DNA of 64,000 nt from Auraticoccus cholistanensis (lineage in GTDB: Bacteria > Actinomycetota > Actinomycetes > Propionibacteriales > Propionibacteriaceae), in contig NZ_WPCU01000010.1 of the NCBI RefSeq assembly GCF_009742705.1, positions 200,096-264,095 on the forward strand, written 5' to 3'. Below the pieces are notes generated by a model. It ran no database searches. It was given only the letters and a program-made list of their open reading frames with translations, and was not told the DNA's origin. Below are positions 1 to 64,000 of this stretch, one piece after another; the stretch's first letter is position 1; the number at the start of each line of letters is the position of its first letter. The translations under genes were made by a program, and so were the position numbers.

Positions 1-351
1 CCCCGACGCACCCGGGGCGAGGGCGGGGACCCGGCCTGGTCGACCGACGCCGACCACATCGTCCCCTTCGGCGCCGGCGGCACCACCTCCACCGACAACC
101 TCGCCCCGCTGTGCCGGCGCCACCACCGGCTCAGGACCTTGCACGGCTGGCGCTACCGACGCACGGCCCTCGGCCGCTACCTGTGGACCAGCCCGCACGG
201 GCTGCGCTTCACCCGCGGCCCCGACGGCACCACCCCCGGCAGCACCACCGGACCGCCACCGCCAGCAACCGCGACGGCACCACGCACCTGGACGATCACG
301 CTCCCACCGGTCGCCCGCCCACGAGAACGCGACCCGGTCCCCACCGGCTGA
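1..351 (+). CDS. HNH endonuclease, C-terminal part (DUF222/13E12-type), cut by window edge
   Basis: The reading frame is open from base 1 and ends at TGA 349-351, so only the last 116 codons are seen. It shows the second half of an HNH nuclease fold: a DADHIVPF segment (residues about 17-24 of the fragment) followed by NLAPLCRRHH, which supplies the D-H and C-x2-HH metal and catalytic positions. A short Arg/Pro/Thr-rich tail follows. This layout matches the many actinobacterial DUF222 plus HNH proteins (13E12 repeat family), which are multi-copy and may be mobile; their substrate is mostly unknown. The N-terminal DUF222 part would lie left of the window. The HNH call is secure from the motif; the subfamily is inferred. 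Confidence 0.8.
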   Translation, partial: PRRTRGEGGDPAWSTDADHIVPFGAGGTTSTDNLAPLCRRHHRLRTLHGWRYRRTALGRYLWTSPHGLRFTRGPDGTTPGSTTGPPPPATATAPRTWTITLPPVARPRERDPVPTG

Positions 352-632
352 TCGGGGACCTCACCCGCGCGCGCAGTCAGCAGAGCCCTCCTGCGGCGAG
401 CGCCGCGCGGCGTCAGGCTCGGACACCCGGTGGTTCGAGGGTGCCGCCGTCGTGCTCGCGTGCCCAGCACGCCCTCGCATCCCCGTCGCAGCATGCGCCG
501 AGGCAAGAAGGCAGCACTGCCACCATGCGCCGTGCCGGCTGCTGCCTGCGACACCGAGCCAGCTGCCGCGGCTGTGCCGGTGCACGCCGACCCTGGGTCC
601 CGGCGCGCCCGGCCACGGTGACCCGGGAACGA
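352..632. other. non-coding gap, no gene seen
   Basis: About 280 bases lie between the HNH gene and the terminator of the surface-protein gene. Open frames exist in several phases, as expected for high-GC DNA, but none has a ribosome-binding site, recognisable protein family or continuity with a neighbour. I see nothing functional here. Confidence 0.5.
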
Positions 633-677
633 CCGCAGGGATGCCGGCCGCGTGGGTCGCGGCCGACATCCCTGCGG
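633..677 (-). terminator. intrinsic terminator hairpin of the surface-protein gene
   Basis: Two 20-base arms (633-652 and 658-677) pair with one imperfect position around a 5-base loop. At that position the plus-strand RNA would have a C-A mismatch while the minus-strand RNA has a G-U wobble. The stem is therefore continuous only for the minus-strand transcript, as expected for the gene that ends at 701. A weak U-containing run (TCGTT) follows on the minus strand. Confidence 0.75.
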
Positions 678-700
678 ATGAGGCTGTCTCGGACCGAGGG

Positions 701-3700
701 TCAGAGGCTGGCTCCGGTCCGTCGGCGACGGACCACGAGCGTGGCACCGGCACCCACCAGGCCCAGCCCGGCCAGCAGCGGCAGCAGCACCGCCGGAGCA
801 CCGGTGTCGGGCAGCGAACCGCCCCCGGCGCCCGCACCGCTGTCGCCGTCGTCACCGCGGCCGTCGTCACCGCCGCCGACCTCACCGGGCTCCTCCACCA
901 CGGTGATGTCCACGGCGTCCCAGCCGTCGGTCGGGTCGGTGTTGCGACCGTCGCGCTCGCCGTCGTCGGCCACCTTCTTGCCGTTGGCGTGCAGCTGGGC
1001 CACGTTGGTGACGATCTCCCCGGCGGGGACGTCACCCACCTCGACGTCGATCACCAGGGTCACGACCTGACCCGGCTCCAGCGTGCCGATGGTCCAGACG
1101 CTGCCGTCGTACTCGCCCTGGCTGGCGGCGTAGTCGCCGGCGTAGTCGACCCCGGCCGGCAGCACGTCGTCGACGCGGACGTCGACCGAGCGGTAGGTGT
1201 CGTGACCCTCGACGACGATGCCGTACTGGATCCGGTCGCCCACCGCCACCTCACGCGGCTGGGGGTTCCCGTCCTCGTCGTAGAGCGTGTCGGTCACCTC
1301 ACCGGCGCTGTCCAGCGACTCACCCGGCAGCAGCACCTTCTTGTCCAGGGTCGGGTCTCCGCTGCGGACGGTGATGTCGACCTCGTCGTAGCCGTCGTCG
1401 GGATCGGTGTTGCGTCCACCGTCCTTGCCGGGGTTCTTCGGGTCGTCCTCGATCTCCTTGCCGTTGCCGCTCAGCTGGGCGACGTTGGTGACGATCGTGC
1501 CGTCCTCGGCGGGCTGCACGGTCACGTCGATGAGCAGCGTGACCACCTCACCAGCGGCCAGGTCGCCGATCTGCCAGACGCTGCCGTCGTAGCTGCCCTT
1601 GCTGGCGACGTGGTCGCCGGCGTAGGCCACGCCTGCGGGCAGCGGGTCCTCGACGAAGACGTCGGTCGAGGGGAACCGGTCGTGGCCCTTGACCACGATG
1701 CCGTACTGGATCACGTCGCCGACGCTCACCAGCCGGGGCTGCGGGTCGCCGTTGCCGTCGTAGAGGGTGTCGGTGACCTCACCGGCGTCGTCCAGGGTCT
1801 CCCCCGGCAGCAGCACCTTCTTGTCCAGGGCGGGGTCGCCCTTCGGCTCCAGCGGGTTGCAGACCTCGGCCTCGAGCTCGAGGTCGTTGTGGTCCGCGAC
1901 CGCGCCGTTGAGCAGACCCCCCGGACCCTCGGCGCCCGGCTCGACCTCGCAGCCGAACTGCGCCGGGTCGATGGCGTCGGAGTCGACGTCGACCTCGAAG
2001 GTCACCGTCACCCGGTAGGTGTGCGACGCACCGGCGGCGAGCTCGACGTCGTCGACCAGCTGGTTCTCCTCGGCCTGCTCCTCCTCGCCCTGACCGGTGA
2101 AGCCCTCGAGCACCGCCAGACCGGCCGGCACCGTCTCCGAGACGGTCACGTCGGTCACCTCGACACCCTCGGGGTAGTCGAGCCGGTCGAAGAGGTCGTA
2201 CTCACCAGCAGCCGCACCGGTGTTGGTCATCACCACGTCGTAGCCGATGGTGAAGGTGTCGTCCTGACCGGCCACCGGGGCCGACGTCGCGGTCTTGGTC
2301 AGCTCGAAGGACGGCAGCGGCGGGCAGGCCACGTCGGACTTGCTCCGCTCGTCCACCAGGTCGATCGAGGCCCGGTTGTTCAGCGCCGCCGGCTCCTCGC
2401 TGCCCTCACCCTCGGCGCAGACGGCGATGCCGCCCTGGGCCACCAGGTCGACCGGCACCTCGGCGACCACGGTCAGCTGGTAGACGTGCGGGGCGTAGCC
2501 CTCGTCGTCGTTGCCCAGCAGCGCGACGTCCTCGGCCACCCGCTGCTGCGCCGCGCCGTCCCAGGCGGGGTCGGCCAGCGTGACACCGTCGGGTGCCTGG
2601 GTGACCTCGGCCGACTCGACCGTCACGTTCTGGTCGAAGCGCAGCTCGTCGTCCAGGTCGTACTCGGTCGCCTCGACACCCAGGTTGGAGACCTCGACGC
2701 CGTAGACGACCTCCCACCGGCCGTCGCCGACCGGCTCGGCCGAGACCACGGTCTTGTCGATCTGCGGCTCACCCGTCTCGGCGCAGGCGTCGTCGACGTT
2801 CTCGTAGCCGTTGAAGGAGACCCCGGCGTCGTTGCGGAGCCCGGTGCCGTCCTCGCCGGCGCCCAGCTGGCAGTCGCTGCTGACCGGCTCGGTGGGCACG
2901 GAGGCCAGGTCCAGGGCGAACCGGGCCGTGACCGAGTAGACGTGCTGCCCACCGGCGGCGATCGGCTCGTCGCTCACCACCAACGTGTCGTCCACGCCGT
3001 TCCAGGTCGAGGAGACCTCGATCCCGGCCGGGTCGGTGCTGGCCACCGTCGCGGAACCGTCGACGAGGGTCATGCCGGCGCCGAAGCGGAAGGCGTCGGT
3101 GAGGTCGTAGTCGGTGTCGACCTCGGACGGGTTGGAGACCGTCAGCAGGTAGCGCACCTCCCAGATGCCCGGCTCCCCGGCCACCGGGGTCGGCTCACCG
3201 TCCAGCACCTTGGTGATGTCCACGAAGGGCAGCGAGGGGCAGGCGTCGTCGACCAGGTCGTCCCAGCCGTCGGGGGACAGCGTGGCCGCGTTGTAGGCAC
3301 CGCGGCCCGGGGTCGAGCCCCCGCCGGCGGCGGGCTGGCAGGTCAGGTTCTCCACCGGCGGGACGACGACGCCGTCCGCGTCGGTCTCCAGACGCACCTG
3401 CGCGGTCACCTGGTACTGGTGGGTGACGGACTCGCCCATCTCCCACTCACCGGACTCCTCGTCGAAGGTCATCCCCGCGCCGTCGATGGGCACGTCGGCG
3501 ATGACCAGCTGGTCCTCCGACCCGTCGAAGCCCTCGTTGAGCTCCACGTCGGCCGGCAGGTCGACGCCCTCGGGGCCGGATGCGGAGGCGCCCTGCAGGA
3601 GGATGCCCTCCCCCAGCTGGGTCAGGTCGTCGGACAGGTCGTACTCACCCGAGGACGGACCCTCGTTCGTCACCGTGAGCCGGTAGACGATGTCCCAGGT

Positions 3701-6277
3701 GCCGTCGTCGTCGGGGTTCTCCGTCGCCGAGACCAGCTCCTTCTCGAACGCCGGCGCCCAGTACCAGAAGCCGAAGTCGAAGGAGTGGTCGTTCTCGCCG
3801 AGGAAACCGGTGCCGGCGTCGCTCGTGTCGACGTCGGCGTACGGGAAGCCGTTCGCCTCGTCGACGAGGCCGTCGGAGTCGTTGCGGTCGGGGTCCAGGC
3901 TGTTCTCAGCACCCGTGTCCGGGGTGGTGGGCACCCAGTTCTCCAGCACACCGCCGTCGGCGAAGTCAGCGGGGTTGTCCACACCGATGACGTACCGGGT
4001 CTGGGCCCGGACGCCGTGCTCGGCGGAGGTGAAGTAGTACTGGCCGAGCTCGTCGGTCAGCACGGTCGCGATCGGGTCACCGGTGCGGTTGCCGTTCTCA
4101 TCCGCTGCGTACAGGTTGACCGTCGCGCCCTCCACCGGGGGCTCATCGGGGTCCTGCACGCCGTTCTTGTCGATGTCGAGCCAGACGTAGTTGCCGATCT
4201 CGATCGGCGCCGCCGACGCCATGATGGACATCGAACCGATGCCGTTGCCCTTCGCCGTCACCGGAGCCCACTCCTCGGGGTCGGTGTTGATCTGCTCGAT
4301 CACTGCCCCGCGCGGGTCCTGGTGCTGACCGGTCGCCTGGTACAGCCGACGCGTCCCCATCTGGAAGGCGTAGCCGGTGAAGGCGCTGTTCACGTGGATG
4401 CCGGTGGAGAGGATGCCGTCCTCCCGGCTGGGCATGACGACGATGGAGCCAAGGGACTCGGTCGCCGAGGTGGCGTCGACTCCCCAGCTGGCGTCGAAGT
4501 AGCTCTCGCCGCCGCAGGTGAAGTTGGTGTCTTGCGGGAACGTGCCTGCACCTGGGTAGGACCCGGGGGTCTTGTCCGCGTTGCACTCCACGTCCCACGT
4601 ACCGGAACCCGAGGGACGCGCCATGAGCACGTTGCCACGGGCGGTGCCGGCACCGACTGTCCGGGTGTCGCTGAGGTCACCTGTGGCCATTGCGCCGTTG
4701 GCGCCGAAGAGGTCGCCGCTGAGGTCGCGGATGCCGATGATGAGGTCCCCGTGCAGGTACTGCGCTGTGGCGACCTGCGGCTGGTTGTAGATGTAGTGGC
4801 CGTTCACGTCCGGATCGGGGTTGCCCAGCGCGTAGTACGTGACGTCAGCGGGGTCGGTGGACCACGGATGGGGGTCGTTCCCGTCGATGGTGGCCGTCCG
4901 CGACCCGCTCAGCGGGAAGTCCGCGATGAGGCGCAGGTCGACGGGTGCACCGGCAGTCAGGTCGCTCGGGTCGAAGGCGAACACGTAACCCGCCAGCTGC
5001 GAGCGGTCTCCGCTCGTCTCCGCCGTGTACGTCGCGGTGAGGTACATCTCGTTCGTCAACGGGTTGCTGCTCAGACCGAAGGGGCGCAGGTCGCCGGGGT
5101 CTGCGTGGTCACCACTGACCGTGGCCCAGTCGCCCCCGAGGGCGATCTCCTCGACCGAGGAGGGCGTCGTCGCCGCCGGCCTGCCGGTCTCGATGGCGAT
5201 CAGCGAGCGGTTGTGCAGGTTCACCGCGAAGAGCGACGCCTCGTCGGGTGAGAAGGCGATGCCGCCCAGCCCGGTCCGACCGACCTTGTACCAGGCGTGC
5301 GTGTCGCGGCCCCAGTCGTAGCTGGGGTTGTCGGCGGTCGCGTGCGGACGGATGCCGTGGGCGTCCTGGCCGAGGCCGCTGGGGTACTCCTCACCCAGGT
5401 CGATTCCGTGATCGGTGACGTCGACGTACAGAGAAGCCGAGGCGGTCGCGGAGGTGGACCAGTCCGAGCCGTCCGGAGCCACCTGGTAGATCGCTCCCAT
5501 CCCACCGGGACCGAAGGCGGAGTGTCGCCGGTAGTAGGCGGCGGTGAAGATCTTGCCGGGCTCGCCCAGCACCTGCGGCCGCTGCCAGGCCGACCCGTTG
5601 GTCGCACCGACCTCCTGGAACTCGACCTTGGCGACGGTCGGCACCTCGCAGGAGTCGTTCCACGGGTTGGCATTGCAGACGCCCTCGCTCTGAGCGTCCC
5701 AACGCATCAAGGACGCGCCCGTGTCGGTGGCGCTGCCGTACTCGGTCGAGTCGTAGGTGCCGTAGCGGACGATGGGGGTGTAGACGAGCGGGTTGTTCTC
5801 CACGTAGGCGCTGGGCACCTGGAAGGAGAAGTCGACCTCGGTCGACGGGACGGATGTGACGAACTGGACGGTGGACCGGTTGTCGGCGCCGGAGGCGGAC
5901 TCGCGCCAGGCCTCCCACTCCGCGGTGTCGGGGACGTCGGCCTCCACGCGCCACTGCTCCGCGTCGGAGGTGGTGGCGATGGTGTACGTGCCGTCCGCGG
6001 CGGTGGTCGCCGGGCCGGCGACGTTGCCCTCGGAGTCGTAGGCGTAGACCTCGATGCCGGCCAGCGGCTGCTCGTAGGTGTCGAAGACGCCGTTGGCGTC
6101 GTAGTCCTGCCAGGCGGACCCGGTGATGGTCTCGCCCTCCGCCGCCGCGGCCGGCAGAGCCGCGAACGACGAGGCGACCAGTGCGGCCGCCGTGGCGGCG
6201 ACCACGCCGCTGCGGGTCCAGGTGCCGAATGCGTTCCCCGGTGACCGGGGGTGGGTCGTCCTCGCCCGACTGCTCAC
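701..6277 (-). CDS. large LPXTG-anchored surface protein with SdrD_B and DUF11-like repeats
   Basis: Predicted 1,858-residue cell-wall protein. Start is GTG at 6277, preceded by GGAGGAG. Residues about 20-45 form a signal peptide ending in Ala-rich sequence. A first SdrD_B/Cna-B-like module (about 47-135) has the typical D-x-D-x-N-G loop (DYDANG). A long region to about 690 looks beta-rich and may be a propeller. A second SdrD_B module starts near 692 (GNYVWLD, DIDKNG). Four modules of about 150-175 residues follow (about 841-1475), each with a YDL motif and a Cys pair about 30-40 residues apart near its end. Two near-identical modules (about 1476-1798) open with the same LDKKVLLPGE motif. 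The C-terminus has LPDTG (1822-1826), a 23-residue hydrophobic segment and RRRR, a complete sortase signal. Likely roles are adhesion or stalk formation, but the ligand is unknown. The extreme GC third-position bias explains the long antisense frame, which I treat as a shadow. Confidence 0.9.
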   Translation of the reverse strand: MSSRARTTHPRSPGNAFGTWTRSGVVAATAAALVASSFAALPAAAAEGETITGSAWQDYDANGVFDTYEQPLAGIEVYAYDSEGNVAGPATTAADGTYTIATTSDAEQWRVEADVPDTAEWEAWRESASGADNRSTVQFVTSVPSTEVDFSFQVPSAYVENNPLVYTPIVRYGTYDSTEYGSATDTGASLMRWDAQSEGVCNANPWNDSCEVPTVAKVEFQEVGATNGSAWQRPQVLGEPGKIFTAAYYRRHSAFGPGGMGAIYQVAPDGSDWSTSATASASLYVDVTDHGIDLGEEYPSGLGQDAHGIRPHATADNPSYDWGRDTHAWYKVGRTGLGGIAFSPDEASLFAVNLHNRSLIAIETGRPAATTPSSVEEIALGGDWATVSGDHADPGDLRPFGLSSNPLTNEMYLTATYTAETSGDRSQLAGYVFAFDPSDLTAGAPVDLRLIADFPLSGSRTATIDGNDPHPWSTDPADVTYYALGNPDPDVNGHYIYNQPQVATAQYLHGDLIIGIRDLSGDLFGANGAMATGDLSDTRTVGAGTARGNVLMARPSGSGTWDVECNADKTPGSYPGAGTFPQDTNFTCGGESYFDASWGVDATSATESLGSIVVMPSREDGILSTGIHVNSAFTGYAFQMGTRRLYQATGQHQDPRGAVIEQINTDPEEWAPVTAKGNGIGSMSIMASAAPIEIGNYVWLDIDKNGVQDPDEPPVEGATVNLYAADENGNRTGDPIATVLTDELGQYYFTSAEHGVRAQTRYVIGVDNPADFADGGVLENWVPTTPDTGAENSLDPDRNDSDGLVDEANGFPYADVDTSDAGTGFLGENDHSFDFGFWYWAPAFEKELVSATENPDDDGTWDIVYRLTVTNEGPSSGEYDLSDDLTQLGEGILLQGASASGPEGVDLPADVELNEGFDGSEDQLVIADVPIDGAGMTFDEESGEWEMGESVTHQYQVTAQVRLETDADGVVVPPVENLTCQPAAGGGSTPGRGAYNAATLSPDGWDDLVDDACPSLPFVDITKVLDGEPTPVAGEPGIWEVRYLLTVSNPSEVDTDYDLTDAFRFGAGMTLVDGSATVASTDPAGIEVSSTWNGVDDTLVVSDEPIAAGGQHVYSVTARFALDLASVPTEPVSSDCQLGAGEDGTGLRNDAGVSFNGYENVDDACAETGEPQIDKTVVSAEPVGDGRWEVVYGVEVSNLGVEATEYDLDDELRFDQNVTVESAEVTQAPDGVTLADPAWDGAAQQRVAEDVALLGNDDEGYAPHVYQLTVVAEVPVDLVAQGGIAVCAEGEGSEEPAALNNRASIDLVDERSKSDVACPPLPSFELTKTATSAPVAGQDDTFTIGYDVVMTNTGAAAGEYDLFDRLDYPEGVEVTDVTVSETVPAGLAVLEGFTGQGEEEQAEENQLVDDVELAAGASHTYRVTVTFEVDVDSDAIDPAQFGCEVEPGAEGPGGLLNGAVADHNDLELEAEVCNPLEPKGDPALDKKVLLPGETLDDAGEVTDTLYDGNGDPQPRLVSVGDVIQYGIVVKGHDRFPSTDVFVEDPLPAGVAYAGDHVASKGSYDGSVWQIGDLAAGEVVTLLIDVTVQPAEDGTIVTNVAQLSGNGKEIEDDPKNPGKDGGRNTDPDDGYDEVDITVRSGDPTLDKKVLLPGESLDSAGEVTDTLYDEDGNPQPREVAVGDRIQYGIVVEGHDTYRSVDVRVDDVLPAGVDYAGDYAASQGEYDGSVWTIGTLEPGQVVTLVIDVEVGDVPAGEIVTNVAQLHANGKKVADDGERDGRNTDPTDGWDAVDITVVEEPGEVGGGDDGRGDDGDSGAGAGGGSLPDTGAPAVLLPLLAGLGLVGAGATLVVRRRRTGASL
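880..1850 (-). repeat. two tandem about 480-bp coding repeats (DUF11-like modules)
   Basis: The blocks at about 1367-1850 and 880-1366 encode two successive modules with the same opening (DP-L-DKKVLLPGE), the same middle (GD-IQYGIVV-GHD, LPAGV-YAGD, YDGSVW-IG) and the same end (IVTNVAQL, GRNTDP). Spacing between the DKKVLLPG codons is about 480 bases. They look like a recent in-frame duplication and are a likely site for length variation. Confidence 0.8.
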
Positions 6278-6609
6278 GAATCTCCTCCAGTGGTCCGGTC
6301 AAGGCCCACCCACGGGAGACGTGTTCGACGGGGGTGCAGCACGACCGCAACTGACGCCTTCTGTTTTCAGACAGACGTTCAGGCCGATTCCTATCGGTAT
6401 TCCTCACGGTCGGGCAAGTGGCGGGGAGGAATTGTTCACACAGAAGCCGACTGGCGTTCCGACGAACCGGTCGGAAAGGTCACGATCGGATAACGGCACC
6501 TATTCCGGCTTGCACGTCGCCGGCCGTTCCCGATATCGGAGGCAATTCCCCGCGCGGCCGCACGGGCCGACGGGCCGGCGCACGACCGGGCACCGGCGTG
6601 CTGCTGCGG
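6278..6609 (-). promoter_or_regulatory. 332-bp AT-richer leader/promoter region of the surface protein
   Basis: This stretch is clearly richer in A and T than its surroundings, notably 6361-6500, and no gene fits. It holds a perfect interrupted palindrome at 6457-6476 (TTCCGAC, six bases, GTCGGAA) and a ten-base palindrome at 6530-6539 (CCGATATCGG). It lies upstream of the GTG start at 6277, so it most likely carries the promoter, operator(s) and a long leader. No single -35/-10 pair stands out. Confidence 0.5.
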
Positions 6610-7551
6610 TCAGCGCAGCAGCGGGTCCACGGCCGCGGCGATGAACAGCAGCGCCAGGTAGCTGTTGGACCAGTGGAACAGCCGCATGGGCTTCAGCGCG
6701 GCGTCGACGAGCCCGGCCCGGGCCCGGCTGTGCAGCCGGGCGGCCTCGACCAGGAACGCGGCGCCCAGCACCGCGGCGACCGCCGGGTAGAGCCAGCCGG
6801 TGCCCGCCACCGGCCACAGCAGCAGGCTGACGACCACCGTCACCGCCGTGTAGACGAGGATCCGCAGCGTCACCCGGGGTGCCGGCAGCACCACGGGGAG
6901 CATCGGCACGCCGGCGGCGGCGTAGTCGGCGCGGTAGCGGATGGCGAGCGCCCAGGTGTGCGGCGGCGTCCAGAAGAAGACCACGGCGAACAGCACCCAG
7001 GGCGCCCACGACAGCTCCCCGGTCACCGCCGTCCAGCCGATCAGCGGCGGGAAGCAGCCCGCGATCCCGCCCCAGACGATGTTCTGCGACCACCGGCGCT
7101 TGAGCCACATCGTGTAGACGAAGACGTAGAACGCGTTGGCCGCCAGGGCCAGCAGCGCCGACAACCAGTTCACCGCCGCCACGAACACCACCGTCGAGGC
7201 CAGCCCCAGCACGGAGGCGAACACCACCGCCTGGGCGGTGCCCACCTGGTGGCGCGGCAGCGGCCGGCGTCGGGTGCGGCGCATCAGCTCGTCGATGTCA
7301 CGGTCCAGCACGCAGTTGAAGGCGTTGGCGCTGGCGGCGGCCAGCCCGCCGGCGAGCAGGGTGAGCAGCACCAGGGACAGGCTCGGCACGCCTCCGGCGG
7401 CCAGGAACATCGCCGGCACGGTGGTGACCAGCAGCAGCTCGACGATCCGCGGCTTCGTCAGCGCCACGTAGGCCGAGACGACGTCGCGGACCCGGGCAGG
7501 AGCGAGCGTCTGCTCGACGTCGCGCGTCGCGTGCTGCAGGCTCGCCACCAT
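6610..7551 (-). CDS. ctaB: protoheme IX farnesyltransferase (heme O synthase)
   Basis: Integral membrane UbiA-family prenyltransferase that adds a farnesyl group to protoheme IX, giving heme O for heme-copper oxidases. The 313-residue length is normal. The first aspartate-rich motif is N79-x3-D83-x3-D87, followed by [10 protein letters not shown], the classic CtaB signature; about nine hydrophobic segments follow, and an [12 protein letters not shown] loop lies in the middle. Start ATG at 7551 is preceded by GAGAGGG. The gene is divergent from tkt, an arrangement common in actinobacteria, and likely shares the 7552-7762 spacer for promoters. Confidence is high. Confidence 0.96.
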
Positions 7552-7680
7552 GACCCTCTCACCCTCGGAACCGGAAGCAGTCTAGGGGCTGGCCTCCCCG
7601 GAGGACGATTCGCGGCAGGCTCCCCCGGGGTGGTCTCCGTCACCCGCCGGGGCGCGCGGAGCAGCGGAGCGGGGGCGCAC

Positions 7681-7686
7681 TAGGCT
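7681..7686 (+). promoter_or_regulatory. candidate -10 element for the pentose-phosphate operon
   Basis: TAGGCT fits the actinobacterial TANNNT -10 consensus and lies about 77 bases before the tkt ATG. The same hexamer occurs upstream of gap. No convincing -35 is present. The tkt leader ends with GGAGGAAGGG before the ATG at 7763. Confidence 0.4.
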
Positions 7687-7762
7687 GGCCCGGAGAGCTC
7701 ACCCACGAGCGTCCGACACCCCCGGGACGCGGGGGTTCACCGGAGGAAGGGAACGCCTAGCC

Positions 7763-9985
7763 ATGTCCACCACCACCCAGGGCAGTGCCGTCCACCCCGC
7801 CGACTGGACCGACCTGGACGCCCGCGCCGTGGACACCGTCCGCGTGCTGGCCGCCGACGCCGTGCAGAAGGCCGGCAACGGCCACCCCGGCACGGCGATG
7901 AGCCTGGCCCCGGTCGCCTACCAGCTCTTCCAGAAGGAGATGGTGCACAACCCGGCCAACCCCCGCTGGCCCGGACGCGACCGCTTCGTGCTGAGCTGCG
8001 GCCACTCAGCGCTCACCCTCTACATCCAGCTCTACCTCGGCGGCTGGGGTCTCGAGCTCGACGACCTGAAGGCGCTGCGGACCCACGGCTCGAAGACCCC
8101 CGGCCACCCCGAGCACGGCCACACCGACGGCGTCGAGGTCACCACCGGTCCGCTCGGCCAGGGCATCGGCAACGCGGTGGGGATGGCCATGGCGGCCCGG
8201 CGCGAGCGCGGCCTCTACGACCCCGACACCGCACCCGGGCAGTCGCTGTTCGACCACCAGATCTACTGCCTGGCCTCCGACGGCGACATCGAGGAGGGCA
8301 TCTCCAGCGAGGCCTCCTCGCTCGCGGGCACGCAGCGGCTCGGCAACCTGACGCTGATCTACGACGCCAACCAGATCTCCATCGAGGACGACACGGTGAT
8401 CGCCCTCTCGGAGGACACCGCCGCCCGCTACGAGGCCTACGGCTGGCACGTGCAGACGCTGGACTGGACCAGCGGCGGCAGCTACGTCGAGGACGTCGCG
8501 GCCCTGGCGGAGGCGCTGGAGGCGGCCCGCGCCGAGACCGAGCGCCCCTCCTTCATCCAGCTGCGCACCATCATCGGCTGGCCGGCCCCGAACCTGCAGA
8601 ACACCGGTAAGGCGCACGGCGCCGCCCTCGGCGAGGACGAGGTGGCCGCCACCAAGGAGGTGCTGGGCTTCGACCCCGGGCAGACCTTCGCCGTCGAGCC
8701 GGAGGTGCTGGCCCACACCCGCCAGCTGACCGAGCGTGGCCGCGCCGCCGAGCAGGAGTGGCAGCAGCGGTTCGACGCCTGGGCGGAGCAGAACCCCGAG
8801 CGGCACGCGCTGTGGCAGCGGATGCAGTCCCGCGACCTGCCCGAGGGCTGGGACGCCGACCTGCCCAGCTGGGACGCCGACCCCAAGGGGGTGGCCACCC
8901 GCAAGGCCTCCGGCGCGGTGATCAACGCCCTGGGTGAGAAGCTGCCCGAGCTGTGGGGCGGGTCGGCCGACCTGGCCGAGTCCAACAACACCACCCTGCT
9001 GGACTCTCCCAGCTTCCTGCCCGCCGACCGCTCCTCGAAGATGTTCAGCGGCAACCCCTACGGCCGCGTGCTCCACTTCGGCATCCGCGAGCACGCCATG
9101 GGCGCGATCATGAACGGGATCGCCGTGCACGGCGGCACCCGCCCCTTCGGCGGCACCTTCCTCACCTTCAGCGACTACATGCGCCCCAGCGTCCGGCTGG
9201 CCGCGCTGATGAACCTGCCGGTCACCTACGTGTGGACCCACGACTCGATCGGTCTCGGCGAGGACGGCCCCACCCACCAGCCGATCGAGCACCTCCCCTC
9301 GCTGCGGATGATCCCCGGCCTCGACGTGGTCCGCCCGGCCGACGCCAACGAGACCGCAGCCGCCTGGGCCGCGGTGATGCGCAACAACGACCGTCCCGCC
9401 GGGCTGGCGCTGAGCCGTCAGAACCTGCCGGTGTTCCCCCGCGGCACCGACGGCTTCGCCACCACCGAGGGCGTCGCCCGTGGCGCCTACGTGCTGAAGG
9501 ACTTCGGCGACGGCGAGCCGCAGGTGCTGCTGATCGGGACCGGCTCGGAGGTCCAGCACGCCGTCGCCGCCGGTGAGCAGCTCGCCGCCGAGGGGATCGC
9601 GGCCCGCGTCGTCTCGATGCCCTGCCGGGAGTGGTTCGACGCCCAGGACGACGAGTACCGCGACTCGGTGCTGCCCCCGTCGGTGAAGGCCCGGGTCAGC
9701 ATCGAGGCCGCCGTGCCGCAGGGCTGGCGCGACCTCGTCGGCGACGCCGGCCGCACCATCGGCATCGACCACTTCGGCGCCTCCGCCCCGGCCGGCACCC
9801 TGTTCGCCGAGTACGGCTTCACCGCCGAGCACGTGGTGGCGTGCGCCCGCGAGAGCCTGGCCGCCGCCGAGGAGCTGACCCGCTCCCCCGGCACGACGCC
9901 TGCGCACCGGGCGAAGTCCGGCCCGGCCGACGTCGGCGACGACGCGGAGAACCCCGAGACCCTGGGTACCAATGAGCGCAAGTGA
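7763..9985 (+). CDS. tkt: transketolase
   Basis: Thiamine-diphosphate enzyme that moves two-carbon units between sugar phosphates in the non-oxidative pentose-phosphate pathway. The 740-residue protein is slightly longer than usual, mostly through a polar C-terminal tail. Visible features are an N-terminal GNGHPG substrate segment, GPLGQG, the SDGDIEEG cofactor motif (about 171-178), [11 protein letters not shown], and the pyrimidine-domain block with [12 protein letters not shown] and [16 protein letters not shown]. It is the first gene of the tkt-tal-zwf-opcA-pgl operon. Its TGA (9983-9985) overlaps an in-frame GTG of the next frame. Confidence 0.97.
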
Positions 9986-10011
9986 GTGACTCGAGCGCAG
10001 GAGGACTGATC

Positions 10012-11121
10012 ATGGGTGAGCGACTGGCACGGCTGGCCGAGGCCGGCGTGTCGATCTGGCTGGACGACCTGTCCCGGGAGCGGATCGCCTCCGGCGGGCT
10101 GGCCCGGCTGGTGGGCGAGCGGTCCGTGGTCGGGGTGACCACGAACCCGACGATCTTCGCCTCGGCCGTCTCCAGCGGGGACAGCTACGGCCCGCAGCTC
10201 AACGAGCTCAAGGGCGAGGCCGTCGACGACGCCATCACCGCCATCACGACCGACGACGTCCGCGCCGCCTGCGACGTGCTGGCTCCCGTCAACAAGGACA
10301 CCGACGGCGTCGACGGCCGGGTCTCGATCGAGGTCGAGCCGGCCCTGGCCATGGACACCGAGGGCACCGTCGCGCAGGCCCGGCAGCTCCGCGAGCGGGT
10401 GGGCCGTCCCAACGTGATGATCAAGATCCCCGCCACCGTGCCGGGGCTGCCGGCCATCCGGCAGACCATCGCGGCGGGGATCAGCGTGAACGTGACGCTG
10501 ATCTTCTCCCTCGAGCGCTACCGGGCGGTCATCGAGGCCTACCTCGCCGGTCTGGAGGACGCGGCCGAGGCCGGCCACGACCTGTCGCGGATCCACTCCG
10601 TCGCCTCGTTCTTCGTCTCCCGGGTCGACGCCGAGGTCGACAAGCGCCTCGACGCCATCGGCACCGACGAGGCGCGGGCGCTCAAGGGCCGGGCCGCGGT
10701 GGCCAACGCCCGGCTGGCCCACGAGCTCTTCCGCTCGGTCGCCGACGACCCCGACCTCGGCCCCCGCTGGAAGGCGCTGGTCGAGAAGGGCGCCCGCCCG
10801 CAGCGGCCGCTGTGGGCCTCCACCGGGGTGAAGAACCCCGACTACCCCGACACCCTCTACGTCTCCGAGCTGGTCACCGCCGGAACGGTCAACACCATGC
10901 CGGAGAAGACGATGGACGCCTTCGACGACCACGGCGAGGTCGTGGGCGACCGCGTCGTGGCGCAGGCCGAGGAGGCCCGCGAGACGATGGCCGCGCTGGA
11001 GTCGGTGGGAGTCGACTTCGCCGACGTGGTGCAGGTGCTGGAGGACGAGGGCCTGCAGAAGTTCGCCGACTCCTGGGAGGAGCTGGTGGGGACGGTGCAG
11101 GAGGCGATCAGCGCCTCCTGA
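10012..11121 (+). CDS. tal: transaldolase
   Basis: Transfers a dihydroxyacetone unit between sedoheptulose-7-P and glyceraldehyde-3-P. The 369-residue length fits the actinobacterial type. It has VTTNPTIF near the N-terminus and the Schiff-base lysine in MIKIPAT (K138). I chose ATG 10012 because AGGAGG (9999-10004) lies seven bases before it. A GTG at 9982 overlaps the tkt stop but has no ribosome-binding site. Second gene of the operon, 26 bases after tkt. Confidence 0.96.
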
Positions 11122-11171
11122 GGCGTCCCGACACCTCCCAGCACGTCCGGTCCCGAGAAGAGGAGACGCCG

Positions 11172-12707
11172 TTGCTCGACCCGAACCGTCCCAACCCGTT
11201 GCGGGACCCCCAGGACCGCCGGCTGCCGCGGATCGCCGGTCCGTGCGTCTTGGTCATCTTCGGCGTCACCGGTGACCTGTCGCGCAAGAAGCTGATGCCG
11301 GCGGTCTACGACCTGGCCAACCGGGGCCTGCTGCCCCCGGGCTTCGCCCTGGTCGGCTTCGCCCGCCGGGACTGGGTCAACGAGGACTTCGCCCAGATCG
11401 TGCACGACTCGGTGAAGGAGCACGCCCGGACGCCCTTCCGCGAGGAGGTGTGGCGCCAGCTGCTCGAGGGCATCCGCTTCGTGCCGGGCGACCTCAACAG
11501 CGACGAGTCCTTCGACGAGCTCAAGCGCACGATCCTGGAGCTGGACGAGGCGCGCGGCACCGGCGGCAACCACGCCTTCTACCTGTCCATCCCGCCGGGT
11601 CTGTTCGACGAGGTGGTGGGTCAGCTGCGCCGCCACGGCCTGGCCGAGCAGCGCGGCGGGCAGTGGAACCGGGTGGTGATCGAGAAGCCCTTCGGCCACG
11701 ACCTGACCAGCGCCCAGGAGCTCAACCGGATCGTCTCCAGCGTCTTCCCCTCCCAGTCGGTGTTCCGCATCGACCACTACCTGGGCAAGGAGACGGTGCA
11801 GAACATGCTGGCGCTGCGGTTCGCCAACCAGCTGTTCGAGCCGGTGTGGAACCGCAACTACATCGACCACGTGCAGATCACCATGGCCGAGGACATCGGC
11901 ATCGGCGGCCGGGCCGGCTACTACGACGGCATCGGCGCGGCCCGCGACGTGATCCAGAACCACCTGCTGCAGCTGCTGGCGCTCACCGCGATGGAGGAGC
12001 CCACCTCCTTCGACGCCCGCCAGCTGCGCAGCGAGAAGCAGAAGGTGCTCGCGGCGGCCCGCCCGCCGCTGGACCTGGCCGCCCACACCGCGCGCGGCCG
12101 CTACGACGGCGGCTGGGCCGGCGGCGTCAAGGTGCGCGGCTACGCCGAGGAGGAGGGGGTCTCGCCGGAGTCGACCACCGAGACCTTCGCCGCCGTCCGG
12201 GTCGACATCGACAACCGGCGCTGGGCGGGCGTGCCGTTCTACCTGCGCACCGGCAAGCGGCTCGCCCGGCGGGTGACCGAGGTGGCGCTGAGCTTCCGCA
12301 AGGCCCCCCACCTGCCCTTCACCAACTCCGACACCGAGGCCCTGGGCAGCAACGCGCTGGTGATGCGGATCCAGCCCGACGAGGGCATCACGCTGCGGTT
12401 CGGGGCCAAGGTGCCCGGCACCCAGATGGAGATCCGCGAGGTCAACATGGACTTCGCCTACGGCGGCGCCTTCACCGAGTCCAGCCCCGAGGCCTACGAG
12501 CGGCTGATCCTCGACGTGCTGCTCGGCGACCCGCCGCTGTTCCCCCAGCACGAGGAGGTCGAGCTGTCCTGGCGGATCCTGGACCCGGTGCTCGACTACT
12601 GGGCCTCCACCGGCGACAAGCCCGAGAAGTACGCTCCCGGGTCGTGGGGCCCGCAGAGCGCGGCCGACATGCTGGCCCGTGACGGCTTCGCCTGGCGACG
12701 TCCCTGA
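11172..12707 (+). CDS. zwf: glucose-6-phosphate 1-dehydrogenase
   Basis: Oxidises glucose-6-P to 6-phosphogluconolactone with NADP+. The protein has 511 residues, the normal size. The cofactor site is the GVTGDL loop (31-36) followed by RKKLMPA. The substrate and catalytic block is RIDHYLGKE starting at 199, followed by RFANQLFEP-WN. Start is TTG at 11172, fixed by AGAGGAG at 11159-11165. The frame continues upstream without a better start. The gene precedes opcA by 15 bases, the usual pairing in actinobacteria. Confidence 0.96.
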   Translation: MLDPNRPNPLRDPQDRRLPRIAGPCVLVIFGVTGDLSRKKLMPAVYDLANRGLLPPGFALVGFARRDWVNEDFAQIVHDSVKEHARTPFREEVWRQLLEGIRFVPGDLNSDESFDELKRTILELDEARGTGGNHAFYLSIPPGLFDEVVGQLRRHGLAEQRGGQWNRVVIEKPFGHDLTSAQELNRIVSSVFPSQSVFRIDHYLGKETVQNMLALRFANQLFEPVWNRNYIDHVQITMAEDIGIGGRAGYYDGIGAARDVIQNHLLQLLALTAMEEPTSFDARQLRSEKQKVLAAARPPLDLAAHTARGRYDGGWAGGVKVRGYAEEEGVSPESTTETFAAVRVDIDNRRWAGVPFYLRTGKRLARRVTEVALSFRKAPHLPFTNSDTEALGSNALVMRIQPDEGITLRFGAKVPGTQMEIREVNMDFAYGGAFTESSPEAYERLILDVLLGDPPLFPQHEEVELSWRILDPVLDYWASTGDKPEKYAPGSWGPQSAADMLARDGFAWRRP

Positions 12708-12722
12708 GACCGAGAGGCAGCG

Positions 12723-13877
12723 ATGAAGATCGAGCTGAAGTCCACCAACTCCTCGAGGGTGGCCAGTGCGCTGATCAAGGCCCGCCGCAGCGCCGGTAGC
12801 CCCACCACGGGCATGGTCATGACGCTGATCGTCGTCACCGACGGCCGCGGCTACCAGCGGGCCGCGGAGGCGGCGCTGTCGGCCAGCCGCGAGCACCCCT
12901 GCCGGCTGCTGCTGGTGGTCAGCTCCACCAGCACCAAGACCTCCGGGCTGGACGCGGAGATCCACCTGGGCGAGCAGGTGCCCGGTGAGACCGTGGTGCT
13001 GCGGATGCGCGGCGAGGTCGCCGAGCACCCGGCCTCGGTGCTGCTGCCGCTGCTGCTGCCCGACTCCCCTGTGGTGGCCTGGTGGCCCGGGGAGGCGCCC
13101 GTCTCCCTGAAGGACGACCCGATCGGTGCGCTGGCCAACCGCAGGATCACCGACGCCGACGGCACCCAGCACCCCATCGCGACCCTGGAGCAGCGCGCCG
13201 CCCACCACGGGCCGGGCGAGACCGACCTGACCTGGACCCGGCTGACCCCGTGGCGCGGGCTGCTGGCCGCGGCGGTCGACCAGTACCCGGCCACCTTCTC
13301 CGCCGCGGCGGTCGAGGCCAAGCGCGGGCACGCCGGCGCGCAGCTGATGGCCGCCTGGCTCGAGAACCGCCTCGGTCTGGACGTGCAGGTCCGCGGCACC
13401 CGCGGTCCCGGCATCACCGGTGTGCGGCTGACCACGGCCGCCGGGGACATCTCGATCACCCGCGACGACGGCCTGCTCGCCGAGTACTCGGTGCCGGGTC
13501 AGCCCCGCCGGCTGGTGGCGCTCAAGCGCCGCGACACCGAGGAGCTGATCGCCGAGGAGCTGCGGCGGATGGACGACGACGACATCTTCGGCGCCGCCGC
13601 GAGGACGCTGGTCGTCCGCGCCGAACGGGGCCGGGCCGCGGCCTCGCCCGGCCGTGGCAAGAAGAAGAGCACCGCCCGCAAGACGGCCGGGAAGAGCACG
13701 GCCCGTCAGCAGGGTGCGCCGGACCAGGCGCCCGGCTCGCGACGCTCCGGAGCGCGAGGGGGCGCGCCCCGGACGTCGCCACGCAAGACGACGGCCTCCC
13801 CCGCCACCGAGGGCCCCGGTGCTGGTGGGAGCGCCACCGTGGAGGAGAACTCCTCCACGACCGCCCCGAGCAGCTAG
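12723..13877 (+). CDS. opcA: glucose-6-phosphate dehydrogenase assembly protein OpcA, with basic tail
   Basis: OpcA binds and activates glucose-6-P dehydrogenase in cyanobacteria and is a conserved zwf partner in actinobacteria. Residues 1-300 match the family in sequence style and order (MKIELKSTNSSRV start, a VVAWWPGEAP segment, VRGTRGPGITGV, LKRRDTEELIAEELRRMD). The last about 85 residues are unusual: rich in Lys, Arg, Ala, Ser and Thr (GKKKSTARKTAGKSTAR) and likely disordered. The tail resembles that of UvrA elsewhere in this window. The stop TAG is part of the AGGAG that serves pgl. Confidence 0.9.
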   Translation: MKIELKSTNSSRVASALIKARRSAGSPTTGMVMTLIVVTDGRGYQRAAEAALSASREHPCRLLLVVSSTSTKTSGLDAEIHLGEQVPGETVVLRMRGEVAEHPASVLLPLLLPDSPVVAWWPGEAPVSLKDDPIGALANRRITDADGTQHPIATLEQRAAHHGPGETDLTWTRLTPWRGLLAAAVDQYPATFSAAAVEAKRGHAGAQLMAAWLENRLGLDVQVRGTRGPGITGVRLTTAAGDISITRDDGLLAEYSVPGQPRRLVALKRRDTEELIAEELRRMDDDDIFGAAARTLVVRAERGRAAASPGRGKKKSTARKTAGKSTARQQGAPDQAPGSRRSGARGGAPRTSPRKTTASPATEGPGAGGSATVEENSSTTAPSS

Positions 13878-13886
13878 GAGACACCC

Positions 13887-14597
13887 GTGTCGACCCGCAC
13901 CATCGTGCACAGCGACCCCGACGCCCTGGTGACGGGGGCCGCCGGACGGCTGCTGGAGAGGTTGTCCGTCCTGCAGTCCACCGACGGCGTGGCGCAGCTG
14001 TGCCTCACCGGCGGACGGATCGCGAACCGCATCTACCGGGGGCTGGCCGAGCAGCTGCCCGGCTCCCCCCTCGACGGCACCCGCGTGGAGCTGTGGTGGG
14101 GCGACGAGCGCTGGGTGCCGACCGAGCACCCCGACCGCAACGCCGGCGAGGCGCTGGCCATCCTGGCGCCCACGCTGGCGATGGACCCGTCCCGGGTGCA
14201 CCCGATGCCGGCCGCGGACGGCAACGTCTCGATCGAGGACTCCGTCGACGGCTACGCCGCCGAGCTGGGCGAGACCACCTTCGACATCTGCCTCCTCGGT
14301 GTCGGGCCCGACGGGCACGTCGCCTCCCTCTTCCCGGGCCACCCGGGGCTGGAGTCGCCGACCGGGGCCAAGGTGATCGCCGTGCACGACTCCCCCAAGC
14401 CGCCGCCGGAGCGGCTCAGCCTGAGCCTGGCCACCCTCAACCGCTCCCGCGAGGTCTGGTTCGTGGTCAGCGGTGCGGACAAGGCCGAGGCGGTCCGCCG
14501 GGCCCACGACGGCGACCTCGAGGTGCCGGCCGCCCGGGTCCGCGGCCGCGAGGCGACCGTCTGGCTCATCGACGAGGACGCCGCCTCGCTGCTCTGA
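13887..14597 (+). CDS. pgl: 6-phosphogluconolactonase
   Basis: Hydrolyses 6-phosphogluconolactone, the product of Zwf. The 236 residues are typical of the DevB/NagB-fold type. Visible motifs are the CLTGG phosphate loop, WWGDERWVP, and GVGPDGHVASLFPGH near residue 138, which holds the catalytic histidine. Start GTG 13887 is set by AGGAGA overlapping the opcA stop. Last gene of the operon; a strong hairpin follows. Confidence 0.95.
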   Translation: MSTRTIVHSDPDALVTGAAGRLLERLSVLQSTDGVAQLCLTGGRIANRIYRGLAEQLPGSPLDGTRVELWWGDERWVPTEHPDRNAGEALAILAPTLAMDPSRVHPMPAADGNVSIEDSVDGYAAELGETTFDICLLGVGPDGHVASLFPGHPGLESPTGAKVIAVHDSPKPPPERLSLSLATLNRSREVWFVVSGADKAEAVRRAHDGDLEVPAARVRGREATVWLIDEDAASLL

Positions 14598-14643
14598 GCG
14601 CCGACCGGCACGACCCGGCGGGCGGCACGGGCCGGGGACGCGA

Positions 14644-14673
14644 CGAGGCCCCGGGGTGCTCCCCGGGGCCTCG
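14644..14673. terminator. bidirectional terminator between pgl and rbpA
   Basis: A perfect 13-bp inverted repeat (14644-14656 with 14661-14673) with a TGCT loop lies between the convergent ends of pgl and rbpA. No long T tract follows on either side, as is usual for actinobacterial terminators. Confidence 0.8.
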
Positions 14674-14693
14674 CGGCGTGGTGGTGCCTCAGC

Positions 14694-15050
14694 TCAGTAG
14701 ATGACCTCGCCGGCGGCACGGCGGGCCTGCAGCGCCTCCAGGGCCTCGGCCAGGATGGCGGCCGCCTCCTTGTCGGAGCGGCGCTCCTTCACGTAGGCCA
14801 GGTGGGTCTTGTACGGGGTGATCTTCGGCGGGGGCGGCGGGTTCTCCGAGTCCAGGTTGGCCGGCAGCCCGCAACGGGGGCAGTCCCACGTCTCGGGTGC
14901 CTGGACGTCGGCGGCGAACGCCGGCCGGGTCTCGTGGCGGTTGGAGCAGAAGTAGGAGACGTAGAGCCGCGGTGCGGCGTCGCCCCGCTCGGCCTCGCCC
15001 ATCGGTCCTGCTCCGACGCGGCTACCTTTGATGGCGCTTCCACCAGCCAC
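14694..15050 (-). CDS. rbpA: RNA polymerase-binding protein RbpA
   Basis: Small actinobacterial transcription factor that binds the principal sigma factor and RNA polymerase and stabilises the open complex. The predicted protein has 118 residues. It contains the family core GSRVGAGPMGE near the N-terminus, a beta domain with Cys-containing strands (YFCSNRHE and CPRCG, a possible zinc site), and the C-terminal sigma-interacting helix with KITPYKTHLAYVKERRS. I chose GTG 15050 because GAGGAG lies nine bases before it; the TTG at 15059 would touch that site directly. Monocistronic and convergent with pgl. Confidence 0.93.
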   Translation of the reverse strand: MAGGSAIKGSRVGAGPMGEAERGDAAPRLYVSYFCSNRHETRPAFAADVQAPETWDCPRCGLPANLDSENPPPPPKITPYKTHLAYVKERRSDKEAAAILAEALEALQARRAAGEVIY

Positions 15051-15137
15051 TGTGCGCAACTCCTCGAGTCTTGGGGTGTCCCGTCCGCCGGGGCGGTCGG
15101 GTTGGGATGTCCGGGAGGCTCCCGGCAGCCGACGGCC

Positions 15138-15383
15138 TCAGATGCTCCAGCGGTAGAGCACCAGCAGCGTCAGGATCGAGAGGAACCACACCAGCCCGAG
15201 GCCGATGGTGATCCGGTCGAGGTTCCGTTCGGCCACCGACGTGCCGCCCATCGAGGTGGACATGCCACCGCCGAACAGGTCCGACATGCCGCCGCCACGA
15301 CCCTTGTGCAGCAGCACGGTCAGCGCGAGCAGGCCGCTCGTCACCACCAGGACGATGGACACGGTCATCTGGGGCCAGGTCAC
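15138..15383 (-). CDS. secG: preprotein translocase subunit SecG
   Basis: Small membrane subunit of the SecYEG channel. The 81 residues show two hydrophobic segments (about 7-25 and 59-78) joined by a Gly-rich loop with KGRGGGMSDLFGGG, the SecG signature. Start is GTG 15383. The element TAAGGT lies exactly six bases upstream, so the gene may also be transcribed from its own leaderless promoter, besides read-through from tpiA. Confidence 0.94.
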   Translation of the reverse strand: MTWPQMTVSIVLVVTSGLLALTVLLHKGRGGGMSDLFGGGMSTSMGGTSVAERNLDRITIGLGLVWFLSILTLLVLYRWSI

Positions 15384-15433
15384 CGAGTCACCTTACTCCA
15401 CGGCACGGGCATTCGGACAAACGACAGCACAGG

Positions 15434-16225
15434 TCAGCCCAGGCCCGGCAGGTCGTAGAAGCGGGCGATGGCGGCGAACTCGTCGACCACCAGGCTGGCG
15501 CCGCCGACCAGGCAGCCGTCGACGTCGGGCTGGGCCATGATGTCGACCACGTTGGAGGACTTCACCGACCCGCCGTAGAGCACCCGCACCTGCTCGGCGA
15601 CCTCCGGCCCGTGCTGCTCGGCCAGCCAGCCGCGGATGGCGGCGCACACCTCCTGGGCGTCGTCGGGGGTGGCGACCTCACCGGTGCCGATCGCCCACAC
15701 CGGCTCGTAGGCGATCACCACCGAGGCCACCTGCTCGGCGCTGAACCCGGCCAGCGCGCCGGCCACCTGGGCCAGCGTGTGCGGCACGTGCTGACCCGCC
15801 TGACGGACCTCCAGCCCCTCGCCGACGCAGATGATCGGGGTGATGCCGGCGGCCAGCGCCTTGGCGGCCTTGGCGCCCACCAGCTCGTCGGACTCGCCGT
15901 GGTACTGCCGGCGCTCGCTGTGGCCGACGGCCACGAAGCTGCAGTTGAGCTTGGCCAGCATGGACGCCGACACCTCGCCGGTGTAGGCGCCGGAGTCGTG
16001 CGCGGAGACGTCCTGGGCGCCGAAGCCGATCGCCAGCCGGTCGCCCTCCACCAGCGTCTGCACGGTGCGCAGGTCGGTGAACGGGACCAGCACCACGACC
16101 TCGCTGCGGGCGGGGTCGTGCTTCTTGTCGCTGAGGGTCCAGGCCAGCTTCTGCACCAGCCCCGTCGCCTCGACGTGGTTCAGGTTCATCTTCCAGTTGC
16201 CGGCCATCAGCGGCGTGCGGGTCAT
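15434..16225 (-). CDS. tpiA: triosephosphate isomerase
   Basis: Interconverts dihydroxyacetone phosphate and glyceraldehyde-3-P. 263 residues, normal size. Catalytic lysine K12 is in GNWKMN, the histidine in VGHSERR and the glutamate in [11 protein letters not shown]; the phosphate loop is YGGSVK and GGASL. Start ATG 16225 has GAAGGA six bases upstream. It follows pgk closely in the glycolytic operon. Confidence 0.97.
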
Positions 16226-16269
16226 CAGGGTCCTTCGCGGGGAGTCGGGTGGGTGTGCGGGAGGCGGGC

Positions 16270-17463
16270 TCAGCCCTCGAGGGCGTCCAGACCGGGGAGC
16301 TGCTTGCCCTCCAGGTACTCCAGGCTGGCACCGCCGCCGGTGGAGATGTGGCCGAAGTCGTCGTCGGCGAAGCCGAGCGCGCGGACCGCGGCGGCGGAGT
16401 CCCCGCCGCCGACCACGCTCAGGCCGTCGACCCGGGTGAGCGCCTCGGCGACGGCGCGGGTGCCGCCGGCGAAGGCCTCCCACTCGGCGACGCCCATCGG
16501 GCCGTTCCAGAACACCGTCCTGGCCGAGGCGATCGTCTCGGCGAAGCGGGCCGCGGACTCCGGGCCGATGTCGAGACCCAGCTGGTCCTGCGGGATCGCG
16601 TCGGCGGCGACCACGGTGGGCGGCGCGTCGGCGGCGAAGGCCGGCGCCACCACGATGTCGGTGGGCAGCACGATCTGCTTGCCGGTGCGCTCGGCCTGCT
16701 CCAGGTAGCCGCGGACGGTGTCGAGCTGGTCCTCCTCGAGCAGGCTGCGGCCCACCGGGTGGCCCTGGGCGGCCAGGAAGGTGAAGACCATGCCGCCGCC
16801 GACCAGCAGCGTGTCGGCGGTCTTCAGCAGGTTGTCGATCACGGCCAGCTTGTCCGACACCTTGGCCCCGCCGAGCACGACGGCGTAGGGCCGCTGCGGC
16901 TCGGTGGTGAGCCGCTGCAGCACCTCCACCTCGGCCTGCACCAGGCCGCCCGCGGCGCTGGGCAGCAGCCGGGCCACGTCGTAGACGGAGGCCTGCTTGC
17001 GGTGCACCACGCCGAAGCCGTCGGAGACGAAGACGTCGCCGAACTCGGCGTAGCGGCGGGCCAGCCCGGCGCGCTCGGCCTCGTCCTTGGACTCCTCGGC
17101 CGGCTCGTAGCGGACGTTCTCGAGCATCGCCACGTCGCCGTCGGCCAGCCCCTCCACCACCTGGCGGGCGGACTCGCCCACCACGTCGGCCGCGAGGCGG
17201 ACGTCGGTGCCCAGCAGCTCGCCGAGCCGCGCGGCGGCCGGGGCCAGGGAGTAGCGGGGGTCGACCTTGCCCTTGGGACGGCCCAGGTGGGCCATCACGA
17301 CGATGCGGGCCCCGGCCCGGCGGAGCTGTTCCAGGGTGGGCACCGAGGCGCGGATGCGGCCGTCGTCGGTGATCGCGCCGCTGTCGTCGAGCGGCACGTT
17401 GAGGTCGCAGCGCACCAGCACGCGCTGGCCGGAGAGGTCTCCGAGGTCGGCGAGGGTCTTCAC
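16270..17463 (-). CDS. pgk: phosphoglycerate kinase
   Basis: Transfers phosphate from 1,3-bisphosphoglycerate to ADP. 397 residues, the usual length. Substrate-binding RCDLNVPL and AHLGRPKG are near the N-terminus; [18 protein letters not shown] and the GGGDSAAA nucleotide loop follow. Start is GTG 17463 with AAGGAG five to six bases upstream. A stable hairpin in the gap-pgk spacer could tune its level relative to gap. Confidence 0.97.
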
Positions 17464-17499
17464 CGGGTTCTCCTTGGGTGGTCGGGGGCGGGGGCGGGA

Positions 17500-17528
17500 G
17501 GCGCGGCGCCGTCACGGGGCGCCGCGCC
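17500..17528 (-). promoter_or_regulatory. intercistronic hairpin between gap and pgk
   Basis: A perfect 11-bp inverted repeat (17500-17510 with 17518-17528) with a 7-base loop sits 36 bases upstream of the pgk start. Pairing can extend outwards to about 19 bp with one bulge (about 17491-17537). It is followed by the pgk ribosome-binding site rather than a U tract, so partial termination or mRNA processing is more likely than a full stop. Confidence 0.6.
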
Positions 17529-17545
17529 CCCGCCCCAGGGGTCGG

Positions 17546-18625
<1,080 letters not shown>

Positions 18626-18627
18626 TC

Positions 18628-18633
18628 AGCCTA
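18628..18633 (-). promoter_or_regulatory. candidate -10 of gap
   Basis: The minus strand reads TAGGCT, identical to the hexamer before tkt, leaving a leader of roughly 70 bases before the gap ATG. The region 17 bases further upstream has no good -35, consistent with dependence on an activator or an extended element. Confidence 0.45.
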
Positions 18634-18670
18634 ACGGCCGCTCCCGACCGCGTCCGCACCGCCCACCAGG

Positions 18671-18704
18671 TGGTATATACCAGTTGCCCGGCTGGTTCGT
18701 ACCA
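18671..18704. promoter_or_regulatory. paired TGGT-N4-ACCA operator sites upstream of gap
   Basis: Two palindromes with the same arms lie 22 bp apart centre to centre: TGGTATATACCA (18671-18682, perfect) and TGGTTCGTACCA (18693-18704). A further ACCA half-site precedes the first. The arms equal those of GntR/HutC-type dre sites (TGGTCTAGACCA in Streptomyces DasR); only the four central bases differ. They lie just upstream of the gap -10, between gap and whiA. Confidence 0.55.
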
Positions 18705-18729
18705 GGCGTCAAGTGGGCGTCTCGCGGCC

Positions 18730-19713
18730 TCAGGCGTCCTCGAGCAGCTCCGGGCTGACGCTCGCCTCGGTGCTGGGGATCCCCAGCTCGGCGGCCCGCT
18801 TGTCGGCGGTGGCCAGGAGACGCCGGATCCGTCCGGCCACGGCGTCCTTGGTCAGCGGCGGGGTGTGCATCTGACCCAGCTCCTCCAGGCTCACCTGCTT
18901 GTTCTGCAGCCGCAGCAGACCGGCCTCGCGCAGGTGGTCGGGGACGTCGTCGCCGAGGATCTCCAGGGCGCGCTCGACCCGGGCGCCGGCGGCCACCGCG
19001 GCGCGGGCGGAGCGGCGCAGGTTGGCGTCGTCGAAGTTGGCCAGCCGGTTCGCCGAGGCCCGGACCTCGCGCCGCATCCGCCGCTCCTCCCAGGCCAGCA
19101 GCGTCTCGTGCGCGCCCATCCGGGTCAGCAGCGCGGCGATGGCGTCGCCGTCGCGGACGACCACCCGGTCGACCGCACGGACCTCGCGGGCCTTGGCCGG
19201 GATCTGCAGCCGGCGGGCGGCACCCACCAGCGCCAGCCCCGCCTCGGGCCCGGGGCAGGTGACCTCCAGCGACATCGAGCGACCCGGCTCGGTCAGCGAC
19301 CCGTGCGCCAGGAAGGCGCCGCGCCAGGCGGCCACGCAGTCGCACAGCCCGCCGCCGACCACCTGCGGGGGCAACCCGCGGGCGGGCCGGCCGTGGGAGT
19401 CGACCAGCCCGGTCTGGCGGGCCAGCGCGTGGCCGTCCTTGACCACCCGGACCACGTAGCGGGTGCCGCGCCGCAGCCCGGCGCCGCTGACCACCGCCAT
19501 CTCGCTCTGGTGGCCGAAGACGTCCAGGATCGCGGTGCGGAGCCGCCGGGCGGCCGCACCGGTGTCCAGCTCGGCCTCGATCACGATGCGGCCCGCGGCG
19601 ATGTGCAGACCGCCGGCGAAGCGGAGCATGGTGGCGACCTCGGCCCGGCGGCAGCAGGGCTTGCTGACCCCGATGGTCGCCAGCTCCGCCTTCACCTGCT
19701 GAGTCATCGCCAT
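18730..19713 (-). CDS. whiA: WhiA, DNA-binding regulator of sporulation/division genes
   Basis: WhiA pairs an N-terminal LAGLIDADG-like domain without nuclease activity with a C-terminal helix-turn-helix; in Streptomyces it acts with WhiB on division genes. Here 327 residues from ATG 19713: [12 protein letters not shown] start, [19 protein letters not shown], and a C-terminal HTH near [13 protein letters not shown] through LGEL-type helices to [18 protein letters not shown]. The gene lies between yvcK and gap, its usual position. Ribosome-binding signal is weak (GCAGGA). A second ATG two codons later cannot be excluded. Confidence 0.93.
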
Positions 19714-19753
19714 TCGCGCATCCTGCCACACCGGGGGTAGCCGCTCCGAGCCG

Positions 19754-20710
19754 TCACAGCCCCATCACCTCGGCGTAGGCCGCGGCCAGCCGGAGCGCGT
19801 CGTGACGGGCGCTGCCGTCGCGCATCGCCACGTCGGCGCGGACCAGCCGGCCGCCGAGCGAGGCCACGTAGGACTCCAGGTGCGGGTCGTCCTCGACCGT
19901 CTGCTCGTCGGCCAGCACGACGTCGATCCGCAGCCTCGGGGCGTGGTCGGCCAGCATCTCCAGGTGCCGGGAGGGGCTGAACCCGCGGGTCTCCCCCTCG
20001 GGGCTGAGGTTGAGGGTGAGCACCCGCCGGCAGCGGGCGGTGACCAGCGCGTCGGCCAGCTCGGGGACCAGCAGGTGCGGGATCACCGAGGTGAACCACG
20101 ACCCCGGCCCCAGCACCGCCCAGTCGGCCTCGCGGATGGCCTCCAGGCACTCCGGGCGGGCGGGCGGGTCCGCCGGCACCAGCCGCACCGCGGCCACCTC
20201 GCCCTCGGTGGAGGCCACCGTCGCCTGCCCGCGCAGGGTGCTGATCTCGTCCGGGGCCACCGGGTCGAGCCCGATCACGTCGGCCTCGATCTGCAGCGGC
20301 ACCGAGGCCATCGGCAGCACCCGGCCGCGGGCGCCGAGCAGCTGGGCCACCATGTCCAGCCCGGCCACCGGGTCCTCCAGCTGCTGCCACAGGCCGGCGA
20401 TCAGCAGGTTGCCGATGGCGTGCCCGCCGAGCGGACCGTCCCCGGTGAACCGGGCCTGCAGCACGTCGGCCCAGGTGCGTCCGACCGGGTCGTCGTCGCA
20501 GAGCGCGGCCAGCGCCATCCGCAGGTCCCCCGGCGGCAGGATGTCGAACTCGCGCCGCAGCCGCCCCGACGAGCCGCCGTCGTCGGCCACGGTGACGATG
20601 GCGGTGAGCTGGTCGGTGAGGTGCTGCAGCGCGCGCAGGTTGACCGCCATGCCGTGACCGCCGCCGAAGACGACCACCCGCGGCCGGGGGCGGAAGGCCG
20701 CGGTGCTCAC
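19754..20710 (-). CDS. yvcK: gluconeogenesis factor YvcK/CofD-like protein
   Basis: CofD-fold protein that binds UDP-sugars and is needed for growth on gluconeogenic carbon and for envelope homeostasis in other Gram-positives. 318 residues. It shows [14 protein letters not shown] at the N-terminus, [25 protein letters not shown] and [15 protein letters not shown]. Start GTG 20710 overlaps the rapZ stop by four bases (GTGA), so translation is coupled. One or more RapZ-YvcK-WhiA functions likely share sensing of sugar-nucleotide state. Confidence 0.94.
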
Positions 20711-21564
20711 TCGAGCCCCAGGTCCCGGTGCAGCACCCGCACCGTCATGGTGCTGCCGGAGAGCCGACGGCCCAGCTCGGTGGCCATCGCCGTGCTGCGG
20801 TGCTTGCCGCCGGTGCAGCCGATGGCCACGGTCAGGTGGTGCTTGCCCTCACGCAGGTACCCCGGCTCGACCAGCCGGACCATCCCCTCGAGCTGGTCGA
20901 GGAAGGGCCCGGCGCCGTCCTGGCCCAGCACGTAGTCGCGCACCTCGGGCTCCAGCCCGGTCTGCGGTCGCAGCTCGGCCACCCAGTGCGGGTTGGGCAG
21001 GAAGCGGACGTCCACCACCATGTCGGCGTCGGTGGGGACCCCGTTCTTGAAGCCGAAGGAGAGCAGCAGCACCCGCAGCTCCTCGGCCCGTTCGGAGGCG
21101 AAGAAGTGCGCCACCCGGCTGGCGGTCTGGTGCGGGTTCAGGCCGCTGGTGTCGACCACCACGTCGGCGACCGAGCGCAGGTCGGCCAGCAGCGAGCGCT
21201 CCACCCGGACGCCGTCGGCCAGCCGGCCGTCGCCCTGCAGCGGGTGCGGGCGGCGGGCCGAGGACTGCCGCTTGACGATGGTCTCGTCGGTGGCGTCGAG
21301 GAAGAGCACCTCCGGGCGCAGACCGCGGTGCTCCAGGTCGTCGTACATGGTGGGCAGCTGCTCGAACAGCGTCCAGGAGCGGACGTCGAGGACCACCGCC
21401 AGCCGCTCCACCCCGGCCTTCTCCACCTGGGTGCACAGGTCGTCCAGCATGGCCGGCGGCAGGTTGTCCACGACGTACCAGCCGAGGTCCTCCAGCGCGT
21501 GGGCCGCCGTGCTCCGCCCGGCACCGCTCATCCCGGTCACCACCAGCACGCGGAGCTCAGTCAC
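20707..21564 (-). CDS. rapZ: RNase adapter protein RapZ (UPF0042 nucleotide-binding)
   Basis: P-loop protein; in E. coli it controls glucosamine-6-P synthase through small-RNA decay, in actinobacteria its target is less clear. 285 residues. The Walker A is GMSGAGRST, with Arg in place of Lys as is common in actinobacterial members. VDNLPP and the C-terminal VAIGCTGGKHRS are family signatures. GTG 21564 was chosen because the conserved domain begins immediately there. No ribosome-binding site is visible; a weak -10-like CACACT lies six bases upstream, so a leaderless start is possible. Confidence 0.93.
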   Translation of the reverse strand: MTELRVLVVTGMSGAGRSTAAHALEDLGWYVVDNLPPAMLDDLCTQVEKAGVERLAVVLDVRSWTLFEQLPTMYDDLEHRGLRPEVLFLDATDETIVKRQSSARRPHPLQGDGRLADGVRVERSLLADLRSVADVVVDTSGLNPHQTASRVAHFFASERAEELRVLLLSFGFKNGVPTDADMVVDVRFLPNPHWVAELRPQTGLEPEVRDYVLGQDGAGPFLDQLEGMVRLVEPGYLREGKHHLTVAIGCTGGKHRSTAMATELGRRLSGSTMTVRVLHRDLGLE

Positions 21565-21628
21565 GGGGCCAGTGTGCCAGTCCCCCGGGGCCGTTCTCAC
21601 AGCGCCGGCCGCCGGCTGTGCGGGGATG

Positions 21629-21666
21629 GTTACTCCTGTTTCACGCGGGCCGTCGGTACCCGAAAC
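21629..21666 (+). promoter_or_regulatory. GlnR-box-like element upstream of narK
   Basis: In the 5-6-5-6-5-6-5 layout of GlnR boxes (GTNAC, n6, GAAAC, n6, GTNAC, n6, GAAAC) the outer sites match perfectly: GTTAC at 21629-21633 and GAAAC at 21662-21666. The inner sites are poor (TTCAC, CGTCG). It lies 66-103 bases before the narK ATG, in the only long intergenic stretch of the cassette. GlnR is the usual nitrogen regulator of such genes in actinobacteria. Confidence 0.5.
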
Positions 21667-21731
21667 ACCGCTCGGCGAGGCTCGGCACGGCTCGACCCGA
21701 CCGGGCGGGCGACGTGTCCGAAGGAGCAGCG

Positions 21732-23093
21732 ATGTCCGCACCCACCCGCGAGGCGGCGACACCGGCGACCAGCACCCGCCCGGCGGCCCGGACCCGACGG
21801 GGCCGCTGGCTGACCGACTGGGACCCCGAGGACGAGGCCGCCTGGGCCGCCGGTGGCCGGTCCGTGGCCCGGCGCAACCTGCTGGCCTCGATCGTCTGCG
21901 AGTTCCTCGGCTTCTGCGTCTGGGCGCTGTGGAGCGTGGTGGTCCCCCAGCTGCCGGCCGCGGGGTTCGACCTCAGCGTCGACCAGCAGTTCTGGCTGAT
22001 CGCGCTGCCGGCCCTGGTCGGCGCGGCGCTGCGGATCCCCTACACCTTCGCCGTCCCGCTCTTCGGCGGGCGCACCTGGACGGTGGTCTCGGCGCTGCTG
22101 CTGCTCCTCCCGGTGGCCGCCCTGACCTGGGTGGTGGGACGGCCCGGGACCCCGTTCGGCGTGCTGCTGGCCGTGGCCGCGCTGGCCGGGCTGGGAGGCG
22201 GCAACTTCGCCTCCTCGATGACCAACATCACCTTCTTCTTCCCCGAGCGGGAGAAGGGGCGGGCGCTGGGCGTCAACGCCGCCGGCGGCAACCTCGGCAC
22301 CGGCGTCGTGCAGCTCGCGGTGCCGGCGATCATCACCATCGGCGCGGGCGTGCAGCTGCAGCGGATCGGGCTGGTGCTGGTGCCGCTGGTCCTGCTGGCC
22401 GCCGTGCTGGCGTGGCGGAGCATGGACAACCTGGCCTCCGTGCGGGCCGACTACCGCTCCTTCGCGCTGGCCGCGGCGCAGCGCCACACCTGGATCATCT
22501 CCTTCCTCTACGTCGGCACCTTCGGCTCCTTCATCGGCTACTCCGGCGCCTTCCCCACCCTGCTCAAGACCCAGTTCGTCGGCGCCAGCCCGGCGCTGGC
22601 CTTCCTCGGCGCCCTGGTCGGCGCCCTGAGCCGGCCCCTCGGCGGCATGCTCGCCGACCGGCTCGGCGGCGCCCGGGTGACCATCGGCTCCTTCGGGCTG
22701 CTCACGGCAGGCGCGGGAGGCGCCCTGGTCGCCCTGGCCCAGCACAGCTTCGGGCTCTTCTTCGCCTCCTTCATGGTGCTGTTCCTCGGCACCGGGCTGG
22801 GCAACGGCGCCACCTACCGGATGATCCCCGCGGTCTTCCGGGCCACCGCCCTGGCCCGCGGCGGGGACGTGGCCGTGGCCCGCAAGGCGGCGGCCGGCTG
22901 CCTCGGCATCGCCGGCGCCGTGGGCGCCTTCGGCGGCTTCCTGATCCCCCGCGGGTTCGCGGTCTCGACCACCGCGACCGGGTCGGTCGCGGCCGCGATC
23001 ATGTGCTTCCTCATCGCCTACCTGGTGATGGCCGCGCTGACCTGGGCGGTCTACCGCCGGCCCGGCTCCGCGCTGGCCGGGGAGTCGATCTGA
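21732..23093 (+). CDS. narK: NarK/NasA-type nitrate-nitrite transporter (MFS)
   Basis: Major-facilitator permease importing nitrate and/or exchanging nitrite. 453 residues with about 12 membrane segments after a 50-residue polar N-terminus. It contains the nitrate signature region with FFFPEREKGRALG and NAAGGNLG, and an arginine in RIPYTF in the place of the anion-binding Arg. A second Gly-rich signature with ARKAAAGCLGIAGAVGAFGG lies near the end. Start ATG 21732 has AAGGAG five bases before it. First gene of the nitrate cassette; the nitrate reductase starts five bases after its stop. Confidence 0.93.
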   Translation: MSAPTREAATPATSTRPAARTRRGRWLTDWDPEDEAAWAAGGRSVARRNLLASIVCEFLGFCVWALWSVVVPQLPAAGFDLSVDQQFWLIALPALVGAALRIPYTFAVPLFGGRTWTVVSALLLLLPVAALTWVVGRPGTPFGVLLAVAALAGLGGGNFASSMTNITFFFPEREKGRALGVNAAGGNLGTGVVQLAVPAIITIGAGVQLQRIGLVLVPLVLLAAVLAWRSMDNLASVRADYRSFALAAAQRHTWIISFLYVGTFGSFIGYSGAFPTLLKTQFVGASPALAFLGALVGALSRPLGGMLADRLGGARVTIGSFGLLTAGAGGALVALAQHSFGLFFASFMVLFLGTGLGNGATYRMIPAVFRATALARGGDVAVARKAAAGCLGIAGAVGAFGGFLIPRGFAVSTTATGSVAAAIMCFLIAYLVMAALTWAVYRRPGSALAGESI

Positions 23094-23098
23094 GCCCG

Positions 23099-25258
23099 AT
23101 GGACGTCACCGAGGCCGTCGCCACCCACTGCCCCTACTGCGCGCTGCAGTGCGCCCAGTCGCTGACCCCCACCCCGACCGGGGTCGAGGTCGCCCCGCGC
23201 GACTTCCCCACCAACCGCGGCGGGATGTGCCAGAAGGGCTGGACCTCCGCTGCGCTGCTGCAGACCCCGGACCGGCTCACCAGCCCGCTGCTGCGGGTCG
23301 ACGACGAGCTGGTCGCCGTCGACTGGGACACCGCCCTGGACCACCTCGCCGCCCGGCTGAGAGCCGTCCGGGCCGAGTCGGGTGCCGACGCGGTGGCGGT
23401 CTTCGGCGGGGGCGGGCTGACCAACGAGAAGGCCTACCAGCTGGGCAAGTTCGCCCGGCTCGCCCTCGGCACGGCCAACATCGACTACAACGGCCGCTTC
23501 TGCATGTCCAGCGCCGCCGCCGCCGCCAACCGCTCGCTGGGGATGGACCGCGGTCTGCCCTTCCCGCTGGAGGACCTGCGCGGTGCGCAGGCCGTGCTGC
23601 TGCTGGGCAGCAACCTGGCCGAGACCATGCCGCCCAGCCTCAACCACCTGGCCGCCGTGCGGGCCCGGGGAGGGCTGGTCGTGGTCGACCCGCGGCGCAG
23701 CGCCACCGCCGCGCTGGCCGCCGACGACGACGGCGTGCACCTGCAGCCGGTACCGGGCACCGACCTGGCGGTGCTGCTCGGCCTCACCCACGTGGTGCTG
23801 CGCGACGGGCTGGCCGACCGGGACTACCTGCACGGGCGCACCAGCGGCCTCGACGCCCTCGCCGCCGCGGTCGCGGCCTGGTGGCCCGAGCGCGTCGAGC
23901 AGGTCAGCGGCGTGCCCGTGGCGGCCCTGGAGCGGGCCGCGCACCGGCTGGCCGCCGCCGCCCCGGTGCACGGCGGGGACGGCGCCTACGTGCTGACCGG
24001 ACGGGGCGTGGAGCAGTCCAGCCAGGGCACCGACACCGTGACCGCCGCGATCAACCTGGCGCTGGTGCTGGGGCTGTGCGGACGGGTCGGCAGCGGCTAC
24101 GGCGCCGTCACCGGGCAGGGCAACGGCCAGGGCGGCCGCGAGCACGGGCAGAAGGCCGACCAGCTGCCCGGCTACCGCTCGATCACCGACCCCGACGCCC
24201 GGGCCCACGTGGCCGGCGTCTGGGGCGTGGACCCGGCCACCATCCCGGGCCCGGGTCTGCCGGCGGTGCAGCTGCTGGCCGCGCTGGGCACCGCCGGCGG
24301 ACCCCGGGCGCTGCTGGTGCACGGGGCGAACCTGCGGATCAGCGCCCCCAGCGCCGGGGACGTCGCGCGCCGGCTCGCCGCCCTCGACCTGCTGGTGGTG
24401 TGCGACTTCGTGCTCTCCGAGACCGCCGCCCTGGCCGACGTGGTGCTGCCGGTCACCCAGTGGGCCGAGGAGGAGGGCACCATGACGTCGCTGGAGGGCC
24501 GCGTGATCCGGCGTCGCCGGGCGCTGCCGCCGCCGGCCGGGGTCCGCAGCGAGCTGCAGGTGTGGGCGGAGCTGGCGGCCCGGCTGCGGGCACCCGGGCG
24601 CTGGGACACCGACCCGGCCGCCGTCTTCGACGAGCTGGCCCGGGCCAGCGCGGGCGGGCGCGCCGACTACTCGGGGCTGAGCCACGCCCGCCTGGACGGC
24701 GCCGAGGCGCTGTTCTGGCCCTGCCCCGCCACCCCGGCCGGGGCGCCGGAGCACCCGGGCACGCCACGGCCCTTCCTGGACCGCTTCCCCACCCCGGACG
24801 GGCGGGCCCGCCTGGTGCCGGTCGACCACCGCGGCCCGCAGGAGCGGCCCGGTCCCGGCCACCCGCTGCACCTGATCACGGGCCGGGTGCTGCAGCACTA
24901 CCAGTCCGGCGCCCAGACCCGCCGCGTGCCCGAGCTGGCCGCCGCCCAGCCCGAGGCGTTCGCCGAGCTGCACCCGCTCACCGCCGACCGGCTGGGGGTC
25001 GGCGACGGCGACCGGCTGCGGCTGCGCAACCGCCGCGGCGAGGTGCTCGCCCGGGCGCGGATCAGCGCGGCGATCCGTCCCGACACGGTGTTCGTGCCCT
25101 TCCACTTCGCCGGCGCGGGCAGCGTCAACGAGATCACCAACGACGCCCTCGACCCCGTCTCGAGCATGCCGGAGTTCAAGGTCTGCGCGGTCGACGTCGT
25201 GGCCGAGGACGACCCCGCCCCGCACGCCGGGGCACCGGTGGAAGGAGCAGCGCGGTGA
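23099..25258 (+). CDS. nasA: assimilatory nitrate reductase catalytic subunit (molybdopterin)
   Basis: Reduces nitrate to nitrite in the cytoplasm using Mo-bisMGD and one [4Fe-4S]. 719 residues. The N-terminus binds the cluster through C11, C14, C18 and C44 (CPYCALQC, GGMCQKGW). NGRFCMSSAAAA supplies the probable Mo-ligand cysteine. GLTNEKAYQLGKF, GQGNGQGGREHG and the C-terminal molydopterin-dinucleotide domain (LITGRVLQHYQSGAQTRR) complete the fold. No Tat signal is present, so it is assimilatory, and no C-terminal BFD cluster; the partner flavoprotein carries that. The stop overlaps the next start (GTGA). Confidence 0.94.
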   Translation: MDVTEAVATHCPYCALQCAQSLTPTPTGVEVAPRDFPTNRGGMCQKGWTSAALLQTPDRLTSPLLRVDDELVAVDWDTALDHLAARLRAVRAESGADAVAVFGGGGLTNEKAYQLGKFARLALGTANIDYNGRFCMSSAAAAANRSLGMDRGLPFPLEDLRGAQAVLLLGSNLAETMPPSLNHLAAVRARGGLVVVDPRRSATAALAADDDGVHLQPVPGTDLAVLLGLTHVVLRDGLADRDYLHGRTSGLDALAAAVAAWWPERVEQVSGVPVAALERAAHRLAAAAPVHGGDGAYVLTGRGVEQSSQGTDTVTAAINLALVLGLCGRVGSGYGAVTGQGNGQGGREHGQKADQLPGYRSITDPDARAHVAGVWGVDPATIPGPGLPAVQLLAALGTAGGPRALLVHGANLRISAPSAGDVARRLAALDLLVVCDFVLSETAALADVVLPVTQWAEEEGTMTSLEGRVIRRRRALPPPAGVRSELQVWAELAARLRAPGRWDTDPAAVFDELARASAGGRADYSGLSHARLDGAEALFWPCPATPAGAPEHPGTPRPFLDRFPTPDGRARLVPVDHRGPQERPGPGHPLHLITGRVLQHYQSGAQTRRVPELAAAQPEAFAELHPLTADRLGVGDGDRLRLRNRRGEVLARARISAAIRPDTVFVPFHFAGAGSVNEITNDALDPVSSMPEFKVCAVDVVAEDDPAPHAGAPVEGAAR

Positions 25259-26787
25259 CGCGGGTGGTCGTGGTGGGCAACGGCATGGTGGGGTCGCGCT
25301 TCGCGGCCGAGCTGACCGACGGCGACGGCGGCCGGTTCCGGGTCACCGTGCTGGGGGCCGAGTCGGCGCAGCCCTACAACCGGGTGCTGCTGAGCCAGCT
25401 GGTGGCCGGCCAGTACGGGCCCGAGGCGCTCGCGCTGCCCTCGGCCGCCTCGGAGCGGGTGCGCGTGCACGGCGGCACGGTGGCGCTCGCCGTCGACCGT
25501 CAGGACCGCAGCGTGCTCGCCTCCGACGGCTCCCGGCACCGCTACGACTTCCTGGTGCTCGCCACCGGGGCCGCGGCCCGGGTGCCCGCCCTGCCGGGGC
25601 TGGACCCGTGGCCGCGGGGGGTGCACGCGCTGCGCACCCGCGACGACGCACTCGCCGTCGTGGCCGCCACCGCCGAGGCCCGCTCCGCGGTGGTGCTCGG
25701 CGCCGGGGTGCTGGGGGTGGAGACCGCGGTGGCGCTCTCCCGACGGGGGCTGCCGGTCACCGTGGTGCACCCGGCGCCCACCCTGATGGACCGCCAGCTG
25801 GACGCCGGGGCCGGACGGGTGCTCGCCGCCAGCCTGGCCCGGCTGGGGATCGAGCACCGCGCCGGGGTGCCCGCCCGTCGGGTCCGCACCCGCGACGGCC
25901 GGCTGACCGGGCTCGACCTGGACGACGCCTCGGTGCTGCCGGCGGACCTGCTGGTGGTCTGCACCGGCACCCAGCCGCGGACGGACCTGGCCCGGGCCGC
26001 CGGCCTGCCGGTGGGACGCGGGGTGCTGGTCGACGACCGGCTGGCCAGTCCGGCCGACCCCCGCGTCTTCGCCGTCGGGGACTGCGCGGAGCCGCCGGAG
26101 GGCGCCACCGGGCTGGTCGCCCAGGGCTGGGAGCAGGCCGCCCGGCTGGCCGCGCGGCTGCGGGCCACCGGCACCGGGCCGGGAGCCCTCCCCCGCCGGC
26201 GGGACCGGGTGGCCGACGACGTGGTCAAGGTCAAGGCCGCCGGGCTCGACGTGGTCACCATGGGGGTCTCCGGCGCCCGCGTCGGCGACCCGGCGCTGCG
26301 GACCCTGCGGCTGAGCGACCCCGACGCCGGCCGGCACGTCGAGGTGGTGGTGTCCGGCCAGCGGCTGGTGGGGGCGACCTGCCTCGGCGACGCCGAGGTG
26401 GCCGCGGAGCTGCTGGCCTGCTACACCCGCGGCACACCGGTGCCGGCGGACCCGGCCCGGCTGCTGCTGACGCCGCTGGCCGCCGTGGCCGCCCCGCGCC
26501 CGGCGGTCACCGAGCTGGCCGAGGACGCCGTGGTCTGCCGGTGCAACGGCGTGGACCGGCGCACCATCGACCGGGCCTGCCGCGAGGGCGCCACCACGGT
26601 CGAGGAGGTCGCCGCCCGGACCCGCGCCGGGACCGGCTGCGGCGGCTGCCGGGCCGACGTCTGCGCCCTCGTGGAGGCCCTCGCCCCGGTGCCGGCCGGC
26701 ACCTCACCGCAGCCCGGCCCGGGCTGTGAGAAGAGCGTTACCGCCGTGTCACCGCTGGCGTCGGCCGCTGTGACGTCGGCTCGTTAG
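25255..26787 (+). CDS. nitrate reductase electron-transfer flavoprotein (FAD/NAD(P)H, BFD [2Fe-2S])
   Basis: Probable NAD(P)H-side subunit of the assimilatory nitrate reductase (NasB-like). 510 residues. FAD-binding GNGMVG is at the N-terminus, a second Rossmann motif near VLGAGVLGVE, and the FAD motif VFAVGDCAE follows. A C-terminal BFD-like [2Fe-2S] domain has four Cys (CRCNG and CGGCRADVC). Start GTG 25255 overlaps the nasA stop and has AAGGAG seven bases upstream. The last codons contain the GlnR-box-like element for nirB. It resembles the FAD half of NirB; here it is a separate protein beside a full NirB. Confidence 0.88.
   Translation: MTRVVVVGNGMVGSRFAAELTDGDGGRFRVTVLGAESAQPYNRVLLSQLVAGQYGPEALALPSAASERVRVHGGTVALAVDRQDRSVLASDGSRHRYDFLVLATGAAARVPALPGLDPWPRGVHALRTRDDALAVVAATAEARSAVVLGAGVLGVETAVALSRRGLPVTVVHPAPTLMDRQLDAGAGRVLAASLARLGIEHRAGVPARRVRTRDGRLTGLDLDDASVLPADLLVVCTGTQPRTDLARAAGLPVGRGVLVDDRLASPADPRVFAVGDCAEPPEGATGLVAQGWEQAARLAARLRATGTGPGALPRRRDRVADDVVKVKAAGLDVVTMGVSGARVGDPALRTLRLSDPDAGRHVEVVVSGQRLVGATCLGDAEVAAELLACYTRGTPVPADPARLLLTPLAAVAAPRPAVTELAEDAVVCRCNGVDRRTIDRACREGATTVEEVAARTRAGTGCGGCRADVCALVEALAPVPAGTSPQPGPGCEKSVTAVSPLASAAVTSAR
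26737..26774 (+). promoter_or_regulatory. GlnR-box-like element upstream of nirB, inside the previous gene
   Basis: GTTAC (26737-26741), GTCAC (26748-26752) and GTGAC (26770-26774) lie on a strict 11-bp period (n6 spacers), with CGTCG in the third slot. This is the spacing of GlnR boxes. It overlaps the last codons of the flavoprotein gene and ends 23 bases before the nirB ATG. Confidence 0.55.
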
Positions 26788-26790
26788 CGT
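26785..26790 (+). promoter_or_regulatory. candidate leaderless -10 of nirB
   Basis: TAGCGT is a TANNNT hexamer and is followed by exactly six bases and then the ATG at 26797, the geometry of leaderless actinobacterial mRNAs. There is no ribosome-binding site before the ATG. Its first three bases are the TAG stop of the upstream gene. Confidence 0.5.
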
Positions 26791-26796
26791 CCCGAC

Positions 26797-29448
26797 ATGC
26801 CCCAGGAGAAGGACCGGCCCGAGGAGATCGACGTGCAGGACCAGACCCCGCCAGACCCCGCGGACACCACCGCCGACCGGCCGCGCCGCCTCGTGGTGGT
26901 CGGTGCCGGCATGGTCGCCCACCGCCTCGTGGAGGCGCTGCTGCAGCGCGACACCACCGGGGCCTTCACCGTCACCGTGCTGGGCGAGGAGGAGCACCCG
27001 CCCTACGACCGGGTCGGCCTCACCTCCTTCTTCGCCGGCCGCGACGCCGAGCAGCTCGCCCTGGGCGACCCCGCGCTGTGGGACGACGACCGGGTCGACC
27101 TGGTCCTGGGCAGCCGGGTCACCGGGCTCGACCGCGCCGCCCGCACGGTGACCACCGCCACCGGGCAGGTGCACCGCTACGACGAGCTGGTGCTGGCCAC
27201 CGGCTCCAGCGCCTTCGTGCCCCCGGTCGCCGGCGCCGACCTGCCCGGGGTCTTCGTCTACCGCACCCTCGACGACGTCGCCCGGCTGCAGCGCTGGGTC
27301 CGCGACCGGGCGGAGCAGCACGACCGGCCGCTGCGCGGCGCCGTCGTCGGCGGCGGCCTGCTCGGTCTGGAGGCGGCGGGGGCGCTGCAGTCCATGGGCG
27401 TGCACAGCACGGTCGTCGAGTTCGCGCCGCGGCTGATGGCGGTGCAGGTGGACGAGGCCGGCGGCCACGCCCTGCAGCGGATCATCACCCGGCTCGGGAT
27501 CGAGGTCCGCACCAGCACCGCCACCACGGCCATCACCGCGGGCCCCGACGGCGCGGTGGCCGCCATGACCTTCAGCGACGGCTCCAGCACCGACGTGGAC
27601 GTGGTCGTGGTCGCCGCCGGCATCAGGCCCCGCGACGAGCTGGCCCGCGCCGCCGGGCTGGCCGTCGGCCCCCGCGGCGGGCTGGTGGTCGACGACGCCT
27701 GCCGCAGCGAGGACCCGCACGTGTCGGCCGTCGGCGAGGTGGCCTGCATCCGCGGCGCCACCCTGGGTCTGGTCGCCCCCGGGTACACGATGGCCGAGAT
27801 CCTGACCGACCGGCTGCTCGGCGGGCAGGCCACCTTCCCCGGCGCCGACACCTCCACCAAGCTCAAGCTGCTCGGCGTGGACGTCGCCTCCTTCGGCGAC
27901 GCCTTCGCCGCCACCCCCGGCGCCCTCGAGGTCGTCTACGCCGACCCGGCCGCCGGCGTCTACAAGAAGCTGGTGCTCTCCGACGACGCCGAGGTCCTGC
28001 TCGGCGGCATCCTGGTCGGCGACGCCAGCGCCTACGCCTCCCTGCGCCCGATGGTGGGACGCCGGCTCGGTGTGGACCCGGCTGCCTTCCTGCTGCCCGA
28101 GGGTGCGGCGGCCGGCCCGGCCGGGCTGGAGCTCCCCGACGAGGCGGTGGTCTGCTCCTGCAACAACGTGACCGCCGGGGCCGTCCGGTGCGCGGTGTCG
28201 GAGCAGGGCGCCTGCGACCTCGCCGCCGTGAAGGGCTGCACCCGGGCCGGCACCAGCTGCGGCTCGTGCCTGCCGAGCGTCAAGAAGCTGATGACCACCG
28301 AGCTGGAGAAGTCGGGGCTGACGGTCAGCAGGGCGCTCTGCGAGCACTTCGAGCAGACCCGCGCGGAGCTGTTCGAGATCGTCCGGGTCACCCGGCTGAC
28401 CACGTTCAGCGAGATCATCTCCCGGCACGGGCGTGGCCGCGGCTGCGACATCTGCAAGCCGGTGGTGGCCTCGGTCCTGGCCTCGCTCGGGGGCGGGCAC
28501 ATCCTGGCCGGTGAGCAGGCGGCGCTGCAGGACACCAACGACCACGTGATGGCCAACCTGCAGAAGGACGGCTCCTACTCGGTGGTGCCCCGCATCCCCG
28601 GCGGGGAGGTCACCGCGGAGGGCCTGATCGCCATCGGCGAGGTCGCCCGCGACTTCGGGCTGTACACCAAGATCACCGGCGGCCAGCGGATCGACCTGTT
28701 CGGGGTCCGGCTGGAGCAGCTGCCGGCGGTGTGGCGGCGGCTGGTCGCGGCCGGGTTCGAGTCCGGTCACGCCTACGGCAAGTCGCTGCGGACGGTGAAG
28801 TCCTGCGTCGGGTCCACCTGGTGCCGCTACGGGGTGCAGGACTCGGTCGGGCTCGCGGTGGCCCTCGAGCTGCGCTACCGCGGCCTCCGCTCCCCGCACA
28901 AGCTCAAGCTGGGGGTCTCCGGCTGCGCCCGGGAGTGCGCCGAGGCCCGCGGCAAGGACGTCGGCGTGATCGCCACCGAGCAGGGCTGGAACCTCTACGT
29001 CGGCGGCAACGGCGGCGCCACCCCGCGCCACGCCCAGCTGCTGGCCGCCGACCTGGACAACGACACCCTGGTCCGCACCGTGGACCGCTTCCTCATGTAC
29101 TACGTGCGCACCGCCGACCGGCTGCAGCGCACCGCCGCCTGGCTGGAGGAGCTGGACGGCGGCCTGGACCACGTCCGCGAGGTCGTGGTCGAGGACGCGC
29201 TGGGCATCGGCGCCGACCTGGAGCAGGCGATGGCCGCGCACGTCGACGGCTACGCCGACGAGTGGGCCGCGGTGCTGGCCGACCCCGAGCAGCTGCGCAA
29301 GTTCACCGCCTTCGTCAACGCCCCCGACCACGTCGACGAGTCGCTGCAGTACGTCCCCGAGCGCGGCCAGATCCGGCCCGCCACCCCGTCCGAGCGCACC
29401 GGCGGCGCGGTCCTGATCGCCGGTGCCGAGCTGGAGGTCCGCCGATGA
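26797..29448 (+). CDS. nirB: assimilatory nitrite reductase [NAD(P)H], large subunit
   Basis: Six-electron reduction of nitrite to ammonium with FAD, [2Fe-2S], [4Fe-4S] and siroheme. 883 residues, normal length. Order: FAD/NAD domains (GAGMVAHR near the N-terminus, VGGGLLGLEAAG), BFD-type [2Fe-2S] domain (CSCNN, GTSCGSCLP), ferredoxin-like half domain, then the siroheme and [4Fe-4S] ligands C-x5-C (CVGSTWC) and C-x3-C (GCAREC). ATG 26797 likely acts as a leaderless start; GTG 26833, with GAGGAG six bases before it, is an alternative. The nirD start overlaps its stop (ATGA). Confidence 0.95.
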   Translation: MPQEKDRPEEIDVQDQTPPDPADTTADRPRRLVVVGAGMVAHRLVEALLQRDTTGAFTVTVLGEEEHPPYDRVGLTSFFAGRDAEQLALGDPALWDDDRVDLVLGSRVTGLDRAARTVTTATGQVHRYDELVLATGSSAFVPPVAGADLPGVFVYRTLDDVARLQRWVRDRAEQHDRPLRGAVVGGGLLGLEAAGALQSMGVHSTVVEFAPRLMAVQVDEAGGHALQRIITRLGIEVRTSTATTAITAGPDGAVAAMTFSDGSSTDVDVVVVAAGIRPRDELARAAGLAVGPRGGLVVDDACRSEDPHVSAVGEVACIRGATLGLVAPGYTMAEILTDRLLGGQATFPGADTSTKLKLLGVDVASFGDAFAATPGALEVVYADPAAGVYKKLVLSDDAEVLLGGILVGDASAYASLRPMVGRRLGVDPAAFLLPEGAAAGPAGLELPDEAVVCSCNNVTAGAVRCAVSEQGACDLAAVKGCTRAGTSCGSCLPSVKKLMTTELEKSGLTVSRALCEHFEQTRAELFEIVRVTRLTTFSEIISRHGRGRGCDICKPVVASVLASLGGGHILAGEQAALQDTNDHVMANLQKDGSYSVVPRIPGGEVTAEGLIAIGEVARDFGLYTKITGGQRIDLFGVRLEQLPAVWRRLVAAGFESGHAYGKSLRTVKSCVGSTWCRYGVQDSVGLAVALELRYRGLRSPHKLKLGVSGCARECAEARGKDVGVIATEQGWNLYVGGNGGATPRHAQLLAADLDNDTLVRTVDRFLMYYVRTADRLQRTAAWLEELDGGLDHVREVVVEDALGIGADLEQAMAAHVDGYADEWAAVLADPEQLRKFTAFVNAPDHVDESLQYVPERGQIRPATPSERTGGAVLIAGAELEVRR

Positions 29449-29810
29449 GCCTGGATGCCGCACCCGAGTCCCTGCTGGCCGTCTGCCGGCTGACCGACCT
29501 GGTCCCCGAGCGGGGGGCGGCGGCGCTGGTGGACGGGGAGCAGGTGGCGCTGTTCCGGATGGTCGACGACGAGGTGCTGGCGGTGCAGCAGCTCGACCCC
29601 TACTCCGGCGCCAACGTGATGTCGCGGGGCATCGTCGGCACCCGCGGCGAGGCCTGGACGGTGGCCTCGCCGATGTACAAGCAGGTCTTCGACCTGCGCA
29701 CCGGGGAGTGCCTGGACACCCAGGGCCGCGAGCCGCGGCGGCTGCGCACCTGGCCGGTGCGGTGCCGCGACGGCGTGGTGCTGCTCGCCCGCGGCCCGCG
29801 GGAGGGTTGA
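29445..29810 (+). CDS. nirD: nitrite reductase small subunit NirD
   Basis: Rieske-fold small subunit of NirBD. 121 residues. The fold is recognisable (QLDPYSGANVMSRGIVG, SPMYKQVFDLRTGECLD) but the CxH and CxxH cluster ligands are absent, as is normal for NirD. Start ATG overlaps the nirB stop, with GGAGG seven bases before it. Confidence 0.93.
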   Translation: MSLDAAPESLLAVCRLTDLVPERGAAALVDGEQVALFRMVDDEVLAVQQLDPYSGANVMSRGIVGTRGEAWTVASPMYKQVFDLRTGECLDTQGREPRRLRTWPVRCRDGVVLLARGPREG

Positions 29811-29813
29811 GCC

Positions 29814-31001
29814 GTGGCGCTGGTGGCGCTGGAGCTCGCCGGGCGGGCGGTGCTGGTGGCCGGCGGCGGCCCCGCGGCGGCCCGCGCGGCGGCCTCGCTG
29901 CTGGACCAGGACGCCGACGTGCGGGTGCTGGCCGAGGAGCTGTGCGAGGACCTGGCCGAGCTGGCCCGCACCGGCCGGGTCCGCTGGACGCCGCGCCCCG
30001 CCGTCGCCGCCGACCTCGACGACTGCTGGCTGGTGGTGGCCGCGACCGGCGGCTCGCTCACCGACCGGGCCCTGCTGGCGGCCGCCGCCGAGCGCCGCCG
30101 GCCGGCTCTCGCCGCGGCGGGTGACGAGCCGGGCGGGGGTGGGGCGCGCGAGGACGAGGCGGGCTGGGGTCTGGGCAGCGCCCGGCTGCTGCCCCTGGAG
30201 GAGCCGTCCACGCCCTCCCCCGCCCGGTCCCGCACCGGGCCGGCCGGACGGGTCGTGCTGGTCGGGGGCGGACCGGGCGCGGAGGACCTCATCACCGTCC
30301 GGGGTCAGCGGTGGCTGGCCCGCGCCGACGTGGTGGTCGCCGACCGGCTCGGACCGACCGGGCTGCTGGACCGGCTGCCCGCCCGGGTGGAGGTGGTCGA
30401 CGTCGGCAAGACGCCGGGCCGGCACCAGGTCAGCCAGGACGAGATCAACCAGGTGCTCCTGGACCGGGCGAGGGCGGGGCTGACGGTGGTCCGGCTCAAG
30501 GGCGGGGACCCGTTCCTGTTCGGCCGCGGCGGCGAGGAGTGGCTGGCCTGCGTCCGGGCGGGGGTGGCGGTCGAGGTGGTGCCGGGGGTCAGCAGCGCGC
30601 TGTCGGTGCCCGCCCTCGCCGGGGTGCCGGTCACCCACCGCGGCACCAGCACCGGGGTGCTCGTGGAGCACGGCCACACCGAGCTGACCGGTGCCGCCGT
30701 GCGGGCCGTGGTCACCGGCGAGGCCACCCTGGTGGTGCTGATGGGGGTGGCCAACCTGTCCCGCCACGTGGCCACGCTGCTGGCCGCGGGAGCCGACCCC
30801 CGGACGCCGGCCGCGCTGGTCTCCGACGGCAGCACGCCGCGGCAGCGGTCGGTCACCGCGCCGCTCGGCCGGCTGGTGGCCGAGGTGGAGTCCGCGGGGC
30901 TGGGAGCTCCGGCCGTGGTGGTCGTGGGTGCGGTGGTCGACGCCCTCGCCCCCGCGGCGCCGGCCGGCGACGGCAGCGGTCCGGGAGAGAATGGGGCATG
31001 A
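29814..31001 (+). CDS. cobA: uroporphyrinogen-III C-methyltransferase with a degenerate N-terminal CysG-like domain
   Basis: Makes precorrin-2 for siroheme, the NirB cofactor. 395 residues. The C-terminal SUMT domain (about 145-385) has VVLVGGGPGAEDLIT, VVADRLG, GGDPFLFGRGGEE and PGVSSA. Residues 1-105 resemble the NAD-binding part of precorrin-2 dehydrogenase (GGGPAAARAAASL), but the segment equivalent to the AATDD of CysG reads AATGG, and the usual middle/dimerisation region is missing, replaced by a Gly/Ser/Pro linker. So methylation is well supported while the dehydrogenase and chelatase activity is doubtful. Start GTG 29814 with GGAGGG seven bases before; stop overlaps the next ATG. Confidence 0.88.
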   Translation: MALVALELAGRAVLVAGGGPAAARAAASLLDQDADVRVLAEELCEDLAELARTGRVRWTPRPAVAADLDDCWLVVAATGGSLTDRALLAAAAERRRPALAAAGDEPGGGGAREDEAGWGLGSARLLPLEEPSTPSPARSRTGPAGRVVLVGGGPGAEDLITVRGQRWLARADVVVADRLGPTGLLDRLPARVEVVDVGKTPGRHQVSQDEINQVLLDRARAGLTVVRLKGGDPFLFGRGGEEWLACVRAGVAVEVVPGVSSALSVPALAGVPVTHRGTSTGVLVEHGHTELTGAAVRAVVTGEATLVVLMGVANLSRHVATLLAAGADPRTPAALVSDGSTPRQRSVTAPLGRLVAEVESAGLGAPAVVVVGAVVDALAPAAPAGDGSGPGENGA

Positions 31002-32110
31002 GCTCTGCGCTGAACCAGGTGATGGCCGGGTGCGTCGTGCTGGTCACCGCCGACCGCCGCTCCGGCGAGCTGGCCGCGGCGCTGACCCGCCGCGGCGCCA
31101 GCGTCCGGCACGCGCCCGCGCTGAGCATCGTCCCCCACCAGGAGGACGAGCAGCTGCTGGCCGACACGCGGGCCCTGCTGGCCGACCCGCCCGACGTGCT
31201 GGTGGTGACCACCGGGATCGGGCTCCGCGGCTGGATCGAGGCCGCCGACGTGGCCGGGCTGGCCGACCAGCTGGTGGCCACCCTGGCCCGTACGCGGATC
31301 GTGGCCCGCGGACCGAAGGCCCGGGGGGCGATCCAGGCGGCCGGGCTGCAGGCGGACTGGGTGGCGGAGTCCGAGACGTCGGCCGAGATCCTGGAGCTGC
31401 TGCTGGACGAGGGCGTCACCGGGTGCAAGATCGCCGTCCAGCACCACGGAGCCGGTGCCGACGGGCTGGACACCGAGCTGGCCGCGGCGGGCGCCGAGGT
31501 CCGCAGCCTGGTGGTCTACCGGTGGGGGCCGCCGCCGGACCCGGCCAGGGTCGGCGAGTCGGTGCTGGCCGCGGCCCGCGGGGAGGTCGACGCGGTGGTG
31601 TTCACCTCGGCCCCGGGGGCGGCGGCCTGGCTGTCGGCGGCCGAGCAGGCCGGGGCGCTGCCGGCGGTGGTGGAGCGCTGCGCCGCCGGCGGTCTGGTCG
31701 CCGCCGCGGTGGGGCCGGTCACCGCCCGCCCGCTCCGCGACGCCGGCATCACCCCGCTGGTCCCCGAGCGCGGCCGGCTGGGTGCGCTGGTGCGCACCCT
31801 GGTGCACCACTTCGAGCAGGCGGCCACCACGGCGGTCGCCACCCGGGCGGGTGCGTTGCAGGTGCGGCGCACGGTGGCCCTGCTGGACGGCCACGTGCTG
31901 CCGGTGTCCCCCAGCGGGCTGGCGGTGCTGCGGGCGCTGGCCGACGCCCGCGGCGGCGTGGTGTCCCGCGACGAGCTGCTGCAGGTGCTGCCCGGGGACT
32001 CCAGCGACCCCCACACCGCCGAGGTCGCCGTCGCCCGGGTCCGTGAGGCCGTCGGCCGCGACCTGATCCAGACGGTGGTCAAGCGCGGCTACCGGCTGGC
32101 CACCGCCTGA
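30998..32110 (+). CDS. nnaR: HemD-domain, winged-helix nitrate/nitrite assimilation regulator (NnaR type)
   Basis: 370 residues: a uroporphyrinogen-III-synthase-like (HemD) domain at about 10-260 and an OmpR-type winged helix at about 265-370 (SPSGLAVLRALADA, SRDELLQVLPG, VAVARVREAVG, VVKRGYRLA). Proteins with this fusion (NnaR in Streptomyces coelicolor and Mycobacterium smegmatis) co-activate nitrate and nitrite assimilation genes with GlnR. Its position as the last gene of a nitrate cassette with GlnR-like boxes fits. It probably senses a tetrapyrrole or related ligand, but that is inference; true HemD activity is an alternative. The start ATG overlaps the previous stop (ATGA). Confidence 0.87.
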   Translation: MSSALNQVMAGCVVLVTADRRSGELAAALTRRGASVRHAPALSIVPHQEDEQLLADTRALLADPPDVLVVTTGIGLRGWIEAADVAGLADQLVATLARTRIVARGPKARGAIQAAGLQADWVAESETSAEILELLLDEGVTGCKIAVQHHGAGADGLDTELAAAGAEVRSLVVYRWGPPPDPARVGESVLAAARGEVDAVVFTSAPGAAAWLSAAEQAGALPAVVERCAAGGLVAAAVGPVTARPLRDAGITPLVPERGRLGALVRTLVHHFEQAATTAVATRAGALQVRRTVALLDGHVLPVSPSGLAVLRALADARGGVVSRDELLQVLPGDSSDPHTAEVAVARVREAVGRDLIQTVVKRGYRLATA

Positions 32111-32133
32111 GCAGCCGGGCGGCCGGCTCTCAG
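32107..32133. terminator. bidirectional terminator overlapping the stops of nnaR and uvrC
   Basis: CTGAG (32107-32111) and AGCCGG (32113-32118) pair with CCGGCT (32123-32128) and CTCAG (32129-32133), with a GCGG loop and one bulged C. Both stop codons (32108-32110 and, on the minus strand, 32130-32132) lie in the stem. No other terminator is seen between these convergent genes. Confidence 0.65.
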
Positions 32134-34106
32134 CCCTCGACCACCTCGCCGGTGGCGGTGTTGATGCCCTCCGGACGCGGCGCCTCGGACAGCGTGCTGG
32201 CGATGCTGTGCGCCAGCCGCGGCCCGATCCCCGGCACCTGGGCGATCTCCTCCGGGGTGGCCTGCCGCAGCTTCTTGATCGAGCCGAAGTGCCCGACCAG
32301 CGCCTTGCGGCGGATCTCGCCCAGCCCGGGCACCTGGTCCAGGGCCGACTCCACCATCGTCCTGCTGCGCCGCCCCCGGTGGTGGGTGATGGCGAAGCGG
32401 TGCGCCTCGTCGCGGATCCGCTGCAGCAGGTAGAGGCCCTCGCTGGTGCGGGGCAGGATCACCGGGTACTCCTCCCCCGGCACCCAGACCTCCTCCAGCC
32501 GCTTGGCCAGCCCGCACAGCGCGACGTCGGTCACCCCCAGCTCCGCCAGCGCCTGCTCGGCGGCGGCGACCTGCGGCGGGCCGCCGTCGACCACCACGAG
32601 CGCCGGGGTGTAGGCGAACTTGCGGGGCGCGCCGGTGGTGGGGTCCACCAGCAGCGGGCCGTCGGGGTCGTCGGGGTTGGTGAGCTCGCGGCGCTCCTCG
32701 AGCAGCCGGCGGAACCGCCGGGTGATCACCTCGTGCATCGAGGCCACGTCGTTCTGCCCGTCGACGCCGCGGATCACGAAACGGCGGTACTCCCCCTTGC
32801 GCGGCAGCCCGTCCTCGAAGACCACCATCGAGGCGACCACCTCGGTCCCCTGCAGGTTCGAGACGTCGTAGCACTCGATCCGCAGCGGCACCTCGGGCAG
32901 GTCGAGGGCCTCCTGGATCTCCTCCAGCGCCCGGTTGCGGGTGGACAGGTCGCTGGCCCGCTTGGTCTTGTGCCGCACCAGGGCCTCGGCGGCGTTCTTG
33001 GCCACCGTCTCCATCAGGGTGCGCTTGTCGCCGCGCTGCGGCACCCGCACCGAGACGTTGGAGCCGCGGAGCTGGGTCAGCCACTCGGTGACGGTGGGGT
33101 CGCTGGGCAGCTCGGGGACGAGCACCTCCCGCGGCACCGGGGAGGACCCGGTCTCGGCCGTGCGGGCCTCGTCGTCGGCGTAGAGCTGCACCAGGAAGGC
33201 CTGGATCAGCTCCGGCGTGGTGCTGTCGTCGCTGCGGTCGGCCACCCAGCCCCGCTCGCCGCGGACCCGGCCGCCGCGGACGTGGAAGACCTGCACGGCG
33301 ACCTCCAGCGGGTCCTCGGCCAGCGCGATGACGTCGGCGTCGGTGCCGTCGGCGAGCACGATGGCGTTCTTCTCCATCGCCCGCCGCAACGCCCCGATGT
33401 CGTCGCGCAGCCGTGCCGCCCGCTCGTACTCCATGCCGGCCGCGGCCTGCTTCATCTCGCGCTCCAGGCGGCGCAGCAGGGGCCCGGACTGGCCGCCGAC
33501 GAAGCTGCAGAAGTCGTCGACGATGGCCCGGTGCTGCTCGGCGTCCACCCGGCCCACGCAGGGCGCGGAGCACTTGTCGATGTAGCCCAGCAGGCAGGGC
33601 CGCCCGGTCTGCGCCGCGTTGCGGAACACGCCCTTGGTGCAGGAGCGCATCGGGAACACCCGCAGCAGCAGGTCGACGGTCTCGCGGATCGCCCAGGCGT
33701 GGGAGTACGGCCCGTAGTAGCGGGTGCCCTTGCGCTTGGGGCCGCGGCCCACGAACACCCGCGGGAACTCCTCCGACCAGGTCACGGCCAGCCACGGGTA
33801 GGACTTGTCGTCGCGGTACTTGACGTTGAACCGCGGGTCGAACTCCTTGATCCAGGCGAACTCCAGCTGCAGCGCCTCGACCTCGGTCTGCACCACCGTC
33901 CAGTCGACCCGTGCCGCCGTGCGCACCATCGTCTGGGTGCGCTGGTGCAGGGACGCGGGGTCGGCGAAGTAGGAGTTCAGCCGCTGCCGCAGGCTCTTGG
34001 CCTTGCCGACGTAGATCACCCGTCCCTGGGCGTCGCTGAACCGGTAGACCCCCGGGTTCAGCGGGATCGACCCGGGCGCGGGGCGGTAGGAGGAAGGATC
34101 TGCCAC
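32130..34106 (-). CDS. uvrC: excinuclease ABC subunit C
   Basis: Makes both incisions in UvrABC nucleotide-excision repair. 658 residues. An N-terminal GIY-YIG domain (GVYRF at 19, [12 protein letters not shown]), a central UVR motif ([12 protein letters not shown]), the RNase-H-like endonuclease domain ([15 protein letters not shown]) and C-terminal helix-hairpin-helix pairs ([21 protein letters not shown]) are all present. GTG 34106 is the only sensible start. TAAGGT lies six bases upstream and overlaps the GH95 stop, suggesting a leaderless promoter. Confidence 0.96.
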
Positions 34107-34115
34107 CCGCCCACC

Positions 34116-36584
34116 TTAGGTCCCGGCGGCGACACCCTCCGGCGCCGCCGTCGGCGACCACACCACCGGCTCCGAGGCACGCAGCCGCAGCACCTCCGGG
34201 GCGGCCCCGGGCGCCAGCACCACGACCTCCTGGTCCCGCCCGGGGTGGAGACGCAGCTGCTCCACGGCCCCGTCCCGCCAGCTGAGGTCGACGACCAGCC
34301 CGCCGCGGGCGCGCAGCCCCCGCACCGACCCGGACGACCACTGCGGCGGCAGGCAGGGCAGCAGGTCCAGCACCGGGCGGCCGGAGTCGACCTCGTGCGA
34401 CTGCAGCAGCATCTCCAGCACCCCGGCGGCCACCCCGAAGTTGCCGTCGATCTGGAAGGGCGGGTGGGCGCAGAGCAGGTTGCGGTAGACCCCGCCCGGC
34501 ACGTGCACCCGGCCCCGGCGGTCGTCGGCGGGGTCGTCGACCAGGTTGAAGTAGTGGCCCAGGCTGGCCACCGCGCCGTCGACGTTGCCCAGCCGGGCGT
34601 GCAGCGCCACCCGCCAGGCGATCGACCAGCCGGTGGAGTGGCTGCCGCGCAGCCGCAGCGTCTCGGCCACGGCCTCGAACCGGGCGAGGTGCGCCGGGTC
34701 GTGGCGGTGCAGCGCGTCCCCGGGGTGCAGGTCGAACAGGTGCGACTGGTGCCGGTGGGTGGGCTCGGCCTCGGGCAGGTCCAGGTGCCACTCGGGGTAG
34801 CTGCCGCGGGCGGTCGGCTCCGGCAGCGGCAGCTGCGCCAACGCGGCCTCCACCTGGCTGCGGCGCTCCGGGTCCGCCGCGCGCCGGCCGCCGGCGGCGC
34901 CCTCGGTCTCCAGCAGCTCGGCGCACCGCAGCCAGGTGCGCAGCAGGTCGCGGGCCAGCGCCAGGTCCATGGTCGAGGAGACGGTGACCGCCGCCGTGCC
35001 CGAGCCGGTGCGGAAGCGGTTCTCCGGCGAGGTGGAGGGGGCGGTGCCCAGCGTGCCGTCCGGCAGGGTGACCAGCCAGGACAGCACGAACTCCACCGCC
35101 CCGTCGACCAGCGGCCAGCCGCGGTCGAGCAGCACCTCGGTGTCCCCGGTGAAGCGGTGGTGCTCGGCCAGGTGCTGCAGCAGCCACGGGGCGGCCATCG
35201 GCCAGGCCGCCCAGCAGGGGTCGGCGGCGCCGTCGCCCACGGGCAGCGAGTAGCCCCACACGTCGGCGTTGTGGTGCGCGGCCCAGCCGGGACGGTCGTA
35301 GACCCGCCGCGCGGTGTCGCGGCCGGTCCGGGCGATGTCCTCGACCAGCCCGTACAGCGGCTCGGCGCAGTCGAGCAGGTTGCCCGGCGCCGCCAGCCAG
35401 TAGTTCATCTCGGTGTTGATGTTCACCGTGTAGTTGCTGCTCCACGGCGGCTGCAGCAGCCGGTTCCAGATCCCCTGCAGGTTGGTCGCCCGCGACCCCG
35501 GGCGGGAGGCCGCGATCATCAGGTAGCGGCCGTACTGGGTGGCCAGCGCCACCAGGGCGGGGCTGACGTCCCCGCGGCTGGCCCGCGCCAGCAGCTCGTC
35601 GGTGTCTCCGTCCACGGCGTCGGTGCCGTCACCGAGCACCAGCTCGAAGCGGTCGAACAGCGCCCGGTGGTCCGCCTCGTGCTCGGCGCGCAGCTCGGCC
35701 ACGTCGCGGTCGGCCTGGGTCCGGGCGCGTGCGACGGCGTCGGCCAGCAGCTGCTCGACCCGCCCGTGCGGGGGCGTCACGGCGTCCACGAAGTCGGTGC
35801 TGGTGGTGGCGACCAGGGTGAGGTGGGTGGCCCCGGTGACGGCCAGCTCGACGGGCCCCACCGCCTCCGCCCCCGCCGGCACGGCGACGGTCCCGTCGGT
35901 GACCACCCGGACGGCGACCGCGGCGGTGACCGCCCGGCCCGGGGTGAGGTCGAAGCGCAGCGGCTCCTCGCTCTTGTCGTGGCTGGGGTAGGCGTCGGTG
36001 GGCATCCGGCTGACCAGGGTCAGCAGCCCCTCCGCCGCGGCGTCGGCGCGGCAGTGCCCGAACTCGGCGTGGGCGGCGGTGAGCCGGACGCGGACGTCGG
36101 TGGGCCGCTGCCAGCGGTGCTCGCCCACCACGGCCCCCGCCGGGGCGCTGACGAAGCCCGCCACCTGCCCCTCCCCCGCAGGTCCGTCGGTGGCCCAGGC
36201 CGCCACCCCGGTGGACAGGTCCAGCCGGCGGTGCAGCAGGCGGGTCCCCGGGTCGGTGACCACGGTCAGCGCGGCCAGCGGCTGGTAGGACTGGCTGTGG
36301 CCGTACTGCACCTTGCGGATCTCCCGCTCGGCGGTGTCGACGTCGCCGTCGAAGAGGGCCCGGCGGACCCGCTCCACCACCTGCGGCGAGGGTTCGTCGG
36401 AGGCCGGCTGGCCGGCGGTGCTGCCCGGCCAGCCCGACCAGCAGGTGTCGTCGTTGAGGTCCCAGCGCGTCTCGGCGGCCTCGCCGTGGACCATCACCCC
36501 GATCCGGCCGTTGCCCAGCGGGTAGCCCTCGTTCCAGGTCAGCGCGGGGGTGCGGGCGGTCAGGGCGGGTCGGGGTGCGGTCAC
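34116..36584 (-). CDS. glycoside hydrolase family 95 (alpha-L-fucosidase type)
   Basis: 822 residues, full length for GH95, whose members hydrolyse alpha-1,2-L-fucosidic bonds and sometimes alpha-galactosidic ones. An N-terminal beta domain ([13 protein letters not shown]) leads to an (alpha/alpha)6 barrel. It carries the residues known in Bifidobacterium AfcA: Asn pair in NINTEMNYW, Glu in STSPENRF and Asp in QIDGNFG. No signal peptide is visible, so it acts on imported oligosaccharides, which fits the sugar ABC genes upstream. GTG 36584 has GAGGAG eight bases before it. Which sugar is the natural substrate is open. Confidence 0.9.
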
Positions 36585-36606
36585 GGTGCGGCTCCTCGTG
36601 CGGGTC

Positions 36607-36658
36607 GAGCTGGCGGGATGAGCTGGCGGGTCTGGCTGAGGGGGTTCGAGCTGGCGGG
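36607..36658. repeat. three 11-bp direct repeats in the GH95-binding-protein spacer
   Basis: GAGCTGGCGGG occurs at 36607-36617, 36620-36630 and 36648-36658. The copies lie in the leader of the GH95 gene. They could be slippage products or a protein-binding array; nothing decides between these. Confidence 0.5.
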
Positions 36659-36668
36659 TCCGGGGTGG

Positions 36669-38351
36669 TCAGCGGGTCAGGTACTGGTCGTAGGCAGCCT
36701 GCTGCAGCTCCAGGTATCGTCCCAGCTGCAGGCCCTCGAAGCCCTGGACGTAGGCGTCCCAGTCGGCGTCGAGGTCCTTGGAGCCGGTGATGAAGGCCAG
36801 CGAGTTCTGGGTGACGTAGTTCTCGATGTTGGTCTGCAGCTGCGCCATCTCGGTGGCGTCGGCCGGGTCGACCCAGATGCCCCAGGACGGGAACACCTGG
36901 GCCTTGTCCTCCTTGCCGGCGTAGAGCTGGGTGGCCTCGAACAGCCGGCGCTCGTAGCCGGCCGGGTCGTAGATGTCCTCGGGCACCACCATCGCGTTGC
37001 GGTAGGCCAGGGTGTTGTTGTACTGGGCCAGCGCCTCCCACTTGGAGTTGCGAGGGGTCCCCTCGTCCTCGGCCGGCAGCACCTTGTACAGCGGCTCGAC
37101 CGCCGGGTCGAGGGCGATGTCGCCCTCCTCCGGGTCGGTCCAGTCCACGCCCTTCTCGCCGTGGATGCCCTCGGTCTGGCCCTGGGTCGTGTAGATGTAG
37201 TCGAGCATCTTGATCGCGGCCACCTGGTCGTTGGCCGAGGCCTTGTTGGTCAGCACGAACGTCGCCCCGGGCACGGAGGGGAAGTTGTAGGCCGCGTAGG
37301 CCGCCCCCGTCGGACCGGTCAGCGGCGGCACCGGGTCGTAGTCCTTGTCACGGCCGTCCTCCTGGCCGAGCGTGACCGCGATGGCCGGGTGCAGCACGGT
37401 GGCGCTTCCCAGGATCACCGCCTCGGAGTTGTCGCCGATCTGCTGCAGCGCGTCGGGGTTCTGGGTGAACGCGCCCGGGTCGATGAGGTCCTCGTCCCAC
37501 AGCGACTTGATGTAGCGCAGGCCCTCGCGCCAGCCCTCCTTGTTGGCCTGCAGGTCCACCCGGCCCTGGTTCAGCACCAGGGTGGAGCGGTTGTTGCCGC
37601 TGGTGCCCTGCGGGTCGTAGATGAAGGAGTTCATGAAGTACGGGATGAGGTCGTCGCGGACGCTGGCGCTCAGCGGCACCTCGTCGGCCTCGCCGTTGCC
37701 GTTGGGGTCGCGGGTCTTGAACGCCCGCAGCACCTCGCGCATCTCCTCGGTGGTGGTGGGCTGGTCCAGGCCGAGCTCCTCGAGCCACTCCGAGTTCATC
37801 CACAGCTTGGCCTGGTAGCTGCAGTGGTAGCACTCCACCAGCTGCGGCAGGCCGTAGATGTTGCCGTCGGGCGCGGTGGACATGGCCCGCAGGTCGGCGC
37901 TGGAGTCCAGCGCGGCCTGGATGTTCGGCGCGTGCTCGCGGATCAGGTCGTTGAGCGGCAGCGCCACCCCCTGCTGCCCGAGCCTCATCACGTCGGCCGG
38001 GCGGAACTGGTCCACCCAGGGGATCAGCAGGAACAGGTCCGGGTAGTCGCCGCTGGCCAGCGCGATGTTGCGCTTCTCCGCGGCCGGGACGCCGTCCCAG
38101 GTGGTGGTCTGCCAGCTGAACTCGATGTCGAACTGCTCGCTGAGCTGCTGGGTGAACACGTTGGTGGCGAGGTCCTGCTCGGGACCCTGCGGGGCGAAGA
38201 CGCTGAGCTGGGCGGGTCCGCCCACGCTCTCCTCCTCGGTGGGCTCGCCGGAGCCGGAGCAGGCGGCGGCGGCGAGGACCACGGTGGCGGCGACGGTGAG
38301 CGCCCCGCCCCGGCGGGCGGCCGTCCGCAGGCGGCCTCGGTCGTTGGTCAT
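36669..38351 (-). CDS. ABC sugar transporter substrate-binding lipoprotein (LplA/YtcQ-like)
   Basis: 560 residues, a family-1 extracellular solute-binding protein of the larger LplA/YtcQ type. A basic N-terminus, hydrophobic stretch and lipobox ending AAAC (cysteine near 31) mark a lipoprotein. The mature part has the two-lobe pattern (ALASGDYPDLFLLIPW, GNIYGLPQLVECYHC, MDLT-type WMNSEWLEELG, DPNGNGEADEVPL). Two permeases of the matching LplB/YtcP type lie upstream in the same operon. Ligand probably a complex oligosaccharide; unproven. Start ATG 38351. Confidence 0.9.
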   Translation of the reverse strand: MTNDRGRLRTAARRGGALTVAATVVLAAAACSGSGEPTEEESVGGPAQLSVFAPQGPEQDLATNVFTQQLSEQFDIEFSWQTTTWDGVPAAEKRNIALASGDYPDLFLLIPWVDQFRPADVMRLGQQGVALPLNDLIREHAPNIQAALDSSADLRAMSTAPDGNIYGLPQLVECYHCSYQAKLWMNSEWLEELGLDQPTTTEEMREVLRAFKTRDPNGNGEADEVPLSASVRDDLIPYFMNSFIYDPQGTSGNNRSTLVLNQGRVDLQANKEGWREGLRYIKSLWDEDLIDPGAFTQNPDALQQIGDNSEAVILGSATVLHPAIAVTLGQEDGRDKDYDPVPPLTGPTGAAYAAYNFPSVPGATFVLTNKASANDQVAAIKMLDYIYTTQGQTEGIHGEKGVDWTDPEEGDIALDPAVEPLYKVLPAEDEGTPRNSKWEALAQYNNTLAYRNAMVVPEDIYDPAGYERRLFEATQLYAGKEDKAQVFPSWGIWVDPADATEMAQLQTNIENYVTQNSLAFITGSKDLDADWDAYVQGFEGLQLGRYLELQQAAYDQYLTR

Positions 38352-38400
38352 GGCTGGGTTCCTCTCGGGAGGTGGGACGGCTGGGACGGGAGGGGGACGG

Positions 38401-39342
38401 TCAGCCCTTGACGGCGCCGATCATCACGCCCTTGGTGAAGTGCCGGGCGACGAAGGGGTAGATCAGCAGCACCGGGATGCTGGCGACCACGATCAGGGAG
38501 TACTTGAGCAGCTCGGCCATCTGCTCCCGCTGCATCTGCAGGGCGACGTCCACCACGCCCCCGCCGGCGCTGGAGTTGAGGATCAGGATGTTGCGGAGCA
38601 CGAGCTGCAACGGGTAGAGGTCGGGGTCCTTGAGGTAGATGAGCGCGTCGAAGTAGGAGTTCCACTGGGTGATGGCGTACATCAGCGCCACCACGGCGAT
38701 CATCGGCTTGGACAGCGGCAGCACGACCGACCACAGGAAGCGCAGGTCGCTGCTGCCGTCGAGCTCGGCCGCCTCGGCCAGCTCGTCGGGGATGGCGGAG
38801 CGGAAGTAGGTGCGGGCGATGATGACCTGCCAGACCGCGATGGCCTGCGGCAGCAGCAGCGCCCACCGGGTGTTGAGCATCCCCAGCTCCTGCACCACCA
38901 GGTAGGTGGGGATCAGGCCGCCGGTGAAGAGCATGGTCACCAGCACCAGCGCCATGATCAGGTTGCTGCCCACCAGGCCCCTGCGCGACAGCGGGTAGGC
39001 GATCGCGACGGTCAGGGTGGTGCTGATGAACGTGCCTGCGACGGCGTAGATGAGCGAGTTGACGTAGCCGGTGAGGATCTCGGGGTTGGTCAGCACCACC
39101 TCGTAGCCCTGCAGGGTGAAGTCGACCGGCCACAGGAAGACCCGTCCGGAGGACACGGCCGCCGGGCTGGAGAAGGAGCTGGCCACGATGTAGACCAGCG
39201 GCAGCAGCACGGCGAGCACGAAGACGCCGAGCAGCAGGTAGACGGCCACCAGGAAGACCCGGTCGACGGAGGACTCGCGGATGCGGGTGGCGGGGCGGTC
39301 GGGCAGGACGCGGCGGCGGCGGGACAGCGCGGTGGTGGTCAT
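38401..39342 (-). CDS. ABC sugar transporter permease (LplC/YtcP-like)
   Basis: 313 residues, six membrane segments, CUT1 MalG-type permease. The cytoplasmic EAA loop is DELAEAAELDGSSDLRFLW followed by PLSKP, which would contact the ATPase. The C-terminus ends in FTKGVMIGAVKG, typical of the YtcP subgroup. Start ATG 39342 lies seven bases from the stop of the partner permease. Confidence 0.92.
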   Translation of the reverse strand: MTTTALSRRRRVLPDRPATRIRESSVDRVFLVAVYLLLGVFVLAVLLPLVYIVASSFSSPAAVSSGRVFLWPVDFTLQGYEVVLTNPEILTGYVNSLIYAVAGTFISTTLTVAIAYPLSRRGLVGSNLIMALVLVTMLFTGGLIPTYLVVQELGMLNTRWALLLPQAIAVWQVIIARTYFRSAIPDELAEAAELDGSSDLRFLWSVVLPLSKPMIAVVALMYAITQWNSYFDALIYLKDPDLYPLQLVLRNILILNSSAGGGVVDVALQMQREQMAELLKYSLIVVASIPVLLIYPFVARHFTKGVMIGAVKG

Positions 39343-39349
39343 CGTCGCC

Positions 39350-40336
39350 TCACCACAGCCCGCTGCCGCTGATGCGCTTGCACACCCAGTTCACGACGAG
39401 CAGCAGGAACAGGTTGACCACCGAGTTCAGCAGCCCGACGGCCGTGGCCAGCCCGAAGTCCGCGTTGAGCAGACCGGTCTTGTAGACGTAGGTGGCGATG
39501 ATCTCGGACTGGGCCAGGTTGAGCGGGTTCTGCAGCAGGTAGGCCTTCTCGAACCCGATGGCCATGATGTTGCCGACGCTGAGGATGAGGATGATCGTCG
39601 CGGTCGGCATGATGCCGGGGATGTCGACGTGCCAGATCCGCCGCAGCCGGGAGGCGCCGTCCACCTTGGCGGACTCGTACAGGGCCGGGTCCACCGCCGA
39701 CAGGGCCGCCATGTAGATCACCGCGGAGTACCCGGTGGTCTGCCAGACATCCGACCACACGTACACGTGCCGGAAGTAGTCCGGGTTGCCGAGCAGGTCC
39801 GGTGCCGCGATCCCGAAGAGCCCGAAGGTCTTGGTCACGATGCCCAGCCGGGGCGCCATCATCAGGATCAGCATCGAGACGACGACCACGGTGGAGATGA
39901 AGTAGGGCGCGTAGGTGATCATCTGCACGCTCTTGCGGAACAGCCGGTGCCGCACCTCGTTGAGCATCAGGGCGAGCAGGATGGGCAGCGGGAAGCCGGC
40001 CAGCACGGTGTAGCCCGAGAGCAGCAGGGTGTTCTTCACCAGCGTCCAGAACACCGGGTTGCGGAACAGCCGCTCGAAGTTGGCCATGCCCACCCACGGG
40101 CTGTCCCACACGCCCCGGACCACGCTGTAGCTCTTGAAGGCCACCACCGTGTTGGTCATCGGGACGTACTTGAAGATGACGAAGTAGGCCAGCGGGACGA
40201 CCATCAGCAGGTACAGCTGCCAGTGCCGTCGCAGGCTGCGGCGCAACCGGTGGGAGAACCCGCTGGGGCGCGGGAGCTGGACGGGCGCGGCCGCGACCCC
40301 GGCTGCTCCCTCGGGTGGTGCCTGCACCGCCGTCAT
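39350..40336 (-). CDS. ABC sugar transporter permease (LplB/YteP-like)
   Basis: 328 residues, MalF-type CUT1 permease with a 40-residue polar N-terminus and six membrane segments. The EAA loop reads ALYESAKVDGASRLRRIW. Start ATG 40336 was chosen for AGGAGG six to seven bases upstream; a start at 40381 lacks such a site. First gene of the importer operon. No ATP-binding subunit is encoded nearby, so a shared MsmX/MsmK-type ATPase must be assumed. Confidence 0.92.
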   Translation of the reverse strand: MTAVQAPPEGAAGVAAAPVQLPRPSGFSHRLRRSLRRHWQLYLLMVVPLAYFVIFKYVPMTNTVVAFKSYSVVRGVWDSPWVGMANFERLFRNPVFWTLVKNTLLLSGYTVLAGFPLPILLALMLNEVRHRLFRKSVQMITYAPYFISTVVVVSMLILMMAPRLGIVTKTFGLFGIAAPDLLGNPDYFRHVYVWSDVWQTTGYSAVIYMAALSAVDPALYESAKVDGASRLRRIWHVDIPGIMPTATIILILSVGNIMAIGFEKAYLLQNPLNLAQSEIIATYVYKTGLLNADFGLATAVGLLNSVVNLFLLLVVNWVCKRISGSGLW

Positions 40337-40517
40337 CGGCGTCCTCCTGCAGCGACGTTGGTCAGGAAGGGCTTCGCTCACACGAAGATTGATCGGATGA
40401 CATCACAGCCCGAGGGGGTTCTGCAAGGGGTCGTCCGCGAACCCCCGCGCCCGACCCGCGGGGCGGTGGCGGGGACGCCTAGGATCGCCGGGGAGATCCC
40501 CGAGCCGAGGAGCGACG
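40337..40517. promoter_or_regulatory. divergent promoter region: sugar importer (-) and Rieske gene (+)
   Basis: On the plus strand TAGGAT (40480-40485) fits a -10 for the Rieske gene at 40518, with a leader of about 26 bases ending in GAGGAG. For the minus-strand importer, a CTTCG-N6-CGAAG inverted repeat (40372-40387) lies about 36 bases before the start and could be an operator. No regulator gene is adjacent. Confidence 0.4.
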
Positions 40518-40958
40518 ATGACCCACCCCGCCTTCGCGAGCAGCCGGCGCACCCTGCTGCGGGGCACCGGCGTGGCCGCGCTGGCCCTCGGCGGCGCCCT
40601 GTCGGGCTGCTCCGGGTCGCAGCGGCAGCCCTCCGCACCGGCCACGTCCCCGGCGGCGTCCGGCACGGCTGCGGCGGTGCAGCTGCCCGCGGCGGAGGTG
40701 CCGGTGGGGGGCGGGGTGGTGCTCGAGGACTCCGACTACGTGGTCACCCAGCCGCGGCCCGGGGAGTTCCGGGCCTTCTCGAAGGTGTGCACCCACCAGG
40801 GCTGCCCGGTGGGCGAGGTGGCCGAGGGGCAGATCGTGTGCTTCTGCCACGGCTCGGCCTTCTCGATCGAGGACGGGTCGGTGCTGCAGGGCCCGGCCGA
40901 GGAGCCGCTCGCGGGCGCGGCGGTGACCAGCTCGGGCGACCAGCTCTCCGTCGGCTGA
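40518..40958 (+). CDS. Rieske [2Fe-2S] protein with Tat-type lipoprotein signal
   Basis: 146 residues. The N-terminus has a twin-arginine pair in SSRRTLLRG, a hydrophobic stretch and a lipobox (LSGC). The mature part has the Rieske ligands CTH and CFCH, with CTHQGCPV. It probably accepts or donates electrons on the outer face of the membrane; the partner is unknown. It is not in an obvious bc1 operon. Start ATG 40518 with GAGGAG. Confidence 0.85.
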   Translation: MTHPAFASSRRTLLRGTGVAALALGGALSGCSGSQRQPSAPATSPAASGTAAAVQLPAAEVPVGGGVVLEDSDYVVTQPRPGEFRAFSKVCTHQGCPVGEVAEGQIVCFCHGSAFSIEDGSVLQGPAEEPLAGAAVTSSGDQLSVG

Positions 40959-40973
40959 CCCCCGCCGCGGCCC

Positions 40974-44081
<3,108 letters not shown>

Positions 44082-44143
44082 GCTATGCGGCCCCTCCGAC
44101 AGTTCCGTGCCCCGGCCGGGACCGCCGCCGGGACGGGCCGGTC

Positions 44144-44149
44144 TACATT
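44144..44149 (+). promoter_or_regulatory. candidate -10 upstream of the MBL-fold gene
   Basis: TACATT fits the TANNNT -10 consensus in the divergent uvrA/MBL spacer and lies 42 bases before the ATG at 44191, leaving room for a ribosome-binding site (GGAAGGA). Confidence 0.4.
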
Positions 44150-44190
44150 GACCCCGTCCGGCTGCGACACCCTCCGACGGAAGGACCCCG

Positions 44191-44859
44191 ATGAGCGAGC
44201 AGGAGCCCCTCAACCACGTGGAGCCCGGCGGCCCGCCGCTGCGGCTGGTGCTCACCGAGGGGGTGGAGCTGGTGAAGGTGTCGGTGGGACCGATGGACAA
44301 CAACGCCTACCTGGTCACCGTGGCCGGGGAGACGGTGCTGATCGACGCCGCCGCGGAGCCCGACCGGCTGCTGGAGACGATCGGCGACCGCCGGGTCACC
44401 ACGGTCGTCACGACGCACCGCCACGCGGACCACCTGGGCGCGCTGGCCGAGGTGGCGGCTGCCACCGGCGCACGGCTGGTCTGCGGCGCGGAGGACGCGC
44501 TGGCCGTCGAGTCCGCCACCGGGACCTCGCAGCAGCCGCTGCGCGACGGCGGCGTGGTGCCGCTGGGCCGGGGGCTGCTGGACGTCCTCACGGTGCCCGG
44601 GCACACCCCCGGCTCGGTGGTGCTGGGGCTCCGCTACCAGGACGGGCCAGACCACCTCTTCACCGGCGACAGCCTCTTCCCGGGCGGCCCCGGCCGCACC
44701 GAGAGCCCGGAGGACTTCCGGGAGCTGATGGACCACCTGGAGCACAAGGTCTTCCGCCACTTCACCGACGACACGGTGGTGCACCCAGGCCACGGCGACG
44801 ACACCACCATCGGCCGGGAGCGGCCGCACCTGCAGGAGTGGCGGCAGCGGGGCTGGTGA
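44191..44859 (+). CDS. MBL-fold metallo-hydrolase (glyoxalase II-like)
   Basis: 222 residues with the metal motif HRHADH (76-81), a further His in PGHTPGS, an Asp in [12 protein letters not shown] and the last His in [11 protein letters not shown]. This is the complete two-metal set. The sequence is closest to hydroxyacylglutathione-hydrolase-like proteins often found next to uvrA in actinobacteria; the substrate is unknown. A link with uvrA is positional only. Start ATG 44191, GGAAGGA upstream. Confidence 0.88.
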
Positions 44860-44883
44860 CCCCGCCGCCGCACGCGGGTCGGC

Positions 44884-46026
44884 TCAGTTGCGCCGCGGAC
44901 GCTCGCCCTGCCGCTCGTCCTCCAGCGTGGCCGGGGGCTCGAGCACGTCCTGCTCGGTGATCGTGGTGCCGTCGGTGTCGCCCTCGGGCTGCAGCGAGGA
45001 CTGCCCGTCGGCGGTGCTGCGGTCGTAGCGGGACTTCAGCAGGCTGGCCACGGTGGTGACGACCAGCACGCCGACGATGACGGCCAGCGACAGCCAGATC
45101 GGGACCTCGCCCTCGGCCGGCAGGGTGATCACCCAGTCGTAGACCGCGCCCATGGCGGGCCCGACCACCGGGGCCTCGGCGTACTGCCCGGACTCGTGCA
45201 TGGCGTGCAGCACCAGCTTCACGCCGATGAAGGCCAGGATGATCGACAGCCCCAGCGACAGGTAGACCAGCCGCTTGAGCAGGCCGCCGATCAGGAAGTA
45301 CAGCTGGCGCAGACCCATCAGCGCGAAGACGTTGGCGGTGAAGACCAGGTACGGCTCCTGGGTCAGGCCGTAGATCGCGGGGATCGAGTCGAGGGCGAAC
45401 AGCAGGTCGGTGCTGCCCAGGGCCAGGATGACCAGGGCCATCGAGGTCAGCACCCGGCGGCCGCCGGCGTGGGTGACCAGCTTGGTGCCGTGGTACTCGT
45501 CGACGAAGGGCAGCCGCTTGCGGGCGAAGCGCAGCAGGGCGTTGTCGACGTCCTCCTCGTCGTCGTGCTTGCTGTAGTCGATGACCAGCTTGACGGCGGT
45601 GTAGATCAGGAAGGCGCCGAAGAGGTAGAAGATCCAGGACACCCGCTCGATGGCCACCGCACCCACGGCGATGAAGATCGCGCGGAAGACGAGGGCCAGC
45701 ACGATGCCGACCATCAGCGCGAACTGCTGCAGGTGCCGGGGCACCTTCAGCGAGGCCATGATGATGATGAAGATGAACAGGTTGTCCAGCGACAGGCTGT
45801 ACTCGGTGAGCCAGCCGGCGAAGAACTCGGCGCCGTACTGGTGCCCGGAGACCACCCAGACCCCGATGCCGAAGGCCACGGCCAGCGCCACGTAGATGCT
45901 GACGAAGAGCCCGGCCTCCTTCATGGACGGCTCGTGGGGGCGCCGTCCGATGACGAGGATGTCGATCGCCAGCACGGCGACCAGGACCACCGCGGTGATG
46001 ACCCAGGTGTAGAGGTGCACGTTCAT
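44884..46026 (-). CDS. TerC family membrane protein (probable manganese exporter)
   Basis: 380 residues, about nine membrane segments. It contains the two acidic TerC signatures in the membrane (LSLDNLFIF and FALDSIPAIYG), and a cytoplasmic acidic loop (KHDDEEDVDN). TerC/Alx proteins export Mn2+ or insert it in membrane-bound enzymes, and many are controlled by a yybP-ykoY riboswitch. Such a leader is present here at 46064-46175. Start ATG 46026 lies 37 bases downstream of it and follows GGAAGG. Confidence 0.9.
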   Translation of the reverse strand: MNVHLYTWVITAVVLVAVLAIDILVIGRRPHEPSMKEAGLFVSIYVALAVAFGIGVWVVSGHQYGAEFFAGWLTEYSLSLDNLFIFIIIMASLKVPRHLQQFALMVGIVLALVFRAIFIAVGAVAIERVSWIFYLFGAFLIYTAVKLVIDYSKHDDEEDVDNALLRFARKRLPFVDEYHGTKLVTHAGGRRVLTSMALVILALGSTDLLFALDSIPAIYGLTQEPYLVFTANVFALMGLRQLYFLIGGLLKRLVYLSLGLSIILAFIGVKLVLHAMHESGQYAEAPVVGPAMGAVYDWVITLPAEGEVPIWLSLAVIVGVLVVTTVASLLKSRYDRSTADGQSSLQPEGDTDGTTITEQDVLEPPATLEDERQGERPRRN

Positions 46027-46063
46027 GCAGGAATTGCCTTCCGGGTGGAGGTCGAGGTGCCTC

Positions 46064-46175
46064 GGAGGTCTCTTCCACCGGGCCACCTGCGTGGCGCCGG
46101 TCCACGGCGCCGGGGGCCCCGACGCGCGGGAGCTGACCGTGGTGACGACGCCGAGGCCGAGGAATACTCCCCTCC
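46064..46175 (-). promoter_or_regulatory. yybP-ykoY-like manganese riboswitch before TerC
   Basis: On the minus strand the leader begins GGAGGGGAGTATT and ends AAGAGACCTCC; the outer GGAGG and CCTCC pair as the closing stem. The order, GGGGAGUA, then GUCGUCA, then (A)AGACC just before the closing strand, matches the conserved order in known yybP-ykoY RNAs such as the Lactococcus one. A GC-rich stem-loop region fills the middle. It ends 37 bases before the TerC ATG, so translation or transcription could be controlled. Recognition is from memory of the consensus, so the fold needs a covariance-model test. Confidence 0.6.
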
Positions 46176-46271
46176 TACCCCCAAACTACAGCAGCGCTCC
46201 CCCCGGGCGCGCATCGCGGGCGGGCCCGGACGACACGCATCGCGGGGCTCCCCGGCGCGGCGGCCGGGCCC

Positions 46272-46277
46272 TACCCT
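46272..46277 (+). promoter_or_regulatory. candidate -10 of the UvrA-like gene
   Basis: TACCCT fits TANNNT and lies 23 bases before the ATG at 46300, which follows GGGAGG closely. The short leader would carry only the ribosome-binding site. Confidence 0.35.
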
Positions 46278-46299
46278 GGTCCGCGGAGACGGGAGGACC

Positions 46300-48676
<2,377 letters not shown>

Positions 48677-48681
<5 letters not shown>

Positions 48682-48715
48682 GCCGGCCCCACCTCAGCGG
48701 CGGGCGCGGCTCAGC
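48677..48715. terminator. inverted repeat carrying both stop codons of the UvrA-like gene and uvrB
   Basis: GCTGAGCCG (48677-48685) pairs with CGGCTCAGC (48707-48715) across a 21-base loop. The two TGA stops are in the two arms. The loop is long, so termination efficiency is uncertain. Confidence 0.45.
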
Positions 48716-50804
48716 GCTGGGCCTCGATCATCTGGCGCAGCTCCTTCTTCAGCTCGGAGATCTCGTCGCGGAGCCGGGCGGCGACCTCGAACTGCAGGTC
48801 GCCGGCCGCGGTGTGCATCTGGGTGGTCAGCTCCTGCACCAGCGCCGCCAGGTCGCTGGCCGGCATCTGGGCCAGGTCGCGGCTGTGGGTGCCGACCTCG
48901 CCGACCGGCACGGGCGAGCGCTGCTGCTTGCGGCTGGTGCCGGCCCGGGCCATCACCTCGGCCGTGTCGGCGTCCTCGCGGGCCAGCATGTCGGTGATGT
49001 CGGCGATCCGCTTGCGCAGCGGCTGGGGGTCGATCCCGTGCTCGCGGTTGTAGGCGATCTGCAGCTCGCGGCGACGGTTCGTCTCGTCGATCGCCGACTG
49101 CATCGACGGGGTGATCTTGTCGGCGTACATGTGCACCTGCCCGGCCACGTTGCGGGCGGCGCGGCCGATGGTCTGGATCAGCGACCGGTCGCTGCGCAGG
49201 AAGCCCTCCTTGTCGGCGTCCAGGATGGCCACCAGCGAGACCTCGGGCAGGTCGAGGCCCTCACGCAGCAGGTTGATGCCGACCAGCACGTCGTACTCGC
49301 CCATCCGCAGCTCGCGCAGCAGCTCGACGCGGCGCAGGGTGTCCACCTCGGAGTGCAGGTAGCGGGTCCGGACCCCGTTCTCGAGCAGGTAGTCGGTCAG
49401 GTCCTCGGCCATCTTCTTGGTCAGGGTCGTCACCAGCACCCGCTCGTCACGGTCGGCGCGGAGCTTGATCTCGCCCATCAGGTCGTCGATCTGGCCCTGG
49501 GTCGGCTTGACGACGACCTCGGGGTCGACCAGCCCGGTGGGCCGGATCAGCTGCTCGACGAAGCCGTCGGAGCGCGCCAGCTCGTAGTTGCCGGGGGTGG
49601 CGGAGAGGTAGACCGTCTGCCCGATCCGCTCGACGAACTCCTCGAAGCGCAGCGGGCGGTTGTCCATCGCCGACGGCAGCCGGAAACCGTGCTCGACCAG
49701 CGTCCGCTTGCGGGACATGTCGCCCTCGTACATGCCGCCGATCTGCGGCACGGTGACGTGCGACTCGTCGATGACCAGCAGGAAGTCCTCGGGGAAGTAG
49801 TCGAGGAGGCAGTTGGGCGGTGACCCGGGCTCGCGGCCGTCGATGGGCTGGGAGTAGTTCTCGATGCCCGAGCAGGTGCCGATCTGGCGCATCATCTCGA
49901 TGTCGTAGGTGGTGCGCATCCGCAGCCGCTGGGCCTCCAGCAGCTTCTGCTGGGACTCCAGCTCGGCCAGCCGCTGCTCCAGCTCGTGCTCGATCCGCCG
50001 GATCGCCGCCTCCATCCGGTCGGGGCCGGCGACGTAGTGGCTGGCGGGCATCAGGAAGACCTGCTCGTCCTCGGAGAGCACCTCCCCCGTCAGCGGGTGC
50101 ATGGTGCTGAGCCGCTCGATCTCGTCGCCGAAGAACTCGACCCGGACCGCCATCTCCTCGTACTTGGGGAACACCTCCAGGGTGTCGCCACGGACCCGGA
50201 AGGTGCCACGGGTGCCGGCGAGGTCGTTGCGGGCGTACTGGATGTCGACCAGGCGGCGCAGCAGGAGGTCGCGGTCCATCTCGTCGCCCACCCGGAGGGT
50301 GATCATCCGGTTGAGGTACTCCTCGGCGCTGCCCAGGCCGTAGATGGCCGAGACCGTGGCCACCACGATGACGTCGCGCCGGGTGAGCAGCGAGTTGGTG
50401 GCCGAGTGGCGCAGCCGCTCGACCTCCTCGTTGAGCGAGGAGTCCTTCTCGATGTAGGTGTCCGTCTGCGGGACGTAGGCCTCGGGCTGGTAGTAGTCGT
50501 AGTAGGAGACGAAGTACTCGACCGCGTTCTTCGGGAAGAAGTGGCGCAGCTCGTTGGTGAACTGGGCCGCCAGGGTCTTGTTCGGCTGCATCACCAGCAC
50601 CGGGCGCTGCAGCCGCTCGGCCAGCCACGCCACGGTGGCGGTCTTGCCGGTACCGGTGGCGCCGAGCAGCACGACGTCCTGCTCGCCGGCCCGGATCCGG
50701 CGCTCCAGCTCGGCGATGGCGGCCGGCTGGTCGCCGGCGGGTTCGAAGTCGCTCTCGACCTTGAAGGGGGCCACCTGGCGCTGGAGCTCGGCGATCGGAC
50801 GCAT
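48711..50804 (-). CDS. uvrB: excinuclease ABC subunit B
   Basis: Helicase-fold damage-verification subunit. 697 residues. Walker A GATGTGKT (48-55), the beta-hairpin region [15 protein letters not shown] box, helicase motif [12 protein letters not shown] and a C-terminal UVR motif ([11 protein letters not shown]) that contacts UvrC. Start ATG 50804; TAGTCT sits exactly six bases upstream and there is no spaced ribosome-binding site, suggesting a leaderless message. Confidence 0.97.
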
Positions 50805-50845
50805 ACCTCGAGACTACGTCCGACCGCCGACAGTTCCGGCGTCGC

Positions 50846-51853
50846 TCAGAGGTCCTCCAGCATGGAGACCGTCATCGCGCCCCAGTCCTCCAGCGCCTGC
50901 TCCTGGTTGGCGTCGTCGGCCAGGGCGAGCGAGCCGACCGCCGTGGTGCCGTCGTCGTTGATCGCCAGCAGCGAGACCAGCATGATCTTGGAGCTGCCGG
51001 CCCCGCTCGAGCTGGTCAGCATCACCGCCCCCACGGCCGAGTCGAGGCCACCGCCGACGCCGGCGTCCTCCGGCGCGCTCAGCACCTCCATGTCGGCGAA
51101 GGTCTCGCCCAGCGACTCGTGGTAGGAGGCGAGGACCGTGGTCGCCGACTCCCCCTGCAGCCCCTCGGCGGTCTCGCCGAGGAAGATCTCCGAGCCGTTC
51201 TCCACGGTGACGAACCCGTTGCTGCTCTCGGTGACCTCCCAGCCCTCGGCCAGGGTGAGCGTGACGCCGTGGCCGACCTCGACCTCCTCACCGGCGCCGC
51301 CGCCACCGCCCGGCTCCTCGCTGGGCTCCTCCGACGGCTCCTCGCTGGGTTCTCCGGAGGGCTCCGGGGACGGCTCGGGGCTGGGCTCGCCGCTGGGCGA
51401 GGGCTCGGGGCTGGCCGGCTCGGACGCGGTGGGCGTCGGCGTCGGCGGCGCGGGGGTCGAGCTGCCGGTCAGCGCCCAGATGATGCCGCCGACCGCCCCC
51501 ACCAGCACCAGAGCGGCGACGACGATGCCGATCAGCAGCGCGGGTGACCTGCGGCTCTGGCCGGCGCCCCCCGGGCCGTGCCCGCCGGGCGGGTAGCCGG
51601 GCCCGTACCCCTGCGGCGGGTACCCGTGCGGCGGCTGGCCGCCGGCCTGCGGGTAGCCCTGCTGCGGGTAGCCCTGGGCCGGTCCCTGCTGCGGGTACCC
51701 CTGCTGGGGGTAGCCCTGCTGCGGATGGCCCTGCGGGGACCCCTGCTGCGGGTACCCCTGCTGCGGGTACCCCGGCCGGGGCGCGCCCGGCTGGGGCTGG
51801 CCCTGCGGCTGGCCGGGCGGGGGCGGGTTCTGGCCCCAGGGACCCTGGCTCAT
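50846..51853 (-). CDS. Pro/Gln-rich membrane protein with extracellular domain, unknown function
   Basis: 335 residues. Residues about 1-98 are Pro/Gln/Gly/Tyr-rich with repeated PQQGYPQQG units, cytoplasmic by orientation. A single membrane segment lies at about 104-128. A Pro/Glu/Ser spacer ([14 protein letters not shown]) leads to a C-terminal domain (about 195-335) with [19 protein letters not shown], resembling small secreted domains of actinobacterial membrane proteins. I do not recognise a function. Start ATG 51853 overlaps the stop of the PrsW-like gene (ATGA) with AGGAGG before it, so the two are translated together. Confidence 0.8.
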
Positions 51854-53100
51854 CGCTCCTCCTGGTCGTAGAAGCTGTCGTCACCGGCCGGTTCGGCGGG
51901 CGCCGGCTGACGCGGCGCGGTCTCGGCCGCCGCCGGGACGGCGTGCCGCTCCGGGTGCAGCGAGTGCTGGACCCGCAGCGCCATCCCGCAGGCGTTGCAG
52001 AAGGCGGCGTGCGGCGCCAGCGGCATCTCGCAGCGGCGGCAGAAGTGCAGCTCCGCGTCGTCGCCCACGACCTCACGGGCCTCCGCCTCGAGGGCGGCCT
52101 CCATCAGGCCGTGGTGCAGCACGTTGCGGACCCGCAGCACCAGCACCGCGGCGATCAGCAGACCCCAGACGATGCTGACCAGCACGGCCAGGGTCGGGTC
52201 GGGCAGGAAGCTGAACAGGTACACGCCGGCGCCGTACAGGACGTTGGCGATCACCGCCTCCGCCAGGCCGCGGACGTAGCGGGGGGTGAAGCCGTCGTAG
52301 CCGCGGCCGAGCCCGGAGAACTCGGCGCAGGCGATGCCGGTGGCGGTGCCCATCACGACGGGCTTGACGAAGCCCTCGAGGAAGATCAGCGAGGCCCACA
52401 TGCCCGGCTCGTCGAGCCCGGCCGAACCCCCGGTCACCAGGTCCCAGTGCTTGACCACGGTGTCGAAGCAGGCGTAGGCGACACCGGAGACGATGCCGAA
52501 GGTGAGCCCGTCCATGAGGTCGTCGAACTCGGGGCGGCGCGCCAGCAGCAGCGGTCCGATCTGGCGCAGCGCCTCGCCCACCACCGGGACCAGCAGGGCC
52601 GCGATCAAGAAGTCGGTCACCTGGGGCCCGGGCGCCTGCCCGCCCAGCCCGCCGGCCAGCTCACCGATCCGGAAGGTCTCGCCACGCAGCTGCGTCCAGG
52701 CCAGGGTGAAGGCGATCGACAGCAGCCCGGTGAGGCCGAAGGCCAGCGCCACCACGGGCAGCGGCTCGTCCTCCCAGAGGTTCACGTCGTAGAGGTAGAC
52801 GATGTAGACGACCGGGATGGCGAAGGCCGCGATCAGCACGGCCAGCGGCAGGGCGCCGAAGATGGCCGTGACCAGCGCGAGCGTCAGCGAGATCAGCAGC
52901 GCCAGCTTGTAGGTCTGCGGGTGCTCGGACACGCCGCGGGGCATGATCGTCGAGACCAGCGAGAACGACGCCACCGGCTCGTCGGGCTTGACGGCGAACG
53001 ACTTGCGCCGGGCCACGTCGGTGCTGCGGACGTCGCTCCCGCAGTGGTGGCAGAAGTGGGCGACGGCAGGTAGCTGGGTCTGGCAGCGCGGGCACACCAC
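51850..53100 (-). CDS. PrsW-like membrane protein with N- and C-terminal zinc ribbons
   Basis: 416 residues. A zinc ribbon (CPRCQ...CHHCG) is at the very N-terminus and another (CRRCE...CNACG) near residue 355. Between them are about eight membrane segments with the PrsW-like order: [60 protein letters not shown]. The EExxK and second-His motifs of active PrsW proteases are not intact (EALRQ; KPVVMG). So it may be an inactive or diverged member. Start GTG 53100 has GAGGAGG six bases upstream. Confidence 0.78.
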
Positions 53101-53203
53101 GCGGCACCTCCTCGGTCTGCGGCGGCGGAGGGTCGGATCCGCCAGGGAAAGGGTGGCGCATCCGCGGGTCCCGGCGGCAGGACGACCACCCGGGAGGAAG
53201 GTC

Positions 53204-53794
53204 TCAATTCGGTAACGGCTGCTGCCACCAGGAGACGATCTGCTCGCGGAGCCGTTCCGGGTCGCCGTCGTTGGACCACACGACGTCGGCCGCCCCCAGC
53301 CGCGTCTCCCGGTCGGCCTGGGCGGCCACGCGGGCGCGGGCCTCCTCGCCGCTGAGCCCGTCACGCTGCTGCAGCCGCCGCAGCTGGGTCTGGGGGTCGA
53401 CGTCGACGACCACCACCACGTCGAAGTCGTCCTGCTGCCCGGTCTCGACCAGCAGCGGGATGACGTGCACGACGCGGGCGTCCGGACCGGCCGCCGCCTC
53501 CCGCCGGGCGGCCAGCGCCCGCACCCGGGGGTGCACGATCGCCTCCAGGTCGCGCCGGGCCGCGGCGTCGGAGAAGACGATGCGTCCCAGCGCACGCCGG
53601 TCGAGCGAGCCGTCCTCCCGGAGCACCGGGTCGCCGAAGCGCTCGCGCACCGCGGCCAGCCCCTCCGACCCCGGGGCGACGACCTCGCGCGCCAGCACGT
53701 CGGCGTCGACCACCACGGCACCCAGCTCGGCGAGGACCGACGCGGCCGTGCTCTTGCCCGAGGCGATGGCCCCGGTCAACCCGATCCGCAGCAT
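53204..53794 (-). CDS. coaE: dephospho-CoA kinase
   Basis: Last step of coenzyme A synthesis, phosphorylating the 3'-OH of the ribose. 196 residues. Walker A GAIASGKST (8-16), VVDADVLAREVV, HPRVRAL and the lid PLLVETG are standard. Start ATG 53794 is preceded by TAGGGT exactly six bases upstream and no ribosome-binding site, so a leaderless mRNA is likely. The gene is close to uvrB in most actinobacteria, though here two genes lie between. Confidence 0.95.
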   Translation of the reverse strand: MLRIGLTGAIASGKSTAASVLAELGAVVVDADVLAREVVAPGSEGLAAVRERFGDPVLREDGSLDRRALGRIVFSDAAARRDLEAIVHPRVRALAARREAAAGPDARVVHVIPLLVETGQQDDFDVVVVVDVDPQTQLRRLQQRDGLSGEEARARVAAQADRETRLGAADVVWSNDGDPERLREQIVSWWQQPLPN

Positions 53795-53849
53795 GCCCGA
53801 ACCCTACGGGCGGAACTCCCGAAACGCCCTCACCGGCCCGCGTGAGCCC

Positions 53850-53855
53850 CTAGCC
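53850..53855 (+). promoter_or_regulatory. candidate -10 for the plus-strand glycosyltransferase
   Basis: TAGCCT fits the TANNNT consensus, 23 bases before the GTG at 53878, leaving a short leader with GGAGGA. The coaE promoter is back to back on the other strand. Confidence 0.4.
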
Positions 53856-53877
53856 TGGACGCGCCGGAGGACATCAC

Positions 53878-54879
53878 GTGCCGCACGTCGTGGAAGGGGC
53901 CGCTGTGTCGTCACCCTCGTCGAGGACACCCGCCCACCCCGCGGGGACGCTGGCCGCCGCCGAGGTGGTGCTGGTGTCCTTCCGCAGCCGGGAGCACGTG
54001 GCCGAGCTGCTGCGGAGCTGGCCCGAGGAGCTGCGGGTGACGGTGGTGGACAACTCCGCCGACGTGGACGGGGTGCGCGGCGTGGTGGAGGCCCGGCCCC
54101 GGACCCGCTACCTGGACGGCGGCGGGGTCGGCTTCGCCCGCGGTGCCAACCTCGGCGCACGGGCGTCGGAGGCGGAGTACCTGGTGTTCGTCAACCCCGA
54201 CTGCCGCCCCTCCGCCGACGACCTGGCGGCGCTGGTCCGGGGTCTGGCCGAGGACCCGACCGCGCTCGCCCACGCCGCCACGATGACCGACGCCGAGGGG
54301 GCCGTCGAGGCTGGCGTCGGCGGCTGGGAGCCCTCGGTGCCCCGGCTGCTCGTGCACGCCCTCGGGCTGCACCGCCGGCTGCCCACGGGTGGCCTCTTCG
54401 CCCGCCCCGCCGCGGGTGAGCACGTGGACGTCGACTGGGTCACCGGGGCCTGCATGGCGGTCCGCGCCCGGGTCTTCCGCGAGCTCGGCGGCTTCGACGA
54501 GAGCTTCTACGTCTACGCCGAGGACGTCAGCCTGGGCCGCGAGGCCCGGCGGCGGGGGTGGCGGTGCGTGCTGCGGGAGGACGTCACGGTCAGCCACGGC
54601 GCGGGCCGCTCGGGCGCGCCCAGCGCGGAGATGCTGCGGCTGCGGGGCGCCTCCTTCGCCTGGTACCTGACCCGCTACCACCGCCGCTGGTCGCTGCTGC
54701 TGCGGTGGCTGATGGTGCTCGGGGCGGTCACCCGCAGCGTGCCGGCCCTCGTCCGGCGGGACGCCGAGACCCTGCGGGGACAGCTCCAGCTCTGCCGTGG
54801 GCTGCTCTCCCGCAGGGCCTTCGTCGGCGGCCGCGAGGTCGCCGCCCGCCGCTTCGCGGAGGTGGCCGCGGCCGGCTGA
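53878..54879 (+). CDS. glycosyltransferase family 2 (rhamnosyltransferase-like)
   Basis: 333 residues, GT-A fold. VVLVSFRSREHV and VVDNSADVDG are the N-terminal nucleotide site, FVNPDC the metal-binding segment, WVTGACMAVRARVF and GFDESFYVYAEDVSLG the acceptor and catalytic region. A C-terminal amphipathic/hydrophobic stretch follows. It resembles enzymes adding rhamnose or related sugars in cell-wall or exopolysaccharide synthesis. GTG 53878 is chosen for GGAGGA eight bases upstream; GTG 53905 is possible. It stands alone on the plus strand, facing the exopolysaccharide operon. Confidence 0.87.
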   Translation: MPHVVEGAAVSSPSSRTPAHPAGTLAAAEVVLVSFRSREHVAELLRSWPEELRVTVVDNSADVDGVRGVVEARPRTRYLDGGGVGFARGANLGARASEAEYLVFVNPDCRPSADDLAALVRGLAEDPTALAHAATMTDAEGAVEAGVGGWEPSVPRLLVHALGLHRRLPTGGLFARPAAGEHVDVDWVTGACMAVRARVFRELGGFDESFYVYAEDVSLGREARRRGWRCVLREDVTVSHGAGRSGAPSAEMLRLRGASFAWYLTRYHRRWSLLLRWLMVLGAVTRSVPALVRRDAETLRGQLQLCRGLLSRRAFVGGREVAARRFAEVAAAG

Positions 54880-54895
54880 GCCGTGCTCAGCCGGC
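54871..54895. terminator. bidirectional terminator spanning both stops of the facing glycosyltransferases
   Basis: A perfect 11-bp inverted repeat (54871-54881 with 54885-54895) with a three-base loop contains both TGA stops (54877-54879 on plus, 54887-54889 on minus). The genes end only seven bases apart, so the hairpin necessarily terminates or stabilises both transcripts. Confidence 0.75.
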
Positions 54896-55912
54896 GGTGA
54901 CCGAGCGGCGCGCCCGCGCGTCGCCGCTCGCGGCCACGGGCTGGCGGCCCAGCAGGGCCCCCTCGAGGAACCCGAGGCCCCAGCAGCCGTGGACCACCAC
55001 GAACCCCAGGACCAGGCTCAGCGCCGAGACCTGCTCGCCGCGAGGACGCCGCCGCCAGCACTGCACGCTCGCGGCCAGCACCAGCAGCAGGTAGGGCGCC
55101 ACCAGCAGCCACAGCGCGGGGCGGCGCAGCCCCGCGAGCAGCACGCCGGCACCGCCCACGACGGCCGCCGGGGGGACCAGGTGCCGGGCCCGCAGCGCCC
55201 CCACGCCGTTCTTGCGGGTCATCAGCCCCTTGCCGCGGCCGTAGCGCCGGTACTGGCGCGCCAGCGCCGGCAGCGTCTCGCGGACCTCCCACGAGACGCG
55301 CATCTGCGGGTCGTAGCCGATGCGGTGGCCGGCACGGATCAGCCGGTGGTCGAAGTCCACGTCCTCGTTGACCAGCAGCTGCTCGTCCCAGCCGCCGACC
55401 GCCCGCGCCGCCGCGGTCCGGGTGACCGCCTGCGAGGCGTGGTCGGTGAGCTGGGCGGTGACGGCGAAGTGGTTGATGGAGTCGCCGATGGCCGCGGGGC
55501 TGGAGAGCACCAGCGCGATGGCGCGGCCGACGGGGCCGCGCCCCACGCCGGTGCGGCAGCCCCCCACGGAGGCCATGGCGGGGTCGGAGCGGAGCCGGTC
55601 GACCCCTCGGCGCAGGTAGTCGTGCGAGATGGAGCAGTGGGCGTCGAGCCGGGCCACGAACTCCCCCGACGCGGCCGCCAGCCCGATGTTGAGGGCGGCG
55701 GGGATGATGGAGCGCGGGTTGTCGAGCAGCCTCACCCGGGGGTCCTCGGCCGCGATCTCGGCGACGATCTCGCGGGTGCGGTCCACCGAGCCGCCGTCGA
55801 CGACGAGCACCTCCACGTCGACGCCCTCCTGCTGCAGCGCCGAGCGGACCGCGGCGGCGACGCTCTTCTCCTCGTTGAGGGTGGGCATGAGGATGCTGAT
55901 CTCAGGAATCAT
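54887..55912 (-). CDS. glycosyltransferase family 2 with C-terminal membrane segments (ExoA-like)
   Basis: 341 residues. Starts with ILMPTLNEEKS and LVVDGGSVDRT, with DAHC as the DxD-type metal site and GGWDEQLLVNEDVDFDHRL as the acceptor and catalytic part, then YRRYGRGKGLMTRK and two hydrophobic stretches. This is the succinoglycan ExoA-like membrane glycosyltransferase pattern. The start ATG lies inside the end of the preceding gene (11-base overlap), with GGAAGG about 10 bases before. Last gene of the operon. Confidence 0.88.
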   Translation of the reverse strand: MIPEISILMPTLNEEKSVAAAVRSALQQEGVDVEVLVVDGGSVDRTREIVAEIAAEDPRVRLLDNPRSIIPAALNIGLAAASGEFVARLDAHCSISHDYLRRGVDRLRSDPAMASVGGCRTGVGRGPVGRAIALVLSSPAAIGDSINHFAVTAQLTDHASQAVTRTAAARAVGGWDEQLLVNEDVDFDHRLIRAGHRIGYDPQMRVSWEVRETLPALARQYRRYGRGKGLMTRKNGVGALRARHLVPPAAVVGGAGVLLAGLRRPALWLLVAPYLLLVLAASVQCWRRRPRGEQVSALSLVLGFVVVHGCWGLGFLEGALLGRQPVAASGDARARRSVTAG

Positions 55913-57191
55913 CTCGACTGCCTTCCCGGGTCGCCCCGGCTCGGTGGTGGGTGGTGGCGGCCGGCACGGCCGGCGCCGGGTGCAGCAGCTCGTCCAGGAC
56001 GTCCAGGCCGGGTCCGACGTCGAGCAGCCGCAGGGCGGCGGCCCGGCCGGCTGCGCCCAGCTCGCGCGCGAGCCCCGGCGAGCGCAGCAGGGCCAGGACG
56101 TGGTGGGCGAACTCGCCCGGGTCGTCGCTGGCCCGCAGGTCGCGGCCGGGGGTGGTGCCGAGGCCGGCCTGCCCCCGCACCGTGCTGACCACGGGGATGC
56201 CCGTGGCCAGGTACTCCACGACCTTGATGTTGACCCCCGACCCCGACACGCTCGGGTTCACCGCGACCGCGGCGCGGCGCAGGTAGACCCCCGGGTCGGG
56301 GACGTCGGGGTGGAGCTCCGCCCCCGGCGTCCGGGCCACGAGGGCTCGCACCGCGTCGGTCGGAGCGCGGCCGACCACCTGCCAGCGGGCCGTCGGCAGC
56401 TCCTCGCGCACCCGGGGCCAGACGTGCTCGGCGAACCAGGCGAGGGCGTCGTGGTTGGTGCCGACCTGCAGGGAGCCGACGAAGACCACGACCGGCTCCC
56501 CCGCCGGCGCCCACGGGCGGTCGGTGACCAGGTCGCCGGCGCCGAGCGCAAAGGTGGGGACGTGGCGCACCGGGACCGCGGAGCGGCTCGCCCGGGTCCG
56601 CGCGTCGTCGGCGGCGATGTCGGCGATCCCCCGCAACCAGCTGCTGTGCTCCAGCCGTCGCTCGTCGCGGTCGATCCGCAGCGCCTCGAGCGCCACCGCC
56701 CACGACCGCGGCGGCCGGGCGGCGGCAGCCAGCGCCCGGTGGTACGGACCCTCGAGGTTGTGCTGCCGCAGCACTGCCGGGAGCCCGAGCCCCTCGGCGA
56801 GCACCCGTCCGATGGCGGTCGACTTGTGCGCGAAGACGACCACGCCGTCGGCGTCGGGGACCTGTGCCCGCACCCGCGGCAGCAGGTCCGGCGGGCAGGG
56901 GCGGGAGGCGACCACGTAGGGCGTCCGCGGGTGCAGGGCCGAGACCAGGCCCCGGCGGCGCCCGGTGGTGAACAGCGGTGCCGGCGCCACGAGCTCGCGG
57001 ATCGCGTCCAGGTCGTCCTCGCGCCCGACGGCAGCGGGGTCGGGGTCGACCGGGACCACCAGGCCGGCCATCCGGCCGGTGTCGACCGCCGCCCGCACGA
57101 AGCCGAGGTGCTCGCGCTCGCCGCCGTCCTGGGCGGGCAGGAACGGGGAGCCGGCGACGACCAGCCAGCGGCCACGGCGCACGGCGCTCAC
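55902..57191 (-). CDS. glycosyltransferase family 4 (group 1)
   Basis: 429 residues, GT-B fold. AHKSTAIG and LRQHNLEG in the N-terminal half, VVFVGSLQVGTNHDAL and WQVVGRAPTD in the nucleotide-binding half, and NPSVSGSGVNIKVVEYLATGIPVVST holds the E-x7-E-like donor site. It would add a sugar from a nucleotide donor to a lipid-linked precursor. Start GTG 57191 overlaps the stop of the Wzy-like gene by four bases (GTGA). Confidence 0.87.
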   Translation of the reverse strand: MSAVRRGRWLVVAGSPFLPAQDGGEREHLGFVRAAVDTGRMAGLVVPVDPDPAAVGREDDLDAIRELVAPAPLFTTGRRRGLVSALHPRTPYVVASRPCPPDLLPRVRAQVPDADGVVVFAHKSTAIGRVLAEGLGLPAVLRQHNLEGPYHRALAAAARPPRSWAVALEALRIDRDERRLEHSSWLRGIADIAADDARTRASRSAVPVRHVPTFALGAGDLVTDRPWAPAGEPVVVFVGSLQVGTNHDALAWFAEHVWPRVREELPTARWQVVGRAPTDAVRALVARTPGAELHPDVPDPGVYLRRAAVAVNPSVSGSGVNIKVVEYLATGIPVVSTVRGQAGLGTTPGRDLRASDDPGEFAHHVLALLRSPGLARELGAAGRAAALRLLDVGPGLDVLDELLHPAPAVPAATTHHRAGATREGSRDDS

Positions 57192-58432
57192 CGGGTCCCC
57201 GCCATCTCGCGGAGGACCTGTGGAGCGGGAGCCCGTCCCAGCGGCGCGGCCGGGGCCAGCAGGGTCACGGTCAGCAGCGAGCACAGCACCAGCGGCTGCG
57301 AGGCGCCCTGCAGCCCGAGCAGCGACACCACCAGAGCCGCGCCCAGCGCCGGCACCGGGGAACGCAGGTGCGCCACGACGACGAGCGCCAGCAGCAGCGC
57401 CCCGGCGACCAGCCCGTAGTCGAAGAGCAGCTTGGCGGGGGTGGGGACCAGCAGCCCGTTGATGCTGAGGTCGCTGACCACCCGCTGCGAGGAGCCGGCA
57501 CCGCGTCCGAACAGCACCACCCACGGGTCCTGCAGCCAGACCGGCAGCAGGTGCTGGTAGGGCTCGACGGCCCGCAGCGAGAGCGAGGACCGCTCCTGGC
57601 GACCCTCGCCGATCCGGGACAGCACCGACGCCCCCACCGCCGTGGTGGCCAGGGCCACGCCCGTGACGGCCGCGATCGGCAGGTAGCGGGCGAGCCGGAC
57701 GAGGTCCCCGCGGAGCACGCTGACCACGACGAACACCGCCAGCAGCGCGATCCCCGACCCGGCCGCCGTGCACACCAGCCCGAGCGCGATCACCAGCAGC
57801 TTGAGCTGGCGCTGGGAGGAGGCGATGGCGGCGATGGCGGCGACCCCGAGCATGAACGACAGGAACGAGGGTTCCAGCGCCAGCCAGCCGTTGGCCTTGT
57901 AGATCGGCGAGCCGTAGCTGATCGGGTAGCTGGTGACGTAGAGGGGCACCAGGTACTGGCTCGGCACGAGCTCGCCCAGGTAGTCCCGGTACGGCAGCCC
58001 GGCGACCTGCGACAGCGTGAAGAGCACCGCCACCGCCCCGAGGGCGACCCCGACGTCGGCGACCGCGGACAGCGCGGCGCGCACCGCCCGGACCGAGCGG
58101 TCGCGCAGCTGCACCACCACCGGCAGCCAGATCACCACCCACAGCCCCCAGCTGGTGACGCTGATGAGCGGGAAGTCCAGCAGCGCCACCTGCGGGATGG
58201 CCACCAGGGCGCTGGCCGCCGCCGCCACCAGCCACAGCCGCAGCCGGGTCACGTTGAGCTCGAGGATCCCCGCCCACAGGCCGGCCCCCACCCAGAGCAT
58301 GGTCAGCGGCAGCGTGACCGGGATGGCGAGCCCGGGCAGCGAGAAGCGCTGCAGGCAGAAGTTGGCCGCGAACAGGGTGGCGATCCAGATGGCCTGCCGT
58401 CGGGCGAGGCTGCGGCCGGTGGCGGTGCGCAC
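57188..58432 (-). CDS. O-antigen ligase/polymerase-like (Wzy) membrane protein
   Basis: 414 residues, about ten membrane segments. A large loop between about 130 and 200 includes YPISYGSPIYKANGW and EPSFLSF, the latter resembling the conserved E-P-S-x-x-S type motif seen near the periplasmic loop of Wzy/WaaL proteins. Its place beside Wzz and glycosyltransferases supports a polymerase. Start GTG 58432; the ribosome-binding site is weak. Ligase versus polymerase cannot be told from sequence. Confidence 0.75.
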   Translation of the reverse strand: MRTATGRSLARRQAIWIATLFAANFCLQRFSLPGLAIPVTLPLTMLWVGAGLWAGILELNVTRLRLWLVAAAASALVAIPQVALLDFPLISVTSWGLWVVIWLPVVVQLRDRSVRAVRAALSAVADVGVALGAVAVLFTLSQVAGLPYRDYLGELVPSQYLVPLYVTSYPISYGSPIYKANGWLALEPSFLSFMLGVAAIAAIASSQRQLKLLVIALGLVCTAAGSGIALLAVFVVVSVLRGDLVRLARYLPIAAVTGVALATTAVGASVLSRIGEGRQERSSLSLRAVEPYQHLLPVWLQDPWVVLFGRGAGSSQRVVSDLSINGLLVPTPAKLLFDYGLVAGALLLALVVVAHLRSPVPALGAALVVSLLGLQGASQPLVLCSLLTVTLLAPAAPLGRAPAPQVLREMAGTR

Positions 58433-58436
58433 CTCG

Positions 58437-59630
58437 TCACCCGTTGTCGACGAGGAAGTAGGCCCGCTCCCCCAGCGTGTGCAGGCTGCGGTCCAGCCAC
58501 TCCAGCCGGACCGTCCGCGGGTCGACCGCGACCAGCAGCAGCACGTGCGGGTCCCGGGCGACCCGGCGGATCACCGTGGGGGTCAGCCGGCTGCTGACGA
58601 CGTCGATGCCGCCCTGCGGCGGACGGGACGTCTGGTCGGCCGTGAGCGCGTGGACGATGTTGGTCGTCCGCCGCACCGGGTGCCCCGCCTCGCGGAGCGT
58701 GTCGGAGACGAGGCGGCAGGCCTGCCACAGCGGCACCGACCCGATCCGGGTGACCAGCACGGTGCGGATCGCGGTGCCCTCCATGGCCACGGTGGGCGCC
58801 AGGTCCTCGGTGCGCAGCGCCGGCAGGTTGGGGAACATGCGCCGCAGCCGGCGCAACGACCCGACGCGACCCACCCGCGTGCCCAGGAAGAGGCTGGCCC
58901 CCACGCCCAGCAGCACCCCGCCGAGCCCGCTCAGCGCCGCCAGGGTGAGCCGGCTGACCAGGCTCTCGGCCGGCTCGCTCTCCTGGATGACCACCAGCTC
59001 CTCGGAGTTGGCCACCAGGTAGCTCTGGCTGGCGGCGAGCGACAGCCCGAGCTGCTCGACGCGGGCCCGTTCCGCCTGCAGGTCCTCCACGCCCCAGTCG
59101 GACTGGTCCATCAGCTGGCGGGTGTCCTGGGCGAGCTGCTGCAGCTGGATCTCGGTCCGCTCGGCGCGGAGCTCGACACCGGCCCGGGCCACGGCCGCCG
59201 ACTCCCGCACCGCCTGCGTCGGGTCGTCGGCGGTGACCGTCACCGAGATGACGTCGGAGGTGGCGGTGGACGACACCCGGGTGCGCGACCGGAGCTCGGC
59301 GGGGTCGGCGCCGATGTCCTGGCCGGCCCGTTCGTAGATGCCCGGCGCGCTGAGCTCGCGGACGGCGGTCTCGACGACACGGGCCCGGTTGGTGCTGTCC
59401 TGGCTGCTGGCCTGCACGACGAGCAGGGTCTCGGCCGTGGGACGGGCGTCCGTGCCGATCCCGCCGCCGATCAGCGCGCCGGCCAGGCCGAGGCCCAGCG
59501 GCAGCCAGAACCAGCGGCGGACGGTCTGCAGCACCAGCCCCGGCGAGGAGCCGGGCCAGGGCGCGACGTGCCGGGCGGCGGAACCACCCGCGTCGCGGAC
59601 GGCGGTGGTGGGGGCTGAGGTGATGGTCAT
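58437..59630 (-). CDS. Wzz-type chain-length protein with a degenerate C-terminal ATPase-like domain
   Basis: 397 residues. A first membrane segment at about 43-59 and a second at about 228-249 frame an extracytoplasmic coiled-coil domain. The cytoplasmic C-terminus (about 260-397) looks like the nucleotide-binding half of BY-kinases (TVLVTRIGS, LVSDTLREAGH, LLLVAVD) but has no Walker A lysine and no Tyr cluster. So it probably regulates polymer length without kinase activity. Start ATG 59630 overlaps the stop of the acetyltransferase (ATGA). Confidence 0.8.
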   Translation of the reverse strand: MTITSAPTTAVRDAGGSAARHVAPWPGSSPGLVLQTVRRWFWLPLGLGLAGALIGGGIGTDARPTAETLLVVQASSQDSTNRARVVETAVRELSAPGIYERAGQDIGADPAELRSRTRVSSTATSDVISVTVTADDPTQAVRESAAVARAGVELRAERTEIQLQQLAQDTRQLMDQSDWGVEDLQAERARVEQLGLSLAASQSYLVANSEELVVIQESEPAESLVSRLTLAALSGLGGVLLGVGASLFLGTRVGRVGSLRRLRRMFPNLPALRTEDLAPTVAMEGTAIRTVLVTRIGSVPLWQACRLVSDTLREAGHPVRRTTNIVHALTADQTSRPPQGGIDVVSSRLTPTVIRRVARDPHVLLLVAVDPRTVRLEWLDRSLHTLGERAYFLVDNG

Positions 59631-60208
59631 GGACGTCCTCGATAGGGCTCGGCGTTGCTGGACACGGGTTCGCCCCGGCGCTTGACCACCCGGGCTGGGG
59701 CGCCGGCCACCACGCAGTCGTCGTCGACGTCGGTGAGCACGACGGAGTTGGCGGCGACCTGGACGCGGTTGCCGATGGAGACGGGGCCGAGGACGCAGGC
59801 GCCGGCGCCCACGGTCACGTCGTCCCCGATGCGGGGCTGCCCCCCGTAGGGCCGGCGGTCGCCCAGGGTGACGTTCTGGTGCAGCACCAGCCGCTCACCG
59901 GCCTGCACCTCGCCGCCGACCACCAGGCCGGTGGTGTGCTTGAGCACCACGCCGCCCCCGATCCGCGCGCCGGGCTGCAGCTCGGCCCCCGTCGCCGAGA
60001 GCACGCGGGCGGTGAGCAGCAGCGCGAGGGCCCGGGTGGGCCGGTGACGCAGCGCGGCCTGCGCCACCCGCCAGTACACGGCGGCGCGGTACCGCGGGTG
60101 GACGGCCAGCCGGGCGGCCAGGCGGGCGGCGGTGACCTCGTGGCCCTCGAACATGGCCACCAGGTCCTCGCGCACCAGCTGGTGCCACGGCTGGCTCGTC
60201 CCCGTCAT
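59627..60208 (-). CDS. serine O-acetyltransferase-like hexapeptide acyltransferase
   Basis: 193 residues with a left-handed beta-helix. GARIGGGVVLKHTTGLVVGG, LHQNVTLGD and IGDDVTVGAGACVLGPVSIGNR are hexapeptide repeats; the VVAGAPARVVKRRG end is typical. An N-terminal helical region fits the CysE/colanic-acid acetyltransferase group. In this operon it likely acetylates the polymer or a sugar rather than serine. Start ATG 60208 follows AGGTGG, 17 bases after the previous stop; a GTG at 60220 is possible. Confidence 0.83.
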   Translation of the reverse strand: MTGTSQPWHQLVREDLVAMFEGHEVTAARLAARLAVHPRYRAAVYWRVAQAALRHRPTRALALLLTARVLSATGAELQPGARIGGGVVLKHTTGLVVGGEVQAGERLVLHQNVTLGDRRPYGGQPRIGDDVTVGAGACVLGPVSIGNRVQVAANSVVLTDVDDDCVVAGAPARVVKRRGEPVSSNAEPYRGRP

Positions 60209-60225
60209 CGTCGCGACCACCTGGA

Positions 60226-61533
60226 TCAGACCGCCGCCAGGCCGGCCGCGGGCAGCTGCGTCGCCTGCTGGGCCCTCAGCTCGTCGACCAGCCGGCCGGG
60301 CGGCAGCTCGACGTCGTCGTAGCCGATGACCTCGTCGCGGGCCACGTCGCGCAGCAGCCGGCAGCCCTCGGCGACCCCCATCGGCAGCAGCCGCTGGTCG
60401 GCGGTGACGTCGGCCCGCTCCGCCTCGCCGTAGCTGTCGTAGCCGCCCAGGCCGTCCAGCACCGCACCGGCCGGCAGGTCCCGCTTGGCCCGGGTGATCA
60501 CCTCGACCGTCGGCGCCCCGAGCGGGACGATGGTGGCGTCGCCGAACAGGACCGCACGCGCCACCGTGGTCGGCACCTCGAAGTGGCAGAGGTGGTACGG
60601 GGTGTAGAAGCTGTACAGCGGGCCCTTGCCCAGCTTGTAGAGCTCCAGGTAGTGCCGCTGCCGCGAGTCGTCGGAGGTGGCCAGCACGAAGACGCCGGGC
60701 CCGGGCCGGCTGCCCACCACGTAGTCGACGAACCCTCCCGAGGAGCGCAGCTCGTCGACGTCGTAGTGGTCGACGAGCTCGTCGACGTGGCCGGCGTGGT
60801 CGGCGCCGCGCATGCCGCGGCGCTCCACCGTCATCCCGGTGGCGTTGGCCACGGTGGCCTGCTCCACCGAGATCTTCGTGCCGTCGGCGAAGCTGGTCAC
60901 CATCCGCGGGTCCTGGCCCCAGCGCTCGGCGAAGCCCTGCTGGGTGGTCGGGTTGCGGAAGCGGTCCTGCAGCCCCTTGACGTTGCCGCACAGCAGCGGG
61001 GTGAGCCCGATGCCGCGGACGAAGCGCACCAGGTTCATCTGCACCCCGGGCTGGTCGCCGTCGCAGCCGGTGTAGACCACGCCCCGCTCGCGGGCCATGG
61101 CCGCCAGCACGGGGCCGACGGTGGCGTCCACCTCGGCGTTCATGAGGACCACGTGCTTGCCGTGCTCGATGGCCGAGACGACGACGTGGCAGCCGTACTC
61201 CACGGCCCCGGTGGCCTCGACCACGGCGTCGACCCCGTCGGCCTCGCAGACCGCGGCCCAGCTCTCGGTGACGACGTGGCCGCCGGAGGCCAGCACCCGC
61301 TCCACCTCGGCCCGGTCGCGGGCGTGGCGCGCGTCGGTGACACCGACCTCGCGGTAGGCCCGCTCGGCACCCTCGAGGTGGCGGTTCACCACGGCGACCA
61401 GCTCCATGCCGGGCGTGCTGTGCACGATCTGACGTGCCACCCCGCGACCCATGAAGCCGGCACCCACCAGGGCGACCCGGACGGGTCGTCCCTGCGCCTG
61501 GCGCTGCTGCAGCGCGCTGTCGACGAGGATCAC
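60226..61533 (-). CDS. NAD(P)-dependent oxidoreductase with SAF-like C-terminus
   Basis: 435 residues. The Rossmann motif is VRVALVGAGFMGRGVARQI near residue 19; VVEATGAVEYG and NAEVDATVGPVL follow, in the style of homoserine-dehydrogenase-like/NAD_binding_3 proteins. The end (about 345-420, DLPAGAVLDGLGGYD) resembles a SAF domain. Such proteins occur in polysaccharide clusters, possibly oxidising a nucleotide sugar; the reaction is unknown. Start GTG 61533 overlaps the stop before it and is preceded by AGGAGG. Confidence 0.78.
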   Translation of the reverse strand: MILVDSALQQRQAQGRPVRVALVGAGFMGRGVARQIVHSTPGMELVAVVNRHLEGAERAYREVGVTDARHARDRAEVERVLASGGHVVTESWAAVCEADGVDAVVEATGAVEYGCHVVVSAIEHGKHVVLMNAEVDATVGPVLAAMARERGVVYTGCDGDQPGVQMNLVRFVRGIGLTPLLCGNVKGLQDRFRNPTTQQGFAERWGQDPRMVTSFADGTKISVEQATVANATGMTVERRGMRGADHAGHVDELVDHYDVDELRSSGGFVDYVVGSRPGPGVFVLATSDDSRQRHYLELYKLGKGPLYSFYTPYHLCHFEVPTTVARAVLFGDATIVPLGAPTVEVITRAKRDLPAGAVLDGLGGYDSYGEAERADVTADQRLLPMGVAEGCRLLRDVARDEVIGYDDVELPPGRLVDELRAQQATQLPAAGLAAV

Positions 61534-62120
61534 CGGCCGACCTCCTGCAGCTGCGCCCCGGTGCGCGCCAGCGGCCCCGGCACGGCCTCGGCCCCCGTCA
61601 GCAGCGGCCACGAGGCGTCCTTGGCGCTGATGGTGGTGACGGGCAGCGGCCACTCGATGCCCAGCGCGGGGTCGTCGTGGCGCAGGCCCCGCTCGGCGCT
61701 GGGCTCGTAGCGACCCGTCACCTGGTACATCACCTCGGTGTCGTCGACCAGGGTCAGGTAGGCGTGGGCGAAGTACGCCGGCACGTAGAGGGCGCGCCGG
61801 TTGTCGGCGCTGAGCTCGACGGCGACGTGCTGGAGCCGGGTCGGCGAGTCGGGACGCAGGTCGACGATGACGTCGAGCACCGCGCCGCGGACGCAGCGGA
61901 CCAGCTTGGTCTCCGGGTGCGGGGCCACCTGCAGGTGCATCCCGCGCAGGGTGCCGGCGCGGTGGTTGCCGGAGAGGTTGCACTGGTCGACGACCGGCTC
62001 GAGGCCGGCGGCGGCGAACTCCTCGGCGCAGAACGTCCGCGCGAAGAAGCCGCGGTCGTCCTCGCGGCGCTCGAGGTCGATGACGGCGACGCCGTCGATG
62101 GCGGTGGTGCTGATCTTCAC
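61530..62120 (-). CDS. rfbC: dTDP-4-dehydrorhamnose 3,5-epimerase-like protein
   Basis: 196 residues, cupin fold. GTLRGMHLQ carries the catalytic His, VLDVIVDLRPDSPT and YFAHAYLTLVDDTEVMYQVT the other active-site elements including a Tyr. Family enzymes epimerise C3 and C5 of 4-keto sugars. Here the partner is a CDP-type nucleotidyltransferase, so the true substrate may not be dTDP-linked. Start GTG 62120 overlaps the SDR gene stop; GGAGGG lies just upstream. Confidence 0.88.
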   Translation of the reverse strand: MKISTTAIDGVAVIDLERREDDRGFFARTFCAEEFAAAGLEPVVDQCNLSGNHRAGTLRGMHLQVAPHPETKLVRCVRGAVLDVIVDLRPDSPTRLQHVAVELSADNRRALYVPAYFAHAYLTLVDDTEVMYQVTGRYEPSAERGLRHDDPALGIEWPLPVTTISAKDASWPLLTGAEAVPGPLARTGAQLQEVGR

Positions 62121-63142
62121 GGGACCCTCCAGAAGAGCTTGTCGTCGAGCTGACCGGTGTCGATGAGGTGCTGCAGCTGCAGCAGGCGGGTGTGTCCCCG
62201 GCCGGTGAAGGTCTCGCTGTCGAGCTGGATGCGGGCGAACACCTCGTGCAGCTGGCGGGCGCCGCGCACGGCGTCCCACTCGCAGGCGAAGCCCGGCAGC
62301 TTGTTCGCGATCTTCTCGAAGGACACCCGGTAGCTCCGGTTGTCCCCGCCGTTCTCGCCGAAGCTGAGCTCGCAGTCGCCGAACTCGGCCCGGACGATCT
62401 CGGCGATGTCGCGGACCCGGTAGTTCTGCTCGCTGGACCCGACGTTGAAGACCTCGTTGTGGACGATGTCGCGCGGCGCCTGGAGCACCCGCCGGATCGC
62501 CTGGCCGATGTCGAGGGCGTGCACCAGCGGACGCCACGGGGAGCCGTCGCTGACCATGGCGATGCGGCGCGTCGTCCAGGCCAGCCCCGAGAGGTTGTTG
62601 AGCACGATGTCGAAGCGCATCCGGGGCGAGGCGCCGAAGGCGGTGGCGTTGCGCAGGAACGTCGGCGAGAAGTCGTCGTCGGCCATCGCCGTCAGGTCGC
62701 GCTCGACCATCGTCTTGCACTCGGCGTAGGCGGTCTGCGGGTTCACCGGCGAGGTCTCGTCGACCTCGCCCTCGGCCACCCCGTACACGCTGCAGGAGGA
62801 CATGTAGACGAAGCGCTCGATGCCGGCCTGCTTGGCCAGCCGGGCCAGGTGCAGCGAGCCCTGGTGGTTGATCTCGTAGGTGATCGTCGGCGAGAGCTGG
62901 CCCAGCGGGTCGTTGGAGAGCTCGGCCATGTGCACGACCGCCTCCACGCCCTCCAGGTGCTCGGCGGTGAGGGTGCGGATGTCCTCGACCAGGGTGTACG
63001 GGGTGCGCGCCAGCCCGTTCCAGAGCCAGCCGGACTTGTAGAAGCCGGTGTCCACGCCGACCACCTCGTGGCCGTCGCGGACCAGCTCGGGGGTGAGCAG
63101 GCAGCCGAGGTAGCCCTCGACGCCGGTGACCAGTACCTTCAT
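62117..63142 (-). CDS. NAD-dependent epimerase/dehydratase (extended SDR)
   Basis: 341 residues. VTGVEGYLG is the GxxGxxG NAD loop at the N-terminus, SSCSVYG and YAECK (the YxxxK pair) form the catalytic set, and HALDIGQAI completes the extended SDR. It may be a 4,6-dehydratase or epimerase of the sugar activated by the neighbouring nucleotidyltransferase. ATG 63142 has GAAGGA before it. Confidence 0.87.
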   Translation of the reverse strand: MKVLVTGVEGYLGCLLTPELVRDGHEVVGVDTGFYKSGWLWNGLARTPYTLVEDIRTLTAEHLEGVEAVVHMAELSNDPLGQLSPTITYEINHQGSLHLARLAKQAGIERFVYMSSCSVYGVAEGEVDETSPVNPQTAYAECKTMVERDLTAMADDDFSPTFLRNATAFGASPRMRFDIVLNNLSGLAWTTRRIAMVSDGSPWRPLVHALDIGQAIRRVLQAPRDIVHNEVFNVGSSEQNYRVRDIAEIVRAEFGDCELSFGENGGDNRSYRVSFEKIANKLPGFACEWDAVRGARQLHEVFARIQLDSETFTGRGHTRLLQLQHLIDTGQLDDKLFWRVP

Positions 63143-63194
63143 GGGTTCCTTCGTCCTTGGTTGTCGTGTGCGGTGCGGCGTGAGCGTGGGGCGG

Positions 63195-64000
63195 TCAGTC
63201 CTGCCAGACCTTCCACGGCGGGTTCCCGCCGTCCCACAGGGCGTTGAGCTCGGTCCAGTCGCGGAAGGTGTCCATGCCCATCCAGAAGCCCTCGTGCTTG
63301 AACACGCCGAGCTCGCCGTCGGAGGCGATGGTCTGCAGCGGCCGCTTCTCGAGCATCATCGAGTCGTCGTCGTCGAGGTACTTGTCGATGACCAGCCGGT
63401 CGAAGGCGAAGAACCCGCCGCTGACCCAGCCGGTGGCGAGGGTGGGCTTCTCGTTGAACTCCATCACCTGCTCGCCGGAGACGTGCATCTCGCCGTAGCG
63501 GCTGCTGGGGTGGACGCCGGTCACGGTGGCCAGCCGGCCCGAGGCCAGGTGCTGCTCGACCAGGCCGCGGATGTCCACCGCGCCGATGCCGTCGCCGTAG
63601 GTGAGCAGGAAGAGGTCGCGGTCCAGGTACGGCGCGACCCGGCGGACGCGACCGGCGGTGCCGGTCAGCAGACCGGTCTCGGCGAAGGTGATCTGCCAGT
63701 CCTCGGCGCCCTCCGCCTCGCCGTGCCAGGTGGGCGGCTGGTCCGCGGCCAGGTCGAGGGTGAAGTCCTTGACCCGCTCGCGGTACTCCAGGAAGTAGCG
63801 CCGGATCTGGTCTCCCTTGTAGCCCAGGCACAGCACGAAGCGGCGGAAGCCGTAGTGGCTGTAGGTCTTCATCACGTGCCAGAGGATCGGCTTCCCGCCG
63901 ACGTCGACCAGCGGCTTGGGCAGCTTCTCGCTGGCCTCGCGCAGTCGGGTTCCCATGCCTCCGCAGAGGATCACGACCGGGATGTCCGCCGGGTCGAAGG
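63195..64000 (-). CDS. rfbF: glucose-1-phosphate cytidylyltransferase-like, partial at the window edge
   Basis: Nucleotidyltransferase of the RfbF type, forming CDP-glucose from CTP and glucose-1-P. The frame is open to base 64000 (it encodes FDPADIPVVILCGG before the first in-window Val/Met), so the true start lies beyond. The core has ILCGGMGTRLRE, LPKPLVDVGGKPILWHVM, TYGDGIG with the metal Asp, GGFFAFDR, DDDDSMMLEKRPLQ and GFWMGMDTFRD, close to RfbF. Without neighbours such as RfbG the exact sugar is unsure. First visible gene of the operon that continues to 54887. Confidence 0.88.
   Translation of the reverse strand, partial: FDPADIPVVILCGGMGTRLREASEKLPKPLVDVGGKPILWHVMKTYSHYGFRRFVLCLGYKGDQIRRYFLEYRERVKDFTLDLAADQPPTWHGEAEGAEDWQITFAETGLLTGTAGRVRRVAPYLDRDLFLLTYGDGIGAVDIRGLVEQHLASGRLATVTGVHPSSRYGEMHVSGEQVMEFNEKPTLATGWVSGGFFAFDRLVIDKYLDDDDSMMLEKRPLQTIASDGELGVFKHEGFWMGMDTFRDWTELNALWDGGNPPWKVWQD

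Follow-up and report, generated by a model that had tools for sequence, protein, structure and literature searches.

Two putative NnaR-GlnR composite promoters in the nitrate-assimilation cassette of Auraticoccus cholistanensis

Results

Two places in the nitrate-assimilation cassette of Auraticoccus cholistanensis, one ahead of narK and one ahead of nirB, most probably act as composite activator promoters for NnaR and GlnR, so that the cassette would be driven from two points. The stretch analysed (hereafter the window) comprises 64,000 nt of GCF_009742705.1, contig NZ_WPCU01000010.1, positions 200,096-264,095 of the forward strand, and contains the following genes, numbered from its first letter:

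21732..23093, + strand: narK, NarK/NarU-type nitrate/nitrite MFS transporter (NF011608, E 8.7e-102; TIGR00886, E 1.6e-83; both below the curated cut-off)
23099..25258, + strand: nasA/nasC-type assimilatory nitrate reductase catalytic subunit (NF047855, E 7.8e-207, below the curated cut-off; Molybdopterin PF00384, PF01568)
25255..26787, + strand: nasB-like NAD(P)H/FAD oxidoreductase with a BFD 2Fe-2S domain (PF07992, PF04324)
26797..29448, + strand: nirB, nitrite reductase large subunit (TIGR02374, 1044.9 bits; cut-off 578.35)
29445..29810, + strand: nirD, nitrite reductase small subunit (TIGR02378, 94.4 bits; cut-off 74.65)
29814..31001, + strand: cobA/cysG-type uroporphyrinogen-III C-methyltransferase, siroheme (TIGR01469, 258 bits; cut-off 185)
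30998..32110, + strand: nnaR, HemD domain fused to an OmpR-type winged helix (NF005568 [PRK07239], 424.4 bits; cut-off 273; PF02602 and PF00486)

In a plasmid search, nirB was found to be widespread. The nnaR product is 49-89% identical to that of aligned relatives and is the likely ligand of the palindromes described below; GlnR is also encoded in the genome, by a 219-aa ORF (L163) whose best PDB match is M. tuberculosis GlnR (8hih, E 4.9e-81). The regulatory elements are:

21596..21622, + strand: NnaR-type palindrome of narK, CTCACA-N15-TGTGCG (sequence compared with the published motif)
21629..21666, + strand: GlnR box of narK, GTTAC-n6-TTCAC-n6-(cgtcg)-n6-GAAAC (GlnR matrix rank 4; composite model rank 1)
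21677..21682, + strand: probable -10 of narK, GAGGCT, 10 bp past the last GlnR half-site
21722..21731, + strand: putative ribosome binding site of narK, AAGGAG and spacer
26703..26730, + strand: NnaR palindrome of nirB, CTCACC-N16-TGTGAG (exact match to the published motif)
26737..26774, + strand: GlnR box of nirB, GTTAC-n6-GTCAC-n6-(cgtcg)-n6-GTGAC (GlnR matrix rank 1-2; composite model rank 2)
26785..26790, + strand: -10 of nirB, TAGCGT, 10 bp past half-site 4 of the GlnR box, with 6 bp between it and the ATG

A preliminary description of this DNA had pointed to GTTAC and GAAAC as the outer sites of a 5-6-5-6-5-6-5 box at narK, and to GTTAC, GTCAC and GTGAC on a strict 11-bp period at nirB. 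A letter-by-letter check confirmed the exact positions of both sets: the half-sites are GTTAC 21629-33, TTCAC 21640-44, CGTCG 21651-55 and GAAAC 21662-66 at narK, and GTTAC 26737-41, GTCAC 26748-52, CGTCG 26759-63 and GTGAC 26770-74 at nirB, and all eight keep the strict 11-bp period. The same description called the inner half-sites weak, which is true of the third (CGTCG in both boxes) but not of the second, an ordinary variant in each case (TTCAC, GTCAC). Half-sites 1 and 2 of both boxes thus agree with the actinobacterial GlnR box (gTnAc-n6-GaAAc repeats), with AC-n9-AC and 6-bp spacers, whereas the third leaves neither box with the full a-b-a-b tandem of four; since a single pair or three half-sites is all that many proven GlnR sites contain, a box without that tandem still qualifies. 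The third half-site is also at background (0.55 bits) in the NnaR-coupled promoters of relatives. At glnA, both in this genome (L173) and in relatives, the GlnR box follows this 5-6-5-6-5-6-5 grid and likewise stands 10 bp from its -10, but each of its four half-sites is occupied and it lacks an NnaR palindrome. The blank third half-site, at background in NnaR-coupled promoters and occupied at glnA, is therefore not accidental degeneracy. Among aligned narK promoters (n = 42), positions +11, +22 and +44 are conserved, and the nirB GlnR box is also kept in a genus mate (L117) and in L089.

A GlnR matrix built on 38 ChIP sites of S. venezuelae (Table 3 of PMC3087709) ranked the nirB box first and second and the narK box fourth and fifth among 127,970 window positions, half-sites 1-2 scoring 14-16 bits at nirB and 12.9 bits at narK. 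In random 64-kb windows with matched dinucleotide composition, matches of at least 15.9 bits (nirB, 16.0) averaged 0.075 per window and those of at least 12.6 bits (narK, 12.9) averaged 2.2. The matrix scan proposed earlier as a check on both places was thus, taken alone, convincing only for nirB, and with about two equal matches per random window, we dropped the 16-mer matrix alone as proof for narK. With a matrix from relatives, the GlnR part of nirB alone did not rise above random-window maxima, and its half-site 4 (GTGAC) scored poorly (0.3 bits). A composite model of 65 columns, trained on other genera only, gave narK the highest score in the window (30.6) and nirB the second highest (28.9), far ahead of the next place (4.5); when the neighbouring elements are included, both places lie far beyond chance. 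The full composite pattern has two matches in the 3.8-Mb genome, exactly at the narK and nirB places, and occurs in 51 of the 293 genomes of the order, 40 of 40 relatives' matches whose downstream genes were inspected lying ahead of narK or nirB, counts that must be read bearing in mind that related genomes are not independent. A reversed control pattern had zero matches in this genome and in the 293. Two loose composite matches elsewhere in the genome (L085, L086) were set aside, as they lack the rest of the composite.

The published NnaR motif from M. smegmatis is ctCAC(a/c)-16N-(t/g)GTGag (PMC6277429), from which the narK palindrome departs by a spacer one base shorter and one mismatch; its spacer is identical in the genus mate L117, and CTCAC-to-GTG spacers of 15-19 are common at relatives' narK. 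A one-base-shorter palindrome accompanied lost NnaR binding at msmeg_4008 of M. smegmatis (PMC6277429), a point against the composite reading at narK. The consensus of our two palindromes is CTCAC-N17/18-GTG(A/C)G, one helical turn upstream of the GlnR box, half-site 1 beginning in both cases 11 bp past the GTG. A strict CTCAC-N16..18-GTGAG occurs seven times in the genome, and a looser form ending in GTGNG 94 times (control, 63), which is uninformative by itself. Over some 100 loci, a GlnR site at +11 follows 64 of the 135 palindromes ahead of narK, nasA, nirB or nnaR as compared to 2 of 411 elsewhere, the best palindrome-to-GlnR offset being 11 in 49 cases, 12 in one and 10 in none. In aligned promoters, the NnaR arm, half-sites 1, 2 and 4 and the -10 stand at fixed columns, and no other element carries as much information as the palindrome (right arm, 8.2 bits). 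Against the composite reading, many relatives carry narK or nirB with no palindrome that could be detected. An apparent second palindrome within the nirB box (GTCACC-N15-TGTGAC, 26748-26774) is absent in L117 (GTCAT there) and was rejected as a by-product of the half-sites.

The nirB box lies, as previously noted, in the coding end of the preceding gene, whose TAG stop (26785-87) forms the first half of the nirB -10; the same is seen in L117, L089, L118 and L006. The TANNNT reported six bases ahead of the nirB ATG (26797) is indeed there: TAGCGT-cccgac-ATG has the spacing of a leaderless promoter, in which a TANNNT precedes the start codon by 6-7 nt, and this step is found in ten loci (our own, L117, L089, L129, L130, L006, L080 and L212-L214); TANNNT stands at offset +59/+60 in 21 of 23 nirB promoters. 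The nirB transcript is thus very probably leaderless. At narK, GAGGCT is weak as a -10 (A2 and T6 only), shares offset +59 with the TANNNT of most relatives and is present in L117 too; the predicted transcript is not leaderless, with a leader of about 40 nt. A sigma-70 consensus scan found no promoters in the region, as expected of activator promoters that lack a -35. In OmpR/PhoB-type class II activation, the activator replaces the -35 and recruits RNA polymerase.

Discussion

Building on the directly observed sequence, register and conservation of the elements and on the presence of both regulator genes, we propose a mechanism for binding, cooperativity, activation and signalling. An NnaR dimer would bind the palindrome and a GlnR dimer half-sites 1 and 2, one helical turn downstream; further GlnR would occupy half-site 4, whose end is exactly 10 bp before the -10, and GlnR would substitute for the -35 element and recruit sigma-A RNA polymerase. 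The two drive points would serve narK-nasA-nasB and nirB-nirD-cobA-nnaR. GlnR would signal nitrogen shortage and NnaR nitrate/nitrite or siroheme status, so that expression of the genes would require the two conditions together. With nnaR located downstream of nirB in the same orientation, leaderless transcription of nirB may form a feed-forward loop.

The preliminary description had envisioned a pair of GlnR-activated promoters of which one is leaderless, and this is supported by the GlnR gene, the glnA geometry and conservation across genera, but it missed the NnaR operator. Activation of both promoters by GlnR without NnaR, with the palindrome there by chance, would agree with the GlnR matrix by itself putting both places at the top of the window and with GlnR-only promoters in the same genome, such as glnA. 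We consider it very unlikely, however: the palindrome, which holds more information than any other element, keeps a fixed +11 register across genera, the exact composite is found only ahead of narK and nirB, and the third half-site occupied at glnA is missing here. By analogy with known systems, GlnR is probably insufficient without the NnaR operator (PMC6277429, PMC10704036). One could equally envision MtrA, which shares the AC-n9-AC motif, as the main regulator at the boxes, replacing or competing with GlnR; its motif is reported to be nearly identical to that of GlnR, it has been found at a mycobacterial nirB promoter (PMC6277429), and an MtrA-like gene is present in this genome (L165). Gene content and the coupling to NnaR nevertheless indicate nitrogen control, and the nirB response is GlnR-dependent in mycobacteria and Streptomyces, so we give MtrA just as little weight.

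Least probable of all is that the nirB element is a coding end with chance repeats and that all transcription of nirB is read-through from the narK promoter. The element does lie inside the nasB-like frame, the genes overlap or nearly touch, and narK3-nirBD-nnaR-sirB of M. abscessus is known as one operon transcript. However, L117 and L089 retain the regulatory bases, the same layout is found in distant genera whose upstream gene ends elsewhere, and the regulatory stretch lies beyond the last domain of the nasB-like protein, PF04324 stopping at residue 474 and the final 36 codons, which overlie the nirB regulatory region, being domain-free.

Co-activation by NnaR and GlnR is already known in Streptomyces and Mycobacterium; what is measured here is its exact base-by-base spacing. 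In M. smegmatis, the two proteins co-activate the nirB, narK and trHbN promoters (Antczak 2018, PMC6277429), binding at nirB and narK with conserved spacing and apparently leaderless transcripts (PMC6277429). The composite promoters described here share the palindrome upstream of the GlnR motif, the conserved spacing, the GlnR box upstream of the start, the leaderless character and the targets. Unlike in M. smegmatis, both promoters lie in one cassette with the nitrate reductase, the palindrome at narK is shorter by a base, its nirB counterpart lies over the end of the upstream gene and the -10 is TAGCGT or GAGGCT. According to a review's summary of work in S. coelicolor, nnaR is activated by GlnR, and binding of NnaR to the nirB promoter is cooperative with that of GlnR, as may be the case here (Amin 2012, reviewed in PMC10704036); as summarized, both act there at nirB, narK, nirA and nasA, but the genes are dispersed rather than in one cassette. 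In a reviewed GlnR system, a1, b1 and b2 are required but a2 is dispensable, which leaves the third position blank as it is here, although the b1-b2 gap is 16 bp as compared to 17 bp here, and the review's account of that system describes no NnaR palindrome.

A stronger reading, which we hold only tentatively and think rather less probable than its opposite, is that NnaR and GlnR form one rigidly phased complex, with the proximal NnaR arm at position 0 of the 11-bp GlnR lattice and an NnaR contact replacing half-site 3, so that promoters of this type would be obligate two-signal gates across the Actinobacteria; the left-arm spacing is flexible, and the right arm is fixed at 11 bp from GlnR. 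On the layout described here, known co-activation becomes a structural prediction: the two proteins would touch over a distance of 11 bp, and the empty half-site 3 would set NnaR-coupled promoters apart from GlnR-only ones. Unannotated actinobacteria could be searched with this base-exact layout for nitrate-assimilation regulons, at the cost of few false matches.

Results

The genes from narK to nnaR constitute an assimilatory nitrate cassette that includes its own cofactor gene and regulator (G+C is ~73% in the window, which spans contig positions 200096-264095; the whole genome is 3.8 Mb). Kribbella- and Nocardioides-like relatives belong to the organism's order, which is thus probably Propionibacteriales.

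Genes of the nitrate cassette (window coordinates)
21732-23093, + strand, narK
23099-25258, + strand, NasA/NasC-type nitrate reductase
25255-26787, + strand, NAD(P)H/FAD-BFD oxidoreductase (nasB-like), resembling the first half of NirB
26797-29448, + strand, nirB
29445-29810, + strand, nirD
29814-31001, + strand, CobA/CysG siroheme methyltransferase
30998-32110, + strand, NnaR-type gene

The nasB-like protein is a partial paralogue of the NirB N-terminal half (TIGR02374 across residues 4-474); the precorrin-2 dehydrogenase N-terminal domain of the CobA/CysG protein (29814-31001) is only partial, and its gene's stop overlaps the nnaR start (ATGA).

The preliminary description had placed GlnR-box-like elements before narK and nirB, and each element it named was found in position, including the -10 element (TANNNT) TAGCGT, separated from the nirB ATG by six bases. 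With a GlnR matrix built from 38 ChIP-derived S. venezuelae sites (PMC3087709), the nirB box held ranks 1 and 2 (both strands) and the narK box ranks 4 and 5 among 127,970 window positions; rank thus favors both boxes, but because random windows yield ~2 matches at the narK box score (0.075 at that of nirB), the narK score is no proof alone. Another strong GlnR/MtrA-like 16-mer, GTCACGATCGGATAAC (6479-6494), scores 13.3 bits and closely precedes the gene of a large cell-surface protein (701-6277, - strand). Within the nirB box, the inverted repeat GTCACC-N15-TGTGAC (26748-26774) resembles a second NnaR palindrome; it is retained in one relative (L089) and lost in the genus mate (L117).

Overlooked in that description was half of both promoters, an NnaR palindrome. 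The M. smegmatis NnaR motif, ctCAC(a/c)-16N-(t/g)GTGag, adjoins the GlnR motif (PMC6277429); it is matched exactly before nirB (26703-26730) and, one base shorter and with one mismatch, before narK (21596-21622), and in both cases GlnR half-site 1 begins 11 bp past the palindrome GTG. Across genera, the right arm is mostly GTGAG at nirB promoters (A in 74%; here 26725-26730) and mostly GTGCG at narK promoters (C at +3, 61%; here 21617-21622).

Across Propionibacteriales, Micrococcales, Mycobacteriales and other groups (~100 loci), a GlnR site stood at +11 in 64 of 135 palindromes preceding narK, nasA, nirB or nnaR, and in 2 of 411 located elsewhere in the same DNA. With the offset free to vary, 49 cases favored 11, one favored 12 and none favored 10 (an offset of 13 reflects that site measured from an overlapping GTGTG). 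When 42 narK and 23 nirB promoters were aligned, GTG (0), half-sites (+11, +22 and +44) and TANNNT (+59, ±1) fell in fixed columns. A matrix of 65 columns was trained on 48 non-redundant promoters, excluding this genome, its genus mate and the genome nearest after that. It gave the two window places scores of 30.6 and 28.9, against 4.5 for the place ranked third and no more than 11.2 in random windows. The exact layout pattern matched this genome only at the narK and nirB places, with zero matches to a control pattern. The layout with palindrome and full TANNNT occurs in 51 of the order's 293 genomes (control, zero matches), those lacking a match including some without the genes and some with small deviations; narK or nirB lay downstream of all 40 order-wide matches analyzed for this.

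The narK leader is ~40 nt and contains AAGGAG, and a -10-to-ATG step of six or seven bases was found in ten loci. In TAGCGT, the nirB -10 element, the TAG (26785-26787) doubles as the nasB-like stop codon, also in the genus mate and three relatives (L089, L118 and L006). The last domain of the nasB-like protein ends at residue 474, ahead of the regulatory stretch, which makes the protein's tail a probable by-product of the nirB promoter.

Half-site 3, CGTCG at both promoters, has an information content of 0.55 bits across the non-redundant promoters, versus 0.83 bits per five spacer columns; half-sites 1, 2 and 4 carry ~6 bits each. At relatives' glnA promoters, whose box alignments lack the NnaR palindrome, half-sites 3 and 4 each carry ~4.7 bits, and the -10 starts 10 bp past half-site 4, as at narK/nirB-type promoters. 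The organism's own glnA (locus L173, 1501-1554) has the four-site box GTAAC-n6-GAAAC-n6-GCAAC-n6-GGAAC, with TAGGGT 10 bp downstream. A blank half-site 3 thus accompanies NnaR coupling, with the site occupied in a minority of relatives (e.g., Micromonospora). As described in a review, the A. mediterranei nas operon likewise uses three of four half-sites.

Discussion

The observed layout, conservation and gene content of both promoters suggest two-signal activator promoters, at which NnaR would occupy the palindrome and GlnR half-sites 1-2 and 4, perhaps cooperatively, with GlnR bringing in RNA polymerase at the usual -35 position; the nirB transcript is predicted to be leaderless. The genome encodes one clear GlnR, its winged helix nearly identical to that of M. 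tuberculosis GlnR, and one NnaR. It also encodes an MtrA-like protein; the MtrA motif is very similar to that of GlnR (PMC6277429), and MtrA may act at these boxes.

NnaR and GlnR are already described as co-activating the same genes in Streptomyces and Mycobacterium (PMC6277429, PMC10704036), so the promoters seen here are a further case of known control. The exact spacing was not found stated in the main texts of the NnaR-GlnR papers covered. What this analysis adds is the exact base spacing of the NnaR-GlnR promoter, together with its contrast to GlnR-only promoters.
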